From the NCBI RefSeq assembly GCF_040024445.1, contig NZ_CP157276.1, forward strand, positions 3,968,001-4,032,000: a stretch of DNA of 64,000 nt, given 5' to 3'. The notes under the pieces are model-generated. The model did no database searches, was not told the origin of the DNA, and worked only from the letters and a program-made list of their open reading frames with translations. The translations under genes and the position numbers were made by a program. Position 1 is the stretch's first letter. Every line of letters starts with the position of its first letter. The stretch is from Prescottella soli. Lineage in GTDB: Bacteria > Actinomycetota > Actinomycetes > Mycobacteriales > Mycobacteriaceae. Shown here piece after piece: positions 1-64,000 of the stretch.

Positions 1-10
1 GGGCCCGCGC

Positions 11-3000
11 TCAGGCGGGCAGCGACCGTGCCTGTGCCGCCAGTCCGTGCATCCCGCGGCGTTCCGATTCCTCGGCGACCGCGGACAGTTCACCGGCGCG
101 CCCAGCCGAGTTAGGCTCGAGCTGCGCGCGAAGCAGTCTGCACCGCAGCAGCGTCGGCGCGCCCGACGTACGGTGTGCGATCTGCTCCGCCTGCTCCAGC
201 AGGGCTGACGCCTGATCGGTCTGCCCCAGCATGGCGTGCAAGCGTGCGGACGCCTCGGCGACCGTACCGACGACCCCCACCTGTCCCACGGTCGCGATCC
301 GGTCCGTGAAGGGCGCGAGAAGTTCGAGGAACAGGTCGGCGTACTCGACCAGGGACAGATCGGCGACGATATGGGCGAGTAGCGTCTGGTGTCCCAGCGT
401 GGTCCACACGTCCGGCCCCGGGCCCGACGTCCAGCGCGCGATGCCCTCGACCGCGGCCCGCCGGTCGCCCCGTGCCGCCGCGATCGCGGTACTCCATGCC
501 CTCGGCTCGACAAAGCCGGGTGTCGTGCCAGCCAGCTCACCCTGCTCCCATCTCAAGGTGTTCTGAGCGAGGTCGGCGCTACCCGCGGTGTACAGCTCGG
601 TTTGCAGATGGATCTGCCGTGCCGTGTCGTACTGTCGCGCAGCTTGTTCGAGGTCTCCGCGCCACTCCGCGAGCGTGCCTTCCATCCACCTGAGCTGGAC
701 TCGAACCACGGGTAGGCGCAACAGGTCGCAGCCGATGATTCCCTGGCGCATGTGTGCGGCGGCGGCATCGACGTTCGCGAGATTCATCTGCGTCATGCTC
801 GCGACCGTGTGCACGATGACGTCGTCGACCCGCGACTGCTGGTGCGGCAATTCGAGCAGCTCGGTCAGCAGTTCGACCGATTCCCGACCATGCCGCGCCA
901 CTCCCGAGAAGAGGAGGATCCGACCCAGCAGTGCATCGGCGATCACGTCCGGATCACCCTGGGCCCGAGCCAGTTCGAGCGCGCGCCGGCTTATACCGTC
1001 GGGCACTGCGGAATCCGGGTGGTAGCAGTTGCCCACCGCGAGCGCGGACAGGACCCGGGAGTGCGCGACGGGATCCGACTCGACGAACGGTTCCAGTGCG
1101 TCGAGGCGTTCGAGGAGCGGCCCCGGATCCCGGCCGTACGACACCCACGGCCACCCTCCCGCGGCACGCAGGAGTGCGGCCGCCAGCCGCCCCGCGCCCG
1201 AGGTGCGTCCTTCGCGCACCGCGTCGAGCAGACCGGCACCGACGACGTCGAGAACGGTCTGCCCGCGACCGGCGCGGGCCAGTGCCTCCACCCGAGCCAC
1301 CAGCAGATCGTCACGATCGTCGGGCGACCGTTCCGACGCGGGCAGTTGGTCGAATATCTGGACGGCGGTCTCCCACCAGTGCGCGGCGGTCTCCGAACTC
1401 CATCGCTCCGTCGCCTCCCGGGCCGCGACGGTGCACGCGTCGAGCACCTCGCGCGGATCCGCCAGGGGCAGTGCGGCGCATAGGTGTTGGGCACGCCGAC
1501 TGGCACGGTCCGCATCGGAGGACTCCGCCAGGATCTCGGCGACCCGCGCGTGGATGCGCTGACGTCGCAACGCGGGCATGGCCTCGAGGACCTCGTGTCG
1601 CAGCAATCCGTGCGCGAAGACGTATCCCCGTGCCCCGGGCGCAGTCACGATGATGCGTTCGTCCGCCGCCTCGTCGAGGTAGTCGGCGAGCGCGTCCAGG
1701 TCGAGGCGAGACGCCGCCGCCAAGAGGTCGATCTCGATGGCGTCGCCGAGCACGGCCGCAACTCGCAGCACCTGCAACACCGCCGGTTCCACGGCTGCGA
1801 GTCGTCTGCCCAGCACCGACCGGACGGCCATCGGTATCTCGTCGCCGAGTCGCTCGTCGCGCGGCAGCCGCGCGTACTCCGAGACGAACAGCGGGTTACC
1901 CCCGGTTCGGTCGGTCAGGACCTGGACATGGGCCGGACCGATCCGCTCACCGGCGACGTGGCTGGCCAGCTCCTCGACCTCGGCCGGCCCCAACGGCGGC
2001 ACCGTGACGTGCCGGTTGCCTTCCCCGCGCAGCACCGCATCGACGAGTGCACCGACCGTTTCGATTCCGGTGTCACGCAGCGTCAACACGAAACACACCG
2101 GGCGGTGGAGTAGCGCGCCCACCAGATAGGACAGGCACCGCAGCGAAGTCGGGTCGGCCCACTGTATGTCGTCGACGACGACGGCCAGAGCGGGCTTACC
2201 CGCGACCGCTGCTTCGATCACCTCCAGCACCCGTTCGTACACGGCGAATCGCGCCTCGTCCGGGTCGACGCCCGTCGCCGGAATCAACACCGCGTCCGCG
2301 TCGCCGCCGAGCTCACGCACCAGTCGGCGGATCGGCCACCAGGCGGGTGCGCCGTCGTCCTCCGGGCACCGCGCCCAGACCGCCGCCCCACCGACAGCCA
2401 CCGTCCGCGCAGCACACTCCTCCGCCAACCGTGTTTTCCCGATCCCGGCGGGGCCGGTGAGTGCAAGCCACCGCGTCGAGCCGGCGAGGACGTCGTCGAG
2501 CATCCGCTCGATCACGAGCGTTTCGCCTCTGCGCCCGACGAACACGCGGCCGGTTTCCACCTCGCCGACCGCGTCGCCCGCCCCGGGTGCGTCGGCGCTC
2601 GAGGACTGGGACGCGGGTAGCGGAACTAGCGGAACGTGTTCCGCCCCGGTCCATCCCGGTGTGCGGGGCCAGGCCGCGAGACCCGGATCGTGGCGCAGGA
2701 TCGCACTCTGGAGTGCACGCAGCTCGGTCCCGGGCTCGAGCCCCAACTCGGCGTCGAGCCGACCGACGTGCGATCGGAACCACTCCAGCGCCTCCGACGA
2801 CCGGCCTGCCCGGTGCAGCGCGAGCATCCGGAGCCAGCAGGTTCGGTCCCGGTACGGGAATTCGCTGCACAACTGGGCCGCTTCCACGAGGGCGGGCGGG
2901 ACCCGCCCCAGCGCGAGCAGCGCGGTGATCCGGGTCTCCCTACATTCTGTCCGTACCTCGTCGAAGCCCGCGGCCTCCACCTGAACCCACGGCGCATCGG

Positions 3001-3436
3001 CCAGGTCCTCGAGCAACGGCCCCCGGACTGCCGAGAGTGCACGGTCGGCGGTCTTCAGCGCTGGTTCCCACGCCCCGTCCTCCGCGAGACGCCGCGCGTT
3101 CTCGGCGTCGTCGAGGAAACTCACCAGATCGACCTCGTCGGTCGAAATGTCGAGGACGTAACCCGGCGGTTGCCGCCCGATCGGCGAGGTGGCTCCGGTC
3201 TCGACACGGAGCACCCGGCGTAGGTTCGAGATGTACGCCTGGATGCTCGCCATGGCACTCGCGGGCGCATCGTCCCCCCAGAGGGCGTCGACGAGGCGGG
3301 CGGTGGACACCACCCGCCCCCGACCGAGCAGCAGGACGGCCAGGACCGCGCGTTGCTTGCGCGGCCCCAGATCGAGGATCTCGTCACCGGAGTCGGTGTG
3401 GGCGACCTCCAGCGGTCCGAGCAGCCGATAGATCAT
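11..3436 (-). CDS. SARP/AfsR-type transcriptional regulator with AAA ATPase and TPR-like region
   Basis: Large (1141 aa) cytoplasmic regulator. Residues 1-95 form an OmpR-type winged-helix DNA-binding domain (LGPLEV opening, then LGPRKQRAVLAVLL), and 100-245 a bacterial transcriptional activation domain (BTAD). A linker follows, then an NTPase with Walker A GPAGIGKT at 328-335 and Walker B ending VVVDDIQWAD. The rest is helical, TPR-like. Family members usually activate a neighbouring pathway and use ATP binding to switch. The ATG at 3436 is chosen because GAGGAGTC precedes it at good spacing; an upstream in-frame extension has no such site. It lies 77 bases downstream of a co-directional drug exporter, so it may control or be co-transcribed with it. 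The effector is unknown. Confidence 0.85.
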   Translation of the reverse strand: MIYRLLGPLEVAHTDSGDEILDLGPRKQRAVLAVLLLGRGRVVSTARLVDALWGDDAPASAMASIQAYISNLRRVLRVETGATSPIGRQPPGYVLDISTDEVDLVSFLDDAENARRLAEDGAWEPALKTADRALSAVRGPLLEDLADAPWVQVEAAGFDEVRTECRETRITALLALGRVPPALVEAAQLCSEFPYRDRTCWLRMLALHRAGRSSEALEWFRSHVGRLDAELGLEPGTELRALQSAILRHDPGLAAWPRTPGWTGAEHVPLVPLPASQSSSADAPGAGDAVGEVETGRVFVGRRGETLVIERMLDDVLAGSTRWLALTGPAGIGKTRLAEECAARTVAVGGAAVWARCPEDDGAPAWWPIRRLVRELGGDADAVLIPATGVDPDEARFAVYERVLEVIEAAVAGKPALAVVVDDIQWADPTSLRCLSYLVGALLHRPVCFVLTLRDTGIETVGALVDAVLRGEGNRHVTVPPLGPAEVEELASHVAGERIGPAHVQVLTDRTGGNPLFVSEYARLPRDERLGDEIPMAVRSVLGRRLAAVEPAVLQVLRVAAVLGDAIEIDLLAAASRLDLDALADYLDEAADERIIVTAPGARGYVFAHGLLRHEVLEAMPALRRQRIHARVAEILAESSDADRASRRAQHLCAALPLADPREVLDACTVAAREATERWSSETAAHWWETAVQIFDQLPASERSPDDRDDLLVARVEALARAGRGQTVLDVVGAGLLDAVREGRTSGAGRLAAALLRAAGGWPWVSYGRDPGPLLERLDALEPFVESDPVAHSRVLSALAVGNCYHPDSAVPDGISRRALELARAQGDPDVIADALLGRILLFSGVARHGRESVELLTELLELPHQQSRVDDVIVHTVASMTQMNLANVDAAAAHMRQGIIGCDLLRLPVVRVQLRWMEGTLAEWRGDLEQAARQYDTARQIHLQTELYTAGSADLAQNTLRWEQGELAGTTPGFVEPRAWSTAIAAARGDRRAAVEGIARWTSGPGPDVWTTLGHQTLLAHIVADLSLVEYADLFLELLAPFTDRIATVGQVGVVGTVAEASARLHAMLGQTDQASALLEQAEQIAHRTSGAPTLLRCRLLRAQLEPNSAGRAGELSAVAEESERRGMHGLAAQARSLPA

Positions 3437-3513
3437 CTGTGGACTCCTCGTACCCGACGACTCCGGACTGCACGAGTGTAGGGACCGAGAGGCGTCGATG
3501 TACGGCAAAACGA

Positions 3514-4959
3514 TCATCGCACTGCCGAAACGACCTCACCGACACCGTCGGCGCTCCGACGCGCAGAACGTCGCGCGGGCAGGGTTGCCGCGCAGACCAG
3601 CGCTCCGAGCGCCGCGACGAGTGAGGCGACCATCAGCGCGGCGTGGAGGCCGGAGACGAAGTCCTCCGGCGATCCCCCCGGCAGCATCGATTGCGCGGGC
3701 AGGAGGGCTCCGAGACCGGCCACGCCCACAGCAATCCCGGTCTGGCGGAATGCGTCGTTGATGCCGGCGGCCAACCCGAAGTGGTCGGCAGTGCTCTCCC
3801 CAAGCACCAGCCCGCTCATCACCGGATTGAACACTCCGGCGCCCACCAGGGCGACGGCGAACCCGGGCAGGATCGCGTACTTCGAGCTGGACACGTCCAC
3901 GACGGTCATCATCACCAAGCCCGAAGCCACCAAGATCAGCGAAGCAGTCAGCGTGACCGACACAGGGATTCGGCCGTCGAGTTTCGCGGTTGCGCCTGCG
4001 ACGACGAACATGGCGACCGTCGCGGGCAGGTACACCAACCCCGCCTCGACAGGCGACAAGTGCAGGATGTTCTGCAGGTAGATCGTGGTGTAGACGAACA
4101 CCGCGAACAACGACGCCGAGATCGCGAAGGCCGCGACCTGCGCGCCCGCGAACGCCCGGTTCGTCAGCAGCTGCGGCGGCAACATCGGTTCACGCGCCCG
4201 CAGTTCGTATCCGACGAATCCGATCAGCGCGACGGCACCGACGACGAGAGCGACAACCGTCGCCGGCGCGGTCCATCCGACCTCGTTGCCGCGCAACAGC
4301 CCGAAAACGAGCGCGCCCAACCCGATGCAGACGAGGATCTGTCCGATCACGTCGGCACCGCGGGGGTTCGGGTCCCGCGACTCCGGCACCCACCTGACAG
4401 TGACGGCGAGTGTCAGCAGTCCGATCGGGACGTTGATCAGGAAAATGGCCCGCCAGTGCACCAGCTCGGTCAGCAGACCGCCGACCAGCGGACCGATCGC
4501 GAACGCCCCGCCGATCGTGGCGCCGTACGCGGCCAGCGCCGTGGTGCGCGCGGGACCCTTCTCGAACACGTCGGCGAGGAGTGCGAGCGAGCAGGCGAAC
4601 ATGACGGCGGCGCCGACCCCTTGCACCGTGCGTGCAAGGTCGAGCACCAAGATGTCCGGCGCCACCGTGCAGATCAGCGAGGCGACGGTGAACGCCGCGA
4701 TGCCGATTTCGAACACGTAGCGACGCCCACGCCGGTCAGCCCACGATCCGGCGCTGAGGACCACGGTCGCCAACGCCAGCGTGTAGGCGTCGACGACCCA
4801 CTGCAGCCCGCTCACGCCGGTGTCGAGATCGACCGCGATGGAGGGCAGGGCGGTGTTGACCACGGCGATGTCGAGCATCAACATCGCCGTGGTCACGCAG
4901 ACCACGATCAGGGTTGCGCGTCGCGTTGCGACGCCCTTCGGAATTGTTTCGACCGGCAT
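3514..4959 (-). CDS. MFS drug exporter, DHA2 (EmrB/QacA-like) family
   Basis: 481-residue polytopic membrane protein, a proton-driven exporter by family. The first segment carries the DHA2 signature LDIAVVNTALPSIAVDL, followed by WVVDAYTLALA and the loop motif ADRRGRRYVF. Motif C-like glycine/proline-rich helices and a VPESRDP loop after the sixth helix also fit; about 14 helices are expected. The ATG at 4959 is preceded by AAGGA. An in-frame extension to 5220 is soluble and unlike the family, so I reject it. The gene is upstream of the AfsR-like regulator and divergent from the serine hydrolase, with 259 bases between that hold no gene. The substrate cannot be read from sequence. Confidence 0.88.
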   Translation of the reverse strand: MPVETIPKGVATRRATLIVVCVTTAMLMLDIAVVNTALPSIAVDLDTGVSGLQWVVDAYTLALATVVLSAGSWADRRGRRYVFEIGIAAFTVASLICTVAPDILVLDLARTVQGVGAAVMFACSLALLADVFEKGPARTTALAAYGATIGGAFAIGPLVGGLLTELVHWRAIFLINVPIGLLTLAVTVRWVPESRDPNPRGADVIGQILVCIGLGALVFGLLRGNEVGWTAPATVVALVVGAVALIGFVGYELRAREPMLPPQLLTNRAFAGAQVAAFAISASLFAVFVYTTIYLQNILHLSPVEAGLVYLPATVAMFVVAGATAKLDGRIPVSVTLTASLILVASGLVMMTVVDVSSSKYAILPGFAVALVGAGVFNPVMSGLVLGESTADHFGLAAGINDAFRQTGIAVGVAGLGALLPAQSMLPGGSPEDFVSGLHAALMVASLVAALGALVCAATLPARRSARRSADGVGEVVSAVR

Positions 4960-5218
4960 CGGGTGTCCTTGGTGTGTCGTGGGAGCGGCACGAGGGCTCT
5001 CGCGCCGTCCCCACCGTGTGCCCGCGCGCTTGGCTCGCACCGGGTGAAACCCTTGGAGGCGTCCCGCCCAAACGGCCGAGGTGCGAATTTCGTCGACCCG
5101 ATGCCGCCACACAACACCCATTCTGGGCTCGATCGGGAGAATTGACGCACCGCACGCGGGGTGCGTCCTAGCCTGGCAACCGGGACTGCAGTGGGGCCAC
5201 GCCCGATTCGAGGTGTTC

Positions 5219-6358
5219 ATGACATCTGTACAGGGTCAGTGTGATTCGGCGTTCGACGGTGTTCGTCAGGTGTTCGAGGAGAGCTTCGAGGACGGGCAGA
5301 ATCTGGGTGCCGCGGTGGCGGTGTTCGCGGACGGCCGGTCGGTGGTGGACCTGTGGGGCGGCGTCGCGGATCGGGGCACCGGACGGGAGTGGGCGTGGGA
5401 CACACCATGCGTGGTGTTCTCGTGCACCAAGGCCGTGACGGCGGCCGCAGCGCTGTTGCTCGTCGAACGCGGCTACGTCACCCTCGACGAACCGGTGGCC
5501 GAGTGGTGGCCGGAGTTCGCGGAGAACGGCAAGAGCGGTGTCACACTCGAGCACCTGCTGACGCACCAGGCGGGTCTGCCCGCCTTCGACGGCCCGGTGT
5601 CCGTCGCTCAGGCCGCCGATCCGGTCGAGATGGCCCGGCGACTCGCTCGGCAGGCGCCGGAGTGGGAACCAGGAACCGCGTTCGGCTACCACGCGCTCAC
5701 ATTCGGGTGGCTGATCGCCGAAGCGGTGCGCCGGCATGCGGGGACGACGGTGGGCCGGTTCGTGCGCGACGAGTTCGGTTCGGACCTGTGGATCGGGGCA
5801 CCACCGGGCACGATCGAGCGAGCGGCGCGGATCAGCGTCCCGCGCCGCGGTGAACCGAAATCGGCGTTGACGGACATCGCCACCCAGACCCGGATAGGTG
5901 CCGCGTACGCGGAACCGGCGTCGCTCATCTTCCGCGCCACCGCCAATCCGGCGGCGTCGTACAACGACCCGGCCCTGCTGGCGGGCGGGTGGCCGTCGGC
6001 GGGCATGGTGACGACGGCCCGCGCCCTCGCCCGCTTCTACCGGGACCTGGTGCACGGGGTGTCGCTGAGTCACGAGACCCTGTCCGACGCGCTCCGCGTG
6101 CGGGTGCGGGGACTGGATCAGGTGCTGCTCACCGACAGCGCATACGGGCTCGGGTTCATGCGTCCCGCGCAGAGTTTCGAGCTTCCCGAGGTGGCGTCCG
6201 CCGCGTTCGGGCATCCGGGTGCGGGCGGGGCGGTGGGATTGGGCGATCCCGACCACGGCCTGGCGCTCGCGTTCGTGCCGAATCTCAAGCGCGACTACTT
6301 CGCCGGCGACCGTCGGGCGCACCGGCTGATCGAGGCCGCCTACGCCGCGATCATGTGA
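5219..6358 (+). CDS. Serine hydrolase, class C beta-lactamase/esterase EstB-like fold
   Basis: 379 aa. The SxxK motif SCTK (in VFSCTKAVTAAA) supplies the nucleophile and general base. A tyrosine in FGYHALTFGWL sits where the family has its second catalytic motif, and HPGAGGAVGLGDP near the C terminus matches the third. Such proteins are mostly esterases or peptidases rather than true beta-lactamases. No signal peptide is seen from this start, so it is probably cytoplasmic. The ATG is placed by GAGG six bases upstream. It converges on the HAD gene with only 11 bases between the stops. Confidence 0.85.
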   Translation: MTSVQGQCDSAFDGVRQVFEESFEDGQNLGAAVAVFADGRSVVDLWGGVADRGTGREWAWDTPCVVFSCTKAVTAAAALLLVERGYVTLDEPVAEWWPEFAENGKSGVTLEHLLTHQAGLPAFDGPVSVAQAADPVEMARRLARQAPEWEPGTAFGYHALTFGWLIAEAVRRHAGTTVGRFVRDEFGSDLWIGAPPGTIERAARISVPRRGEPKSALTDIATQTRIGAAYAEPASLIFRATANPAASYNDPALLAGGWPSAGMVTTARALARFYRDLVHGVSLSHETLSDALRVRVRGLDQVLLTDSAYGLGFMRPAQSFELPEVASAAFGHPGAGGAVGLGDPDHGLALAFVPNLKRDYFAGDRRAHRLIEAAYAAIM

Positions 6359-6369
6359 AACATCTTTTT

Positions 6370-7185
6370 TCAGAAGGGGTTCGCGGTGCGCCCCACCAGA
6401 TCTGCGACCGACTCGAGCACCAGCGTCGGCCGGTACGGGAACGTCTCGACGGTCTGACGGGTGGAGATGCCGCTGAGCACCAGGATGGTCTGCAGACCGG
6501 CCTCGAGGCCCGACACGACGTCGGTGTCCATCCGGTCTCCGATCATGAGCGTGTTCTCCGAGTGCGCCCCGATCGCGCGCAGCGCCGAACGCATCATCAG
6601 TGGGTTCGGCTTGCCCACGTAGTACGGTTCGCGGCCCGTCGCGCGCGTGATGAGTGCCGCGACCGAACCCGTTGCGGGAAGCGAACCCTCGCGGGACGGA
6701 CCGGTTGCGTCCGGGTTGGTGGCGATGAATCGGGCGCCCCGCTCGACCAGGCGGATCGCGGTGGTGATCGCCTCGAAGGAGTAGGTGCGGGTCTCGCCGA
6801 GCACCACGTAGTCGGGGTCGTTGTCGGTGAGGACGTAGCCGATCTCGTGCAGCGCCGTCGTCAGACCGGATTCGCCCACCACGTAAGCGCTTCCGCCGGG
6901 GCGCTGGTTCTTCAGGAAGGTCGCGGTGGCGAGCGCCGACGTCCAGATCGACTGCTCGGGGATGTCGAGACCGCTGCGCAGCAATCGGGCGCGCAGGTCG
7001 CGCGGGGTACGGATGGAGTTGTTGGTCAGCACGATGAAGGGGGTTCCGGCCTCTTGCAGCTCGGCCAGGAAGTCATCGGCGCCGGGAATGATGTGTTCCT
7101 CGTGGACCAGCACCCCGTCCATGTCCATGAGATAGGTCCAACCGGGGTTCCGCTCGTCGGTACTCACGACTCCAGTATCCGTCAT
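6370..7185 (-). CDS. HAD-superfamily sugar/nucleotide phosphatase, NagD-like (IIA)
   Basis: 271 aa. HAD motif I is DMDGVLV, motif II LTNNS, the motif III lysine is in VGKPNP, and motif IV is IGDRMDTDV. The type IIA cap lies between motifs II and III. NagD-like enzymes dephosphorylate small phosphorylated metabolites; the substrate here is unknown. The ATG at 7185 overlaps the TGA of the upstream secreted esterase gene (ATGA), so the two are probably translationally coupled. A much longer in-frame reading upstream is antisense-like and discarded. Confidence 0.88.
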   Translation of the reverse strand: MTDTGVVSTDERNPGWTYLMDMDGVLVHEEHIIPGADDFLAELQEAGTPFIVLTNNSIRTPRDLRARLLRSGLDIPEQSIWTSALATATFLKNQRPGGSAYVVGESGLTTALHEIGYVLTDNDPDYVVLGETRTYSFEAITTAIRLVERGARFIATNPDATGPSREGSLPATGSVAALITRATGREPYYVGKPNPLMMRSALRAIGAHSENTLMIGDRMDTDVVSGLEAGLQTILVLSGISTRQTVETFPYRPTLVLESVADLVGRTANPF

Positions 7186-8180
7186 GCCCCGATCGCCGGC
7201 CCGATCACCGCCCACGAGTCCTGCATCTCGGCCTCGAACAGGCCCCACGAGTGGCTGCCCTGATTGCGGTAGACGACCGTCGCCGGGATCCCGAGCGAGC
7301 GCAGTCGCGCGTCCATCACCGCGGTGCAGCCCTGCGTGATCGCCTCCACCACTCCGCCGCCGATCGCCTGCGGGATGGTCAGCAGCGGGTTGTGGTCGTC
7401 GATCGGTCCCGGCACACCGGACGCAGCGGACAGGTACAACGCCTTGCCGCGCAACCGTTCCGCCTGCACGACGGGGTCGTGCTGGATCCACAGCGGACCA
7501 CCGCTCGGACCCCACATGTTGGCCGCGTTGCCCCCGCCGCGCAGTTCGACCATCGATCGGACCATGGCCTGCCCGTTGGGGTCGCTGGTCTGCGCGCACC
7601 CGCTGTACGAGCCGACGGCGCGGTAGACGTCGGGCGCCTGGATCGCGAGGTCGAGCACCGGCCCGGCTCCCATCGACACGCCGCCTATGGCGTTGACGCC
7701 GGTGGTCCCGAACTGCCGGTCGATCACGGGCGGCAGCTCGCGTGTGAGGAACGTCTGCCACTTGTTGCGGCCCAGCACCGGGTCGTCGGAGACCCAGTCG
7801 GTGTACATCGAGAACTTGCCGCCCACCGGCAGCACCACGTTGACGTGCTTGTCCGCGAAGAACTGCGCGACCTTCGTGTTGTTGAACCACGAGATGCCGT
7901 CCTCGCCGCCACCGATCCCGGTCAGCAGGTAGAACGTGGGCGCGGGACCCCCGCCGACGGGGTGGATGACGTCGCTCGTGACCACCCGATCCATCGACGG
8001 CGAGTACACCGAGATCCGGGTCACGCGGTCGCTCACCTGGACTATGCCCGCGACGTTCGACGGTGCGGCCTGCGCGGTGAGCGCCGTCCCGGCCATCGCG
8101 GCCACCGTCATCCCGACGAGGACGAGTGAACGGAGGATCCGGCGTGCCGTTGCACCGACCGTCGTTCCGGAGCTTCTCAT
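7182..8180 (-). CDS. Secreted alpha/beta-hydrolase, esterase/mycolyltransferase (antigen 85-like)
   Basis: 332 aa. A basic N terminus and hydrophobic stretch (RSLVLVGMTVAAMAGTALTAQA) form a signal peptide, cleaved near AQA-AP. The nucleophile elbow is GGVSMGAG and the catalytic histidine is in GSHSWGLFE, as in the esterase-D/antigen 85 family. In this group of organisms such proteins are corynomycolyl or mycolyl transferases, or cell-wall lipid esterases. GGAGG nine bases upstream fixes the ATG at 8180. The gene ends in an ATGA overlap with the HAD phosphatase gene. Which acyl substrate it uses is inference only. Confidence 0.83.
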   Translation of the reverse strand: MRSSGTTVGATARRILRSLVLVGMTVAAMAGTALTAQAAPSNVAGIVQVSDRVTRISVYSPSMDRVVTSDVIHPVGGGPAPTFYLLTGIGGGEDGISWFNNTKVAQFFADKHVNVVLPVGGKFSMYTDWVSDDPVLGRNKWQTFLTRELPPVIDRQFGTTGVNAIGGVSMGAGPVLDLAIQAPDVYRAVGSYSGCAQTSDPNGQAMVRSMVELRGGGNAANMWGPSGGPLWIQHDPVVQAERLRGKALYLSAASGVPGPIDDHNPLLTIPQAIGGGVVEAITQGCTAVMDARLRSLGIPATVVYRNQGSHSWGLFEAEMQDSWAVIGPAIGA

Positions 8181-8331
8181 CGCGCACCTCCGGCCGAGTT
8201 GGCCTGAATTGCTTTCCGGCTGAATGAAGCTCAGCACAGCATATCCGCGGGGCATCCGGCTGGGGGAGCGGATCGCGGACGCGACGTGCCTGCATGTCGA
8301 CAATCCCGCCTGTTGAGTCTTGGATGTCTGT

Positions 8332-9060
8332 ATGGATGGCAATCGAATCCCGGATCCGGTACGCGTGATGGCCGGATTCGTAACGCTGCTCGGCGACGGC
8401 GCGCGGCTGGCGGCGACCACGACGCTGGACGTGGCGTCGCGGTTACCCGTTGTCGGGCCCGGCCTCGCAGCGCTGGATGCGCGGGGTGCCGAGACGCTCA
8501 GGGTGGCGGACGCCGTCACCGATCGGCTGCTGCGACTGGTCGTTCGCCGAGTGGTGGCCGCCGCGTTGGCGGAGGTGGACATCACGACCGTGGTGCGCGA
8601 TCACGTCGACCTCGACACGATTGCCGAAGGCATCGACGTCGAGCGGATCGTCGACCGGGTGGACATCGAGCACATAGTGGATCGGGTCGACGTCGACGCG
8701 ATTGCGGCACGGGTGGACATCGCGCCGATCCTCGATCGCGTCGACGTGAACGACGTCGCCGGCCGGGTGGACGTCGAGCGGATCGTCGATCGGGTCGACA
8801 TCGGGCGAATCGTCGACCGCGTCGACGTCGACGCGATCGCCGCGAAGGTGGACGTGGACGCGGTGATCGAACGGATCGACCTGGTCGGGCTGTCCAACGA
8901 GGTGATCGACGGCGTCGACCTGCCCCGGATCATCCGGGAATCGACGAGTTCGATGTCGACCGAGGCGGTACGCGGTGCGCGGACGCAGGGCATGGCCGCC
9001 GACGACGCCGTCGCGGGCTTCGTCGGACGGCTGTTCGGCCGCGAGAGCGGTGACTCGTGA
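8332..9060 (+). CDS. Nonapeptide-repeat protein of unknown function
   Basis: 242 aa, not recognised as a named family. Residues 1-80 are amphipathic/helical. From about residue 82 to 190 it runs in near-perfect nine-residue repeats of the form VDxxxIxxR (IDVERIVDR, VDIEHIVDR, VDVDAIAAR, VDIAPILDR and so on), about eleven units. Aspartate recurs at position 2 and arginine or lysine at position 9. No signal peptide or membrane helix is evident. The start is uncertain: ATG 8332 or an in-frame TTG at 8320, neither with a clear ribosome site. It overlaps the downstream RDD gene by GTGA, so the two probably act together, perhaps at the membrane. Confidence 0.75.
   Translation: MDGNRIPDPVRVMAGFVTLLGDGARLAATTTLDVASRLPVVGPGLAALDARGAETLRVADAVTDRLLRLVVRRVVAAALAEVDITTVVRDHVDLDTIAEGIDVERIVDRVDIEHIVDRVDVDAIAARVDIAPILDRVDVNDVAGRVDVERIVDRVDIGRIVDRVDVDAIAAKVDVDAVIERIDLVGLSNEVIDGVDLPRIIRESTSSMSTEAVRGARTQGMAADDAVAGFVGRLFGRESGDS
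8575..8905 (+). repeat. Coding 27-bp tandem repeat region (nine-residue units)
   Basis: DNA behind the nonapeptide repeats. GTCGAC/GTGGAC recurs every 27 bases, with drift at third positions and in the variable residues. The periodicity is seen directly. The drift suggests old, selected repeats rather than a recent slippage array. Confidence 0.8.
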
Positions 9061-9557
9061 CCGATGTTCGGCAGTCGGCTCCGGCTCACCGCCCCGCCGG
9101 CATCGTCACCCGCGGTCTCGCGGCACTCATCGACATCGGAGTGGTGCTCTTCCAGATGGGGGTGATCTACGCGGCCCTCGTCTTCGCCCGGTTGTTGTTC
9201 TCGCCGCAGGAGTTTCGATTCCCGCACACGCAGCTGCTGCTGTCGATCACGACCTTCCTCGGGCTGTCGGTGCTGTACCTGACGGTGTGCTGGGCAACCA
9301 GTGGACGCTCGGTCGGCGCGGTCGCGATGGGTCTGCGTCTGGTCAGTCGCGACGGCCGACTGGTCCGGCTGCCGCGGTGCGCGCTCCGCGCGGTGCTGTG
9401 CGTGCTCTTCGGATTCGGGCTGTTCTGGGCCGCCGTCGATGTGCGCCGTAGATCCCTCCAGGACATCCTTTTGCGAACGTCCGTCGTCTACGACTGGACA
9501 CCCGCCCCGGATCTGGTCGAACACGATCTCGCGCACCCCACCGACCGCGACCGATGA
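9057..9557 (+). CDS. RDD-family integral membrane protein
   Basis: 166 aa. The family pattern is present: an early helix after RGLAALIDIGVVL (the R and D of RDD), two further helices (LLLSITTFLGLSVLYLTVCW and ALRAVLCVLFGFGLFW), a central motif GRSVGAVAMGLRLVSRDG, and the closing aspartates of RRSLQDILLRTSVVYD. RDD proteins have no single agreed function; some are linked to ion exchange or protein export. The GTG start overlaps the stop of the nonapeptide-repeat gene (GTGA), indicating coupled translation. Confidence 0.85.
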   Translation: MTDVRQSAPAHRPAGIVTRGLAALIDIGVVLFQMGVIYAALVFARLLFSPQEFRFPHTQLLLSITTFLGLSVLYLTVCWATSGRSVGAVAMGLRLVSRDGRLVRLPRCALRAVLCVLFGFGLFWAAVDVRRRSLQDILLRTSVVYDWTPAPDLVEHDLAHPTDRDR

Positions 9558-9631
9558 GAGGGGGCTGTAGCCCGGGAGTGACGCGGGGCATACTCGAAGC
9601 CAATCGAATCGGGTAGACGATCGGAGAACCG

Positions 9632-10645
9632 GTGGTACAGGGACTGAAGTTGGGTTTGAAGGCGTCCGCGGAGCAGTTCGGCCCGCGCGACCTCGTCGAG
9701 CTTGGGGTGATGGCCGAGGAACACGGCCTCGACAGCGTCACCGTCAGCGACCACTTCCAGCCGTGGCGGCACAACGGCGGCCACGCGCCGTTCTCGATCG
9801 CGTGGATGACGGCGGTCGGTGAGCGCACGCAGCGTCTGCAGCTTGGGACGTCGGTGATGACCCCGACGTTCCGCTACAACCCGGCGGTGGTGGCGCAGGC
9901 GTTCGCGACGATGGGGTGCCTGTACCCGGGGCGTGTGATGCTCGGTGTCGGCACCGGTGAGGCGCTCAACGAGATCGCGACCGGCTTCAAGGGCGAGTGG
10001 CCGGAGTTCAAGGAGCGGTTCGCACGGTTGCGGGAGTCGGTGCAGTTGATGCGCGATCTGTGGACCGGCGACCGTGTGGACTTCGAGGGCGAGTATTACA
10101 GCACCAAGGGTGCCTCGATCTACGACGTCCCCGAGGGCGGTATCCCGGTCTACGTCGCGGCCGGCGGCCCGGTGGTCGCGCGTTACGCGGGCCGCGCGGG
10201 CGAGGGCTTCATCTGCACGTCCGGCAAGGGCATGGACCTGTACACCGAGAAGCTGATCCCCGCGGTGAAGGAGGGCGCCGAGAAGGCGGCCCGCAACTTC
10301 GCCGACATCGATCGGATGATCGAGATCAAGATTTCGTACGACACCGATCCCGCGGCCGCGCTGGAGAACACCCGGTTCTGGGCGCCGCTGTCGCTCACCG
10401 CGGAGCAGAAGCACAGCATCGAGGATCCGATCGAGATGGAGGCCGCGGCGGACGCGTTGCCGATCGAGCAGGTGGCCAAGCGGTGGATCGTCTCGTCCGA
10501 TCCGGACGAGGCGGTCGAGATGATCAAGCCGTACCTGGACGCGGGCCTGAACCACCTGGTGTTCCACGCGCCCGGCCACGACCAGAAGCGGTTCCTGGAC
10601 CTGTTCGAGCGCGACCTCGCACCGCGTCTGCGCGCGCTGGCCTGA
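9632..10645 (+). CDS. fgd1: F420-dependent glucose-6-phosphate dehydrogenase
   Basis: 337 aa, the length of mycobacterial Fgd1 (336-337). It oxidises glucose 6-phosphate to 6-phosphogluconolactone and reduces cofactor F420 in the cytoplasm. It is a luciferase-like TIM barrel with the family N terminus [34 protein letters not shown] and [11 protein letters not shown]. The GTG at 9632 has GGAGAA upstream. It leads the block that also holds a Ddn-like F420 enzyme and pta-ackA, the same neighbourhood as Rv0407-Rv0409. Confidence 0.96.
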
Positions 10646-10683
10646 CACCGGTTCGCCCGGGACCGGCAACTAGGCTCGTCCCC

Positions 10684-11286
10684 ATGGAAGCCAGCGAGGA
10701 AGTCCGGGCCGCGGCACGCCGAATCGGTGACGTATTCGGCGTGCCGCCGCAGGTGTTGCGGTTCCGGGCGGCGGTCGACGCGGACGGAGACGGCGAGGAT
10801 CCGCCCGAGGTGTCGATCGCGGTCGGCGACGGATGCCCCGGCCCGGGCTACGCGTCCTACGCGACCCTCGACATGGCGCGGTTCCCGACGAACGTCACCA
10901 CCGAGGACGGCCGCCCGATTCGCACCGAGCTGATCACCGTCGGCCGCGCCGACTATCGGTCTCTCGCCGACGTCCTCGCCCAGTGCGCGTTCCAGGTCGC
11001 GTCCGGATCGCTGCACGTCACCCCGAACGCCATCGTTCCCAACGCCGTTCACGCAGCCGATCCGGGCCGTTCCACCCGGCACGTGCTGCTGGTCGTCCCG
11101 TTCATCTGGTCGGCGCTCGAGATCCTCGTCGAACGGGCCGAGGACGTGACCACCTGGTTGCAGGCGGTGCCGATCACCGACTCCGAGTTGCAGTTCGCTT
11201 CCCGGTTCGGCACCGACGAACTGTTCACGCGACTCGAAGCGGCCGGCGCCGACGTGTCCGACATCGATCGCGCCTCGGTTGTCTGA
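10684..11286 (+). CDS. Suppressor-of-fused (SUFU) domain protein
   Basis: 200 aa. The central part resembles the bacterial SUFU-like domain: FGVPPQVLRFRA, RTELITVGRADY, a long middle, then LLVVPFIWSALEILVERAEDVTTWLQAVPITDSELQFA, where the surface Trp/Pro/Ile pattern and the closing SELQFA are typical. Bacterial members are often immunity or partner proteins of unknown target. The start is set by TAGGCT at 10671-10676 followed by exactly seven bases, implying a leaderless mRNA. It is co-directional with fgd1 and converges on the Ddn-like gene across a strong hairpin. Confidence 0.8.
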   Translation: MEASEEVRAAARRIGDVFGVPPQVLRFRAAVDADGDGEDPPEVSIAVGDGCPGPGYASYATLDMARFPTNVTTEDGRPIRTELITVGRADYRSLADVLAQCAFQVASGSLHVTPNAIVPNAVHAADPGRSTRHVLLVVPFIWSALEILVERAEDVTTWLQAVPITDSELQFASRFGTDELFTRLEAAGADVSDIDRASVV

Positions 11287-11297
11287 TCTGCCGTGAC

Positions 11298-11348
11298 GGC
11301 CGAATGTCACATACGTCCAGTCCAACTGAACGTATGTGACATTCGGCC
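11298..11348. terminator. Long perfect hairpin between convergent genes
   Basis: Two 19-base arms (11298-11316 and 11330-11348) are perfect reverse complements and share the core GAATGTCACATACGT. Inner bases 11318-11321 and 11325-11328 add four pairs. It lies between the stops of the SUFU and Ddn-like genes, the right place for a bidirectional terminator. There is no T-run, as is common in actinobacteria, and the long AT-rich core could equally be a protein-binding palindrome. Confidence 0.6.
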
Positions 11349-11366
11349 ACATGGGGTCGAGGCCGG

Positions 11367-11876
11367 TCAGCGGCGGGTGAGGGCGAACATCCGGATGTCC
11401 CGGTCGGTGCGGCCCTGGTAGACGGCGTAGGCGCCGGCCAGTTCGACGAACTGCTTGTACAGCCGTTCCTTCTCCTCGCCGGTGACCTGGGCGGCCAGGA
11501 CCGGGATGTCGCGTCCGGCCATCGTCACGCTCGCCTCGGGTTGCGCCAGCAGATTCGACGTCCACGCCGGGTGATGGTCCTGGCCGAAGTTGCTGCCCAC
11601 GACCACCAGGCGGTCGCCGTCGCGCAGGTACAGGAGCGGGCTGGTGCGCCGCTGCCCGGACTTGCGTCCGACGGTGTTCAGCAGGACCGTCGGTGCCCCG
11701 ATCGGGCCGAGGACGGTGAACCGGCCCTTGCTGCGCTCGAGAAGTCGCCGGTCCACGCCTGCGAGCTTGCGGATGGTCCACGAACCCAGCGTGGTCGACG
11801 CGAACGCGATGCCGGGCCGGCGGAGGATGCTGTTCTCCGAACCCCAGCGGACGTCCGGGAATGACGAATCGCTCAT
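11367..11876 (-). CDS. Deazaflavin (F420)-dependent nitroreductase-family protein, Ddn-like
   Basis: 169 aa, split beta-barrel. The family core is readable: VLLNTVGRKSGQRRTSPLLYLRDGDRLVVVGSNFGQDHHPAWTSNLLA (seen at residues about 65-112), where GRKSG, RTSPL and the SNFGxxxxPAWxxNL block bind F420. Members use reduced F420 to reduce quinones or nitro compounds. It sits 0.7 kb from fgd1, the source of reduced F420, which supports the cofactor. A CATAAT -10 eight bases before the ATG suggests leaderless transcription. The physiological substrate is unknown. Confidence 0.88.
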   Translation of the reverse strand: MSDSSFPDVRWGSENSILRRPGIAFASTTLGSWTIRKLAGVDRRLLERSKGRFTVLGPIGAPTVLLNTVGRKSGQRRTSPLLYLRDGDRLVVVGSNFGQDHHPAWTSNLLAQPEASVTMAGRDIPVLAAQVTGEEKERLYKQFVELAGAYAVYQGRTDRDIRMFALTRR

Positions 11877-11915
11877 GGACGCCGATTATGCGCGATCGTC
11901 ACTAGGCTGTCGCTC

Positions 11916-14012
11916 ATGGCTGATTCGGGCACCGTGTCGAGCGTCTACATCGCGTCACCGGAGGGGGACACCGGCAAGTCCACGGTGGCCCTGGGCGTGC
12001 TGCAGATGCTGTGCGCGTCCACCGCCCGGGTGGGGGTGTTCCGCCCGATCGCGCGGTCGGCCGACGAGACCGATCACATCCTGGAACTGCTGATCGACCA
12101 CACCACCGCCGACCTGAGCTACGACCAGTGCATGGGCGTGACGTACGAGCAGGTCCACTCGGACCCGGACGCGGCGCTGAGCGAGATCGTGTCCCGGTAC
12201 CACCAGGTGGCCGAGCAGTGCGACGCCGTCGTGGTCGTGGGCAGCGACTACACCGACGTCGCCAGCCCCAGCGAACTCGGCTACAACGCGCGCATCGCGG
12301 CCAACCTCGAGGCGCCGGTGCTGCTGACCTTGCGCGGTGCCCACCGCAGCCCGCACGAGGTGGCCCAGCTGGCGAACCTGTGCACCGCGGAACTCGCTGC
12401 GCAGCACGCACATCTGGTGGCAATAGTGGTGAACCGCTGCGATCCGGACCGGCTGGAGGAGTACGCCGCGGCCCCCGAGGCGGCGGGGGTGCCGGTGTGG
12501 AGCCTGCCGGAGATCCCGCTGCTCGTCGCGCCCACGGTCGCCGAGCTCCGGACCGCGGTCGACGGCGAACTGTACTGCGGTGACACGGCGTTGCTGCAGC
12601 GCGAGGCGCTGGAGGTGACCGTCGGCGCGATGACCGCCGAGCACATCCTCGAACGGATCAAGGAGGGGTCGCTGGTGATCGTGCCGGGGGACCGGTCCGA
12701 CGTCCTGCTCGCCCTCGTCAACGCTCATGACGCGCAGGGGTTCCCGTCGTTGTCGGGCATCGTCATGAGTGGCGGGATCGAGCCGCACCGATCGGTGGCG
12801 CGTCTGATCGCCGGTCTGAGTCCGCGGCTACCGATGCTGGCCACGCACTTCGATTCCTTCGACACCGCCAACATCGCGGCACAGACCCGCGGCCGGGTCT
12901 CGGTGGGCTCGCTGCGCAAGATCGACACCGCGCTCGCGCTGATGGAGCGGAGGGTGCACGCGCCGACGCTCATCGAACGGCTGCAGGTGAAGTTGCCGTC
13001 GGTGGTGACACCGCAGATGTTCGAGTACCAGTTGCTCGATCGGGCTCGGGCCGAGCGCAAGCGGATCGTGCTGCCGGAGGGTGACGACGACCGGATCCTG
13101 CGCGCGGCGGGGCGTCTGCTGCGTCGTCGGGTGGTCGACCTGACGATCCTCGGCGACGAGTCCAGTGTCCGTGCCCGCGCCGCGGAACTCGGTGTGGACC
13201 TGTCGTCTGCGACGGTCCTGGATCCGAAGCGGTCGGACTACCTGTCGGAGTTCGCTGCCGAGTACGCGAGGATCCGCGCCCACCGCGGCATGACGATCGA
13301 GCGGGCCCGCGAGATCATGGCCGACATCTCGTACTTCGGCACGATGATGGTGTACAAGGGGATCGCGGACGGCATGGTGTCCGGCGCGGCGCACACCACC
13401 GCGCACACGATCCGGCCGTCGCTCGAGATCATCAAGACGCAACCGGGTGTGTCGACCGTGTCGAGCGTCTTCCTGATGTGTCTCGCCGACCGGGTGCTGG
13501 CGTACGGGGACTGCGCCGTCGTGCCGGATCCGTCAGCCGAGCAGCTGGCCGACATCGCGATCTCGTCGGCCGAGACCGCGGCCAGGTTCGGGATCGATCC
13601 GCGCATCGCGATGCTCTCCTACTCGACGGGTGAGTCCGGAACCGGCATCGGTGTCGACAAGGTGCGCACCGCGACCGCGCTGGTGCGTGAGCGGCGGCCG
13701 GATCTGTTGGTGGAAGGTCCGATCCAGTACGACGCGGCCGTCGAGCCGACGGTCGCGCACACCAAGCTCCCGGAGTCGCAGGTGGCGGGGCGGGCGACGG
13801 TGTTCGTGTTCCCGGACCTCAACACCGGCAACAACACGTACAAGGCGGTGCAGCGCAGTGCCGGTGCGGTCGCGGTCGGGCCGGTGCTGCAGGGGTTGAA
13901 CAAGCCGGTGAACGACCTGTCCCGCGGTGCGCTGGTGCAGGACATCGTCAACACCGTCGCCATCACCGCGATCCAGGCCCAGGACGTTCCCGTGAAGGTG
14001 GTGCAGAAGTGA
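11916..14012 (+). CDS. pta: Phosphate acetyltransferase (long form)
   Basis: 698 aa, the length of long-form Pta. It converts acetyl-CoA plus phosphate to acetyl phosphate plus CoA. The N terminus is a BioD/CobB-like P-loop domain ([10 protein letters not shown]), then a DRTGG domain near the middle (residues about 200-320). The catalytic PTA_PTB domain fills the C-terminal half ([44 protein letters not shown]). TAGGCT at 11903-11908 followed by seven bases marks a leaderless start. It overlaps ackA by four bases, so the Pta-AckA pathway is expressed as a unit. Confidence 0.95.
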
Positions 14013-15199
14013 CCGAACCGGTTGTGCTGGTGATTAATTCGGGGTCGTCGTCGATCAAGTTCCAGCTCGTCCACCCGAGGGTGGGCGACGCCGTCGGGTC
14101 GGGGCTCGTCGAACGGATCGGGGAGTCGTCGGGCCGCATCGTCTACCACCACCCGGGGGGCGTGCTCGAGCGCGAACTCGTCATCCCCGACCACACGGCG
14201 GGGCTGCACGCCGCGGAGGACGTCATCGCCGAGGCCGGACGCTCCCTCAGCGACTGGGGCGTCGTGGCGGTGGGCCACCGCGTCGTGCACGGCGGGCCGG
14301 TGTTCCGGGAGCCGACCGTCGTCGACGACGACGTCGTCGCCGAATTGCGCAGGCTGTCGCCGCTGGCCCCGCTGCACAATCCGCCGAACGTCGTCGGGAT
14401 CGAGGTGGCGCGCCGACTCCTCCCCGACGTCCCGCACGTCGCGGTGTTCGACACCGCCTACTTCCACACGCTGCCGGAGGCCGCCGCCACCTACGCGATC
14501 GACGCGGAGGTGGCACGCGCGAACGGGGTGCGCCGCTACGGCTTCCACGGGACGTCGCACGAGTACGTCAGCGAGCGGGCCGCCGCGTTCGTGGACCGCG
14601 ACTACGGCGAGCTGGACCAGATCGTCCTCCACCTCGGAAACGGGGCGTCGGCCGCGGCGATCCGGGGCGGACGCGCCGTCGACACGTCGATGGGCATGAC
14701 ACCGCTCGAGGGACTGGTGATGGGCACCCGCAGCGGAGACCTGGATCCCGGTGTGATCCTGCACCTGAACCGGAACGCCGGCATGAAGGGCGACGAACTC
14801 GACGACCTGCTCAACCGGCACTCCGGTCTGAAGGGGCTGTGCGGCGAGAACGACTTCCGGGCACTGCGGCAGATGGTCGCCGACGGGGACCCCGCGGCCA
14901 AGCTCGCGTACGACGTCTACGTGCACCGGTTGCGTCGGTACATCGGGGCGTACCTCGTGGAGTTGGGCGGCGTGGACGTCATCACCTTCACCGGCGGCGT
15001 CGGCGAACACGATGTGGACGTGCGCCGTGATGCCCTTGCCGGACTGGGCCGCCTCGGTATTGTGGTGGACGACACGCGCAACGCGTCGACGGAGACCGGC
15101 GAGCGGCGGATCAGCGCCGACGACTCCGCGGTGGAAGTCCTCGTGGTGCCCACCAACGAGGAGCTCGCCATAGCACGTAAGGCGATCGCTCTGGTCTGA
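14009..15199 (+). CDS. ackA: Acetate kinase
   Basis: 396 aa. It interconverts acetyl phosphate plus ADP with acetate plus ATP, after Pta. The ASKHA-fold motifs are present: [13 protein letters not shown] at the N terminus, [26 protein letters not shown] and [10 protein letters not shown]. The GTG start overlaps the pta stop (GTGA), giving translational coupling. The gene is full length. Confidence 0.96.
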
Positions 15200-15283
15200 T
15201 TCGGGAAGAAGTGTCACTCGGCGCGGGGGATCGGGACCTTAGGCCCTCGCCGCGGAGCCCTCGGAAGTCCGACTATTCCGGGT

Positions 15284-17032
15284 ATGGTTGCCAACCCCGA
15301 GATCGATCTCGCTCCACCCCGAACGCTGACAGCGTCCCGGCCGGCTCCCTCCGGTCGCGGACGCAAGGGCTCGTTCATCTACAAGATGATCACGACCACC
15401 GACCCCAAGGTGCTCGGGATCATGTACCTGGTCACCGCGTTCGCGTTCTTCCTCATCGGCGGCCTCATGGCGCTGCTGATGCGGAGCGAGTTGGCGATCC
15501 CGGGTCTGCAGTTCCTGTCGAACGAGCAGTTCAACCAGCTGTTCACGATGCACGGCACGATCATGCTGCTGCTGTACGCGACCCCGGTCGTGTTCGGCTT
15601 CGCGAACTACATCGTCCCGCTGCAGATCGGCGCGCCGGATGTCAGCTTCCCGCGGCTCAACTCGCTGAGCTACTGGTTCTACCTCTTCGGTGGTCTGATC
15701 GCGATGGCCGGCTTCATCACCCCCGGTGGTGCCGCCGACTTCGGGTGGACCGCCTACGTGCCGTTGTCGAATGCGGTGCACACACCGGGCGTCGGCGCCG
15801 ACCTGTGGATCATCGGATTGGCGCTCGGCGGTGTCGGCACCATCCTCGGCGGCGTCAACTTCATCACCACCATCGTGTGCCTGCGTGCCCCCGGCATGAC
15901 GATGTTCCGCATGCCGATCTTCACGTGGAACATCCTGATCACGTCGCTGCTGATCCTGCTGGTGTTCCCGCTGCTGGCTGCCGCCCTGATCGGTCTGTGG
16001 GTGGACCGACACCTCGGTGCGCACCTTTTCGACCCCGCGACCGGCGGAGTCATGTTGTGGCAGCACCTGTTCTGGTTCTTCGGTCATCCCGAGGTGTACG
16101 TGATCGCGTTGCCGTTCTTCGGCATCGTCTCGGAGATCTTCCCGGTCTTCTCGCGTAAGCCGATCTTCGGTTACAGCGGCCTGGTCTACGCCACCATGGG
16201 CATCGCGGCCCTGTCGATCGCCGTGTGGGCGCACCACATGTACGCCACGGGTGCGGTTCTGCTGCCGTTCTTCTCGTTCATGACGTTCCTCATCGCGGTC
16301 CCGACCGGCGTGAAGTTCTTCAACTGGATCGGCACCATGTGGCGCGGACAGTTGACGTTCGAGTCGCCGATGCTGTTCGCGGTCGGCTTCCTGGTGACCT
16401 TCCTCTTCGGTGGCCTTTCCGGCGTGCTGCTGGCGAGCCCGCCGCTCGACTTCCACGTCACCGACACGTATTTCGTCGTCGCGCACTTCCACTACGTCCT
16501 CTTCGGCACCATCGTGTTCGCCACCTACGCGGGCATCTACTTCTGGTTCCCGAAGATGACCGGCCGCATGATGGACGAGCGCCTCGCGAAGTGGCACTTC
16601 TGGACCACGCTCATCGGCTTCCACACCACGTTCCTCGTCCAGCACTGGCTGGGTGCGTCGGGCATGCCGCGCCGCTACGCCGACTACCTTCCCACCGACG
16701 GGTTCACCACGCTCAACACGATCTCCACGGTCGGCTCATTCATCCTGGGCGCCTCGACGCTGCCGTTCCTGTGGAACGTCTTCAAGAGCTACCGCTACGG
16801 CCCGATCGTGACCGTCGACGACCCGTGGGGCTACGGCAACTCGCTCGAGTGGGCCACCAGCTGCCCGCCGCCGCGGCACAACTTCACCGAGCTGCCCCGG
16901 ATCCGTTCGGAGCGACCGGCCTTCGAGTTGCACTACCCGCACATGGTCGACCGCATGCGGGCCGAGGCGCACGTGGGCCTCGGACACCGCGACGACAAGG
17001 CCGTCGAACTGAAGCAGGAAACGACGGTCTGA
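15284..17032 (+). CDS. ctaD: Cytochrome c oxidase subunit I (aa3-type)
   Basis: 582 aa, a twelve-helix heme-copper oxidase subunit that reduces O2 and pumps protons. Metal-ligand motifs are visible: [10 protein letters not shown] (heme a histidine), [11 protein letters not shown] (CuB histidine with the cross-linked tyrosine), WAHHMYATG (two CuB histidines) and [11 protein letters not shown] (heme a3 and heme a ligands). GACTAT seven bases before the ATG may be a leaderless -10. The gene is not in this block in M. tuberculosis. Other oxidase subunits are absent here, so it must assemble with subunits coded elsewhere. Confidence 0.95.
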
Positions 17033-17034
17033 CG

Positions 17035-19534
<2,500 letters not shown>

Positions 19535-20515
19535 TCAGTCCCGGTACGTCGCCGGCGGCGGCCCTGGTGAGGGTCCCAGTTCGGAGAGCCATCGGTCGTA
19601 GATCCTCTCCCATGTGCCGTCCGCGCGGATCCGTTCGAGGGTGCCGTTCACGAACCGCACCAGATCGTCCTTGCCCTTCGCGATCCCGATTCCGTACGGT
19701 TCGGGTCCCAGGCTGGGGCCGACGATCCTCAGGTAGGGGTCCTGGGTGGTCATCCCCGCGAGCAGGGTGTCGTCGGCGCTGGTCGCGTCGACCTGGCGCT
19801 GCTGCAGCATCACGAGGCAGTCCGACCACGTGGGGACCGCGATCACCGTCGCGTCGGGAACGAGGTCACGGATGCGCTCGAGGGAACGCGTGCCCTTCGT
19901 CATGCAGACCCGCTTGCCGGCGAGGTCGTCGACGCCGAGGATCGGGGACCCCGCCATGACCAGGATTCGCTGGTGCGCCTCGTAGTACTCGGTGGAGAAG
20001 TCCACGTGCCGCCGCCGCTCGCACGTGATGCTCATGGTGTGGGCGACGATGTCCACCTTCGCGTCCTGCAGAGCCTGCTCGCGTTCCGCCGCCGTGAGGA
20101 CCCGGTACTCCACCTTGTCGGGACTGCCCAGCAGGTCGCGGGCAATCTCGCGGGCGATGTCGACGTCGAACCCCTCGAGGCCGCCGGTGGCGGGGTTCCG
20201 GAAGCTCATGAGATTGTTTCCCGTGTCCAGTCCGACGACGAGCCGACCGCGCGCCCGGATCGCGTCGAGCGTCGGCCCCGTCGGTACTTCGCCGGGCGAG
20301 AACGGGCGCAGGCTCGCAGTGGGATCACCGCACTCCTGCGGTGGGGGCACGGGCTCCGACGTCAGGACCGACGCTCCGTGTGGCAGGGGCGCCACGCTGT
20401 ACGTCTCGCTCGGCGGCAGCGTGTACGGCGCCGGTGGCTCCGTGCAGCCCGACACGGTCGCGCCGGTGACCCCGACAGCCACCGCGGCCGTCGCGAGCAG
20501 CCGGCGTCCGATCAC
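19535..20515 (-). CDS. glnH: Amino-acid-binding lipoprotein GlnH
   Basis: 326 aa. The signal peptide ends in a lipobox with cysteine 24 (TVSGC), so the protein is anchored outside the membrane. A type 3 periplasmic-binding-protein domain follows (GRLVVGLDTGNNLMSF; GFDVDIAREIARDLLG; DIVAHTMSITCERRRHVDFS). The family binds glutamate, glutamine or aspartate. Here it is not next to an ABC permease but in the pknG operon, where it is thought to sense amino acids for the kinase. The GTG start at 20515 overlaps the stop of glnX (GTGA). Confidence 0.93.
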   Translation of the reverse strand: MIGRRLLATAAVAVGVTGATVSGCTEPPAPYTLPPSETYSVAPLPHGASVLTSEPVPPPQECGDPTASLRPFSPGEVPTGPTLDAIRARGRLVVGLDTGNNLMSFRNPATGGLEGFDVDIAREIARDLLGSPDKVEYRVLTAAEREQALQDAKVDIVAHTMSITCERRRHVDFSTEYYEAHQRILVMAGSPILGVDDLAGKRVCMTKGTRSLERIRDLVPDATVIAVPTWSDCLVMLQQRQVDATSADDTLLAGMTTQDPYLRIVGPSLGPEPYGIGIAKGKDDLVRFVNGTLERIRADGTWERIYDRWLSELGPSPGPPPATYRD

Positions 20516-21867
20516 TGGTACTCCCGCAGCCGGGGCCACAGGCCCAGCGGGATACCGACGGCCGCCACGATCGTGATCACCACCGCGCCGGGACCGAGCG
20601 CGGAAAGCACCCTCGACGAGTTGGCGATGTCGTCGCGCAGCTCTGCGCGGGAGCTGTCGGCACCGTCGGACAGCGCATTGTCGACGATGCCGAACTGCGT
20701 TGCGCTCGAATCGGGCTCGGTGCCCACGGCCGTCATCGCCGCCGCATTCGTGTCGCCCGCCTCGAGGGCATCGTTCATCCGTTGATGTGCTGCCGTCCAC
20801 CCGTCCAGACCCTGGCTCGCCTCGTGCACGTCGTCCGCGCCGACGGCGGCGGAATAGCCGTCGAGCAGCTTGCGCAGCTCGTCGGTGTCGTCGACGAAGA
20901 CCTGTCCGTGTTGTTCCTTCTCGTCGCGACGGACCAACTGCAGGATCTCCTGGGTCCGGGCCTGCTGAGCGAGGATGCGCGCCGAACCGAACGTCGACAA
21001 TGGCGTCGACCCCTGCCGCACGGCGCGGTGCGCCGACGTCGCGGACACGATGCCGGCCACGAGCATCCACACGAGCAGCGCGGTCATCGCGGCGGTCGTG
21101 AACAGCAGGCCGGCGTTGAACGTGCGACGGGTGCGCCTGGACATCACCACCTGCGTCGCGACGAGCGCGACCAGCACCGCCACGAGCAGTCCGATCGCGA
21201 ACCACGGCGGTCGGGCGAACTCCGACTGCGGGGCGAGCGATGCCGCGGCACGTTCGGTGTGCAGGGCCTGTGCGAGCGGCAGCAGGTTCGTCTGCATCAG
21301 CGACGACGCCTCCGCGAGGTACGCGGTGCCGACGGGGTTGCCGCTGCGGTTGTTCGCGCGGGCCGTCTCCACCAGCCCCGTGTACACCGGCAGCTGTGTC
21401 GCGATCTGGGTGATGAGCTGTCGTCCCTCGTCGTCACCGGGCAGCCCGTCGGCCGTGGCGACCAGTTCGGCGGCCGCGGTCCCGATCGCCTGCGCGTAGC
21501 GTTCCCGGGCCTGGCTCGGTTCGACGCCGCCGGACAGGAACGCCGTGGCGGCGGCGGCGTCGGCGACCGACAGCGACGAATACAGATTCTGGGACGACCG
21601 GGCGAGCGGTTCGGTCGTGGACAGCAGGACGTCGATCTGGTGCTTCCGGTCGCTCGCGACAGCCGAGGTGATCAGTCCCGCGGCCAACGTCCCGAGGAGC
21701 AGCGCGACGCCGACCGCGAGTAGCCGTGCAGGTGTCGATCGCAGCAGGTCACGCGGGGCGATCTGGCGCGCTCGGACGATGCCGAACGTCGTCGCCGCCA
21801 TGCTGCTGGTCTGCTTCTGCGCGGGCGTCGTCGTATCTCCCGACGTCTTCGTTTCCGGCACTGCCAC
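20512..21867 (-). CDS. glnX: GlnX-type membrane sensor protein (Rv0412c homologue)
   Basis: 451 aa. One helix near residue 50 (LLAVGVALLLGTLAAGLITSA), a long extracytoplasmic helical domain rich in Ala/Gln, further helices in the middle (PPWFAIGLLVAVLVALVA; FTTAAMTALLVWMLVAGI), a second outside domain and a last helix near the C terminus. The two-loop layout suits a relay between GlnH outside and PknG inside, the role proposed for this operon. The start is uncertain; GTG 21867 is chosen because GAGGA lies six bases upstream. An ATG further upstream would add 17 residues. Confidence 0.85.
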   Translation of the reverse strand: MAVPETKTSGDTTTPAQKQTSSMAATTFGIVRARQIAPRDLLRSTPARLLAVGVALLLGTLAAGLITSAVASDRKHQIDVLLSTTEPLARSSQNLYSSLSVADAAAATAFLSGGVEPSQARERYAQAIGTAAAELVATADGLPGDDEGRQLITQIATQLPVYTGLVETARANNRSGNPVGTAYLAEASSLMQTNLLPLAQALHTERAAASLAPQSEFARPPWFAIGLLVAVLVALVATQVVMSRRTRRTFNAGLLFTTAAMTALLVWMLVAGIVSATSAHRAVRQGSTPLSTFGSARILAQQARTQEILQLVRRDEKEQHGQVFVDDTDELRKLLDGYSAAVGADDVHEASQGLDGWTAAHQRMNDALEAGDTNAAAMTAVGTEPDSSATQFGIVDNALSDGADSSRAELRDDIANSSRVLSALGPGAVVITIVAAVGIPLGLWPRLREYQ

Positions 21868-22021
21868 GGCATGTCCTCGTTCGCCGTCCGTCTGGTTCGA
21901 GGCCTCGGTACTGCCGAGCATAAGCCGCAGCGGAAGGTTGTTCCTCCGATTCGTGATGTCGCGGGGAATACTGTGGGGAAAGGTGAGCGGCTCGGCGGAC
22001 AGGGCAGGTGAGAGGCACTCC

Positions 22022-22861
22022 ATGCGCGGTGACGGAGACGGTTGGGCGATGACCCCCGACGGGGTTCGGCATTGGGGCCGGCACGGCGCGGCGGGTCTGT
22101 TGTTACGTGCCCCGCTGACGGACGGCACGGCCGCGGTCCTACTGCAGCATCGGGCCGCATGGAGTCACCAGGGCGGCACGTGGGCCCTGCCCGGTGGCGC
22201 GCGTGACAGCCACGAGACGACGATCCACGCCGCGATCCGCGAGGCGCAGGAGGAAACCGGAATCGACGCGGGGTCGGTGCACGTGCGCACCGAGCGGGTG
22301 ACGGCCACCGTCGCGGGCGGTTGGACGTACACGACGGTCGTCGCCGACGCGGAGAAGCCGCTGGCGCTGGTCCCGAACGGGGAGAGCACCGAACTGCGCT
22401 GGGTGCCCGAGTCCGACGTCGAGCGCATGCCGCTTCATCCCGGGTTCGCCGCGGCGTGGCCGGGGCTGCAGGCCGCCGAGGTCCGGGTTCTGCTCGACAC
22501 CGCGAACGTGCTCGGCTCGCGGCCCGACGGGTGGTGGCGCGATCGTGCGGGCGCCACGACGAACCTGCTGGACCGGCTCGCGCAGGTGCTGCCGCGGACC
22601 ATCGAGCTGCCCGGCGGCGGTTTCGGTTGGCTGCCGCGGATCGAGGCGGTGCTCGAGGGCCGGGCCCGCGCCGCCGGGCACGTCGACGCGCGGATCCCGG
22701 TTCACACAGCGTCCGGCAGCGGTGACGACGAGCTGGCCCGGCTGGCCGCGAGCGACGGCGCCCTCACCGCCGTCGTGACCGCCGACCGCGGGTTGCGCGG
22801 ACGGCTGCCGGAATCGGTGCTGACGCTGTCGCCGTCGACGGTGCTCGCCTGGTTGGACTGA
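22022..22861 (+). CDS. mutT3: Nudix hydrolase (MutT3-like) with C-terminal PIN/NYN-like domain
   Basis: 279 aa. Residues 20-145 are a Nudix domain with a complete box from G59 (GGARDSHETTIHAAIREA then QEETGI), expected to hydrolyse nucleotide diphosphate-linked substrates such as oxidised dGTP. From residue 156 a second module resembles PIN/NYN RNases: strand VLLDTANVLGSRPDGWWRDR (D159, N162), then SGDDELARLAA (D235, D236), then AVVTADRGLRGRL (D255). That is the usual spacing of acidic residues in these nucleases. It is divergent from glnX, as Rv0413 is from Rv0412c. ATG 22022 has only a weak AGAGG; ATG 22049 is an alternative. Confidence 0.82.
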   Translation: MRGDGDGWAMTPDGVRHWGRHGAAGLLLRAPLTDGTAAVLLQHRAAWSHQGGTWALPGGARDSHETTIHAAIREAQEETGIDAGSVHVRTERVTATVAGGWTYTTVVADAEKPLALVPNGESTELRWVPESDVERMPLHPGFAAAWPGLQAAEVRVLLDTANVLGSRPDGWWRDRAGATTNLLDRLAQVLPRTIELPGGGFGWLPRIEAVLEGRARAAGHVDARIPVHTASGSGDDELARLAASDGALTAVVTADRGLRGRLPESVLTLSPSTVLAWLD

Positions 22862-22869
22862 GCCCGACG

Positions 22870-23280
22870 TCAGCCGCGCTCGAGGAGGAAACGACGACCG
22901 GTGATCTCGGTGGGCCGGATCTCCACGAAGTTGTACTTCTCGGTCGGTACCCACGACCGCAGGTCGAGTTCCTCGGCCGCATTGATCTCGTCGAACCGGA
23001 CGAGTGTGCGCGCGATGCCGCGGACCAGGATGCTCCACGCGGACGTCGTGTCGGCGTGGTCCACCTGGAAGGTGACCATCGGCTTGAGCTTGAGCTCGGT
23101 GAGCTTGTCGCCCTCGGCGCTGCGGAAGTAGAGCTTGCCGTCGTGCACCGCGTAGTTGACGGGGTAGACGTCGGGTTGGTCGCCGCTGACGAGGATGAGC
23201 CGTCCGAGGCGCTCGGTGGCCAGCAGGTCCAGCGCCTCCTGCTCGGTGAGCGCGGTGACAGGGGTGGTCCGGTCCGGCAT
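22870..23280 (-). CDS. Pyridoxamine 5'-phosphate oxidase-like (split-barrel flavin/heme-binding) protein
   Basis: 136 aa. Split-barrel signature ALDLLATERLGRLILVSGDQPDVYPVNY, then DGKLYFRSAEGDKL and the basic VTFQVDHADTTSAWSILVRG. The closing ITGRRFLLERG is usual in small actinobacterial members. These bind FMN, F420 or heme; which one cannot be told here. GGAG nine bases upstream sets the ATG at 23280. It converges on mutT3, eight bases from its stop. Confidence 0.82.
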   Translation of the reverse strand: MPDRTTPVTALTEQEALDLLATERLGRLILVSGDQPDVYPVNYAVHDGKLYFRSAEGDKLTELKLKPMVTFQVDHADTTSAWSILVRGIARTLVRFDEINAAEELDLRSWVPTEKYNFVEIRPTEITGRRFLLERG

Positions 23281-23367
23281 GTCTGCTCCGATCCTCGATG
23301 AGCCTTCACCCCCGACTCTGCCCGCTGCGGCACGCGTGTGCCACAAGGTTCGGGTGTGAGCTGCACG

Positions 23368-24111
23368 TCACCGGGGGCTGTCCAGGATCCGGCGCAGCTG
23401 GCGCGCCTGGGCGGCGAGTTCGCCGTCGGTGGTGAACAGTTCGGTCTCGTCGACGCACTCGTCCGATGTCCACCACACCGTGCGGTGGCGCAGTCGATGC
23501 CACGGTCCGGTGGGCGAGGCGGCGGCGGGGGCGAAGTGCGTCGTCAACTCGACGGTCGGGATCGGCACCGGCGCAGTGCGTGTCGCGAACAGTCCCGGCG
23601 GCAGCGCGTCGAGCAGGATCGCGGCGCGCTCGACACCGGTGAACTCCAACCCCGGCCGCAGCCGGATCCACACGTCGAACTCGGGGTCCGGTCCGCCCGC
23701 GAAGGGGCGCGCCGCGTTGATCGGACGGATGTCGAGGTGCTGCGAGAACGGCACGAAGTCGATCGGAACATTCAGTCCCGCAAGACTGTCCGGGTCGACG
23801 GCCGTCTCGATCGATGGTGCGTGCCGGACGGCAGCGACACCTCGTGACAGGCGGACCAGTGCCGTCGCGGCGGTGCCGGCGCGGACCTGTACACCCGGTG
23901 AGCGTCCGGTCGGCCCCCGCTGCGCGGTCATGTCGATCGGGCCGGGGCGCAGCGGGGCGTAGAAGTGTGCGGTGGCGGCGGCGGGCACCGCGCCGGTCTC
24001 GACGGCCGCGGCTCGCAGCATCGCCGCGAGCACCATGCCGCCGTGGATGCCGTCGAAAGCACGCCAGGTGTCGTCGAACCGGGTGGGGAACGGGCCGAGT
24101 GTCGTGGTCAT
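23368..24111 (-). CDS. Thioesterase-family (hotdog fold) protein
   Basis: 247 aa. A double-hotdog acyl-CoA thioesterase pattern: TWRAFDGIHGGMVLAAMLRAA (the HGG motif of the first hotdog helix), ATAHFYAPLRPGPIDM, and in the second half PTVELTTHFAPA with WHRLRHRTVWWTSDECVDE. TesB-like members hydrolyse acyl-CoA thioesters. It starts in an ATGA overlap with the upstream MFS exporter gene, so the two are one operon, facing an HxlR regulator. Confidence 0.82.
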   Translation of the reverse strand: MTTTLGPFPTRFDDTWRAFDGIHGGMVLAAMLRAAAVETGAVPAAATAHFYAPLRPGPIDMTAQRGPTGRSPGVQVRAGTAATALVRLSRGVAAVRHAPSIETAVDPDSLAGLNVPIDFVPFSQHLDIRPINAARPFAGGPDPEFDVWIRLRPGLEFTGVERAAILLDALPPGLFATRTAPVPIPTVELTTHFAPAAASPTGPWHRLRHRTVWWTSDECVDETELFTTDGELAAQARQLRRILDSPR

Positions 24112-25496
24112 GACGAGAACTCCTGTGTAGTAACGGTTTGCGGGGACAACGGTGCGGTGGATCGGGGCGACATCGCGAGCGCGGTGACGGCCCCGACGGC
24201 GGCGAGGGCGGCGATGGTCCACCACGCGGCGGTGAAGCCGGACGCCGCGAGCACGGCGACGAGGATCGCGATACCCAGAACGCTGCCGAGCTGGCGGCTG
24301 GTGTTGACGACCGCGCTGCCGGTGGCGCCCTGCGCGGGCGGCAGCGTCGCGGCGGCGGTCGACAGGATGGTCGGCAGGGCGAGCCCGACACCGGCGCCGG
24401 CGATCAGCCATCCGGGAAGCAGACCCGTCGCGTAGTTCGGTTCGGTGTGGACACTCGCGAGGACGAGCACCGTGCCGGCGCCCCACAGTGCACTGCCGAG
24501 ACCGGCCACGGCGCCGGGCGGCAGGCGTCGGCCGAGAACCTGTCCGACGATCGCGAAGACCGGGACCAGCAGGGGACCGGGTGCCACTGCGAGACCGGTG
24601 CGCAGAGCCGAGTACCCCCACTGGGTCTGCATCCACAGGATGTTCGCGAGCAGACCGGCGGCGAACGACGCACTGAACGCGACGGCGGTGATGTTGGACC
24701 ACGCGAACGGGCGCACCCTCAGCAATTCCGGGTCGAGCAGCGGATTGCGGTGGCGCGTCGTGCGCCGGGCGAACCATGCCAGTGCCAGGACTCCGACGGC
24801 CGCGGCGACCACGGTCCCGGCGTGTGTCCATCCCCAGTCGGGGCCCTGCACCAACGCCAGCGACACCGCACCGAGACCGACCGCGAGCAGACCCGCACCG
24901 GGAAGGTCGACATCGGCGGGATGCGGATCGCGGGACTCGGGCACGATGCGCGCGGCCACCCACAACAGCACCACGCCGATCGGCACGTTGATCAGGAAGA
25001 TCCAGCGCCACGACGCGGATACCAGCAGCCCGCCGAGTACGGGTCCGAGTGCCGAGGCGGCGGCGCCGGTCGCGGCCCACAGGCGCACCCCGAACGCGCG
25101 TCGGGCGTCGGGCAGGGCCGCGATGAGCAGACCGAGACTGGCCGGGGTGAGTGCGGCGGCGCCTGCAGCCTGCGCCAGGCGGAACGCGACCAGCGGCCAC
25201 AGCGACGGAGCGAGGGCGCACGCGGCGCTCGCGATCGTGAACAGCGCCAGGCCGGCCAGGAACGCGCGGCGGCGCCCGACACGGTCGGCCCAGCGGCCCG
25301 CCGGAATCAGCAGGGCCGCGTAGACGATCGCGTACCCGCTGAGGATCCAGCTGAGGTGGGTGAGCGGTGTTCCGGCGAAGTCGGTGGCGATGTCGTCGAG
25401 GGCCACGTTGACGACGAACAGGTCCAGGGCGGCGACGAACGGCGCCCCGGACAGGACCGCGATGAGCGCGCCCGGACGCTGACTTTTGCTTGGCAT
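24108..25496 (-). CDS. MFS drug exporter, DHA2 family
   Basis: 462 aa, about 14 helices. DHA2 signatures: ALDLFVVNVALDDIA in helix 1, WILSGYAIVYAAL, loop ADRVGRRRAF, motif C region ALGPVLGGLL, and VPESRDP after helix 6. It leads a two-gene operon with a thioesterase gene and is divergent from an HxlR-type repressor 58 bases away. That pairing is typical of inducible drug or toxic-metabolite exporters. It is not a close copy of the exporter at 3514-4959. Confidence 0.9.
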   Translation of the reverse strand: MPSKSQRPGALIAVLSGAPFVAALDLFVVNVALDDIATDFAGTPLTHLSWILSGYAIVYAALLIPAGRWADRVGRRRAFLAGLALFTIASAACALAPSLWPLVAFRLAQAAGAAALTPASLGLLIAALPDARRAFGVRLWAATGAAASALGPVLGGLLVSASWRWIFLINVPIGVVLLWVAARIVPESRDPHPADVDLPGAGLLAVGLGAVSLALVQGPDWGWTHAGTVVAAAVGVLALAWFARRTTRHRNPLLDPELLRVRPFAWSNITAVAFSASFAAGLLANILWMQTQWGYSALRTGLAVAPGPLLVPVFAIVGQVLGRRLPPGAVAGLGSALWGAGTVLVLASVHTEPNYATGLLPGWLIAGAGVGLALPTILSTAAATLPPAQGATGSAVVNTSRQLGSVLGIAILVAVLAASGFTAAWWTIAALAAVGAVTALAMSPRSTAPLSPQTVTTQEFSS

Positions 25497-25537
25497 AGTC
25501 AGGAGTGTGGACCCTGACTCTGGATTTCACAAGTCAG
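25497..25537. promoter_or_regulatory. Probable HxlR operator between divergent exporter and regulator
   Basis: Only 58 bases separate the two start codons. Within them AGTCA (25497-25501), CTGACT (25514-25519) and AGTCAG (25532-25537) form two overlapping inverted repeats: AGTCA-N13-TGACT and CTGACT-N12-AGTCAG. TAGGCT at 25542-25547 is the -10 of the regulator gene. The symmetry is seen directly; binding by the HxlR protein is inferred. Confidence 0.55.
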
Positions 25538-25554
25538 CGGGTAGGCTGGGGCGC

Positions 25555-26061
25555 ATGCAGGCGGCACGGCTGGACGGGTTTCTCGCTGATCGCAGTGCGT
25601 GGCGGGCCACGCACTGTTCGATCGCGAAGGCGATGGACGTCGTGGGCACCCGGTCGGCGATGCTGATCCTGCGTGAGGCGTACTACGGCACAACCCGTTT
25701 CGACCAGTTCGCCGAGCGGGTGGGGATCACCGAGGCGGTGGCCGCCGCGCGCCTGCGGGAGTTGACCGCCGAGGGGTTGTTCGAGCGGAGTCCCTACAAA
25801 GAGCCCGGGCAACGCACGCGTTACGAGTACGTGCTCACCGAGAAGGGGCGCGATCTACTGCCGGCGGTGCTGGCGCTGATGCAGTGGGGCGACAAGTATC
25901 TGCAGGATGGCCGTGGCGGGCCGCTGGATCTCGCCGACGACACCACCGGCGAACCGGTCCACGTCGAGGTGCGCAACGAGTCGGGGCGCCGGGTGCCGCT
26001 CGGGGAGTTGCGCGTGGTCCCGAACGTCACCGAGGAGCAGGCGCGCCGCTCGCTGGAGTGA
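25555..26061 (+). CDS. HxlR-family winged-helix transcriptional regulator
   Basis: 168 aa. HxlR domain at residues 20-115: CSIAKAMDVVGTRSAMLILREAYYGTTRFDQFAERVGITEAVAAARLREL is the characteristic helix-turn-helix stretch (described from residues 21-70), with the wing YKEPGQRTRYEYVLTEKG. A C-terminal extension of about 50 residues carries no clear domain. Members usually repress a neighbouring gene and respond to small electrophiles or quinones. TAGGCT with seven bases to the ATG indicates leaderless transcription from inside the shared operator region. Confidence 0.9.
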   Translation: MQAARLDGFLADRSAWRATHCSIAKAMDVVGTRSAMLILREAYYGTTRFDQFAERVGITEAVAAARLRELTAEGLFERSPYKEPGQRTRYEYVLTEKGRDLLPAVLALMQWGDKYLQDGRGGPLDLADDTTGEPVHVEVRNESGRRVPLGELRVVPNVTEEQARRSLE

Positions 26062-26085
26062 CGCTCGAGGACTCGCGAAAAGCGG

Positions 26086-26499
26086 TCAGGCGTCGGACTT
26101 ATTGCCGGATTTCCTGTCCCAGTGGTTTTCCTCGCGCCGATTGCGGAGCACGACCAACGGCAGCAGGACGGTGGCGAGCGCGGTGACGAGCCACACCACG
26201 ATCGTCGCGAGGATCCACGTGCGCCAACCGGAGATGGACAGCCCCCCGAACGCGGAGGCGATGGCGAGAGCGGCGAAGGTCGACACCAGTCCGATGCCGC
26301 CCAGGAACGCGGGCGCATTCCGTTCGGCGAGGCGGGTGATGAACGGCGACAGTACGCTCTGGGCAATGGCGAACAGGATGACGGCAGTGATGAATCCTGC
26401 GGGAGTGACGGATACCTCGGGAATCAGCCACACCGCCGCGAGGATCCCGAGTGCGGCCGATCCCAGGAAGATCGCGCACCGAATGAGAAAGCGAATCAT
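26086..26499 (-). CDS. Small four-helix membrane protein, phage-holin-like (DUF) family
   Basis: 137 aa with four predicted helices: FLIRCAIFLGSAALGILAAVW, FITAVILFAIAQSVLSPFI, FLGGIGLVSTFAALAIASAF and WILATIVVWLVTALATVLLPL. The C terminus is charged and cytoplasmic. It resembles chromosomal proteins annotated as the phage holin family, which have no proven lytic role. There are no phage genes nearby. It converges on the HxlR gene. Confidence 0.7.
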   Translation of the reverse strand: MIRFLIRCAIFLGSAALGILAAVWLIPEVSVTPAGFITAVILFAIAQSVLSPFITRLAERNAPAFLGGIGLVSTFAALAIASAFGGLSISGWRTWILATIVVWLVTALATVLLPLVVLRNRREENHWDRKSGNKSDA

Positions 26500-26738
26500 G
26501 TTCCGGCCCTTCCGCGTAGACCGTCTCGGCGCGCGTCGGTACAGCCCGCGGACCGGGTGGTCGATTTCGGCGAGCTTACCTCTCGGGGCGTCCGGTGGTG
26601 CGTAACACCGCCGGGCGCGATCGCGAATTTCCGGGCAGGGGAGTTGTGTTCGGCGGTGCCCGCATCAGGGTGATCGACATCGTTGCTTAGGCTTCGTATG
26701 TAGATCCGGCCGGGGACGATCGACAAGGGGGCTGGCAG

Positions 26739-27980
26739 TTGTTGCGGAGCAGGACGGCACGAGGAAACGAAATACCCCTCCGGACAGGGCACCTCGTCGT
26801 GCTCGGACTGTGGGCGCTGACGTCGGCGATCCTGGTTCTCACGACGGTGAGTCCCTGGATGCCGGAGATCGGCCTCCTCGCGGGCGGAGCCGACCTCGAC
26901 GTCTACCGCGACGGCGCGCGCCACATCATGGAGGATCTGCCGCTCTACACCCAACCCGTCATCCACGGACTTCTGTACACGTACACGCCGTTCTCGACGC
27001 TGGTGTTCGTCCCGTTCGGTCTGCTGCCCCTGGACTACGACAAGTACATCTGGATGGCGGCCAACCTGGCGCTGCTGGTCGGGATCGTCGCGCTGTGCTG
27101 GCGGATGCTCGGCTACCGGATCTCTCGTCGGCTCGTCGGGATCTCGGCGCTGCTCGCGGTGGCGTGCACGTTCCTCGAACCCGTTCGCACCACGCTGTTC
27201 TACGGGCAGATCAACCTGGTGCTGATGGCGCTGGTGCTGTGGGACGTCTCCCGCGACGAACGGAGCCGGATCAGGGGCGTCGGCGTCGGGATCGCGGCCG
27301 GTATCAAGCTCACCCCTGGGTACTTCGTGCTCTACTACCTGGTGCTTCGCCAGTGGCGGGCCGCCGCAGTGGCGGTCGGCACGGTCGTGGCCACGATCGC
27401 CGTGAGTTGGCTGGTACTGCCGGATGATTCGCGGCAGTACTGGACCGACACCTTCTTCGAATCCACGCGGATCGCGGAGGACCAGCACCCGTCGAACCAG
27501 TCGATCCGCGGCGTCGTCGCGCACCTGACCGGCCACGCGACGCCGGTCGCGGTGTGGCTCGTGCTGGCGGCGCTCGTCGTGGCGGTGAGCATGTGGATCG
27601 TGGTGCGCCTGCATCGCGCGGGGGAGAGTCTGCTCGCGGTCACGGTGGCGGGTCTGAGCGCCGCGGCGGTGTCGCCGTTCTCGTGGAGTCACCACTGGGT
27701 GTGGTTCGTCCCGCTGCTCGTCTACATCGTGCACCGTGCGCTGACGAACAGTTGGTGGTGGCTCGCCGCGGCGGTGATCTACCTCGGCGCCGGTGCCTGG
27801 CCGTACCGATGGAACGAACACGTCGTGGTGGTCGGTCTGTTCCTGTTCCCGCCGCAGTGGGCCGTCGCCGACGTCCTCATGAACATCTACCTGTTGCTGT
27901 ACGCGGCCGTCCTGGTCGGCGCCGGCCTCGTAGCATCCCGCAGGGCCGAACCGGCTGGTCAGCACCCAGTGGCGGCGTGA
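26739..27980 (+). CDS. GT87-type polyprenyl-phosphate-mannose-dependent glycosyltransferase
   Basis: 413 aa polytopic GT-C enzyme. The first extracytoplasmic loop carries the catalytic-type acidic cluster GGADLDVYRDGA, followed by YTYTPFSTLVFVPFGLLP and FYGQINLVLMALVLWD, as in alpha-mannosyltransferases such as PimE. It would transfer mannose from polyprenyl-phosphate-mannose to a lipid glycan (PIM, LM or LAM) on the outer face; the exact acceptor is unknown. The start is a TTG at 26739 with AAGGGGG nine bases upstream. TAGGCT at 26688-26693 is a likely -10, giving a leader of about 40 bases. Confidence 0.82.
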   Translation: MLRSRTARGNEIPLRTGHLVVLGLWALTSAILVLTTVSPWMPEIGLLAGGADLDVYRDGARHIMEDLPLYTQPVIHGLLYTYTPFSTLVFVPFGLLPLDYDKYIWMAANLALLVGIVALCWRMLGYRISRRLVGISALLAVACTFLEPVRTTLFYGQINLVLMALVLWDVSRDERSRIRGVGVGIAAGIKLTPGYFVLYYLVLRQWRAAAVAVGTVVATIAVSWLVLPDDSRQYWTDTFFESTRIAEDQHPSNQSIRGVVAHLTGHATPVAVWLVLAALVVAVSMWIVVRLHRAGESLLAVTVAGLSAAAVSPFSWSHHWVWFVPLLVYIVHRALTNSWWWLAAAVIYLGAGAWPYRWNEHVVVVGLFLFPPQWAVADVLMNIYLLLYAAVLVGAGLVASRRAEPAGQHPVAA

Positions 27981-28006
27981 GTCGGACGTCCTGTCACCAT
28001 TCCGGC

Positions 28007-28420
28007 ATGAAACTTCGACACCTGATCGCCGCAGCCCCCGTCGCCCTGCTCGTCCTCACCGGCTGCAGCAACAGCGACGCGGACACGACCGCGTCGTCCT
28101 CGACCGAGACCACCGTCGCCTCCAATGTCGTCGACGCGGCCGTCAAGGAGATGTGCAGCCAGGTAGCGGTCTTCATCGACTCGTCCGCCCAGGCCGCCCA
28201 GGCCGCCGGGCAGCCGTTCGACCGCGCCGCCAAGGGCGAGGAGTTCCTGGGGCTGTTGAAGTCGAGCTCCGGCGCGTGGGTGGGCGCCTACAACGCGCAG
28301 GCCGAGGTGGCGGGACAGCCGCAGCTGGACCCGGCGACCGCGACGTGGGAGGACATGCCCGCGGACAGCCGCGACATGATCGAGCGGTCCGTGCAGGCGG
28401 GTGTCTCCGGCAACTGCTGA
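28007..28420 (+). CDS. Small lipoprotein of unknown function
   Basis: 137 aa. The signal peptide has lipobox LTGC (MKLRHLIAAAPVALLVLTGC), followed by a Ser/Thr-rich tether and a helical domain of about 90 residues containing two cysteines (MCSQ and the terminal SGNC) that could form a disulfide. No family is recognised. It lies between the GT87 gene and the convergent thiE, nine bases from the thiE stop. Confidence 0.75.
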   Translation: MKLRHLIAAAPVALLVLTGCSNSDADTTASSSTETTVASNVVDAAVKEMCSQVAVFIDSSAQAAQAAGQPFDRAAKGEEFLGLLKSSSGAWVGAYNAQAEVAGQPQLDPATATWEDMPADSRDMIERSVQAGVSGNC

Positions 28421-28429
28421 TGCGGAGGG

Positions 28430-29122
28430 TCAGCCGCGCAGGGCGTCGGACAGCGCCCGCGCGGCGGCCTCCGGGTCGTCGGCGTCGGTGATCGCACGCA
28501 CGACGACGACGCGGGTGGCGCCCGCCTCGAGGATCTGCGGCAGCCGCTCCTGGTCGACGCCGCCGATCGCGAACCACGGCCGCGGCGGCGCGGACTCGGC
28601 GGTGCTGCGCACCAGTTCGAGACCCGACGCCGTCCGGCCCGGCTTGGTGGGCGTGGCCCACACCGGACCGGTGCAGAAGTAGTCGACGTCCTCCTCGATC
28701 GCCGCGAGGCTGGCCTGCGCGCGATTGTTCGTGGAGCGGCCGATCACGACGTCGGGGCCGACGATCCGGCGGGCGTAGTGCACGGGCAGGTCGTTCTGGC
28801 CCAGGTGCAGGACGTCCGCCCCGGCGGCGAGCGCGAGGTCGGCCCGGTCGTTGACGGCGAGCAGCGCGCCGTGGCGTCGGGCCGCGGCGCCCAGTACCGC
28901 CAGCGCCGCCAGCTCTTCCTTCACCTCGAGCGGCCCGAACTCCCGCTCGCCGGCCGAGCCCTTGTCGCGCAGCTGGACGATGTCGACGCCGCCGGCCAGT
29001 GCGGCCTCGACGAAGTGAGCCAGATCGCCCTTGTCCCGCCGGGCGTCCGTGCAGAGGTAGAGGCGCGCGTCGGCGAGGCGTTCGCGCGGTGTGAGGTGCT
29101 TGACGGATTGGGAGGCATGCAC
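28430..29122 (-). CDS. thiE: Thiamine-phosphate synthase
   Basis: 230 aa TIM barrel that joins HMP-pyrophosphate and thiazole phosphate carboxylate to give thiamin phosphate. Motifs: [37 protein letters not shown] (seen at about residues 83-109), [22 protein letters not shown] and AIGGV. The GTG start at 29122 is placed by TACCGT (29135-29130 on this strand) ending seven bases upstream, which suggests a leaderless mRNA. It is divergent from the riboswitch-controlled thiOSG operon and carries no riboswitch itself. Confidence 0.94.
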
Positions 29123-29156
29123 ACTTGGAACGGTAGTCTCTACTCCGGACGAATCA

Positions 29157-29246
29157 ACACGGGAGTCCCGAGGAGCGCGGGGCTGAGAGGGGGCCTGCCG
29201 GCCCCGACCGTCATACCTGACCCGGATCATGCCGGCGCAGGGAGTG
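29157..29246 (+). promoter_or_regulatory. TPP riboswitch (THI element)
   Basis: The conserved thi-box landmarks are present in order: GGCTGAGAGG at 29181-29190, then ACCTGACCCGGATCATGCC at 29215-29233, then GCGCAGGGAG at 29235-29244. These pair with the 5' strand near 29158-29168 (P1). A variable stem-loop (GGGGGCCTGCCGGCCCC) sits between. It precedes thiO with GGAG just after P1, so thiamin pyrophosphate probably blocks translation initiation of thiOSG. Confidence 0.95.
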
Positions 29247-29258
29247 AGGTGGAGAAAG

Positions 29259-30326
29259 TTGACCCGATCGGTTTCCGTCGTCGGCGGCGGTGTCATCGGT
29301 CTGTCCGTCGCGTGGCGGGCAGCGCAGCGTGGCTGGGCGGTCCGGTTGTACGACCCGGCACCCGGGTCGGGCGCGTCGTGGGTCGCGGGCGGGATGCTCG
29401 CGCCACTCTCGGAGGGCTGGCCCGGTGAGGAGCAGGCGCTCGCGCTGGGGGCCGCGTCGCTGCAGCGGTGGCCGGACTTCGGTGCCGAGCTCGAACGTAT
29501 CGCGGGCGTGACGCTGTTCACCTCGGACGACTCGCTGACCGTCGCGCTGGACGCCGCCGACGCCGCCGACCTGCACACGATCGCCGACTGGGTGGCCGAG
29601 CAGGGGCACGAGCTGCGCATCCTGAACCGCGCCCAGATCCGTGAACTCGAGCCGTCGCTCGGGCGCGGGATCCGGCTGGCACTGCAGGCGCCCACCGAAC
29701 TGGCCGTCGACAACCGGCTGCTGGTGCAGGCGCTGCGGACCGCGGCGGTGGACGCGGGCGTCGAGCTGATCGAGCACGCGGTGACCGATCTGGACGACCT
29801 CACCACCGACCAGGTGGTGCTGGCGGCCGGATCGAACTCGGCGCAGCTGTGGCCGGACCTGCCGGTGCGTCCGGTCAAGGGCGAGATCCTGCGGCTGCGG
29901 GCGCGCCCCGGGGTGACGCCCGCGCCGCGACGCACGATCCGCGGCAGCGTGCACGGGCGACCGTCGTATCTGGTGCCGCGCGCCGACGGCATCGTCGTGG
30001 GCGCGACGCAGTACGAGTCGGGCCACGACACCCAGGTGACGGTGGCCGGCGTGCGTGACCTGATCGCGGACGCGGAGGCCTTGATGCCGGCGATCGGCGA
30101 GTACGAGCTGTACGAGGCGAAAGCCGGTCTGCGCCCGATGAGTCCGGACAACTTACCGATCATCGGCCGCGTCTCGGACCGGGTGGTGCTCGCGACCGGG
30201 CACGGCCGCAACGGCATCCTGATGACCCCGGTGACGGCGGACGCGACGGTCGCGATCCTCGACGGCACACCATTGGTAGAGGCGGAAAGTGCCACCGCCG
30301 AACGATTTTCACCTGCGAAGGCTTGA
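29259..30326 (+). CDS. thiO: Glycine oxidase ThiO
   Basis: 355 aa FAD-dependent amine oxidase. It makes dehydroglycine (iminoacetate) for thiazole synthesis in aerobes. N-terminal Rossmann motif [16 protein letters not shown]; substrate/FAD region [14 protein letters not shown]-like sequence; C-terminal [15 protein letters not shown] and [14 protein letters not shown] start it at TTG 29259, preceded by GGAG at 29251-29254. An in-frame ATG at 29229 lies inside the riboswitch aptamer and is unlikely. It is first in the thiO-thiS-thiG operon. Confidence 0.93.
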
Positions 30327-30337
30327 GCGAGGTTTGG

Positions 30338-31298
<961 letters not shown>

Positions 31299-31304
31299 CG
31301 ACGG

Positions 31305-31760
31305 CTACGGGGTCGCGAACGCGAGGCCGACGCCCAGGACCGGTGGCGCAGTGACGAAATGCCCACTGAGCGGGGTGTTTCCCTCGTAGTGGGAGCTCGG
31401 CATCCGGTAGATCCGGGCGAAGGACTGCGGCGGATAGGTGACGCCGATGAACTCGTCGGCGGGCAGCGCTCCCACGACGACGAACTTCACGGTCGGCGCG
31501 GACAGCTGTGCCGGATCGTGTACCACGCGGTACACGACGCCGCGGGTGGTGTCGTAGTGGGTGTAGTCGCGCACCGCCTCGACGATCGTCGCTCCCCGGT
31601 CGAACGCGGCGCGCAACCCCGGCACGGTGCTCGTCGCGGATCCACTCGTGATCGAGGTCGGCGGGACCGGTTGCGGGCCAAGTTCCTCGGCGCCGGCGAC
31701 GGGCGCGGCGACGGCGGCGAGCGCGACCGCGAACGCGGCCGCGGTGACGAGTCTTCTCAC
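31305..31760 (-). CDS. Secreted protein of unknown function
   Basis: 151 aa. N-terminal signal peptide (RRLVTAAAFAVALAAVAAPVAGA, cleavage after AGA). The mature part contains THYDTTRGVVYRVVHDP and VVVGALPADEFIGVTYPP, a mixed beta pattern, with no cysteine and no recognised family. The GTG start at 31760 has GAGGA upstream. It lies where mycobacteria move straight from thiG to lpqL. Confidence 0.7.
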   Translation of the reverse strand: MRRLVTAAAFAVALAAVAAPVAGAEELGPQPVPPTSITSGSATSTVPGLRAAFDRGATIVEAVRDYTHYDTTRGVVYRVVHDPAQLSAPTVKFVVVGALPADEFIGVTYPPQSFARIYRMPSSHYEGNTPLSGHFVTAPPVLGVGLAFATP

Positions 31761-31960
31761 GTGTCGTCCTCACTGTGGGTCGGTTCGCCGGCGATTCGGC
31801 GGAGTCGTCCCCTGTGTCGTGCGGGTGGGTGCAGCGCGTTACGGGAGGTCTGTCCGCGCGCCACGCCGATAACGGAATGATCGAAAATCCCGGTGGTCCG
31901 GGCGCTGCGCCCTAGGCTGGGTGAGGCCAGGTCGGTTTCGCTGCTGCGATAGGACGTGCC

Positions 31961-32503
31961 ATGTCGACGATGCTGAATGCAGATCTCCTCCGACTCCTTC
32001 GCTCCGATGTCGTGGCGTGGAACGCCCGACGAGACGAATTGCCCGATGCACCAGACCTTCACGGTCTGGACTTGTCGGGTGCGGACCTCGCCGGAGCCAA
32101 TCTCACCGGAGCCAATCTCGTCGGTACCGACCTCTCCGGTGCGGATCTGACGGCTGCCGAGTTCGGCGGGGCCGACATGACCGGAGCCAACCTTTCCGGG
32201 GCGGTCGCCGCGGACGCCGACTTCAGCAAGGCTTATCTGACGAACGCGAAGCTGACCGGTGCGGTGCTCACGTTGTCGTTCCTGACGTCGACGTACCTGG
32301 CCCGCGCGAACCTGGCCGGGGCGGACCTCTCGGGGGCGTACATGACGGGTGCACACCTCGAGGACGCCGACCTGACCGGGGCCCGGTTGGCGGGCGCGTA
32401 CCTCGCGCATGCGGATCTGACGGGCGCAGTGCTCGCCACGACCGACGTGAGCGGCGCGGACATGACCGACGTCACGATGCCGGACGGGGCCGTCCGGGCC
32501 TGA
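31961..32503 (+). CDS. Pentapeptide-repeat protein
   Basis: 180 aa. After a 30-residue helical start, about 25 consecutive A(D/N)LxG-type pentapeptides run from LDLSGADLAGANLTGANL to DVSGADMTDVTM, predicting a right-handed quadrilateral beta helix. Some family members mimic DNA and protect gyrase; most have unknown roles, and nothing here shows which. AGGA lies six bases before the ATG. A GC hairpin with arms 32480-32487 and 32490-32497 overlaps the 3' end and may terminate transcription. Confidence 0.9.
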   Translation: MSTMLNADLLRLLRSDVVAWNARRDELPDAPDLHGLDLSGADLAGANLTGANLVGTDLSGADLTAAEFGGADMTGANLSGAVAADADFSKAYLTNAKLTGAVLTLSFLTSTYLARANLAGADLSGAYMTGAHLEDADLTGARLAGAYLAHADLTGAVLATTDVSGADMTDVTMPDGAVRA

Positions 32504-32613
32504 CCGGGGTGATCCCCGACACGGTCTCGGGGTGGACGTCATCCCTGGGTATGACTCGGGTGTAGACCCGAGACCGATGCGCAGGTAGGGGCGTTTCGGG
32601 CAGAGTGGTCCTC

Positions 32614-33570
32614 ATGATTGAAGTGAGGGGACTGACGAAGACCTACGGGTCGACGAGAGCGGTGGACGATCTCACGTTCTCCGTGAAGCCCGGAATCGTC
32701 ACCGGCTTCCTCGGCCCGAACGGTGCCGGCAAGTCGACGACCATGCGGATGATCCTCGGCCTCGACAGGCCGACGTCGGGCACCGCACTGGTCGACGGCG
32801 TGCCGTTCCACCAGCTGAAGCAGCCGCTGCGCACGGTCGGCGCACTGCTCGACGCCAAGTGGGTGCACCCCAACCGCTCGGCCAAGGCGCACCTGCAGTG
32901 GATGGCGGCGGCGAACTCGCTGCCGATGTCCCGTGTCGACGAGGTGCTGCGCCTCGTCGGCCTGACGGAGGTCGCGGGGAAGAAGGCCGGCGGCTTCTCG
33001 CTGGGCATGTCGCAGCGGCTGGGTCTGGCCGGGGCGCTGCTGGGCGATCCCAAGGTGCTGCTCTTCGACGAGCCGGTCAACGGTCTCGACCCCGAGGGCA
33101 TCGTGTGGATCCGCAAGTTCATGCAGTCCCTGGCGGCGGAGGGCCGCACGGTCCTGGTCTCGAGCCACCTGCTGTCGGAGATGTCGCTGACCGCAGAGCA
33201 TCTCATCGTGATCGGCCGGGGCCGGTTGATCGCCGACACGAGCGTCAAGGACTTCGTCGACCGCTCGTCGGAGTCGTCGGTGCGGGTGCGCAGCCCGCAG
33301 CTCGACGCGCTGCGCAGCGTGCTCACCGCGCAGGGCTTCGCGGTCCGTGACGACGCGGGTGTCGATCACCAGTCGGCGCTGGTCGTGTCCGGCGTGAAGA
33401 CCGACGACATCGGTGCGCTGGCCGGGGCCAACGGAATCGTGTTGCACGAGTTGTCCTCTCAGCGAGGCTCGCTCGAGGAAGCGTTCATGAAGCTCACCGG
33501 TGACGACGTGCAGTACCACGCTCAGATCGCCGGGGCAGCCGGGCAGAACATGGGAGGTGCGCTCCGATGA
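32614..33570 (+). CDS. ABC transporter ATP-binding protein (DrrA-like)
   Basis: 318 aa. Walker A GPNGAGKST, signature LGMSQRLGLAGALLG (LSGGQ-like), Walker B VLLFDEPVNGLDPEG, and the H-loop SSHLLSEM. A C-terminal extension of about 100 residues is typical of exporter ATPases with one permease gene. The substrate is unknown; drug, bacteriocin and lipid exporters share this layout. CAGAGT lies seven bases before ATG 32614; an in-frame GTG at 32605 is an alternative. It overlaps the permease gene by ATGA. Confidence 0.92.
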   Translation: MIEVRGLTKTYGSTRAVDDLTFSVKPGIVTGFLGPNGAGKSTTMRMILGLDRPTSGTALVDGVPFHQLKQPLRTVGALLDAKWVHPNRSAKAHLQWMAAANSLPMSRVDEVLRLVGLTEVAGKKAGGFSLGMSQRLGLAGALLGDPKVLLFDEPVNGLDPEGIVWIRKFMQSLAAEGRTVLVSSHLLSEMSLTAEHLIVIGRGRLIADTSVKDFVDRSSESSVRVRSPQLDALRSVLTAQGFAVRDDAGVDHQSALVVSGVKTDDIGALAGANGIVLHELSSQRGSLEEAFMKLTGDDVQYHAQIAGAAGQNMGGALR

Positions 33571-34319
33571 GCGTGTTGAATGCAGAGCGCATCAAGCTGA
33601 CGTCCACCAAGTCGCCGATGTGGTGCAGTCTGATCGCGGTCGGAGCCAGTGTCGGGCTCGCGGCTGTGATGGGTCTGTCCTACAAGTCCATGGTGTCGTC
33701 CGGCGACAACGCGATGGGCGAGTTCACGGCGGCGTACACCCAGCTCGGGGCCGTCCAGTTCGGGTCGATGCTCGTGATGATCATGTCGGCACTCGCCGTG
33801 ACCACCGAGTACCGGTTCGGCGTCATCCGCACGACGTTCCAGGCGATCCCGAACCGTACCCAGGTGATCGCGGGCAAGGCCGTGCTCCTGGCGGTCGTCG
33901 CCGGTGTCCTCGGGCTGGTCATCGCGTTGGCGTCGTACTTCGTGGCGCAGGCGACGGCCGGGGTGACGTTGGACCTCGGCGCGGACAGCAACGCTCGTGA
34001 ACTGTTCGGCATCCCGATCTACTTCGCGCTCCTGGCGGTCCTCGCGGTCGGCGTCGGCACGCTGATCCGTCAGTCGGCGGGTGCGATCTCGCTGCTGCTG
34101 ATGTGGCCGCTCGTGATCGAGGGGTTTGCGACGATGATCCCGAAGGTGGGCAAGTACATCGGCGAGTTCGGCCCCTTCAACAACGTGTCGCACTTCCTCG
34201 GGTCGGGGGCGAGCTTCGACTTCCACTGGGGCCCCTGGGGTTCCCTGCTGTACTTCGCGGCGTTCGTCGCGATCGTGTTCGGAGCCGCGCTCTTCGCGGT
34301 GAACAAGCGCGACGCCTGA
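33567..34319 (+). CDS. ABC transporter permease
   Basis: 250 aa, six helices of the ABC-2 type. The N terminus ERIKLTSTKSPMWCSLIAVG is the usual cytoplasmic helix before the first membrane segment. Later motifs TTEYRFGVIRTTFQAIPNR (elbow loop) and SQHF-like NVSHFLG before the last helix fit the family. It works as a homodimer with the preceding ATPase, to which it is translationally coupled. A strong terminator follows. Confidence 0.9.
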   Translation: MSVLNAERIKLTSTKSPMWCSLIAVGASVGLAAVMGLSYKSMVSSGDNAMGEFTAAYTQLGAVQFGSMLVMIMSALAVTTEYRFGVIRTTFQAIPNRTQVIAGKAVLLAVVAGVLGLVIALASYFVAQATAGVTLDLGADSNARELFGIPIYFALLAVLAVGVGTLIRQSAGAISLLLMWPLVIEGFATMIPKVGKYIGEFGPFNNVSHFLGSGASFDFHWGPWGSLLYFAAFVAIVFGAALFAVNKRDA

Positions 34320-34336
34320 GCGCCGACGACGGCACA

Positions 34337-34373
34337 CGAAACGCCCGGCCGGGACTTCCGGCCGGGCGTTTCG
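34337..34373 (+). terminator. Intrinsic terminator after the ABC exporter operon
   Basis: Perfect 16-base stem, CGAAACGCCCGGCCGG at 34337-34352 pairing with 34358-34373, with loop GACTT. The 3' arm ends GTTTCG rather than in a long T-run, the usual actinobacterial form. Confidence 0.9.
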
Positions 34374-34423
34374 GCTGTGTTCGGTCCGCGGCCGCGGGCG
34401 TCGGCATCGGTTACGCTCGCCGC

Positions 34424-35881
34424 ATGCGCATGACGGTGGGGTTCGTCGCCGCGTTGACCGGAGCGCTGGTGCTGTCGGGGTGCAGTGATCCCGACGACGT
34501 CGGCCCGCCGGTGGACGGCCCGAGCCTGGCCGCCGCGATCGACACCGACGCGGTGATCGGCGACCTCGCCCAGCTCCAACGCATCGCGGACGACAACGGC
34601 GGCAATCGCGCGGCCGGCACTCCCGGCTACGACGCGAGCGTCGACTACGTCGTCGACCAACTCGAGCAGTCCGGATTCGACGTCGACACACCCGAATTCG
34701 CCGTCGATCTGTTCCACGCGACAACGCAGACGCTGCAGGTGTCGGGGCGTCAGGTGCCGGTGAAGGCGCTGACGTACTCGCCGCCCACCCCGGCGGGCGG
34801 GCTGACCGCGCGGCTCGTGCCGGTGCCGTCGGACGACACCCCGGGCTGCGAGGACACCGACTACGGCGGCCTGGACGTGGCGGGCGCGGTGGTGCTGGTC
34901 GATCGCGGCGCCTGCCCGTTCGCGCAGAAGCAGCGGGTGGCGGCCGAGCGTGGCGCCGCGGCGATCCTCGTCGCCGACAACGTGGACGGGGACCTGACCG
35001 GTGGCACGTTGGGTAGCAAGGACGACGCCAGGATCCCCACCGGTGCCGTCGGCAAGGCGGACGGAGCGACGCTGCGGCAGGGTGGTGACGCGACACTCAC
35101 GCTCGACACGACCGTCGAATCGGTCAAGTCCCGCAACGTGATTGCGCAGACGCGGACCGGCGCGTCGGACAACGTCGTCATGGTCGGCGCGCATCTGGAC
35201 TCGGTGCCCGAGGGTCCGGGTGTCAACGACGACGGCTCGGGGGTGGCGACGCTGCTCGAGGCGGCCCGGCAACTCGGTGCGACACCGAACGTCACCAACG
35301 CGGTGCGGTTCGCGTTCTGGGGCGCTGAGGAGGTGGGGCTGGACGGTTCGACGGCATACGTGGACGGCCTCGACGACGCGGCCCGCGCCGACATCGCGAT
35401 GTATCTGAACTTCGACATGGTCGGCTCGCACAACGCCGGCTACTTCGTGTACGACGGGGACGATTCGGACCGGGTGGGGGAGGGTCCGGGCCCCGAGGGC
35501 TCGGCGGGCATCGAGCGCACGTTCGACGCGATCCTGCTGCAGTTGGGCGTCTCGCCGGACGGCACCGACTTCGACGGGCGCTCGGACTACGGGCCGTTCA
35601 TCGCGGCGGGCATTCCGGCGGGTGGACTGTTCACCGGCGCCGAGGAGGTCAAAACCCCAGTTCAGGCCGGCAAGTGGGGTGGGGAAGCGGGCGCCGGGTT
35701 CGATCCGAACTACCACAGCGCGCAGGACACGCTGGCGAACGTGGACCGCACCGCACTGGGCGTGAACGCCGAGGCCGTGGGGTATGGAATCGGGCATTAC
35801 GCGCAGTCGATCGACGGTCCCAACGGGGTGCCGGCGGCGGGTGACGCGCGCTCCGGGGCCCGCGCCGGAACCGGGAAGTAG
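34424..35881 (+). CDS. lpqL: M28-family lipoprotein aminopeptidase, LpqL-like
   Basis: 485 aa. Signal peptide with lipobox LSGC (MRMTVGFVAALTGALVLSGC). A PA (protease-associated) insert covers about residues 120-225 (VVLVDRGACPFAQKQRVAAERGA). The M28 zinc peptidase domain shows GAHLDSVPEGPGVNDDGSG, FWGAEEVGLDGS, NFDMVG and a late histidine in NYHSAQDT. These supply the two-zinc site (H, D, E-E, D, H). It should trim peptides outside the cell. TACGCT six bases before the ATG suggests leaderless transcription. Its M. tuberculosis counterpart (Rv0418) directly follows thiG; here four genes intervene. Confidence 0.92.
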   Translation: MRMTVGFVAALTGALVLSGCSDPDDVGPPVDGPSLAAAIDTDAVIGDLAQLQRIADDNGGNRAAGTPGYDASVDYVVDQLEQSGFDVDTPEFAVDLFHATTQTLQVSGRQVPVKALTYSPPTPAGGLTARLVPVPSDDTPGCEDTDYGGLDVAGAVVLVDRGACPFAQKQRVAAERGAAAILVADNVDGDLTGGTLGSKDDARIPTGAVGKADGATLRQGGDATLTLDTTVESVKSRNVIAQTRTGASDNVVMVGAHLDSVPEGPGVNDDGSGVATLLEAARQLGATPNVTNAVRFAFWGAEEVGLDGSTAYVDGLDDAARADIAMYLNFDMVGSHNAGYFVYDGDDSDRVGEGPGPEGSAGIERTFDAILLQLGVSPDGTDFDGRSDYGPFIAAGIPAGGLFTGAEEVKTPVQAGKWGGEAGAGFDPNYHSAQDTLANVDRTALGVNAEAVGYGIGHYAQSIDGPNGVPAAGDARSGARAGTGK

Positions 35882-35933
35882 GCGGTACCCGGCACTTCTG
35901 CGAGATGCCGCACCCGCGATTACTCTTGCCGGG

Positions 35934-36803
35934 GTGAGTGACGACCCGCAGGGCGACGGCGCCACCCCGGAACTGCCTCAGGCGGATTCCGGCGCCGAGA
36001 GTGCGCCTGCCAAGGTCACCGGATCGGTCGCCAAGTGGATGCGTGACGCGGACCGCCAGCCACAGCTCGTCGACGCCGTCCGGCGCATCCGACGGGCGTT
36101 GCCGGGGGATCCCGCCTTCGGTGATCCGCTGTCGACGACCGGCCCGGGCGGGGCGCGCGCGGCCGCGCGGATGATCGATACCGGGTCGGGCGCTTCCCGT
36201 GAAGTGAGCATGGCGGCGCTGCAGGTGCTGCAGGCGGTGCTCGAGAAGACGTGGGGGAGCCCCGCGAACGGCGAGGTCACGATCGTGTTCACCGATCTGG
36301 TGGGCTTCTCGAGCTGGTCGCTGCAGGTGGGCGACGGCCCGACCCTGGGGCTGCTTCGGGAGGTCGCCGCGACCATCGAGCCGCCGATGATCGAGCGCGG
36401 CGGCCACGTGGTCAAGCGACTCGGCGACGGGCTGATGGTGGTGTTCGACCACCCGGACAAGGCGGTGGAGGCGGTGTTCGCGGCCCGAGCGGCGCTGGCG
36501 ACCGTCGACCACGACGGCTACCGTCCGCGCATGCGCGTCGGCCTGCACACCGGGGCGCCGCAACCCATCGGCGCGGACTGGTTCGGGGTGGACGTCAACG
36601 TCGCCGCCCGCATGATGGAGCTCGGCGGCAACGGTCACGTCGTGATGTCCGGCAACACGCACGACGCGATCGGCGAGGAGCGGCTCGCGGAGCTGGGTCT
36701 GGTGGCGAAACGATACCGGCGGGGGCTGCTGGCGGCGCCGCAGCGCGGGGTGCCGGAGAACCTGCGGATCTACCTGCTGCGGCCGGCGCCCGCCCCGGGG
36801 TGA
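35934..36803 (+). CDS. Class III adenylate/guanylate cyclase
   Basis: 289 aa. The catalytic domain is at about residues 100-285. First metal aspartate in VTIVFTDLVGFSSWS, substrate-selecting lysine and second aspartate in GHVVKRLGDGLMVVF, and the transition-state Asn/Arg pair in WFGVDVNVAARMME. All catalytic positions appear intact, and the lysine favours ATP. The N-terminal 95 residues are soluble, with no named sensor domain. TACTCT at 35921-35926 with seven bases to the GTG marks a leaderless start. It probably makes cAMP in the cytosol; the stimulus is unknown. Confidence 0.9.
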   Translation: MSDDPQGDGATPELPQADSGAESAPAKVTGSVAKWMRDADRQPQLVDAVRRIRRALPGDPAFGDPLSTTGPGGARAAARMIDTGSGASREVSMAALQVLQAVLEKTWGSPANGEVTIVFTDLVGFSSWSLQVGDGPTLGLLREVAATIEPPMIERGGHVVKRLGDGLMVVFDHPDKAVEAVFAARAALATVDHDGYRPRMRVGLHTGAPQPIGADWFGVDVNVAARMMELGGNGHVVMSGNTHDAIGEERLAELGLVAKRYRRGLLAAPQRGVPENLRIYLLRPAPAPG

Positions 36804-36874
36804 CGTCCTGGCGGACAATCGGACCACTTCGGGAACGGTTGCCGGGGCAGACGCGCGGCGCGCACACTGAGGAC

Positions 36875-37060
36875 GTGGCCGAGTCCGAGCATCCACAACG
36901 AACACCCTTCTACGGGGTGTTGATGATCATCGCGGCGCTGGCGGCGGCGATCGCGGTGACTTACTACGGGCCCACGTGGTTTCGCGTCGCCGTCTACATC
37001 GTCGCGGTCCCGGTGGTGGCCGTCGGCTTCGTCATGACGCTGCGCGACTACTCGCGCTGA
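36875..37060 (+). CDS. Small two-helix membrane protein
   Basis: 61 aa. Two hydrophobic helices (YGVLMIIAALAAAIAVTYYG and FRVAVYIVAVPVVAVGFVMTL) separated by a short turn, with a basic end. The GTG start is supported by CTGAGGA upstream. No family is recognised. It is co-directional with the cyclase gene, 71 bases away, and converges on thiD. Confidence 0.6.
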   Translation: MAESEHPQRTPFYGVLMIIAALAAAIAVTYYGPTWFRVAVYIVAVPVVAVGFVMTLRDYSR

Positions 37061-37069
37061 CCCCGTCGA

Positions 37070-37930
37070 TCAGGCGTTCTGTGACCGCTCGGGATCCAGC
37101 CGCCACAGCGGCGACACCGGGCCGTGTCCGGCACCGAGGTCGTACGACGCCGCGAGGCACCGGGTGACCCATTCCTTGCCGAACGCGACCGCGTCGGGCA
37201 TCGCGTAGCCGTTGGCGAGCGCGCACGCGACCGCCGCGGCCAGCGTGTCGCCGCCGCCGTGGTCGTTGCCGGTGTCGATGCGCGGGCTCGTGAACTCGTG
37301 GAAGGTGTCGCCGTCGAACAGCAGGTCGGTGCTGGACGTGGACGACCGCAGGTGCCCGCCCTTGACGAGCGACCACTGCGCGCCCAGCGCGTGCAGGGCC
37401 TCGGCGGCGCGGCGGGCGCTGGCGTCGTCGACCACCTCGATGCCGGTGATGAGCCGCACCTCGTCGAGGTTCGGGGTCACCAGCGACGCGATGGGGATGA
37501 GTGTGTTGCGGACGGCGTCGAGCGCCTCGGCGTGCAGCAGCGGATCGCCGTGCATCGACGCGCACACCGGATCCACCACCAGCGGCACCGCCTGGTCGCG
37601 GCCGATCCCGACCTCGGTGCACACCTGCGCGACGGCCTCGATGATCGCGGTCGACGCCAGCATGCCGGTCTTGGCGGCGGAGACGCCGATGTCCTCCACC
37701 ACGCAGCGCACCTGCGCGGCCACCGTCTCCGGGGGGATCTCGTGGAATCCGCTGACGCCCACCGAGTTCTGCACCGTCACCGCGGCGACCGCGACACACG
37801 CGTGCACGCCGCACATGGCCATGGTGCGCGAATCGGCCTGGATGCCCGCGCCGCCGCCGGAATCGGTGCCGGCGATGGTGAGGGCGCGGATCGGGGTCTG
37901 GCCGGTCGGCGTCAGGGGCAGGTAGTCCAC
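37070..37930 (-). CDS. thiD: Hydroxymethylpyrimidine/phosphomethylpyrimidine kinase
   Basis: 286 aa ribokinase-fold enzyme that phosphorylates HMP and HMP-phosphate for thiamin synthesis. Motifs: ALTIAGTDSGGGAGIQAD, VTVQNSVGV, KTGMLAS, VVDPVCASMHGD, LVTPNLDE, and the anion-hole/catalytic stretch TGNDHGGGDTLAAAVA. The last has HGGGD where many members read HGTGC, but the aspartate is kept. TAGGCT followed by seven bases and GTG gives a leaderless start at 37930. It is unlinked to thiOSG and has no riboswitch. Confidence 0.93.
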   Translation of the reverse strand: MDYLPLTPTGQTPIRALTIAGTDSGGGAGIQADSRTMAMCGVHACVAVAAVTVQNSVGVSGFHEIPPETVAAQVRCVVEDIGVSAAKTGMLASTAIIEAVAQVCTEVGIGRDQAVPLVVDPVCASMHGDPLLHAEALDAVRNTLIPIASLVTPNLDEVRLITGIEVVDDASARRAAEALHALGAQWSLVKGGHLRSSTSSTDLLFDGDTFHEFTSPRIDTGNDHGGGDTLAAAVACALANGYAMPDAVAFGKEWVTRCLAASYDLGAGHGPVSPLWRLDPERSQNA

Positions 37931-37997
37931 GGCCTCGAGCCTACCCAGCCGTGAAAACTCGATTGTCGCCACGCTCGGGTCGTGGTGTGCTCGCCGC

Positions 37998-38516
37998 ATG
38001 AGCGACACCGCCGCACCCGAATACCTTCTGCGCCCGGAACGAACCGACGACACCGAGGCGGTGCGGTCCGTCGTGCTCGCGGCCTTCCCGGGACCGGACG
38101 AGGCGGACCTGGTGGACAACCTGCGGTCCGATCCGGCGTGGATCGACGGACTGTCGTGGGTGGCGGTCCTGAGCGACGGCACCGTGGCCGCGCACGCGTT
38201 GTGCACTCGCTGTCATGTCGACGGCGTCGCGTCCCTCGCCTTGGCGCCCGTGTCCGTGCTGCCCGAGTACCAGAACCGGGGACTGGGTGCGGCCGTGACG
38301 CGGGCGGTGCTGGATGCGGCCCGCGCGCAGGGGGAGCCGAGCGTGATCGTGCTCGGCCACCCGGACTACTACCCGCGGTTCGGCTTCACTCGCGCGTCCG
38401 ATCACGGCATCCGGGTCTCGTTCGAGGTGCCCGACGACTCGCTGATGGTGACGGCCCTGGGCGACGCCGATCTGCCGACGGGCACGGTGCGGTACGCGGA
38501 GCCGTTCGGGGTCTGA
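37998..38516 (+). CDS. GNAT-family N-acetyltransferase, YhbS-like
   Basis: 172 aa single GNAT domain. Substrate side LRPERTDDTEAVRSVVLAAF, strand LALAPVSVLPEYQNRGLGAAVTRAVL with the acetyl-CoA pyrophosphate loop QNRGLG, and VIVLGHPDYYPRFGFTRAS, the YhbS-type pattern. Target not known. It is divergent from thiD, 67 bases apart. A weak TGTGCT lies six bases before the ATG. Confidence 0.88.
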   Translation: MSDTAAPEYLLRPERTDDTEAVRSVVLAAFPGPDEADLVDNLRSDPAWIDGLSWVAVLSDGTVAAHALCTRCHVDGVASLALAPVSVLPEYQNRGLGAAVTRAVLDAARAQGEPSVIVLGHPDYYPRFGFTRASDHGIRVSFEVPDDSLMVTALGDADLPTGTVRYAEPFGV

Positions 38517-38954
38517 TCGCGATACGAGGTCAGCGGGTTGGAATCCACTCGGCCACAGCCGCATCGACGAGGTCGGATGACGGTTGGTCGGAACGGCGAC
38601 CGGGCGGCCGATTCCCGGGAACTTCTCCTCGATCCGTGCCGGTACGAAAAGTGTTCTGCGGTAGGAGAAGTCGGGAAGTTGTGTCGAATTCATCTGTAGC
38701 AAGAAGAGTTTGGGGCAGGCGGGGGTGGTCTCGCGATGTCCCGGGGCCGTCGACGCCCGTGATTGCGGTCGTGTGCGGTTCGCCGCGTGGGGTGGCGGCG
38801 GCCGCGCCGTTGTGAACCGGTTGGTCGTCCCGTTTCGTCCGGCGGAAATCGAATGCAGAGCATTCGGTCAAATGCCTGACAGGTGACACTGGACGCCTGT
38901 ACTAATAGTGGCGTGGATCACATCGATGTAATGACAGCGTCCCGAGGAGGTGTC
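38517..38954. other. Intergenic region without a supported gene
   Basis: 438 bases. Open frames exist on both strands but lack a ribosome site, a recognisable product or codon bias. Near the right end TACTAAT at 38900-38906 looks like a -10, and a ten-base palindrome ACATCGATGT follows at about 38920. Both sit just before the acetyltransferase-like gene and may be its promoter and operator. Nothing else is seen. Confidence 0.5.
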
Positions 38955-39314
38955 GTGTTCGCCGATTCGCCCAGTGCCGACGTCACCGACAACACCGACC
39001 AGAACCGTTTCGAACTGCGGCTCAACGGGGACCTGGTGGGGATCGTCGGCTACTACGACACCTCGCCGGCCAGGAACCGTGGCGCGCGGAAGTTCACTCC
39101 GGTCGTCTCGTTCATGCACACCGTCGTCGTCGAAGACTTCGGGCATCGCGGTCTCGCCGCGGTGATGGTGCGTCGTGCGCTCGATCAGGCGCGCGAGTAC
39201 GGCTGGAAGGTCCGTCCCGTGTGCACCTACGTCCAGCGGTTCGTCGAGGCACACCCGGAGTATCTCGACCTCATGGCGCCGATCGCGTCGACCGACGCGA
39301 TGTCGCTCAACTGA
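38955..39314 (+). CDS. Small GNAT-like acetyltransferase (YjdJ type), copy 1
   Basis: 119 aa. NRFELRLNGDLVGIVGYYD, then MHTVVVEDFGHRGLAAVMVRRALDQ (acetyl-CoA binding turn) and RPVCTYVQRFVEAHPEYLDL, the hallmark of the short Gcn5-related family. GTG 38955 is chosen because GAGGAGG lies directly upstream. An in-frame GTG at 38913, six bases after ACTAAT, could be a leaderless start adding 14 residues. It is a paralogue of the next gene, 90 bases downstream. Confidence 0.8.
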   Translation: MFADSPSADVTDNTDQNRFELRLNGDLVGIVGYYDTSPARNRGARKFTPVVSFMHTVVVEDFGHRGLAAVMVRRALDQAREYGWKVRPVCTYVQRFVEAHPEYLDLMAPIASTDAMSLN

Positions 39315-39404
39315 TCGACACGCGGCCACGTCGTGGTCAAGGATCGGCATCGAACCGCAGCACCGGCCACGAATCCGGCCCTGGCCGGCGCTTCGCCCTG
39401 TTTC

Positions 39405-39749
39405 ATGGGAAACGTGAACTCCGTATCCCCGGGGACCACGGGCTCGGTCGACGCTCCGGTCCGCGTCGTCGACAGCCCGCCCCACGAGCGCTACGAGCTG
39501 TGGGTTCGCGGCGAGCTGGTCGGCATCCTCGGATATCGGCGAGACACCACCGGCGCGTCGGGCGACGTGCTGACGCTGCTGCACACCGTCGTCCGGGAAG
39601 ACCGCGGCGGCCGTGGGTGGGCGGCCGTGCTGGTGCGCGAGGTCCTGGACCGCGCCCACCGCGAGGGCACCCGGATCCGCCCGGTGTGCACCTACGTGAA
39701 GCGCTACCTCGGCACCCACACCGAGTACCTGGACCTCCTCGACGACTAG
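39405..39749 (+). CDS. Small GNAT-like acetyltransferase (YjdJ type), copy 2
   Basis: 114 aa. It shares the whole core with the preceding gene: ERYELWVRGELVGILGY, LHTVVREDRGGRGWAAVLVREVLD and RPVCTYVKRYLGTHTEYLDL. The loop between the first two blocks is shorter. ATG 39405 is chosen by alignment with copy 1; GTG 39414 is also possible. It converges on xthA, 12 bases apart. The pair looks like an old local duplication. Confidence 0.78.
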   Translation: MGNVNSVSPGTTGSVDAPVRVVDSPPHERYELWVRGELVGILGYRRDTTGASGDVLTLLHTVVREDRGGRGWAAVLVREVLDRAHREGTRIRPVCTYVKRYLGTHTEYLDLLDD

Positions 39750-39761
39750 CTCCGCGCGCGC

Positions 39762-40562
39762 TCAGTCCAGGTCGACGACCACCGGGGCGTGATCGCTCGC
39801 GCCCTTGCCCTTGCGCTCGTCCCGATCGATGTGCGCGCCGGAGACGCGCGCCGCGAACGCCGGCGAGCCCAGCACGTAGTCGATGCGCATGCCCTGCTTC
39901 TTGGGGAAGCGCAGCTGCGTGTAGTCCCAGTAGGTGTAGACGCCCGGGCCCGGCGCGTGCGGGCGCACCACGTCCGCGAACCCGGCCTCGGCGAACGCGT
40001 CGAACGCGTCCCGCTCCGGCTGCGACGTGTGCGTCTTGCCCTCGAAGAACGACGGGTCCCACACGTCCTCGTCGGTGGGCGCGACGTTCCAGTCGCCCAC
40101 CAGCGCGATCTGCGCGTCCGGGTTCCCGGCCAGCCAGCCCTCCGCGTCCGCGCGCAGCTTCGCCAGCCACTCGAGCTTGTAGACGTAGTGCGGGTCCGTC
40201 AGCTCCCGGCCGTTAGGCACGTACAGGCTCCACACCCGCACTCCACCGACCGTCGCGCCGATCGCGCGGGCCTCCTGCGCGGCCTCGGCCTCGGGATCCT
40301 TGTTGAACCCCGGCTGGTCCGCGAACCCGACCTGGACGTCGTCGAGCCCGATGCGCGACGCGATCGCGACGCCGTTCCACTGGCTCAGGCCGACGTGCGC
40401 CACCTCGTAGCCGGCCTCGGTGAACCGCTCGTACGGGAACTGCTCGTCCTTGCACTTGGTTTCCTGCATCGCCAACACATCGGTGTCGGTGCGGGCCAGC
40501 CAGTCCAGGATCCGGTCGGTTCGGGCACGGACCGAGTTCACATTCCACGTCGCGAGTCGCAC
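39762..40562 (-). CDS. xthA: Exodeoxyribonuclease III (AP endonuclease)
   Basis: 266 aa. It cleaves DNA at abasic sites and trims 3' ends in base-excision repair. EEP-fold motifs: ATWNVNSVRAR, QETKCKD (metal glutamate), GDWNVAPTDEDVWDP, RIDYVLGS and the final SDHAPVVVDL (catalytic Asp-His). TACCCT followed by seven bases and GTG 40562 gives a leaderless start. It is 14 bases downstream of the Rv0428c-like fragment, in the same gene order as Rv0427c-Rv0429c. Confidence 0.95.
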   Translation of the reverse strand: MRLATWNVNSVRARTDRILDWLARTDTDVLAMQETKCKDEQFPYERFTEAGYEVAHVGLSQWNGVAIASRIGLDDVQVGFADQPGFNKDPEAEAAQEARAIGATVGGVRVWSLYVPNGRELTDPHYVYKLEWLAKLRADAEGWLAGNPDAQIALVGDWNVAPTDEDVWDPSFFEGKTHTSQPERDAFDAFAEAGFADVVRPHAPGPGVYTYWDYTQLRFPKKQGMRIDYVLGSPAFAARVSGAHIDRDERKGKGASDHAPVVVDLD

Positions 40563-40576
40563 ACCCGTGAGGGTAG

Positions 40577-40822
40577 TCAGCTGCTCGGACAGTCGTCGGA
40601 CCCGGTCCCGCGCCGGCGCACCGGCTTGGGGCCGAGTGCCTTGAGCCGCACCACGTCGGCACGCTCCACCTCGACCACCCGGTCGTCGGCGGTGCGGACC
40701 ACCACCGTCGGCTCGAGCTGCTCGAGCGTGCCGATCACGTCGGTGAGCGGGTGCGAGCTACCGGGTGGCAGGCGATACCGCACCACCACCCGGTCACCGA
40801 GCGAAGGCTCAGTCCTCGTCAT
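40577..40822 (-). CDS. Short protein matching only the N-terminal (SH3-like) domain of Rv0428c
   Basis: 81 aa: [25 protein letters not shown], then [27 protein letters not shown], then a basic tail. From memory, Rv0428c of M. tuberculosis has this beta-barrel domain joined to a GNAT acetyltransferase of about 200 residues and sits between def and xthA. Here the frame stops after the first domain and xthA begins 14 bases later, so the acetyltransferase part is missing. It overlaps the end of def by 14 bases. It could be a retained stand-alone domain or a decayed remnant; the clean frame and coupling favour the former. Confidence 0.7.
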
Positions 40823-41414
40823 CGTCCTCGTCGTGACCGAACGGGTCGTCGACCGTGCCCGGCGTCCAGCTCAGGCCCGGCACGCCCCAGCCCTCCCGCT
40901 TGATCGTCTTCTTCGCGGCGCGCGCATTGCGGCCGATCAGGACGTCCACGTAGAGGAAGCCGTCGAGGTGTCCGGTCTCGTGCTGCAGCATCCGGGCGAA
41001 GAAGCCGCGGCCCTCGATCTCGATCGGGTTGCCGTCCTCGTCGGTGCCGGTGACCTTCGCCCAGTCCGCGCGGCCGGTGGGGAACTGCTCGCCGGGGACC
41101 GACAGACAGCCCTCGACGTCGTCGTCCGGATCCGGCATGGTCTCCGGGATCTCCGACGTCTCGAGCACCGGGTTGATCACGCAGCCGCGGCGGCGGACCG
41201 ACTTGCCCTTCTCGTCGACGTCGGGGCAGTCGTAGACGAACAGGCGCTTAGCGACACCCACCTGGTTCGCCGCCAGACCGACGCCGTTGGCGGCGTCCAT
41301 CGTCTCGTACATGTCGCGGATCAGATCGGCGAGTTCGGCCGGTGACTCGGTCACCTGCTTGGTCGCCTCGTGCAGGACCGGGTCGCCGACGATCCGGATC
41401 GGAAGAATTGCCAT
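40809..41414 (-). CDS. def: Peptide deformylase
   Basis: 201 aa metalloenzyme removing N-formyl from new proteins. The three motifs are intact: [19 protein letters not shown] (metal cysteine) and QHETGHLDG (HExxH). A long acidic tail (GHDEDDDED) follows. The ATG at 41414 lies eight bases after TATCCT, so the mRNA may be leaderless; a GTG two codons upstream is an alternative. Leads def-(Rv0428c-like)-xthA. Confidence 0.96.
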
Positions 41415-41650
41415 GGTCACCAAGGATAATGGGCGTGGATTTCGCGGCGCGCCCCGCTGGAACCCGGTGCCGGACGCCCCGATCGTGATTCAATGACCAG
41501 GAAGAACATCGGTGTAATTCGTGCTCGGTCCCGAGCGATGTCTCAGTGTCCGAGCGCACTGCTCGGCCTGATCCTGTCGGGTCCACGGGGCGCGGAGGTT
41601 TCGCTGAGGTCGAGCGGGATCGAGAAATCATCGAGCAGTCGAGGAGTGAG

Positions 41651-41977
41651 ATGGACGGCGCAGCAGCGCGGAACCAATCCGAACACAGCGACGGCACGTC
41701 GGCGCACGAGGTAGGCCAGGACGGACTCACCCGCCGCGAGCACGACATCCTCTCCTTCGAGCGGCAATGGTGGAAGTACGCCGGCGCCAAGGAGGAGGCC
41801 ATCAAGGAACTCTTCGCGATGTCGGCCACCCGCTACTACCAGGTGCTGAACGCGCTCGTCGATCGCCCCGAGGCCCTGGCCGCCGACCCGATGCTGGTCA
41901 AGCGGCTGCGTCGCCTGCGGGCCAGCCGGCAGAAGGCCCGCGCCGCTCGCCGGCTCGGCTTCGACATCCCCACATAG
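41651..41977 (+). CDS. DUF3263 protein (Rv0430 homologue)
   Basis: 108 aa. Core LTRREHDILSFERQWWKYAGAKEEAIKELFAMSATRYYQVLNALVDRPEAL (residues about 29-79), then a basic tail RRLRASRQKARAARRLGF. It is a small, conserved actinobacterial helical protein, possibly DNA-binding from its basic end; function unproven. GAGGAG upstream sets the ATG at 41651, excluding a 35-residue in-frame extension. Divergent from def and followed by the LytR_C gene as in M. tuberculosis. Confidence 0.88.
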   Translation: MDGAAARNQSEHSDGTSAHEVGQDGLTRREHDILSFERQWWKYAGAKEEAIKELFAMSATRYYQVLNALVDRPEALAADPMLVKRLRRLRASRQKARAARRLGFDIPT

Positions 41978-42061
41978 TCCGCTTCCCCAGCAGTCATCAA
42001 ACCCCCGGCCGTCGTCACCTCGTTACCGGAAGGGTCCGGCGCGCCGATTAAGGTCGGAACA

Positions 42062-42634
42062 GTGACCAACCCGAATCCCGAGTCGTCAGGCCCCCCGTTG
42101 CGCGCGATCGCGATGGTGCTGATCGCCCTCGCGATCCTCTTCGCCGGACTGGGCGCGGCCTCCCTGGGCGGCTCGGATTCGAGCGAATCGGCGCCCGTCG
42201 CGGAGACCAGCGCTGCACCGACGAGCACGGCCACCGCCACCACGACCGCCGCCGCGCAGGCCGCACGGACCACGACTGCCGCTCCCGCCGTCACGACCAC
42301 CACCTCGGCGGTCGCGCCCACCACCACGGCCGCTGCCGCGGCATCCGGCCCGGTCGACAAGTCGGTGCCGGTGCGGGTGTTCAACAACAGCAGCGTGTCC
42401 GGTCTCGCCGCGCAGACCGCGAACGAGTTGACGTCCAGCGGCTGGAACGTCTCCGAGACGGGTAACTACAGCTACGGCCTGATCCAGACCACCACCGTCT
42501 ACTACGGCAACACCGCCGCCGAGAAGCAGGCCGCGCAGGCCATCGCGGCGGAACTGGGCGTCTCGGCCGAGCCGCGCTTCACCGGCATCGCCAGCGCCTC
42601 GCCCGGAGTGATCGTGATCGTCACCTCCCAGTGA
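42062..42634 (+). CDS. LytR C-terminal domain envelope protein (Rv0431 homologue)
   Basis: 190 aa. A single N-terminal membrane helix ([23 protein letters not shown]), a Thr/Ala-rich external linker of about 55 residues, then a LytR_C domain ([52 protein letters not shown]). It sits outside the membrane, near the wall. In mycobacteria the homologue has been linked to vesicle formation. TAAGGT at 42049-42054 plus seven bases and GTG 42062 gives a leaderless start. Confidence 0.88.
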
Positions 42635-42696
42635 GTGGGCGGGCCCTGCTCGTTATGATCATCGGCAGATTTCAACCACCTCGAAGGAGCGGTTCG

Positions 42697-43407
42697 ATGG
42701 CCTCGCAATCCACCCGTCGCAAGTCCTGGCGCGTCGTGACCCCGTTGGTCGCGATCGCCGCGCTGGGCCTCACCGCCTGCTCGAACAGCGAGGGGCCCAG
42801 CAACCAGCCCGGCACCACCCCGCCGGTGTGGACCGGATCCCCGGCTCCCGCGGGTGGGCACGGCGAGGCCGGCTCCGAGCACGTCACCACCTCGACCTCC
42901 GCCGACAACGTCTCGGTGCAGCTCAAGGATGCGAAGGGCACGCAGGTCGGTACCGCGACCCTCGCCGAGACCGGCGGCTACGTCCAGATCACCGTCGACG
43001 CCCAGGGCCTGAAGCCCGGCTTCCACGGCCTCCACATCCACTCGGTCGGCAAGTGCGAGCCCAACTCCGTCGCACCCACCGGCGGCGAGCCCGGCAACTT
43101 CCTCTCCGCCGGCGGTCACTACCAGGTCGCGGGCCACACCGGTCACCCGGCGAGCGGCGACCTCACCTCCCTCGAGGTGCGCGAGGACGGCAAGGCCTAC
43201 CTCGTCACCACCACCAGCGCCTTCACCCTCGACGACCTGAAGAACGGCGGCAAGGGCACCGCGCTGATGATCCACGCGGACGCCGACAACTTCGCCAACA
43301 TCCCCGGCCGCTACACGCTGCCCGACAACGCACCCGTGCCGGACCAGCAGACGCTGACCACCGGCGACGCCGGCGGCCGCGTCGCCTGCGGCGTCATCGG
43401 AGGCTGA
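42697..43407 (+). CDS. sodC: Cu/Zn superoxide dismutase lipoprotein
   Basis: 236 aa. Signal peptide with lipobox LTAC, a Pro/Gly linker, then the SOD domain: [12 protein letters not shown] (two Cu histidines and a disulfide cysteine), [18 protein letters not shown] (bridging and Zn-type histidines with aspartate), MIHADADNF (last Cu histidine), and GGRVACGVI with the second cysteine. It dismutates superoxide at the cell surface. AAGGAG seven bases upstream places the ATG. Confidence 0.95.
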
Positions 43408-43430
43408 CGACCCGGCACAGCACCACCGCG

Positions 43431-43456
43431 ACGGCGGGGCCATCAGGCCCCGCCGT
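43431..43456 (+). terminator. Intrinsic terminator after sodC
   Basis: Perfect 11-base stem: ACGGCGGGGCC (43431-43441) pairs with GGCCCCGCCGT (43446-43456), with a four-base loop ATCA. A short TTCG follows. Confidence 0.88.
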
Positions 43457-43534
43457 TTCGCGTCCCGCGGGCCGTCGGACGCCGCGCCGTCGGGCATCCT
43501 GCGGGCTCTCGGACGCTGTGGTTGGATCGGAACC

Positions 43535-44653
43535 GTGGGAGTCCCGTTCGCCGGTTCGCCGCGTCCGACCCTCGGGGTGGAATGGGAGATCGCGCTGGTC
43601 GACAGGACCACCCGCGATCTCTCCAACACTGCCGCCGCCGTCTTCGACGCGGTCGGCGAGCTGGCCGACGAACCGCGGGTCACCAAGGAGTTGCTGCGCA
43701 ACACCGTTGAGTTCGTCACCGGCATCTGCGACAACGTCGGCGAGGCCATCGACGACCTCTCCGAGACGATGTCGCTGGTGCGTCGGGCCGCCGATCCGCT
43801 CGGCGTCGACCTCATGTGCGCCGGCACCCACCCGTTCGCGCAGTGGTCCACCCAGTTGCTCACCCGGACCCCGCACTACGACGAGCTGATCGAGCGCACC
43901 CAGTGGTGGGGGCGGCAGATGCTCATCTGGGGCGTGCACGTGCACGTCGGGATCTCCGCGAAGGAGAAGGTGTTCCCGATCCTGAACTCGCTTCTGCTGA
44001 AATATCCGCATTTGCTTGCTCTTTCGGCTTCGTCCCCGATGTGGGCCGGCGTCGACACCGGCTACGCCAGCAACCGCGCGCTGATGTTCCAGCAGCTACC
44101 CACCGCGGGGCTGCCGTTCCAGTTCGAGGACTGGACCCAGTTCGAGGGCTACGTCCACGACCAGCTCACCACCGGTGTCATCGAGAATCTCGGTGGGCTG
44201 CACTGGGACATCCGCCCCGCGCCCCGCTGGGGCACCATCGAGGTCCGCGTCTGCGACGGCATCTCCACCCGCAGCGAACTCAGCGCCCTCGTCGCGCTCG
44301 TCCACTGCCTCGTCGTCGACCTCGACACCCGGCTCGAGGCGGGGGAGACGCTGCCGTCCATGCCGCCGTGGCACGTGCAGGAGAACAAGTGGCGCGCAGC
44401 CCGATACGGGCTCGACGCCGAAGTGATCCTGGGCGCCGACAACAGCGAACGTCTCGTCACCGACGACCTCGACGACCTGCTGGACAAGCTCGCCCCCACC
44501 GCCGCCCGGCTCGGGTGCGCCGACGAACTCGCCCGCGTCGCCGACATCCCGCGCCGCGGGGCGTCGTACCAACGCCAGCGCAAGGTCGCCGCGGCCACCG
44601 GCGGCGACGTGCGCGCCGTCGTCAGCTCGCTCGTCGACGAACTCGACACGTAA
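43535..44653 (+). CDS. Carboxylate-amine ligase, YbdK/GCS2 family (Rv0433 homologue)
   Basis: 372 aa. Glutamate-cysteine-ligase-type 2 fold: TLGVEWEIALVD at the N terminus, LLRNTVEFVTGICDNV, HPFAQW, WGVHVHVGI, NRALMFQQLPTAGLPF and GTIEVRVCD. Members join glutamate to an amine using ATP; true gamma-glutamylcysteine ligase activity is weak or unproven for this subgroup. TTGGAT plus seven bases and GTG 43535 suggests a leaderless mRNA. It follows sodC as in M. tuberculosis. Confidence 0.9.
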   Translation: MGVPFAGSPRPTLGVEWEIALVDRTTRDLSNTAAAVFDAVGELADEPRVTKELLRNTVEFVTGICDNVGEAIDDLSETMSLVRRAADPLGVDLMCAGTHPFAQWSTQLLTRTPHYDELIERTQWWGRQMLIWGVHVHVGISAKEKVFPILNSLLLKYPHLLALSASSPMWAGVDTGYASNRALMFQQLPTAGLPFQFEDWTQFEGYVHDQLTTGVIENLGGLHWDIRPAPRWGTIEVRVCDGISTRSELSALVALVHCLVVDLDTRLEAGETLPSMPPWHVQENKWRAARYGLDAEVILGADNSERLVTDDLDDLLDKLAPTAARLGCADELARVADIPRRGASYQRQRKVAAATGGDVRAVVSSLVDELDT

Positions 44654-44686
44654 GGTCACATTCACTCGCCGTTTACTATGGACGGC

Positions 44687-46006
44687 GTGTTGGTGGACGG
44701 TGGCGCGCGTACGGAGCCAGTGCGGCTCACCGATCGAACCCGAAATGTCCTGGTAGGCGGTGGTGTCGCCGCCGTCGTCCTCGTCCTCACCGGGCTGCAG
44801 ATCTTCGCCTCCTCGCGCGGCTTCCAGGGTCCGCTCGAGAGCCTGCTCCACGATTTCGTCGGCACCCCCAAGTCGGCGTCCGTGCCGTGGGCCGGGCTCG
44901 CCCTCGCGATGGTCGGGCTCACCAACCGGCAGCGGGTGATCGCGCTGTCGAGCGCGGCCGGGATCGACGTCGTCATCGCCGCGATCCGCTACCTCGCGGG
45001 CGGACCGCTGACCGTCGGCAACGGTGCTGTGATCGTGTTGACCTCGATCGGCGTGTACGCCGGCGCGAAATGGCAAGGCGAGCAGCGACGCAGTGCCCTC
45101 ATGGGCGTCGGGCTCGGTGCCCTCCTGATCGTCGCCACCAAGTTCGGCGACGTGTGGCTGCAGATCACCGTCATCGCCCGCCCGATGGTCCTCGACCAGT
45201 ACGTCCAGCTCGCCGACCACGCCCTCGGCAACCCGTCGTGGGTGATGGGGAACGTGGTCGACGCCCTCGGCTCGATCGGCTACGGCGTCCTGCACTGGGT
45301 GTACATCGAACTGCCGGTCGCCGCGATCGTCATCGCGCTCTACCAGCTGCGCAAGGGCTGGCCGTCGCACCACCTGGTGCGCACCTTCCTCCTCATCGGG
45401 CTGATCGGGCCGGTCTTCTACATCCTGTTCCCGGTGGTCGGGCCCATCTTCGCGTTCGGCGCCGACGGCAACGGCTTCCAGGTCGGCGACTTCTGGCCGA
45501 GCGTCGTGCCGTTCGACGTGACGCCGTCGTCCATGCCGTTCGACGACGCCACCCCCCGCAACTGCATGCCCAGCCTGCACACCGCGTGGTCGCTCGCGCT
45601 GTTCATCCACTCGCGGCAGGGACCGTGGTGGCTGCGCTGGGGCGGCGCGTTCTGGTTCGTGTGCACGCTGTCGGCGACCCTCGGCTTCGGCTACCACTAC
45701 GGCGTCGATCTGGTCGCGGGCGTCGTGCTGACGCTGACACTCGAGTCGGCCCTGCGCGCCCCGGAGCGCGGGTGGGGCGGGTTCCGGATCCGGCTCGTCG
45801 CCGGCGGCGCCGTGCTGCTGGCGGCGCTGCTGCTGAGCTACCGGTACCTGGCCGTGGAGATCGCCGAGTACCCGATCGTGGCGACGCCGCTGCTGCTGGG
45901 CGTCCCGGCACTGTTCGCTTTCGCGTACTGGCGCACCTTCTACCGCCCGGTCTCCCCGCGTTTTGCGCACTTGTCGCTCCCGGAGGACGCCGCGTCGGCG
46001 CGATAA
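44687..46006 (+). CDS. PAP2-superfamily membrane protein, Aur1/Ipt1-like
   Basis: 439 aa, about ten helices. The lipid phosphatase/phosphotransferase motifs are FGADGNGF, then RNCMPSLHTAWSLALF and GFGYHYGVDLVAG (catalytic His in SLH and GYHYGVD). This places it with inositolphosphotransferase-like PAP2 proteins that handle lipid-linked phosphates outside the membrane. TACTAT at 44674-44679 ends exactly seven bases before GTG 44687, so I prefer that to ATG 44678, which lies inside the -10. The last 17 codons, including the TAA, are made of an intergenic repeat element. Confidence 0.85.
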   Translation: MLVDGGARTEPVRLTDRTRNVLVGGGVAAVVLVLTGLQIFASSRGFQGPLESLLHDFVGTPKSASVPWAGLALAMVGLTNRQRVIALSSAAGIDVVIAAIRYLAGGPLTVGNGAVIVLTSIGVYAGAKWQGEQRRSALMGVGLGALLIVATKFGDVWLQITVIARPMVLDQYVQLADHALGNPSWVMGNVVDALGSIGYGVLHWVYIELPVAAIVIALYQLRKGWPSHHLVRTFLLIGLIGPVFYILFPVVGPIFAFGADGNGFQVGDFWPSVVPFDVTPSSMPFDDATPRNCMPSLHTAWSLALFIHSRQGPWWLRWGGAFWFVCTLSATLGFGYHYGVDLVAGVVLTLTLESALRAPERGWGGFRIRLVAGGAVLLAALLLSYRYLAVEIAEYPIVATPLLLGVPALFAFAYWRTFYRPVSPRFAHLSLPEDAASAR

Positions 46007-46033
46007 GTGCGCAAAACGCGGGGGTGGGGAGAC
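45950..46033. repeat. Repeat element, inverted pair forming a 24-bp hairpin
   Basis: Left arm 45954-45977 and right arm 46000-46023 are reverse complements with one mismatch; both contain GCGCAAAACGCGGG or its complement. The outer blocks 45950-45957 and 46026-46033 (GTCTCCCC and GGGGAGAC) are also complementary but offset by a few bases. It lies at the convergent ends of the PAP2 gene and mnhG and overlaps the PAP2 stop codon. The same 18-base core recurs at 57.8 and 58.9 kb. Confidence 0.9.
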
Positions 46034-46034
46034 G

Positions 46035-46376
46035 CTAGCGGAACGTGCCGGGGGTGTCGTCGTGCTGGTCCATGAGCAGTCCGTCGCGCCCGCGCTGCTC
46101 GCGGTAGGCGACGCGACCCACGCTGTGCGCGATGACGGGCGCGGTGAGCAGCGTGAACAGGCCGATGAGCACGAGCATCCAGATGTCGACGTTGCCGTGC
46201 AGCCGGATCACCGCGCCGACCAGCACCAGCACCAGGCCGACGACCTGTGGCTTGGTGGCGGCGTGCATGCGGGAGAGGGTGTCGGGGAATCGGACGATGC
46301 CGATCGCGGCGGTGAGCGCGAGCAGCGATCCGGTCAGGATGCAGATCGCGGCCAGGACCTCGAGGAAGGTGTTCAC
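46035..46376 (-). CDS. mnhG: Mrp Na+/H+ antiporter subunit G
   Basis: 113 aa, three helices. Family pattern LLALTAAIGIVRFPDTLSRMHAATKPQVVG, then a second and third helix and a hydrophilic C terminus. Last gene of the Mrp operon. The GTG start overlaps the mnhF stop. Part of the multi-subunit complex that exchanges Na+ or K+ for H+ at the membrane. Confidence 0.93.
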   Translation of the reverse strand: MNTFLEVLAAICILTGSLLALTAAIGIVRFPDTLSRMHAATKPQVVGLVLVLVGAVIRLHGNVDIWMLVLIGLFTLLTAPVIAHSVGRVAYREQRGRDGLLMDQHDDTPGTFR

Positions 46377-46633
46377 GAGTCGTCACTCACCCGGAATCGG
46401 GCCACACTCACCGAGCCGACGAAGCCGACCAGGGCGAGCGCGACGATGGCGGGCACGATCGTGGTGTCGCCGCTGTAGGCGGCCCAGATCGACAGCCCAC
46501 AGATAGCAGTCGCGATGAGGGTGTCCATCGCCACCAGGCGGTCGAGGCTGCCGGGCCCCGCCAACAGTCGGTAGGTGGTGAGCAGCGCCGCCACCACCAG
46601 CATTGCTCCGGCGATGATCATCACGGCCGTCAT
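46373..46633 (-). CDS. mnhF: Mrp Na+/H+ antiporter subunit F
   Basis: 86 aa with three helices. The family signature is the loop RLLAGPGSLDRLVAMDTL after the first helix; PAIVALALVGFVGSVSVARF closes it. ATG 46633 overlaps the mnhE stop by ATGA. Sits in its usual place between E and G. Confidence 0.93.
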   Translation of the reverse strand: MTAVMIIAGAMLVVAALLTTYRLLAGPGSLDRLVAMDTLIATAICGLSIWAAYSGDTTIVPAIVALALVGFVGSVSVARFRVSDDS

Positions 46634-47202
46634 GCTCGATCCTCCCTGCCCTCTTCGTGGTACTCGTAGTCGCGCAGATGCCACGGCGCCGGCTGCCATT
46701 CCGAATCGCGCTCGAACGACGCGATGAACAGCCGCTCGAGCTGCCGCACCGAACGGTAGAACTGGTCCACGGACTTGGTCGTCCCGACGTCGAGGACGTG
46801 CACGTACACCGCGCGTCGGGCCTGGTCGACCTCGAGCACCATGGTGCCGGGGATCAGGTTGAGCACGTCGATGCACAGGGTGAGCACCAGGTCCGACTTG
46901 ATGCCGAGCTTGCAGCGCAGCACCCCGGTGACCGGCGGCGGTCCGGGACGGATCGCGAGCCATGCGACCTGCACACTCGACTGCGCGGCGTAGAAGATGA
47001 TCATCCAGGCGAGCTTGACCATCGACAGCAGGTGTACCCGGCCCTCGACCGGCACCCGCGGCAGCGGCAGCAGCCACATGATGAGCACGCCCACGATGAG
47101 GCCGCCGACCAGGTTCGCGATGCTGAAGGTGCCCCACAGCAGGATCCACACCAGCGCCAGCCACGCGAGGACGCCGACGCGGAGTACGCGTTCGCGGGTC
47201 AT
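46630..47202 (-). CDS. mnhE: Mrp Na+/H+ antiporter subunit E
   Basis: 190 aa. Two N-terminal helices (VLAWLALVWILLWGTF; ANLVGGLIVGVLIMWLLPL), a further membrane segment around LAWMIIFYAAQSSVQVAWLAI, then the conserved cytoplasmic part with NLIPGTMVLEVD and VYVHVLDVGT. ATG overlaps the mnhD stop (ATGA). The tail after residue 150 is longer than the minimal family length. Confidence 0.92.
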   Translation of the reverse strand: MTRERVLRVGVLAWLALVWILLWGTFSIANLVGGLIVGVLIMWLLPLPRVPVEGRVHLLSMVKLAWMIIFYAAQSSVQVAWLAIRPGPPPVTGVLRCKLGIKSDLVLTLCIDVLNLIPGTMVLEVDQARRAVYVHVLDVGTTKSVDQFYRSVRQLERLFIASFERDSEWQPAPWHLRDYEYHEEGREDRA

Positions 47203-48800
47203 CGGCCACCTCCCTCGCCCAGGACGGCAGTGATGTAGACGTCCCGATTCTGCAGGTCCTGCGCGGCGCGGTCACTGATCCCGATCATCGGGCCCGCGAA
47301 GACCGTCAGCGCCAGGCCGACGGCGGCGAGGCCGATCGTCGGCAACAGCATGAACATCGGCATCTTTCCGACGTCCTCGCGGTCGACGAACGCGATGTCC
47401 TCCTCGGACTCGTCGATCAGCGCCGACGGGCTGACGTCCGCGAGCTCACCCTCCGGGGCGTCGGCGCGGGCCCGCCAGAACGCCTTGGTCCAGACGCGCG
47501 CCACGACGTACAGCGTCAGCAGACTGGTGACGGTGCCGCCGGCGACGAGGATCCACGACAGCGCGCTCGGGTGCGCGACACCGGCCTGCAGCAGCGCGAT
47601 CTTGCCGATGAAGCCCGAGAACGGCGGGATGCCGCCGAGGTTGAGCGCCGGAACGAGGAACACGATCGCGAGCAGGGGGCTGGCCGCCGCGAGACCGCCG
47701 AGGCGGCGCAGCGACGACGACCCGGCCTGCCGCTCGATCAGGCCCACCACCAGGAACAGCGTCGTCTGCACGATGATGTGGTGCGCCACGTAGTACACCG
47801 CACCGGACAGACCGGCCTGCGTCGACAGCGCGACACCGAAGATCATGTAGCCGATGTGGCTGACCAGCGTGAACGACAGCAGACGCTTGATGTCGCTCTG
47901 CGCGATCGCACCGAAGATGCCGACGATCATCGTCAGCAGGCCGCACACCATGAGGACGTTGTCGAGCTCGCCCTGCGGGAACAACAGTGTGTGCGCGCGG
48001 ATGATCGCGTACACGCCGACCTTGGTGAGCAGGCCCGCGAACACCGCGGTGACCGGGGCCGGGGCGGTGGGGTAGGAGTCGGGCAGCCACGTCGACAGCG
48101 GGAACACCGCCGCCTTGATGCCGAACGCGACCAGCAGCACACCGAAGATCGCCATGCGGGTGCCGACGGGGACGTCGTCGAACCGCTGGGCCATCTGCGC
48201 GAGGTTGAGCGTGCCGGTGGCGGCGTACGCGAACGCGATCCCGCACAGGAAGATCAGCGACGACACCATCGACACCATGACGTACGAGACGCCGGCGCGG
48301 ACGCGGTCGGCGCTCGCGCCCAGCGTCAGCAGCACGAAGCTCGCCGCGAGCAGCACCTCGAACCCGACGTACAGGTTGAACAGGTCGCCGGCGAGGAACG
48401 CGTTGCACACGCCGGCCGTCAGCGCCAGGTACGTGGGCAGGAAGATCGACACCGGCTGGTGTTCCTGCCCGTCACGGATGCCCTGGCCGACGGCGTAGAC
48501 CATGACGGCGAGCAGCACGATCGACGACACCAGCAGCATCAGCGCCGACAACCGGTCGACGACGAGCGTGATACCGATCGGGGTGTCCCAGCCGCCCACC
48601 TGGATCGCGGTGGTGCCGAACCGGTCCGCGAGGTACAGCAGCATCGCGGACACACCAGTGACGCCGACCAGCGCGGTGATGGTGATCCAGCGCTGCGCGG
48701 TGGGCCGGCGGCCGACGATCAGCGTGACCGCCGCGGCGATCATCGGGATCAGGACCGGCAGCGGGGCGAGGGTGCCGATGAGGTCGGCCGAGAGCGTCAT
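47199..48800 (-). CDS. mnhD: Mrp Na+/H+ antiporter subunit D
   Basis: 533 aa, complex I NuoN/NuoM-like proton-conducting subunit with about 14 helices. Seen: FNLYVGFEVLLAASFVLL (conserved glutamate in helix 5), KAAVFPLSTWLPDSYPTAPAPVTAVFAGLLTKVGVYAI (the helix 7-8 lysine block, residues about 229-266) and a late lysine helix. ATG overlaps the mnhC stop (ATGA). A C-terminal cytoplasmic insert before the last helix is acidic. Confidence 0.95.
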   Translation of the reverse strand: MTLSADLIGTLAPLPVLIPMIAAAVTLIVGRRPTAQRWITITALVGVTGVSAMLLYLADRFGTTAIQVGGWDTPIGITLVVDRLSALMLLVSSIVLLAVMVYAVGQGIRDGQEHQPVSIFLPTYLALTAGVCNAFLAGDLFNLYVGFEVLLAASFVLLTLGASADRVRAGVSYVMVSMVSSLIFLCGIAFAYAATGTLNLAQMAQRFDDVPVGTRMAIFGVLLVAFGIKAAVFPLSTWLPDSYPTAPAPVTAVFAGLLTKVGVYAIIRAHTLLFPQGELDNVLMVCGLLTMIVGIFGAIAQSDIKRLLSFTLVSHIGYMIFGVALSTQAGLSGAVYYVAHHIIVQTTLFLVVGLIERQAGSSSLRRLGGLAAASPLLAIVFLVPALNLGGIPPFSGFIGKIALLQAGVAHPSALSWILVAGGTVTSLLTLYVVARVWTKAFWRARADAPEGELADVSPSALIDESEEDIAFVDREDVGKMPMFMLLPTIGLAAVGLALTVFAGPMIGISDRAAQDLQNRDVYITAVLGEGGGR

Positions 48801-49354
48801 CGTCGGCCTCCCGGCATCTCGGACTCGATCTCCCCGTGTCCCTCGTGCAGGTCCTCGTACGACTGGTAGTCCTCGGGGTCCTCGAGGAGGTCGACGGGAA
48901 TCGGGTTGCCCGCGGAGTCGAAGGCGTCGCCGCTCTTGGACGGCGCGCCGGTGACCGGGTCGTCGGACCGGTCGCGGTCCGGGGCCTCTGCGGGGCTGCG
49001 GCGCTTGGAGACCTTGGTGTCCTCGGTGTCGTCCTCGACGCGGTCCGCGGTGGTGATCTTGTAGGAGCGGTAGGCGAGGGCCAGCACGAACGCGGCGATT
49101 CCCATCGTGATGACGATCGCGGTGAGGATCATCGCCTGCGCGAGCGGATCGGCCATCTCCTCGTGCACCGATTCGCGGCCCACGATCGGCGGGTTGCCGG
49201 ACCGTCCGCCGATGGTGAGGATCAGCAGGTTGACGGCGTTGCCGACGAGCAGCAGGCCCAGCAGCATCCGGGTGATGCTGCGTTCGATCAGCAGGTAGAC
49301 ACCCGCCGCGGTGAGCACGCCGATGAGGATCAGCGACGCGAGATCGGCACTCAT
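48797..49354 (-). CDS. mnhC: Mrp Na+/H+ antiporter subunit C
   Basis: 185 aa. NuoK-like three-helix core in the first 110 residues: GVYLLIERSITRMLLGLLLVGNAVNLLIL and DPLAQAMILTAIVITMGIAAFVLAL. An acidic, disordered cytoplasmic tail of about 75 residues (EDDTEDTKVSKRRSPAEAP onward) is longer than in most homologues. ATG 49354 overlaps the mnhA stop by one base (TGATG). Confidence 0.93.
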   Translation of the reverse strand: MSADLASLILIGVLTAAGVYLLIERSITRMLLGLLLVGNAVNLLILTIGGRSGNPPIVGRESVHEEMADPLAQAMILTAIVITMGIAAFVLALAYRSYKITTADRVEDDTEDTKVSKRRSPAEAPDRDRSDDPVTGAPSKSGDAFDSAGNPIPVDLLEDPEDYQSYEDLHEGHGEIESEMPGGRR

Positions 49355-52188
49355 CAGGCGTTCACCTCCTCCTGCGCGTCGAGTCGGGCCCCGAGACTGC
49401 GGAGCACGTCGAGCACGAGGCCCACCACGATCAGGTACACCCCCAGGTCGAAGAACAGTGCGGTGACGACTTTGATGTGTCCGAGCAGCGGCAGCGTCAG
49501 CTCGAACACCGCCGACGACAGCGGCGGGGCGCCGAGGAACAGCGACGTCAGCGCGGTGCCGGCGGCGAGCGCGAGGCCCAGGCCGAGGATCTTCCCGGCG
49601 TCGATGGGCACAGTCTCGCCGAGCTCGTAGCGGCCGCCGGCGAGATACCGCAGCACCAGCGCCAGGCCCGCCGTCAGACCGCCCGCGAAGCCGCCGCCGG
49701 GCGCGTTGTGGCCGGAGAAGAAGAAGTACACCGACAGCACCATGATCGTCGGGAAGATCAGGCGGGTGGTCACCTCGAGCACCAGCGACCGGTGCCGCGG
49801 GTCGATCAGGTCGCCGCCGCGCAGCCACGTCGTCTCGGTGCTCGCCGACGCCGCGTCGAGCGCGAGGGTCGGGGCGTCGGCGACGCGCGGGGCGGTGCCG
49901 AACCGGCGATGCCGGAAGACGAGGCTGGCGACACCGGTGGCCGCGACCAGCAGCACCGAGATCTCGCCGAGGGTGTCCCACGCGCGGATGTCGACGAGCA
50001 GGACGTTGACCACGTTGCGCCCGTTGCCGAGGGCGTATGCGGCCTCCGGCAACTGGTGGTAGATCGGCGTCGAGCTGCGTGCGTTCATCGCGTAGGCGGC
50101 GAGCGTGGTGACCGCGGCGCCGACGCCGACGGCCAGGATCGCGCGCGGCAGCTTGAAGCCTATGGCCTGCCGCTCGTCGACTTCGGCGGGCAGCTTCCGC
50201 AGCACCAGCACGAAGATCACCAGTGTCAGCGTCTCGACCAGGAACTGGGTGAGTGCCAGGTCGGGTGCGCCGTGCAGCGCGAAGATGACGCCGCAGCCGT
50301 AGCCGCTGAGTCCGACGAGGATCACCGAGGTCAGGCGGTTGCGCATCACCGTGGCCGCCAGCGCGGCCGCGATCATCATCAGTCCGACGGTGAACTGCAG
50401 CGGCGACTCCCACAGCCGGATCTCGGCCCACACGTCGGTGCGCAGCGCCAGCAGGATCACCGGCAGTAGCACCAGCGTCGCGAGGATCGTCGACTGTGTC
50501 AGCGGCAGCGATCCACGCTGCGTGACGCCTGTCAGGCGGATCGACAGCGTGTCCATCGCGCGGAGCGTGGCGTCGTAGGCGCGGTCGGCGTTGCCGAGCG
50601 GCGGCGTCTGGAACCGCAGGCGCTGGACGGCCCAGCGGTGCGCGACGAACAGCAGCGCGCCGCAGCCGACGATCGCGCCGGTCAGCAGCAGCGGAGTGTT
50701 CACCCCGTGCCACAGCGCCAGGTGGTAGTCGGGGTGCGGGCCGGCGGGCAGCGTCGTCGAGTACGGCGTGAGTAGCTTCTCGAGCTGCGGCGACAGTGGG
50801 CCGGCGACCAGGCCCGCGACCGCGAGCAGGGCAGGCGGGGCCAGGAACAGCATGCTGGGGGCGTGCATGTTCGCGACGGCCGGGCTCGGTTGGCGCTGGC
50901 GCTTGCGGCCGAACGCGCCCCACACGAACCGGATGCTGTACGCGACAGTGAGGATCGAGCCGAGCGCGATCGCGACGACGATCGTCGTCCGCGCCCACGG
51001 CTCGAGCACGTCCGCGTCGAGGATCGATTCGAGTGCAGCCTCCTTGCCGACGAACCCGAGGAACGGTGGCAGTCCGGCCATCGACGCGGCCGCGAGCGCC
51101 GCGATCGTGGCCAACCAGGGCGCGCTCGGACCGAGGCGCGCGAGCTTGCGGATGTCGCGGGTTCCGGTGGTGTGGTCGATGATGCCGACCACCATGAACA
51201 GCGCGGCCTTGAACATCGCGTGCGCGACGACCATCGTCATGCCGGCCAGGGCGGCGTCGCGGGAGCCGACACCGACGAGCACCATCAGGAACCCGAGCTG
51301 GCTGACCGTGCCGAACGCGAGCACCAGCTTGAGGTCGAACGAGCGCAGTGCCCGCCAGCCCGCGAGCAGCATCGACGCCAGACCCAGCGAGATGATCGTG
51401 ACCCGCCACGGCGGGGAGTCGGCGTAACCGGGGGCCATCCGGGCGACGAGGTAGATGCCGGCTTTGACCATTGCGGCCGCGTGCAGGTAGCCGCTGACCG
51501 GGGTGGGGGCGGCCATTGCGCCCGGCAGCCAGAAGTGCAGCGGCACGATCGCCGACTTCGACAGCGCGCCGATCAGCACCAGCACGATCGCGACGCTCGC
51601 GAGCCACCCGCTCGGCGGGTTCGCGACGACGTCCGAGAGGTTGTAGCTGCCCACCAGCTGGCCGAGCATGATGATGCCGACCAGCATCGCCAGGCCGCCC
51701 GCGGTGGTCACCAGCAGCGCCTGCGTCGCCGCGCGGCGGCTGGTCGCGCGTTCGGCGTAGTGGCCCACGAGCAGGAACGACAGGACCGTCGTCAGTTCCC
51801 AGAACGTGTAGAGGATGAGCATGTTGTCGCTGGTCACAAGGCCGAACATGGCGCCCGCGAACGCGACCATCTCGGCGGCGAACATGCCGAGGCGGGGTTC
51901 GTCGTCGGTGAAGTACCGCGCACAGTAGACGAGGATCAGCGTCCCGACGCCCAGGACGAGCACGGACATGATCGCGGCCAGCGAGTCGAACCGCATGTCG
52001 ATGTTCATCGACAGCCCGGGCACCCACTGGATCTGCAGTTTCTGTTCGGTGCCCCAGTTCGCGATCACCCAGCCGAGGCTCGCGAGCGGAACGAGTGCGA
52101 GCGGGAAGAACGCATTGCGCCCTATTGATCGCACGACGAGCGGAGCCAGAACGGCAGCTATCGCGTGTGCGATCAATATGACAAGCAA
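49354..52188 (-). CDS. mnhA: Mrp Na+/H+ antiporter subunit A with fused B domain
   Basis: 944 aa. The first 500 residues are NuoL-like, with the lysine helix and LLVGHYAERATSRRAATQALLVTTAGGLAMLVG. Residues 620-780 are the MrpA-specific NuoJ-like part, including GAPDLALTQFLVETLTLVIFVLVLRKLP. The last 140 residues are the MrpB domain (TRLIFPTIMVLSVYFFFSGHNAPGGGF). The start is a TTG at 52188, six bases after GGAG; the longer frame above it is not membrane-like. TAAGAT at 52295-52290 could be its -10. First gene of mnhA(B)CDEFG. Confidence 0.93.
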   Translation of the reverse strand: MLVILIAHAIAAVLAPLVVRSIGRNAFFPLALVPLASLGWVIANWGTEQKLQIQWVPGLSMNIDMRFDSLAAIMSVLVLGVGTLILVYCARYFTDDEPRLGMFAAEMVAFAGAMFGLVTSDNMLILYTFWELTTVLSFLLVGHYAERATSRRAATQALLVTTAGGLAMLVGIIMLGQLVGSYNLSDVVANPPSGWLASVAIVLVLIGALSKSAIVPLHFWLPGAMAAPTPVSGYLHAAAMVKAGIYLVARMAPGYADSPPWRVTIISLGLASMLLAGWRALRSFDLKLVLAFGTVSQLGFLMVLVGVGSRDAALAGMTMVVAHAMFKAALFMVVGIIDHTTGTRDIRKLARLGPSAPWLATIAALAAASMAGLPPFLGFVGKEAALESILDADVLEPWARTTIVVAIALGSILTVAYSIRFVWGAFGRKRQRQPSPAVANMHAPSMLFLAPPALLAVAGLVAGPLSPQLEKLLTPYSTTLPAGPHPDYHLALWHGVNTPLLLTGAIVGCGALLFVAHRWAVQRLRFQTPPLGNADRAYDATLRAMDTLSIRLTGVTQRGSLPLTQSTILATLVLLPVILLALRTDVWAEIRLWESPLQFTVGLMMIAAALAATVMRNRLTSVILVGLSGYGCGVIFALHGAPDLALTQFLVETLTLVIFVLVLRKLPAEVDERQAIGFKLPRAILAVGVGAAVTTLAAYAMNARSSTPIYHQLPEAAYALGNGRNVVNVLLVDIRAWDTLGEISVLLVAATGVASLVFRHRRFGTAPRVADAPTLALDAASASTETTWLRGGDLIDPRHRSLVLEVTTRLIFPTIMVLSVYFFFSGHNAPGGGFAGGLTAGLALVLRYLAGGRYELGETVPIDAGKILGLGLALAAGTALTSLFLGAPPLSSAVFELTLPLLGHIKVVTALFFDLGVYLIVVGLVLDVLRSLGARLDAQEEVNA

Positions 52189-52386
52189 ATGGCACTCCGT
52201 CGGGTTGTGGGGCGGCGGGGTGACGAATCGGCGCGAGCCGAGAGTCGGGCAGGCCGTTCGCTTAACTAGCAAACCGGACTACGGGGTACATCTTACTGAG
52301 TGGCTCGAACTGGTCCGCAATCGGTGCAAACCGGACATTTGTGGCTAGGTCTGCGGCGGTATCGGGGCGGGAGTACGTTTCGACGG

Positions 52387-52809
52387 GTGTCCGACGAGAA
52401 CCCCATCGTGATCAGAACCGCCGCGCTCGCCCACATTCGGGACCGCCGCATGCTGCAGGCCCGGTCCGCGGGCAAGACCGCGTTCTACATGGCGGGCGGC
52501 AAGATCGATCCGGGCGAAACGCCTGAACAGGCCCTCCATCGGGAGATCCGCGAGGAACTCGACACCGACATCGCCCCCGAGAGTCTCCGCGAACTCGGCG
52601 TCTTCGAGGCGCCCGCCTTCGGGCACCGCCCGGGGACCCGACTGCACATGACGTGCTACCTCGCCGACCTCGTCGACGAGCCCCAGGCCACCAGCGAGGT
52701 CGCCGAGATCCGCTACTTCACCGAGGCCGAGTACGCCGCCATGCCCGAGACCGCGCCCGGGTCGCGGCTCGTCTTCGCAAGGTTGCGAGAGTTGGGCCTC
52801 GTGGACTGA
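52387..52809 (+). CDS. Nudix hydrolase
   Basis: 140 aa. Nudix box GGKIDPGETPEQALHREI then REELDTDI is complete, with hydrophobic framing TAFYMAGGK. Substrate not deducible; the size fits a small NTP or dinucleotide hydrolase. TACGTT at 52374-52379 plus seven bases and GTG 52387 gives a leaderless start. Divergent from the Mrp operon with 198 bases between, which hold only promoter-like sequence. Confidence 0.9.
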   Translation: MSDENPIVIRTAALAHIRDRRMLQARSAGKTAFYMAGGKIDPGETPEQALHREIREELDTDIAPESLRELGVFEAPAFGHRPGTRLHMTCYLADLVDEPQATSEVAEIRYFTEAEYAAMPETAPGSRLVFARLRELGLVD

Positions 52810-52855
52810 CGCGCGCAGACTCGTCACCCGCGCGCACCATCGTGCGCGCGGGGCG

Positions 52856-54178
52856 TCAATGCGCGGGCGGGACGGACGGCTGGGCTCGCAGCCCACGGAT
52901 CGCGAGCGCGCAGAAGACCACGACCAGGAGCAGTGCGACGCCGGCGCCGCGGTCGAAGTGGACGGGGCTGTCGAACGAGACGTCGACTGTCCCACTCGCC
53001 AGAGGGACGTCCGGCAGCGGCTCGTAGCTCCCGCTGTAGATCACGAACGAGGTCGTGGCGGCGACCAGGGTGGTGAACACCAGCGACAGCAGCGGCACGA
53101 CGAGTCCCAGTGCAGCGACCGCTCCGCTGTCGGGGAGGGTGGAGCAGAGGGCGAGTCCGATGCCGACACCGAGCACTGCGAGTTGGACGAGCTGGAGTGC
53201 GCGGCTGTCTCCGGTCGTCGGATCGATCGCGATCCACAGGGGGATGACGGTCAGCGCGGCGACTCCCGTTACGGGTGACGGTCGTCGCCAGGCCACGGCT
53301 GCCCCCGCCACGACGGCGGCGACGCCGACGGTGACCGGAATCCACGGCTGGAGTCGCAGGTGCTCCTGGGCGAGCAGGGTCCCCACGGGAGCCGCGGATG
53401 CCGCTACCGCCGTCGCGGCGAGCAGGAACGGAGCGTCGAGGCGCCGCGCCCAGAACTCGGTGAGGGCGACGACCACCACGAGGCACAGCCCGACGACGAT
53501 CCACAGCCGGAACCGTGACCCGCTCTGGCCGGCGATCCAGGCACCGAGCAGTCGGTGCCCGACGGCCAGCGTCAGCACCGCCGCGATCACCTCGCGCATC
53601 GTCCCGGCGTCGGCACGCGCGGGTGCTTCGGTGTCGACCACGGCGCACACGGCCGCGAGGACGATCGCGGGAACCAGCACCCACCAGAACGGCTCGCCGA
53701 GCATCGACGTGCTCGGTGTCCAGCCGGAGTCCGCGGTGTGGGCGACGACGAACGTCGCGGCGACTGCGATCGTGAGGGCGAGGCGGGGGACGGCCCGCGA
53801 CCACGCCGCGGCCACGACGGCACCCAGCAGGACGCCGCCGGCCACGCACTTGGCGTAGTACAGCACCGTCAGCTGATCGAGATCGCTCACGCCCGACACC
53901 GCGAGGCGCGCCGCGATCAGGACGGCCGTGGCCACGACCGCCGTGATCCACGCGGGTCGAGCCGAACCGCCGCGCTGGAGCGCCCCGTATGCGAGTACCG
54001 CGACGACGCAGCCGACGGCGACACCGGTCGGCAGGGTGGCGTTCCAGTCGTCCAACTGGCGCTCGGATGCACTGAACAGCGGTCCCCATTGGGGGCGGCT
54101 GATGAGGACGAACGTCCCCAGCACTCCCGCGAACGCGGTGGCGACGGCCGACAGGGACAGGCGGGCGTTCGGTGTCAT
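52856..54178 (-). CDS. Polytopic membrane protein of unknown function, duplicate copy 2
   Basis: 440 aa, about 12 helices. No family recognised. It is clearly paralogous to the adjacent upstream gene: both share YYAKCVAGG or HYAKCVAGG, LGAWI-GQ, ALTEFWARRLD-PFLLAATAVAA and PLLSLVFT at matching positions. TAACGT followed by seven bases and ATG 54178 gives its own leaderless promoter. It faces away from the 52387 Nudix gene. Confidence 0.8.
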   Translation of the reverse strand: MTPNARLSLSAVATAFAGVLGTFVLISRPQWGPLFSASERQLDDWNATLPTGVAVGCVVAVLAYGALQRGGSARPAWITAVVATAVLIAARLAVSGVSDLDQLTVLYYAKCVAGGVLLGAVVAAAWSRAVPRLALTIAVAATFVVAHTADSGWTPSTSMLGEPFWWVLVPAIVLAAVCAVVDTEAPARADAGTMREVIAAVLTLAVGHRLLGAWIAGQSGSRFRLWIVVGLCLVVVVALTEFWARRLDAPFLLAATAVAASAAPVGTLLAQEHLRLQPWIPVTVGVAAVVAGAAVAWRRPSPVTGVAALTVIPLWIAIDPTTGDSRALQLVQLAVLGVGIGLALCSTLPDSGAVAALGLVVPLLSLVFTTLVAATTSFVIYSGSYEPLPDVPLASGTVDVSFDSPVHFDRGAGVALLLVVVFCALAIRGLRAQPSVPPAH

Positions 54179-54198
54179 CGGCCCGACGTTACCTGCAG

Positions 54199-54240
54199 CT
54201 CAGCGGCTTTCGGCGCACGCCTTCAGGTGTGCCACCAGGT
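54199..54240 (-). pseudogene. Remnant of the AAA ATPase 3' end left by duplication
   Basis: 42 bases match 55588-55629, the end of the AAA ATPase gene, at 37 of 42 positions without gaps. Read on the minus strand it gives VAHLKACAESR and a stop at 54200; the intact gene ends VAHLKAYAENR. It sits 21 bases before membrane protein copy 2, just as the intact end sits 17 bases before copy 1. Confidence 0.85.
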
Positions 54241-54254
54241 TCGGGGCGGGGGTG

Positions 54255-55571
54255 TCAGTCCGCGCGCGGGACGGGACGGGTGCGCAGTCGGCGGATGGCG
54301 AGGGCACAGTAGAGCACGACGAGCAGGAGCGCGATGCCCGCGAGGCGGCTGCCGGGCGCGTGGGTCGCGGCGGTGGCCCCGAACTGACCGCCCGGGGTGC
54401 TCGAGGGAGGCTCGTGCGCGCCGCTGTAGATGGCGATTGCTCCGTCGGACTGCGCGACGTAGGTGAACACCAGCGACAGCAGGGGGACCGCGAGACCGAG
54501 CGACGCGAGCGCACCGTCGTCGGGCAGGGTCGAGCCGAGAGCGAGCCCGATGCCGAGCCCGAGCACCACAAGTCGTGCCAGGAGCCAGGAGCGGCCGTCG
54601 CCGAGGTCCGGATCCAGCGCGGTCAGGAGCGGGATCGCAGCGAGCAGCGCCAGCCCGAGCGGGAGGGACGGACGCCGGACCGCGACGGCCAGCCCGCCGA
54701 CCACCGCCGCGACGCCGACCACCACCATCAGCCACGGCTCGAGCGTGAACTGCCGGGCAACCTGCGGCGTGACGACCGCGGTAGCCGCGGCCACCGCGGT
54801 CGCCGCGAGGAGGAACGGGCTGTCGAGGCGCCGGGCCCAGAATTCGGTGAGGGCCATCACCAGCACGAGGCAGACACCGATGAAGCTCCACACCTGCAGC
54901 TCGGAGTCGGCGGTCTGCCCGTCGATCCACGCGCCCAGCATGCGGTGGGCGATGGCGAGGGTGACCGCGGCCGCGATCACCTGGACCAGGATCCGGTCCG
55001 GCGTGGCGGTCGTGACGTCGGCAGTATCGATCACCGCGCACACCGCGGCGAGGACGAGCGACGGGATCAACAACCACCAGAACGGCGGGCCCAACGTCGA
55101 CACGCTCGCTTCCCCGGTGGCGTGCGCGGTGTGTGCGACGACGAATGTGGAGGCGACCGCGGCGACCAGGGCGAAACGCGAGAGGGGACGTACCCACACT
55201 GCGGCGACGGCCGCACCGAGCAGCAGCCCGCCGGCCACGCACTTGGCGTAGTGCAGGGTTGTCACCTCGGCCAGCCCGTGCACGCCGGGGACCGCGATCC
55301 GGGCCGCGATCAGCACACACGACGCGACGACAGCGGCCATCCACGCCGGCCGCGCCGATCGCGGGCGCCGCAACGCGACGTAGGTGGGCACCGCGAGGGC
55401 AGTGCCGATCACGGATCCGGTGGGCAGCGCGTCCAGCCACCACTCGAGCTGGCGGCCGGTCACGTTGATCGTCCCGCGCCACTCCGGCGGGTTGGCGAGC
55501 ACGAACGTGGCCAGGGTGCCCGCGAACCATGCGGCTACGGCGGGTACCCACTCACGGACGGTCGGGGCCAC
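54255..55571 (-). CDS. Polytopic membrane protein of unknown function, duplicate copy 1
   Basis: 438 aa, about 12 helices with an extracytoplasmic loop near the C terminus (IYSGAHEPP). Paralogue of the next gene downstream; shared blocks run through the whole length, so the duplication is complete. Function unknown. TAGCGT ends six bases before GTG 55571, giving a leaderless start from a promoter placed directly after the AAA stop codon. No catalytic motif stands out; a buried cysteine/lysine pair (AKCVAGG) is conserved in both copies. Confidence 0.8.
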   Translation of the reverse strand: MAPTVREWVPAVAAWFAGTLATFVLANPPEWRGTINVTGRQLEWWLDALPTGSVIGTALAVPTYVALRRPRSARPAWMAAVVASCVLIAARIAVPGVHGLAEVTTLHYAKCVAGGLLLGAAVAAVWVRPLSRFALVAAVASTFVVAHTAHATGEASVSTLGPPFWWLLIPSLVLAAVCAVIDTADVTTATPDRILVQVIAAAVTLAIAHRMLGAWIDGQTADSELQVWSFIGVCLVLVMALTEFWARRLDSPFLLAATAVAAATAVVTPQVARQFTLEPWLMVVVGVAAVVGGLAVAVRRPSLPLGLALLAAIPLLTALDPDLGDGRSWLLARLVVLGLGIGLALGSTLPDDGALASLGLAVPLLSLVFTYVAQSDGAIAIYSGAHEPPSSTPGGQFGATAATHAPGSRLAGIALLLVVLYCALAIRRLRTRPVPRAD

Positions 55572-55588
55572 GTTCCGACGCTAGCCCC

Positions 55589-57763
55589 TCACCGGTTCTC
55601 GGCGTACGCCTTCAGGTGTGCCACCTGGTCGGGGTCCAGCGACGGCCGCACTTTCTCTCGGGCCGCGGCGACATCTTCCGCAGTCACATCGGCGGCGTCG
55701 ACGCTGCGCCGCATCGCCGCGAGTGCTGCCTCCCGGAGCACGGCCGAGCAGTCGGCTGCGGAGTAACCCTCGAGGTCCTGCGCCAGGGCATCGAGGTCGA
55801 CGTCGTCCGCGAGTGGCACCGACCTGCCCGACGTGCGCAGGATCTCCTTGCGGGCGTCCGCGTCCGGCGGCGGCACGAACACCAGGCGTTCGAGGCGTCC
55901 GGGGCGCAGCAGCGCGGGATCGATCAGGTCGGGCCGGTTGGTGGCGCCGAGCACTACGACGTCGCGCAGGGGTTCGACGCCGTCGAGTTCGGTGAGCAGC
56001 GCGGCCACGACCCGGTCGGAAACGCCGGAGTCGGAGCTCTGCCCGCGGCGCGGGGCCAAGGCGTCCACCTCGTCGAGGAAGATGAGCGACGGCGCCGAGT
56101 CGCGGGCGCGCTGGAACAGCTCGCGCACCGCCTTCTCGGACGCACCCACCCACTTGTCCATCAGCTCGGCGCCCTTGACGGCGTGCACGCTGAGCTGTCC
56201 CGAACTGGCCAGGGCACGAACGAGGTACGTCTTGCCGCAGCCCGGCGGCCCGTACAGCAGGACACCGCGCGGCGGATCGACGCCCAGGCGCGCGAACGAA
56301 TCCGGGTGCTGCAGCGGCCACAGCACCGCCTCGGTGAGGGCCTGCTTGGTCTCGACCATGTCGCCGACGTCGTCGAGGGTGACGCTGCCGATCGCGAGTT
56401 CCTCGGTGCCCGAACGGGACAGCGGGCGGATCACGTGGAGGGCGCCGAGCAGGTCCTCCTGGGTGAGCCGCGGCTCCGACTTGGCGCTGCTCGCCCGCGA
56501 CGCGGCCCGCAGCGCGGCCTCGCGGCACAGCGCCGCCAGGTCGGCTACGACGAATCCGGGTGTCCGAGATGCGATCTCTGTGAGCTCGAGGTCCGCGGTG
56601 GGAACCTTGCGGAGCAGCAGTTCCAGCAGCTGGCGGCGACCCGCGCCGTCGGGCAGCGACAGCGACAGTTCGCGGTCGCACAGGTCCTGGCCGCGCAGGC
56701 GGTCGTCGAGCCCCTCGGGATGGGCGGTGGTCGCGACGAACGCCACCGACTCGGTCTCCACGGCGCGTCGCAACTGGTCGAGGATCAGCGTCGAGACCGG
56801 TTCGCGGACGGCGGGCAGCAGCGCGTCGACGTCGGTGACGAGCAGGACCCCGCCGGAGCGGACGGCGTCCACCGCGGCGGTCACCCGCTCGAGCCGCGAC
56901 TGCGCCTCGGACGCGCCGACTCCCGGGCCGTCCAGTTCGACGACCCGTCGTTTCGCGAGAACGGACCGGGCCAGCATCGACTTGCCGACACCGGCGGGTC
57001 CGGTGACGAGCACGCCCAGATGCGGTGAGGCCCCGAGCTTCTGCAGCAGTTCGGGTTCGTCGAGCGCGAGCGTGAGCCACTCGGACAGCTTCGCGGCCTG
57101 CGCGTGCGCGCCGACCAGATCCTCGACGGGGACGACGTCCGACGCGCGGGGCTCGGTGATCGTGGGGGCCACCGCCGTCTGGGCGGGGCTCGCATGCGCC
57201 ACACCGGATCCCCAGCTCACCGCGGAATTGGGTTGCACGCTGACCGGACCGTCCGACGGATCGACACCGGTCACGGTCAGCAGTTCGGAGGTCCAGGTGA
57301 CGCCGAACGTGCGCGACAGCGCCTGCGTCGCCGACGTCGTACTGGTGCCCGGTCCCAGGTCCCGGGGCAGCAGGGACACGGCGTCACCCACGGTGAGGAC
57401 CTTGCCGAGCAGTGCCTGCCGCAGTGTCGTGTCCGAGATCGACTGCTGCGCCATCGCCGAACCGCTCACCGTGACCGCGCGGGCGCCGTACACCGTGGCC
57501 GGTGCGACCACCACCGTCGCGTTCTCGCGCAGACCGGAGTTGGACAGGGTGACGTCGTCGAGCAGGGCGGTGCCGGTGGGGGTTCCGGCCGGCGCGATAC
57601 CCGCGACCGCGGCGGTGCGGCGGGCACCGATCAGCGCGATCGCGTCCCACTCCCGCAACCCCAGCGCCGCCAGCGCCTCGGGGTGCAGGCGCACCACTCC
57701 GCGGCGGGCATCCGCGGCGGACGTGTTGAGCCGGACCGTGAGCGTCAGTTCGGGTGATGTCAC
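55589..57763 (-). CDS. CDC48-type double AAA+ ATPase (Rv0435c homologue)
   Basis: 724 aa. The N-terminal double-psi barrel/CDC48_N region spans about residues 1-170 (VRLHPEALAALGLREWDAIALIG). The first AAA domain has Walker A GPAGVGKS but a Walker B reading LLVTDVDAL, without the catalytic glutamate. The second has intact GPPGCGKT, LIFLDEVDAL, GATNRPDLIDPALLRPGR and arginine finger. The hexamer probably unfolds or remodels proteins using ring two. TAGGCT, seven bases and GTG 57763 set a leaderless start ten codons inside the longest frame. Confidence 0.9.
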   Translation of the reverse strand: MTSPELTLTVRLNTSAADARRGVVRLHPEALAALGLREWDAIALIGARRTAAVAGIAPAGTPTGTALLDDVTLSNSGLRENATVVVAPATVYGARAVTVSGSAMAQQSISDTTLRQALLGKVLTVGDAVSLLPRDLGPGTSTTSATQALSRTFGVTWTSELLTVTGVDPSDGPVSVQPNSAVSWGSGVAHASPAQTAVAPTITEPRASDVVPVEDLVGAHAQAAKLSEWLTLALDEPELLQKLGASPHLGVLVTGPAGVGKSMLARSVLAKRRVVELDGPGVGASEAQSRLERVTAAVDAVRSGGVLLVTDVDALLPAVREPVSTLILDQLRRAVETESVAFVATTAHPEGLDDRLRGQDLCDRELSLSLPDGAGRRQLLELLLRKVPTADLELTEIASRTPGFVVADLAALCREAALRAASRASSAKSEPRLTQEDLLGALHVIRPLSRSGTEELAIGSVTLDDVGDMVETKQALTEAVLWPLQHPDSFARLGVDPPRGVLLYGPPGCGKTYLVRALASSGQLSVHAVKGAELMDKWVGASEKAVRELFQRARDSAPSLIFLDEVDALAPRRGQSSDSGVSDRVVAALLTELDGVEPLRDVVVLGATNRPDLIDPALLRPGRLERLVFVPPPDADARKEILRTSGRSVPLADDVDLDALAQDLEGYSAADCSAVLREAALAAMRRSVDAADVTAEDVAAAREKVRPSLDPDQVAHLKAYAENR

Positions 57764-57795
57764 GTCCGCCAGCCTAGTGATCGGCACCCCCACCT

Positions 57796-57899
57796 ACGTT
57801 TCGCGCACTTGACGCGCGTGCACCTCCCTCCACTCCGCGTTTTGCGCACTTGTCGCGGAGATTCGGGCCGCGCCGTCCCGGCAAGTGCGCAAAACGCGG
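57796..57899. repeat. Repeat element: one diverged copy and an inverted pair (hairpin)
   Basis: 57796-57811 is a diverged copy (ACGTTTCGCGCACTTG). 57835-57852 and 57882-57899 are perfect 18-base reverse complements of the same core, CAAGTGCGCAAAACGCGG, with a 29-base loop. They lie in the divergent region between the AAA ATPase and DUF559 starts, so a simple terminator role does not fit. Confidence 0.88.
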
Positions 57900-57966
57900 T
57901 GGCGAGGGGCTGTGAAGAACCTCTGCGACTGTGGATAACTCGGTGGTCGGACGGCCGATCGATCGC

Positions 57967-57983
57967 CACGGTAGGGCACCGTG
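57967..57983. promoter_or_regulatory. Short palindrome before the DUF559 gene
   Basis: CACGGT-AGGGC-ACCGTG, a perfect six-base inverted repeat with a five-base centre, ends eight bases before ATG 57991. It could be an operator for the adjacent gene or a hairpin at its ribosome site. No further support. Confidence 0.35.
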
Positions 57984-57990
57984 ACCGGTC

Positions 57991-58878
57991 ATGAGAAGGA
58001 AGAGACCGGAGCTACCCGACGTGTTCGTCGGGCGCGACGCGGTGCGCGACGGCGCTCTCACCGCTGCGGACCTGCGGGGGCCGCGGGTGCGCCGACTGTT
58101 CCGCGGCGTCTACTGCCCGACCGGTGTGCGAGTCAGCCACGAATTGCGTTGTCGAGCCGCCGCCCTCACCGGGGAGGGTGCGCTGGTGCTCACCGGCCGG
58201 TCAGCGGCAGCCGTGCGCGGTGTCGACCTGGCATCGGCGTCGGACCCGGTGGACGTGATCGCGCTACCGAACTGCCGGGTCAACCGGCGCCCCGGGTTGA
58301 ACGTTCGGCGTGTGGCGATCGACGCCGGCGACTACCACCCGTGGGAGCAGATCGCGATCGCTAGCCCCGAACGAATGACGTTCGATGTGCTCTCGACGGG
58401 GCCGCTGCTTCGCGCGGTCGCCGACGTCGACCGAATCCTGCGAGCGAAGCTCACGACCCAGGGCCGCATGGCGTCGTATCTCGAGGGACGCCACGACCAC
58501 GGGATCGTGCGGGCACGGGAGGCGCTCGCGCTCGTCGATCCGCGCGCCGAGTCGCCGCCGGAATCCGAACTCCGGGTGCGATTGCATCTCGCGGGTCTGC
58601 GTCCGGAGCCGCAACTGTGCATCTACGCGGACGGCAAGTTCGTTGCCCGGGTCGATTTCGGGTTCGAGGCGGAACGGCTGGCCGTCGAGTACGACGGTCA
58701 GTGGCACGGGCAGCGGTCGGCGCTGGCGAGGGACCGGGTCCGTCAGAACGCGCTCCGGAAGGCCGGCTGGCAGATCCATTTCGTCACCAAGGACATGATG
58801 GCGAATCCGGACGCGGTGATCGACGAGATCCACGGCGCCGTGCTGCGCGCACGGAGCACACGACCCCGCCACCTCTGA
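57991..58878 (+). CDS. DUF559/PDDEXK-type protein with AbiEi-like N-terminal domain
   Basis: 295 aa. Residues 10-60 resemble the winged-helix AbiEi antitoxin-like domain (VFVGRDAVRDGALTAADLRGPRVRRLFRGVYCP). Residues 190-290 resemble a Vsr-like restriction-endonuclease fold: ESELRVRLHLAGL, then VARVDFGFEAERLAVEYDGQWH (D and E-x-D metal positions), then RQNALRKAGWQIHFVT. This is a common, poorly understood actinobacterial family, perhaps a nuclease. No strong ribosome site precedes the ATG. The gene is bracketed on both sides by the 18-base repeat element. Confidence 0.82.
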   Translation: MRRKRPELPDVFVGRDAVRDGALTAADLRGPRVRRLFRGVYCPTGVRVSHELRCRAAALTGEGALVLTGRSAAAVRGVDLASASDPVDVIALPNCRVNRRPGLNVRRVAIDAGDYHPWEQIAIASPERMTFDVLSTGPLLRAVADVDRILRAKLTTQGRMASYLEGRHDHGIVRAREALALVDPRAESPPESELRVRLHLAGLRPEPQLCIYADGKFVARVDFGFEAERLAVEYDGQWHGQRSALARDRVRQNALRKAGWQIHFVTKDMMANPDAVIDEIHGAVLRARSTRPRHL

Positions 58879-58889
58879 TCCGTCGCGAC

Positions 58890-59028
58890 AAGTGCGCAGA
58901 ACGTGGGATCCCGCGCCCCGTCCAGCGCTAAGTGCGCAAAACGCGGGAACCAGCGCCCCGTCCCCGCGCTAAGTGCGCAAAACGCGGGAACGGGGCCCGG
59001 GAATCCGCGACAAGTGCGCGAAACGGGG
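58890..59028. repeat. Array of four direct repeats, period 40-41 bases
   Basis: Copies of AAGTGCGCAAAACGCGGG or close variants begin at 58890, 58930, 58971 and 59012. The sequence between copies is partly conserved (GCGCCCCGTCC in the first two). All four point the same way, with no inverted partner. They fill the 158 bases between the stops of the convergent DUF559 and pssA genes. Confidence 0.9.
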
Positions 59029-59036
59029 GAGCGGAG

Positions 59037-59879
59037 TCAGCGCGGCCGGCGCAGGCCCAGCCGTGCCGCGGAGGTGCGTCGGTGGCCGTTGGGGGAGCGG
59101 CGGATGGCGCGCCGTTCGGACGGTTTGATGTCCCAGGTTTCGGGGCGCGCCGCGACCCAGCGCTTCGACCGGATCGCGAAGGGGATGTGTGCGAGGTACG
59201 CGAACACCAGGACGATCAGCAGCACGTACGGGTAGGTGACGAGCGCGGCGGCCGCGAGCGCGACGAGCGCGAGCAGTCCGGCGGCCAAGCGCGGCGGCAC
59301 CGACACGGTCTTCATCGCCAGCGTGGGGACGCGGCTGACGATGAGTGTCGCCGAGAACAGGGTCCACGCGGTGACCACGCCCAGCGACGACCACCAGCCG
59401 TCGCCCCACTGGACGTAGGCGGCGATCGGGGTGAGCGCGATCAGGGCCCCGGCCGGTGCGGGCACGCCGACGAAGAAGTCCTTCGCGTACGCGGGGACGG
59501 TGTCGTCGTCGAGCAGCGTGTTGAACCGCGCCAGCCGCAGCACGATGCTCACCGCGTACAGCAGCGCGATGATCCAGCCGAAGCTGTTGCCGTCGAGCAG
59601 CGTCACGTACAGCACGAGTGCGGGCGCGACACCGAACGAGATGGCGTCGGCGAGCGAGTCGAGTTCGGCGCCCATCTTGCTGGTGGCGTCGAGCATGCGG
59701 GCGAGGCGGCCGTCGAGGGCATCGAGGACGGCGGCCGCGCCGATCATCGCGAGGGCGGTGCCGAGCTCGCCGTCGAGCGCGAACTTGACGGCGGACAGGC
59801 CGCCGCACAGCGCGAGGATCGTGATCATGCTCGGCAGTAATCGGACTGCGTGCTGCCGGCTGGGGCGGGGCGGCCTCAC
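59037..59879 (-). CDS. pssA: CDP-diacylglycerol-serine O-phosphatidyltransferase
   Basis: 280 aa membrane enzyme making phosphatidylserine from CDP-diacylglycerol and serine. The CDP-alcohol phosphotransferase motif is complete: [23 protein letters not shown]. About eight helices, then a basic cytoplasmic tail of 35 residues. The GTG at 59879 overlaps the psd stop (GTGA), so psd and pssA form one operon with psd first, as in mycobacteria. Confidence 0.93.
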
Positions 59880-60589
59880 GGTAGCTGTGCGAGGACGGTC
59901 TCGGCACCGATGGTGCGTTGGCCGCGCTCGACGAGCAGCGAGGTGCCGGCCGGGAAGTACGTGTCGACCCGGGAACCGAAGCGGATGAGGCCGTAGGTGT
60001 CGCCGATGGTGAGCTTGTCGCCCTCCTTGGCGTCGCACACGATGCGGCGCGCGAGCAGGCCTGCGATCTGCACGACGGCCACCTCGCGGCCGTCGTTGGT
60101 CTCGATGAGCATGCTGTTGCGTTCGTTGACCTCGCTGGCGTCGGCGAGGTCGGCCGACAGGAACTGTCCCGGCTGGTGGACGACCTTCCTGACCAGCCCG
60201 GCGACCGGGACGCGCTGGACGTGGACGTCGAGCACCGACAGGAAGATGCTCACGCGCGGCAGCGGCTGGTCGCCCATGCCGAGTTCGGCGGGCGGGACGG
60301 CGGTGTCGACGAGCGCGACCTCACCGTCGGCGGGCGCGACGACGACACCGGGGCGGTTCGGCGGAACCCGGTGCGGGTGACGGAAGAACGTCGCGCAGGC
60401 GGCGGCGGAGGCGAGCCCGGCCCGGCGCACCCACTTGCGGTTGCGTCCCAGCGCCGCGACCGCGAGCGGGGTCAGCACGAACGGCAGACCCGCGGGGTGT
60501 AGCGGCGGGACGGCAGCCTTGACGAGGCCGATGACGTGGCCGACGCCGGTGGGCTGGGGGGTACCAGGGGGTGTCGGTCGGCGTGCCAC
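59876..60589 (-). CDS. psd: Phosphatidylserine decarboxylase
   Basis: 237 aa. It converts phosphatidylserine to phosphatidylethanolamine. The self-cleavage site that makes the pyruvoyl group is in IRFGSRVD (Gly-Ser) near the C terminus; [13 protein letters not shown] and VVAPADGEV are other family motifs. Short archaeal/actinobacterial-type enzyme. GTG 60589 is preceded by AGAGGAG. Confidence 0.94.
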
Positions 60590-60682
60590 GAGCTCCTCTT
60601 ACCGGTCGGATTGGGCGGCGATGTTCGCCGCTCGAGCTATCACAGGTTACGTGACTGACGAGAACCGTCGGGTCGCCATGTG

Positions 60683-61150
60683 CTAGCGGCGGCCGACGAC
60701 GAGTGCCTCGGCCTCGTTCTTGATGCGCGCGAGGGTGGCGTTCATGCCGGCGATCATCTCGGTCTCGAAGGCGTCGGCGCCGCCGAGGACGGTCTTGATC
60801 AGGAACTGCGACAGCTGACTGGTTCCGGTGGGGGCTTCGCGGCGTTCGACGACGCGGGTGCCGGTCTCGGTCGGCTCGAGCGTGTACGACCAGATGGAGC
60901 GGTTCTCGTTGATGCGGAACGCGATCGCCTTGTTCGGTTCGAATCGGATGACCTTCGACGTGGTGGGCCACACCAGCAGGCCCTTGCGGTTGAGGTTGAA
61001 GGTCTTGGTGCCCTCCCGGACCTCACCGGAGACGCGCATCTTGCGGCACTGCGGGCTCCACTCGCCCATCCGCTTCAGGTCGGACACGATCGTCCACACG
61101 TCCTGCGGGGTGGCTGCGATCTCGATGCTGGCTTCGAGGGTGTTGGTCAC
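60683..61150 (-). CDS. SRPBCC (START-like) ligand-binding protein
   Basis: 155 aa. Helix-grip fold: EASIEIAATPQDVWTIVSDLKRMGEWSP at the N terminus and a long C-terminal helix ETEMIAGMNATLARIKNEAE. Members bind hydrophobic ligands or act in polyketide and lipid metabolism; ligand unknown here. GTG start with GGAG upstream. Confidence 0.88.
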   Translation of the reverse strand: MTNTLEASIEIAATPQDVWTIVSDLKRMGEWSPQCRKMRVSGEVREGTKTFNLNRKGLLVWPTTSKVIRFEPNKAIAFRINENRSIWSYTLEPTETGTRVVERREAPTGTSQLSQFLIKTVLGGADAFETEMIAGMNATLARIKNEAEALVVGRR

Positions 61151-61355
61151 GGTCGGCTCTCCGGTTCGAATTAGGTGGTACAGGAGGTCACGCGTACCGG
61201 GTCATCGTAGGCCCGCCCTCCCGATCCGTGTGCGGCAGGTCACGATTCGGGACCCGGACGGCGCACTCCCGGGAATCGTCGACTTCGCCGGGTACCCCGG
61301 TGCTTCCGCTCGGATAGCCCGACAGCGGCACGTGGCGGCGGATACCCTCGAACCC

Positions 61356-62135
61356 ATGACCCGGGTCGAGGGTGTGCTGTACGACATCGACGGGGTGCTG
61401 GTCACGTCGTGGCGGCCGGTCCCCGGGGCCGTGGAGGCGCTCGACGAGATGCGCCGCCGCGGGGGCGTGCGGGGGTTCCTGACCAACACGACATCCCGGA
61501 CGTGCGACGCGATCGCGTCGGTGCTGAGGGCCGCGGGATTCGACATCCGGCCCGAGGAGATCGTCACCGCGGTGCGGCTCACCACCGAGTACCTGCGTTC
61601 GACGTATCCGGGCGCTCGGGTGATGCTGCTCAATCACGGCGACGTCCGCGCCGACATGGAGGGCATCCAGTTCGACGCCGTCGACCCCGAGGTGATCGTG
61701 ATCGGGGGCGCGGGTCCGGAGTTCACGCACGACGCGCTCAGCCGGGTCCTGGACCTGATGGTGGCGGGGGTGCCGGCGGTCGCGATGCACCGGGCGTTGA
61801 TGTGGTCGGAGTCCGACGGGTTGCGGCTGGACACGGGTGCGTATCTTCCGGGTCTCGAGGATGCGTCGGGTTCGCGAATCGTGTCGGTGGGCAAGCCGTC
61901 GCTCGCGGGGTTCCTCACGGCGGCCGAGTTGATGGGTGTCGATCCGGCGGCGACGGTGATGGTCGGCGACGACTTCCGCGGCGACGTGCTGCCGGCGCAG
62001 CGGGTGGGCATGACGGGGGTGCTGGTGCGGACGGGGAAGTTCCGTCAGCCCATCCTCGATCTCGCGGTGGACCGGCCCGATCACGTGCTCGATTCGGTGG
62101 CCGATCTGCCCGGGTTGTTGGCCGATCGAGGGTGA
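61356..62135 (+). CDS. HAD-superfamily type IIA phosphatase
   Basis: 259 aa. Motif I YDIDGVLV, motif II LTNTTS, lysine in VGKPSLAGF, motif IV VGDDFRGDV, with the IIA cap between. Closest in type to lysine/histidine pyrophosphate phosphatase-like proteins (LHPP). Distinct from the HAD at 6370-7185, with different cap sequence. TACCCT at 61343-61348 plus seven bases sets a leaderless start at ATG 61356. Confidence 0.88.
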   Translation: MTRVEGVLYDIDGVLVTSWRPVPGAVEALDEMRRRGGVRGFLTNTTSRTCDAIASVLRAAGFDIRPEEIVTAVRLTTEYLRSTYPGARVMLLNHGDVRADMEGIQFDAVDPEVIVIGGAGPEFTHDALSRVLDLMVAGVPAVAMHRALMWSESDGLRLDTGAYLPGLEDASGSRIVSVGKPSLAGFLTAAELMGVDPAATVMVGDDFRGDVLPAQRVGMTGVLVRTGKFRQPILDLAVDRPDHVLDSVADLPGLLADRG

Positions 62136-62245
62136 CGCGCCGAGCTACTTCGGATACCTATCGAAATGCCTCGTTCCGAAGCCGTGAACGGGTAACCTCG
62201 CGGGCGCTCTCCCTACTTCTCCCTTTTGTCCGTGAAGGAGTCCGA

Positions 62246-62767
62246 ATGTCGACTATTTCCCGTATGCGTGCTATCTCGAGCCTCGGTCGACGGATGACAC
62301 GGACTGCGATGGTTGCGGCGGCGGGAATTGGTGTGGCAGCTGGGGTTTCGCTGTTCGGTGCGGGCGCCGCGTCGGCCGCACCGGTGATGTGCGTGTCGCC
62401 GACTGCGCCCAACGACATCCAGATCTCGGAGTACGCGAGCTGTGGTGCGCAGGCCTTCGAGCAGGGTGTGTCGCGGTCCGCCGCAACCGACAGTGGCACG
62501 GCCGTGTCGGTCGCGGAGGGCTTCGGCTCGTCCAACAGCCTCGCGACCGGTTTCGGCACGGCACTGAGCGCGTCGCGCGGCAACGGTCAGTCGCTCGCGC
62601 TGGCGATCGGTGGCGGCATCGCGCACTCGTGGGCCGACGACGGCTACGCGACGTTCGCGATCGCGGGCTGGGGTTCGGGTGCGACGGCCGAGAAGGGCGG
62701 CGTCGACTGCATGGGTCCGCTGTCGTTCGCGTGGAATCTGAAGACCGGCCAGACCTGCCTCGGCTAG
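62246..62767 (+). CDS. Secreted glycine/serine/alanine-rich protein of unknown function
   Basis: 173 aa. A twin-arginine-free signal peptide (MVAAAGIGVAAGVSLFGAGAASAAP, cleavage near ASA-AP). The mature protein has three cysteine sites (VMCVSP, ASCGAQ, and VDCMG with QTCLG) and repeated small-residue motifs such as AEGFGSSNSLATGFGTALSAS. AAGGAG precedes the ATG. No function assigned; secreted proteins of this kind are common in Nocardiaceae. Confidence 0.75.
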   Translation: MSTISRMRAISSLGRRMTRTAMVAAAGIGVAAGVSLFGAGAASAAPVMCVSPTAPNDIQISEYASCGAQAFEQGVSRSAATDSGTAVSVAEGFGSSNSLATGFGTALSASRGNGQSLALAIGGGIAHSWADDGYATFAIAGWGSGATAEKGGVDCMGPLSFAWNLKTGQTCLG

Positions 62768-62826
62768 GGAACGGAACAGGGTCGCGCGGTGGGGGTGTTC
62801 GCCATGGGCGGAGACCCCCGCGCGAC

Positions 62827-62853
62827 GTTGCACTCACCCCCGTCGAGTGCTAA
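62827..62853. promoter_or_regulatory. CIRCE operator 1 (HrcA site), imperfect
   Basis: GCACTC (62830-62835), nine bases, GAGTGCTAA (62845-62853). The right half matches the CIRCE consensus exactly; the left half departs from TTAGCACTC at two outer bases. Confidence 0.8.
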
Positions 62854-62861
62854 AAAGGCAC

Positions 62862-62888
62862 TTGGCACTCGCGATACGTGAGTGCCAG
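62862..62888. promoter_or_regulatory. CIRCE operator 2 (HrcA site)
   Basis: TGGCACTC (62863-62870), nine bases, GAGTGCCA (62880-62887), a perfect eight-base inverted repeat with the CIRCE spacing. With operator 1 it predicts HrcA repression of groEL, relieved by heat. Confidence 0.9.
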
Positions 62889-62963
62889 GTCGGGACGGTG
62901 AGACCGGGTACCTAGACACCCCTGGTCGTCCGTCGCGGGCACCGAGCCTGGCCGGAAGCGTAA

Positions 62964-64000
<1,037 letters not shown>

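Follow-up and report, generated by a model that had tools for sequence, protein, structure and literature searches.

Short intergenic repeats raise two questions at this locus: what kind of element they form, and what produces and maintains them. The window analyzed here, a 64-kb stretch of the Prescottella soli genome, contains nine matches to an 18-base element (family A) when up to three mismatches are allowed, compared with a mean of 0.04 and a maximum of 1 in 100 dinucleotide shuffles of the window. The initial annotation had described nine copies at three places, in order an inverted pair, an inverted pair with a diverged copy beside it, and an array of four direct copies, and all nine were located in this layout. 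The features are as follows.

45955..46022: family A inverted pair, a REPIN-like unit of 68 bp, with arms at 45955-45972 (-) and 46005-46022 (+)
57793..57810 (-): single diverged family A copy with 3 mismatches, in direct orientation, 41 bp from the next copy
57834..57900: family A inverted pair, with arms at 57834-57851 (-) and 57883-57900 (+), between a CDC48-like gene (-) and the nuclease gene (+)
57991-58878 (+): nuclease A, 295 aa, with an AbiEi-like N-terminal part and a DUF559/MTES_1575 (Vsr-type) nuclease C-terminal part
58890-58907, 58930-58947, 58971-58988 and 59012-59029, all (+): four direct family A copies with a period of 40-41 bp

The repeat copies in their gene context

The first pair lies between a convergent PAP2-family gene and the gene at 46035-46376 (-); the PAP2-family ORF runs to 46006, and the pair overlaps its end and supplies the last codons and the stop. 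The four-copy array (58890..59029) separates the nuclease gene from a CDP-alcohol phosphatidyltransferase (pssA-like) gene (-). The three places are convergent, divergent and convergent in order, in line with the earlier placement of the repeats between genes or at gene ends. The second and third places flank a single gene, that of the nuclease at 57991-58878, an arrangement that the initial annotation had missed.

As single-stranded DNA, the pair at 57834..57900 forms a strong hairpin (z -7.08), and folding of the direct array is barely stronger than that of shuffles (z -2.2). Reading the sequence past both window pairs revealed no T run, and an automatic terminator scan, which allows loops of 3-8 only, made no call at them. 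The view that one terminator function does not explain all copies is thus upheld by the missing T run. At the gathering threshold, Rfam reported only a TPP riboswitch in the window (29149-29260) and no known RNA family at the repeats.

Family A across the genus

The element had been proposed to form a family extending beyond this window, and the genome-wide count agrees. In the Prescottella soli genome, family A has 47 matches versus 7 for the reversed pattern, a control that in our view runs too high, since reversal leaves a pattern similar to the element. Eleven of 13 other genomes of the genus exceed their own control, from 9 versus 1 (G008) to 113 versus 35 (G012), with enrichment absent in G003 (2 versus 3) and G011 (2 versus 1). 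Among 137 genomes of other genera, no enrichment was found (0-9 matches, with controls in the same range).

As in REPINs, the principal unit is an inverted pair: it spans about 68 bp, and its arms stand at a constant distance around a variable loop. More specifically, 157 of 159 pairs are spaced at 49 or 50 bp, much of the sampled DNA having been chosen for holding pairs. Of 197 clusters found, 132 were tested, and 124 of these are intergenic; 65 lie between tandem genes, 42 between convergent and 17 between divergent genes, with 8 inside predicted ORFs, and many pairs are close to stop codons. The arms covary clearly in G000 and G005 and less strongly in G002, with no covariation seen in G001, G009, G010 and G012; covariation was dropped as proof of a hairpin, being mixed between genomes.

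At the nuclease A locus, nuclease and repeats were both present in nine of the 14 genus genomes and both absent in four, with one unreadable. In those four (G003, G006, G008 and G011), the CDC48-like gene directly adjoins the pssA-like gene, with neither nuclease nor repeats between them. The nine orthologues have family A copies on both sides in eight cases and on the 5' side only in one (G004, frameshifted). The site of window position 45955 is occupied by an A pair here, by a pair of family G in G008 and by a family G nuclease gene with family G repeats in G007, and it is empty in G004. Lacking nuclease A, G006 still has 31 family A matches (control 4) and G008 still has 9 (control 1), so copies persist without nuclease A. 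In the G008 assembly, which is 79% complete and has frame breaks, the pair found at 4518144 in Prescottella soli is shared and intact, and two others (Prescottella soli positions 4963961 and 5037129) are more decayed. G005 has 102 matches and no close nuclease A orthologue in its draft, where a contig breaks at the array.

Comparisons of filled and empty sites gave no exact element ends and no clear target duplication; the alignments were too diverged, and the best comparisons, those with G008, showed no clear duplication. At 3459050 and 4745481, both absent in G008, no clear target duplication was seen and the intergenic DNA has diverged. Of 27 insert spans at pair sites (several per site), six, at two sites, match a DUF559 protein, fewer than expected. 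Movement of the repeats was at no point observed directly; we infer mobilization.

Nuclease A and related nucleases with their own repeats

Nuclease A is under purifying selection, with dN/dS of 0.08-0.26 in the 28 pairs of 8 orthologues. Residues E191, D222, E233 and D235 are invariant in 24 aligned nuclease proteins, and from family knowledge we take these acidic residues to be the active site. A PADLOC model of AbiEi is matched by all 24 proteins (E 0.1 or better), and nine match TIGR00632 (Vsr), the best at 7.8e-7. There is also a weak sequence match (E 0.015) to structure 3r3p, a mobile-intron protein. Relatives occur in four plasmid records (28.7-32.5% identity), and the phage search found none. 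No AbiEii toxin gene lies beside nuclease A at the window locus, the neighbors being the CDC48-like ATPase and the CDP-alcohol phosphatidyltransferase.

Many other nucleases of this type have different repeats. None of the 20 other DUF559 loci examined, of 44 other matches listed, has a family A copy at up to three mismatches, and 13 of these 20 genus nucleases pass a flank-repeat test (score 15 or more) with different repeats. At family level, 12 of 30 nuclease loci have flanking repeats versus 10 of 870 mismatched flank pairings, and at phylum level 14 of 27 versus 4 of 702. This recurrence across the phylum of a nuclease flanked by repeats of its own had likewise gone unnoticed in the initial annotation. 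Seven genus, 18 family and 13 phylum loci failed the test, some having domain-only coordinates, a short flank or estimated starts. Among 464 predicted genes used as a control, 13 score 15 or more: seven of nine DUF559-like genes, six of them nuclease A orthologues and hence not independent, versus six of 455 other genes. These six are an ABC-transporter ATPase (L337), an amino-acid permease (L335), a response regulator (L332), a gene at L292 without Pfam match, a gene beside a look-alike (window 54255) and a gene at L216 without assigned identity. Nucleases and flanking repeats are associated in these counts, and repeat family matches nuclease clade, with families A, B, C and D falling on separate supported clades.

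Besides family A, dispersal is evident for two further families. Family H has 24 matches versus a control of 1 in the Prescottella soli genome, 18 of them in nine inverted pairs at 51-52 bp, and the G036 family has 13 matches versus 0, while 11 other genomes have none or one apiece. Families B, C, D and F have few matches away from nuclease genes in the DNA examined (3, 7, 4 and 8, versus controls of 1, 12, 0 and 0), which leaves C without demonstrated dispersal and B with thin evidence for it. In G000 (L414) and in G008 (L417), two H pairs lie about 850 bp from each other and enclose no H or A nuclease by tblastn.

A probable nuclease-driven origin and its alternatives

We consider it probable that the elements belong, as family A, to a class of REPIN-like dispersed repeats, and that the enzyme cognate to them is the product of the gene at 57991-58878, in a nuclease-driven analogue of REP/RAYT. 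The AbiEi-like part would recognize the repeat arms, which would also permit autoregulation through the copies at the nuclease's own promoter, and the Vsr/DUF559 part would cut or nick at the pair. Host repair would then copy the pair, or the nuclease gene plus its flanking repeats, into new intergenic places; alternatively, it would convert existing copies and so keep the arms alike. Binding, cutting, and cutting as the driver of spread and upkeep are what we infer here. Of the two natures first suggested for the element, the mobile palindromic repeat is the better guess, given a family of mostly inverted, mostly intergenic pairs that are present or absent at orthologous sites; a protein-binding site may hold as well, with the AbiEi-like part belonging to the cognate protein.

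It is unlikely that the repeats are regulatory sites only, that is, operators of an AbiEi-like repressor, with the dispersed pairs as a regulon or decoys and the nuclease part serving something unrelated such as phage defense. AbiEi is reported to repress its own operon by binding inverted repeats (PMC7319586); the AbiEi model matches all 24 aligned proteins, and copies do lie in the nuclease promoter region. However, copies also lie downstream of the nuclease gene and at gene ends (65 of the 132 tested clusters are tandem and 42 convergent, against 17 divergent), relatives differ in their sites, which also change from one repeat family to another, and the acidic nuclease residues are invariant. 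Less likely still, the repeats would be passive targets that spread by another route, with the nuclease as a homing-like selfish gene inserting beside them. The match to the mobile-intron protein fits this, as do DUF559 genes occupying two repeat sites elsewhere, one of these loci having been chosen for its DUF559 gene. Against it, the A repeats at the locus are missing where nuclease A is missing, a distinct repeat for each nuclease clade suggests co-evolution, and Y1 transposases, the other enzyme type searched, occur in four of 14 genomes with no family A copy at five Y1 loci.

Host hairpins kept for transcription, as bidirectional terminators or stabilizers of mRNA 3' ends, are an improbable explanation: strong single-stranded DNA hairpins (z about -7) in intergenic positions, many near stop codons, speak for it, but the window pairs lack T runs and, in a scan for loops of 3-8, terminator calls, the direct array hardly outdoes shuffles in folding, and pairs are absent at orthologous sites in relatives. 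Slightly lower again we place non-autonomous elements of an unrecognized transposase elsewhere in the genome: with their inverted ends the pairs look like minimal MITEs, but DUF559 genes in many genera are bordered by cognate repeats. Y1 was the transposase class that the search covered.

Returning to the nuclease-driven reading, its closest parallel is REP/REPIN with RAYT, described in one report (PMC3116915) as extragenic inverted doublets whose conserved ends enclose a spacer, with a distinct repeat cluster by each cognate gene and several families per genome. The enzyme there is a Y1 tyrosine transposase, in contrast to an AbiEi-like part with a Vsr/DUF559 nuclease, and the GTAG terminal tag is absent from the family A arm consensus of G000, G010 and G012. 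RAYT involvement was rejected: PF01797 (Y1) occurs in four of 14 genomes, none of them the repeat-rich G005, G009, G010 and G012, none of its five loci holds a family A copy, and in Prescottella soli the Y1 transposase lies more than 120 kb from the nearest family A match.

MITEs are likewise short and noncoding with inverted ends, and a gene bordered by those ends occurs nearby. Known MITEs are partnered by transposases and as a rule generate target duplications. Here, the pairs and the nuclease flanks share the same arms, but the flanked gene is a nuclease, not a known transposase, and no clear target duplication was seen. The AbiE type IV toxin-antitoxin system shares the AbiEi-like part and inverted repeats at the promoter; unlike it, nuclease A has window neighbors other than AbiEii, a fused nuclease and repeats dispersed genome-wide. 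Vsr and Vsr-like homing endonucleases have a kindred nuclease domain (TIGR00632, 3r3p), to which nuclease A adds the AbiEi-like part and cognate dispersed repeats.

CGTC-tagged REPs are also intergenic palindromes, and one survey states that no dedicated transposase is known for them (PMC3733652). They are reported mainly from alphaproteobacteria, and their stems are shorter than here. PF04480 was found in none of ten plasmid records (nine of the 12 that matched a CGTC-REP query, plus pSymB), so these records show no link.

On balance, we lean towards AbiEi-Vsr (DUF559) fusions being a phylum-wide repeat-mobilizing class, each making and maintaining its own REPIN-like hairpin family by cutting and host repair, without a transposase; that related nucleases might also account for REPs lacking a known transposase, such as the CGTC REPs, is a speculative extension. 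Counting against the nuclease-driven origin, a Caulobacter DUF559 protein was proposed as a mismatch-repair enzyme and not a mobilizing one (PMC12907096). The open-licence literature yielded no published description of DUF559 genes with repeats, and the enzyme type looks not to have been linked to such repeats before.

Many bacteria have short dispersed palindromes, some classes of which have no known enzyme that spreads them. The repeats described here come with a candidate enzyme from a superfamily other than the RAYTs, each enzyme clade with its own repeat. Nuclease and target can be paired and the pairing tested directly, and a group of DUF559 proteins gains a candidate function; the nucleases may also represent a natural collection of site-specific enzymes that differ in their recognition sequences.

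Structure and distribution of the family A repeats

The initial annotation had described nine copies of the window's repeat (family A) at three places, and a pattern match of the window recovered all of them. The second and third of these places are the two flanks of a single gene, here termed nuclease A.

Features of the window
57991-58878 (+): nuclease A, 295 aa, with an AbiEi-like part and a DUF559/MTES_1575 (Vsr-type) nuclease part
29149-29260 (+): TPP riboswitch (Rfam RF00059, E 3.7e-9)
~46035-52272 (-): gene row resembling, by inspection of the sequence, an Mnh/Mrp-type sodium/proton antiporter operon
52856-54178 and 54255-55571 (-): adjoining genes of similar size that look like tandem paralogues; 54255-55571 passed the flank-repeat test (score 27)

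In the 5.48-Mb, one-contig genome of Prescottella soli, family A gave 47 matches at three or fewer mismatches. Grouped, these form an inverted pair at 18 sites, including 4817032, where the second arm has five mismatches, and the site by the nuclease, which carries one copy besides the pair. Further sites comprise two direct arrays of three copies and the window's array of four, while two single matches look like chance. Across named genomes, the pair pattern was found in at least 120 stretches, with only Prescottella and Rhodococcus records among the matches listed.

Among 159 different inverted pairs, start-to-start spacing was 49 (97 pairs), 50 (60), 48 (1) or 52 (1), and direct neighbours were spaced by 41 (42), 42 (9), 40 (6) or 50 (1); much of the sampled DNA was chosen for holding pairs, and these counts do not represent rates across a genome. 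In two genomes, G010 and G012, the consensus arm reads CGCGATAAGTGCGCAAAACGCG and continues with G-rich bases; in P. soli it is CGCGATAAGTGCGCAAAACGCG with CACCGAT inward. Arm-to-arm agreement at core positions reaches 416/420 in G010 and 400/406 in G012, and the loop is variable. The two window pairs form strong folds when treated as single-stranded DNA (z -7.24 and -7.08), and the direct array is slightly better than shuffles (z -2.23). Simple codon-usage gene prediction, which yields rough counts, was applied to the 132 clusters (out of 197) that lay at a sufficient distance from locus ends. Of these, 65 had tandem flanking genes, 42 convergent and 17 divergent ones, and 8 were within predicted ORFs; as background, neighbouring genes of this DNA formed 611 tandem, 235 convergent and 208 divergent pairs.

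Nuclease A and its linkage to family A

In nuclease A, the C-terminal part has matches to DUF559 at 2.1e-7 and to the MTES_1575 nuclease at 2.4e-9, the latter marginally below the cut-off of that model. Its N-terminal part alone matches AbiEi models weakly (best 1.2e-4); a single AbiEi model is matched by every one of the 24 aligned relatives with an E value of at most 0.1 (best 1.8e-17). Residues E191, D222, E233 and D235 are invariant in this 24-protein alignment, and dN/dS spans 0.08-0.26 (28 comparisons of eight orthologues). Another relative lies ~40 kb from the window gene (L416, G000:C1:4066000-4070000; tblastn 34% over 254 aligned residues).

Orthologues with 73-100% identity occur in 9 of the 14 genus genomes, and in 8 of these 9 family A copies lie on both sides; in G004, nuclease A is frameshifted and copies stand on the 5' side only. 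In G003, G006, G008 and G011, the neighbouring CDC48-like and pssA-like genes adjoin, with neither nuclease nor copies between them; G005, whose contig ends at the array, was left out of this comparison. Genome-wide, G003 and G011 are without both nuclease A and family A, and copies occur without the nuclease in G006 (31 matches, control with reversed pattern 4) and G008 (9, control 1). Nuclease and repeats are linked.

Twenty-one P. soli clusters were compared with sampled G008 stretches. Both flanks were found for ten, nine were not found there, and the two further clusters, the flanks of nuclease A, are also absent in G008.

State in G008 of the ten P. soli clusters with both flanks found
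3459050, 4745481: absent
4518144: common to both, intact
4817032: diverged in both genomes
4963961, 5037129: more decayed in G008
3919220: unrelated hairpin of AGCTGAAGGGTCCCTTCA type (L323)
4013955 (window 45955): family G pair
4852546: DUF559-related gene in two frames
5062063: ~1 kb of other DNA

In G007, the window 45955 site, which holds the A pair in P. soli, is occupied by a nuclease of family G together with G repeats; in G004 the site is empty.

Other nucleases and their repeats

Family A copies were not found at 20 other DUF559 loci of the genus (20 of 44 further matches); many carry different paired repeats, which visual inspection divided into families B to G. A tree of 24 proteins places the members of A, B, C and D in distinct groups (supports 100/99, 99/97, 99/97 and 100/99), with E and G as single rows and a weak deep order. 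A fixed-score flank test (15 or more) found a repeat common to the upstream and downstream flanks at 13 of the 20 loci, 3 of which have domain-only coordinates or a contig edge. Among 464 predicted control genes with nearly the same flanks, 13 passed: 7 of the 9 DUF559-like genes, six being nuclease A orthologues, and 6 of the 455 others. The two DUF559-like genes that failed are a weak relative and the orthologue in G001, whose start was mispredicted.

Repeat H flanks both sides of a second P. soli nuclease (4599653) and gave 24 matches in that genome (control 1), of which nine pairs with a spacing of 51-52 bp account for 18; other genomes gave 28 (G008, control 3), 23 (G001, control 1), 0 (G006) and 1 (G012). 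In G036, a 39-base palindrome flanking a nuclease has more palindromic copies elsewhere in the genome. Its arm gave 13 matches vs 0 in the control, and 0-1 per genome across 11 others, two of them of the same genus; in the four dispersed copies examined, most altered arm bases are mirrored on the opposite arm. Families B, C, D and F gave 3, 7, 4 and 8 matches (controls 1, 12, 0 and 0) in 1.72 Mb of sampled DNA biased towards family A, and wide dispersal is therefore not demonstrated for them. Repeats of families B and C (L182, L191 and similar) terminate in CGTC, as does the CGTC REP class, whose enzyme is described as missing in PMC3733652.

Matches to the profile PF04480 were found in 125 of 151 genomes of the family, where 12 of 30 loci passed the flank test vs 10 of 870 mismatched flank pairings. 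The A1 nuclease profile matched 88 of 198 phylum genomes; 14 of 27 loci passed vs 4 of 702 mismatched pairings (29 loci besides the window's own, two dropped for too little flank). These wider loci were the ones with the highest scores and do not form a random sample. In genus g29 (G041, G063, G079 and G154), the predicted nuclease is itself a multi-copy family, since each genome has 8 to 12 A1-profile matches.

A REPIN-like pattern with a putative cognate enzyme

The overall pattern is that of REPINs with a cognate enzyme, compared here with the REPIN and RAYT features in passages of PMC3116915. The enzyme is not a RAYT, because Y1 transposases (PF01797) occur in 4 of the 14 genomes. On the most economical reading, the repeat would be recognised by the AbiEi-like part and cut by the Vsr-like part, and repair would then spread copies and homogenise them; we infer this chemistry of recognition and cutting. 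AbiEi autoregulates, according to PMC7319586. The main points against the reading are that copies persist in G006 and that filled and empty repeat sites, when compared, gave no clear target duplications.

No earlier description of such repeats with this nuclease type was found among open-licence papers. The repeats have REPIN form; the novelty would lie in their pairing with an enzyme of the AbiEi-Vsr/DUF559 type.
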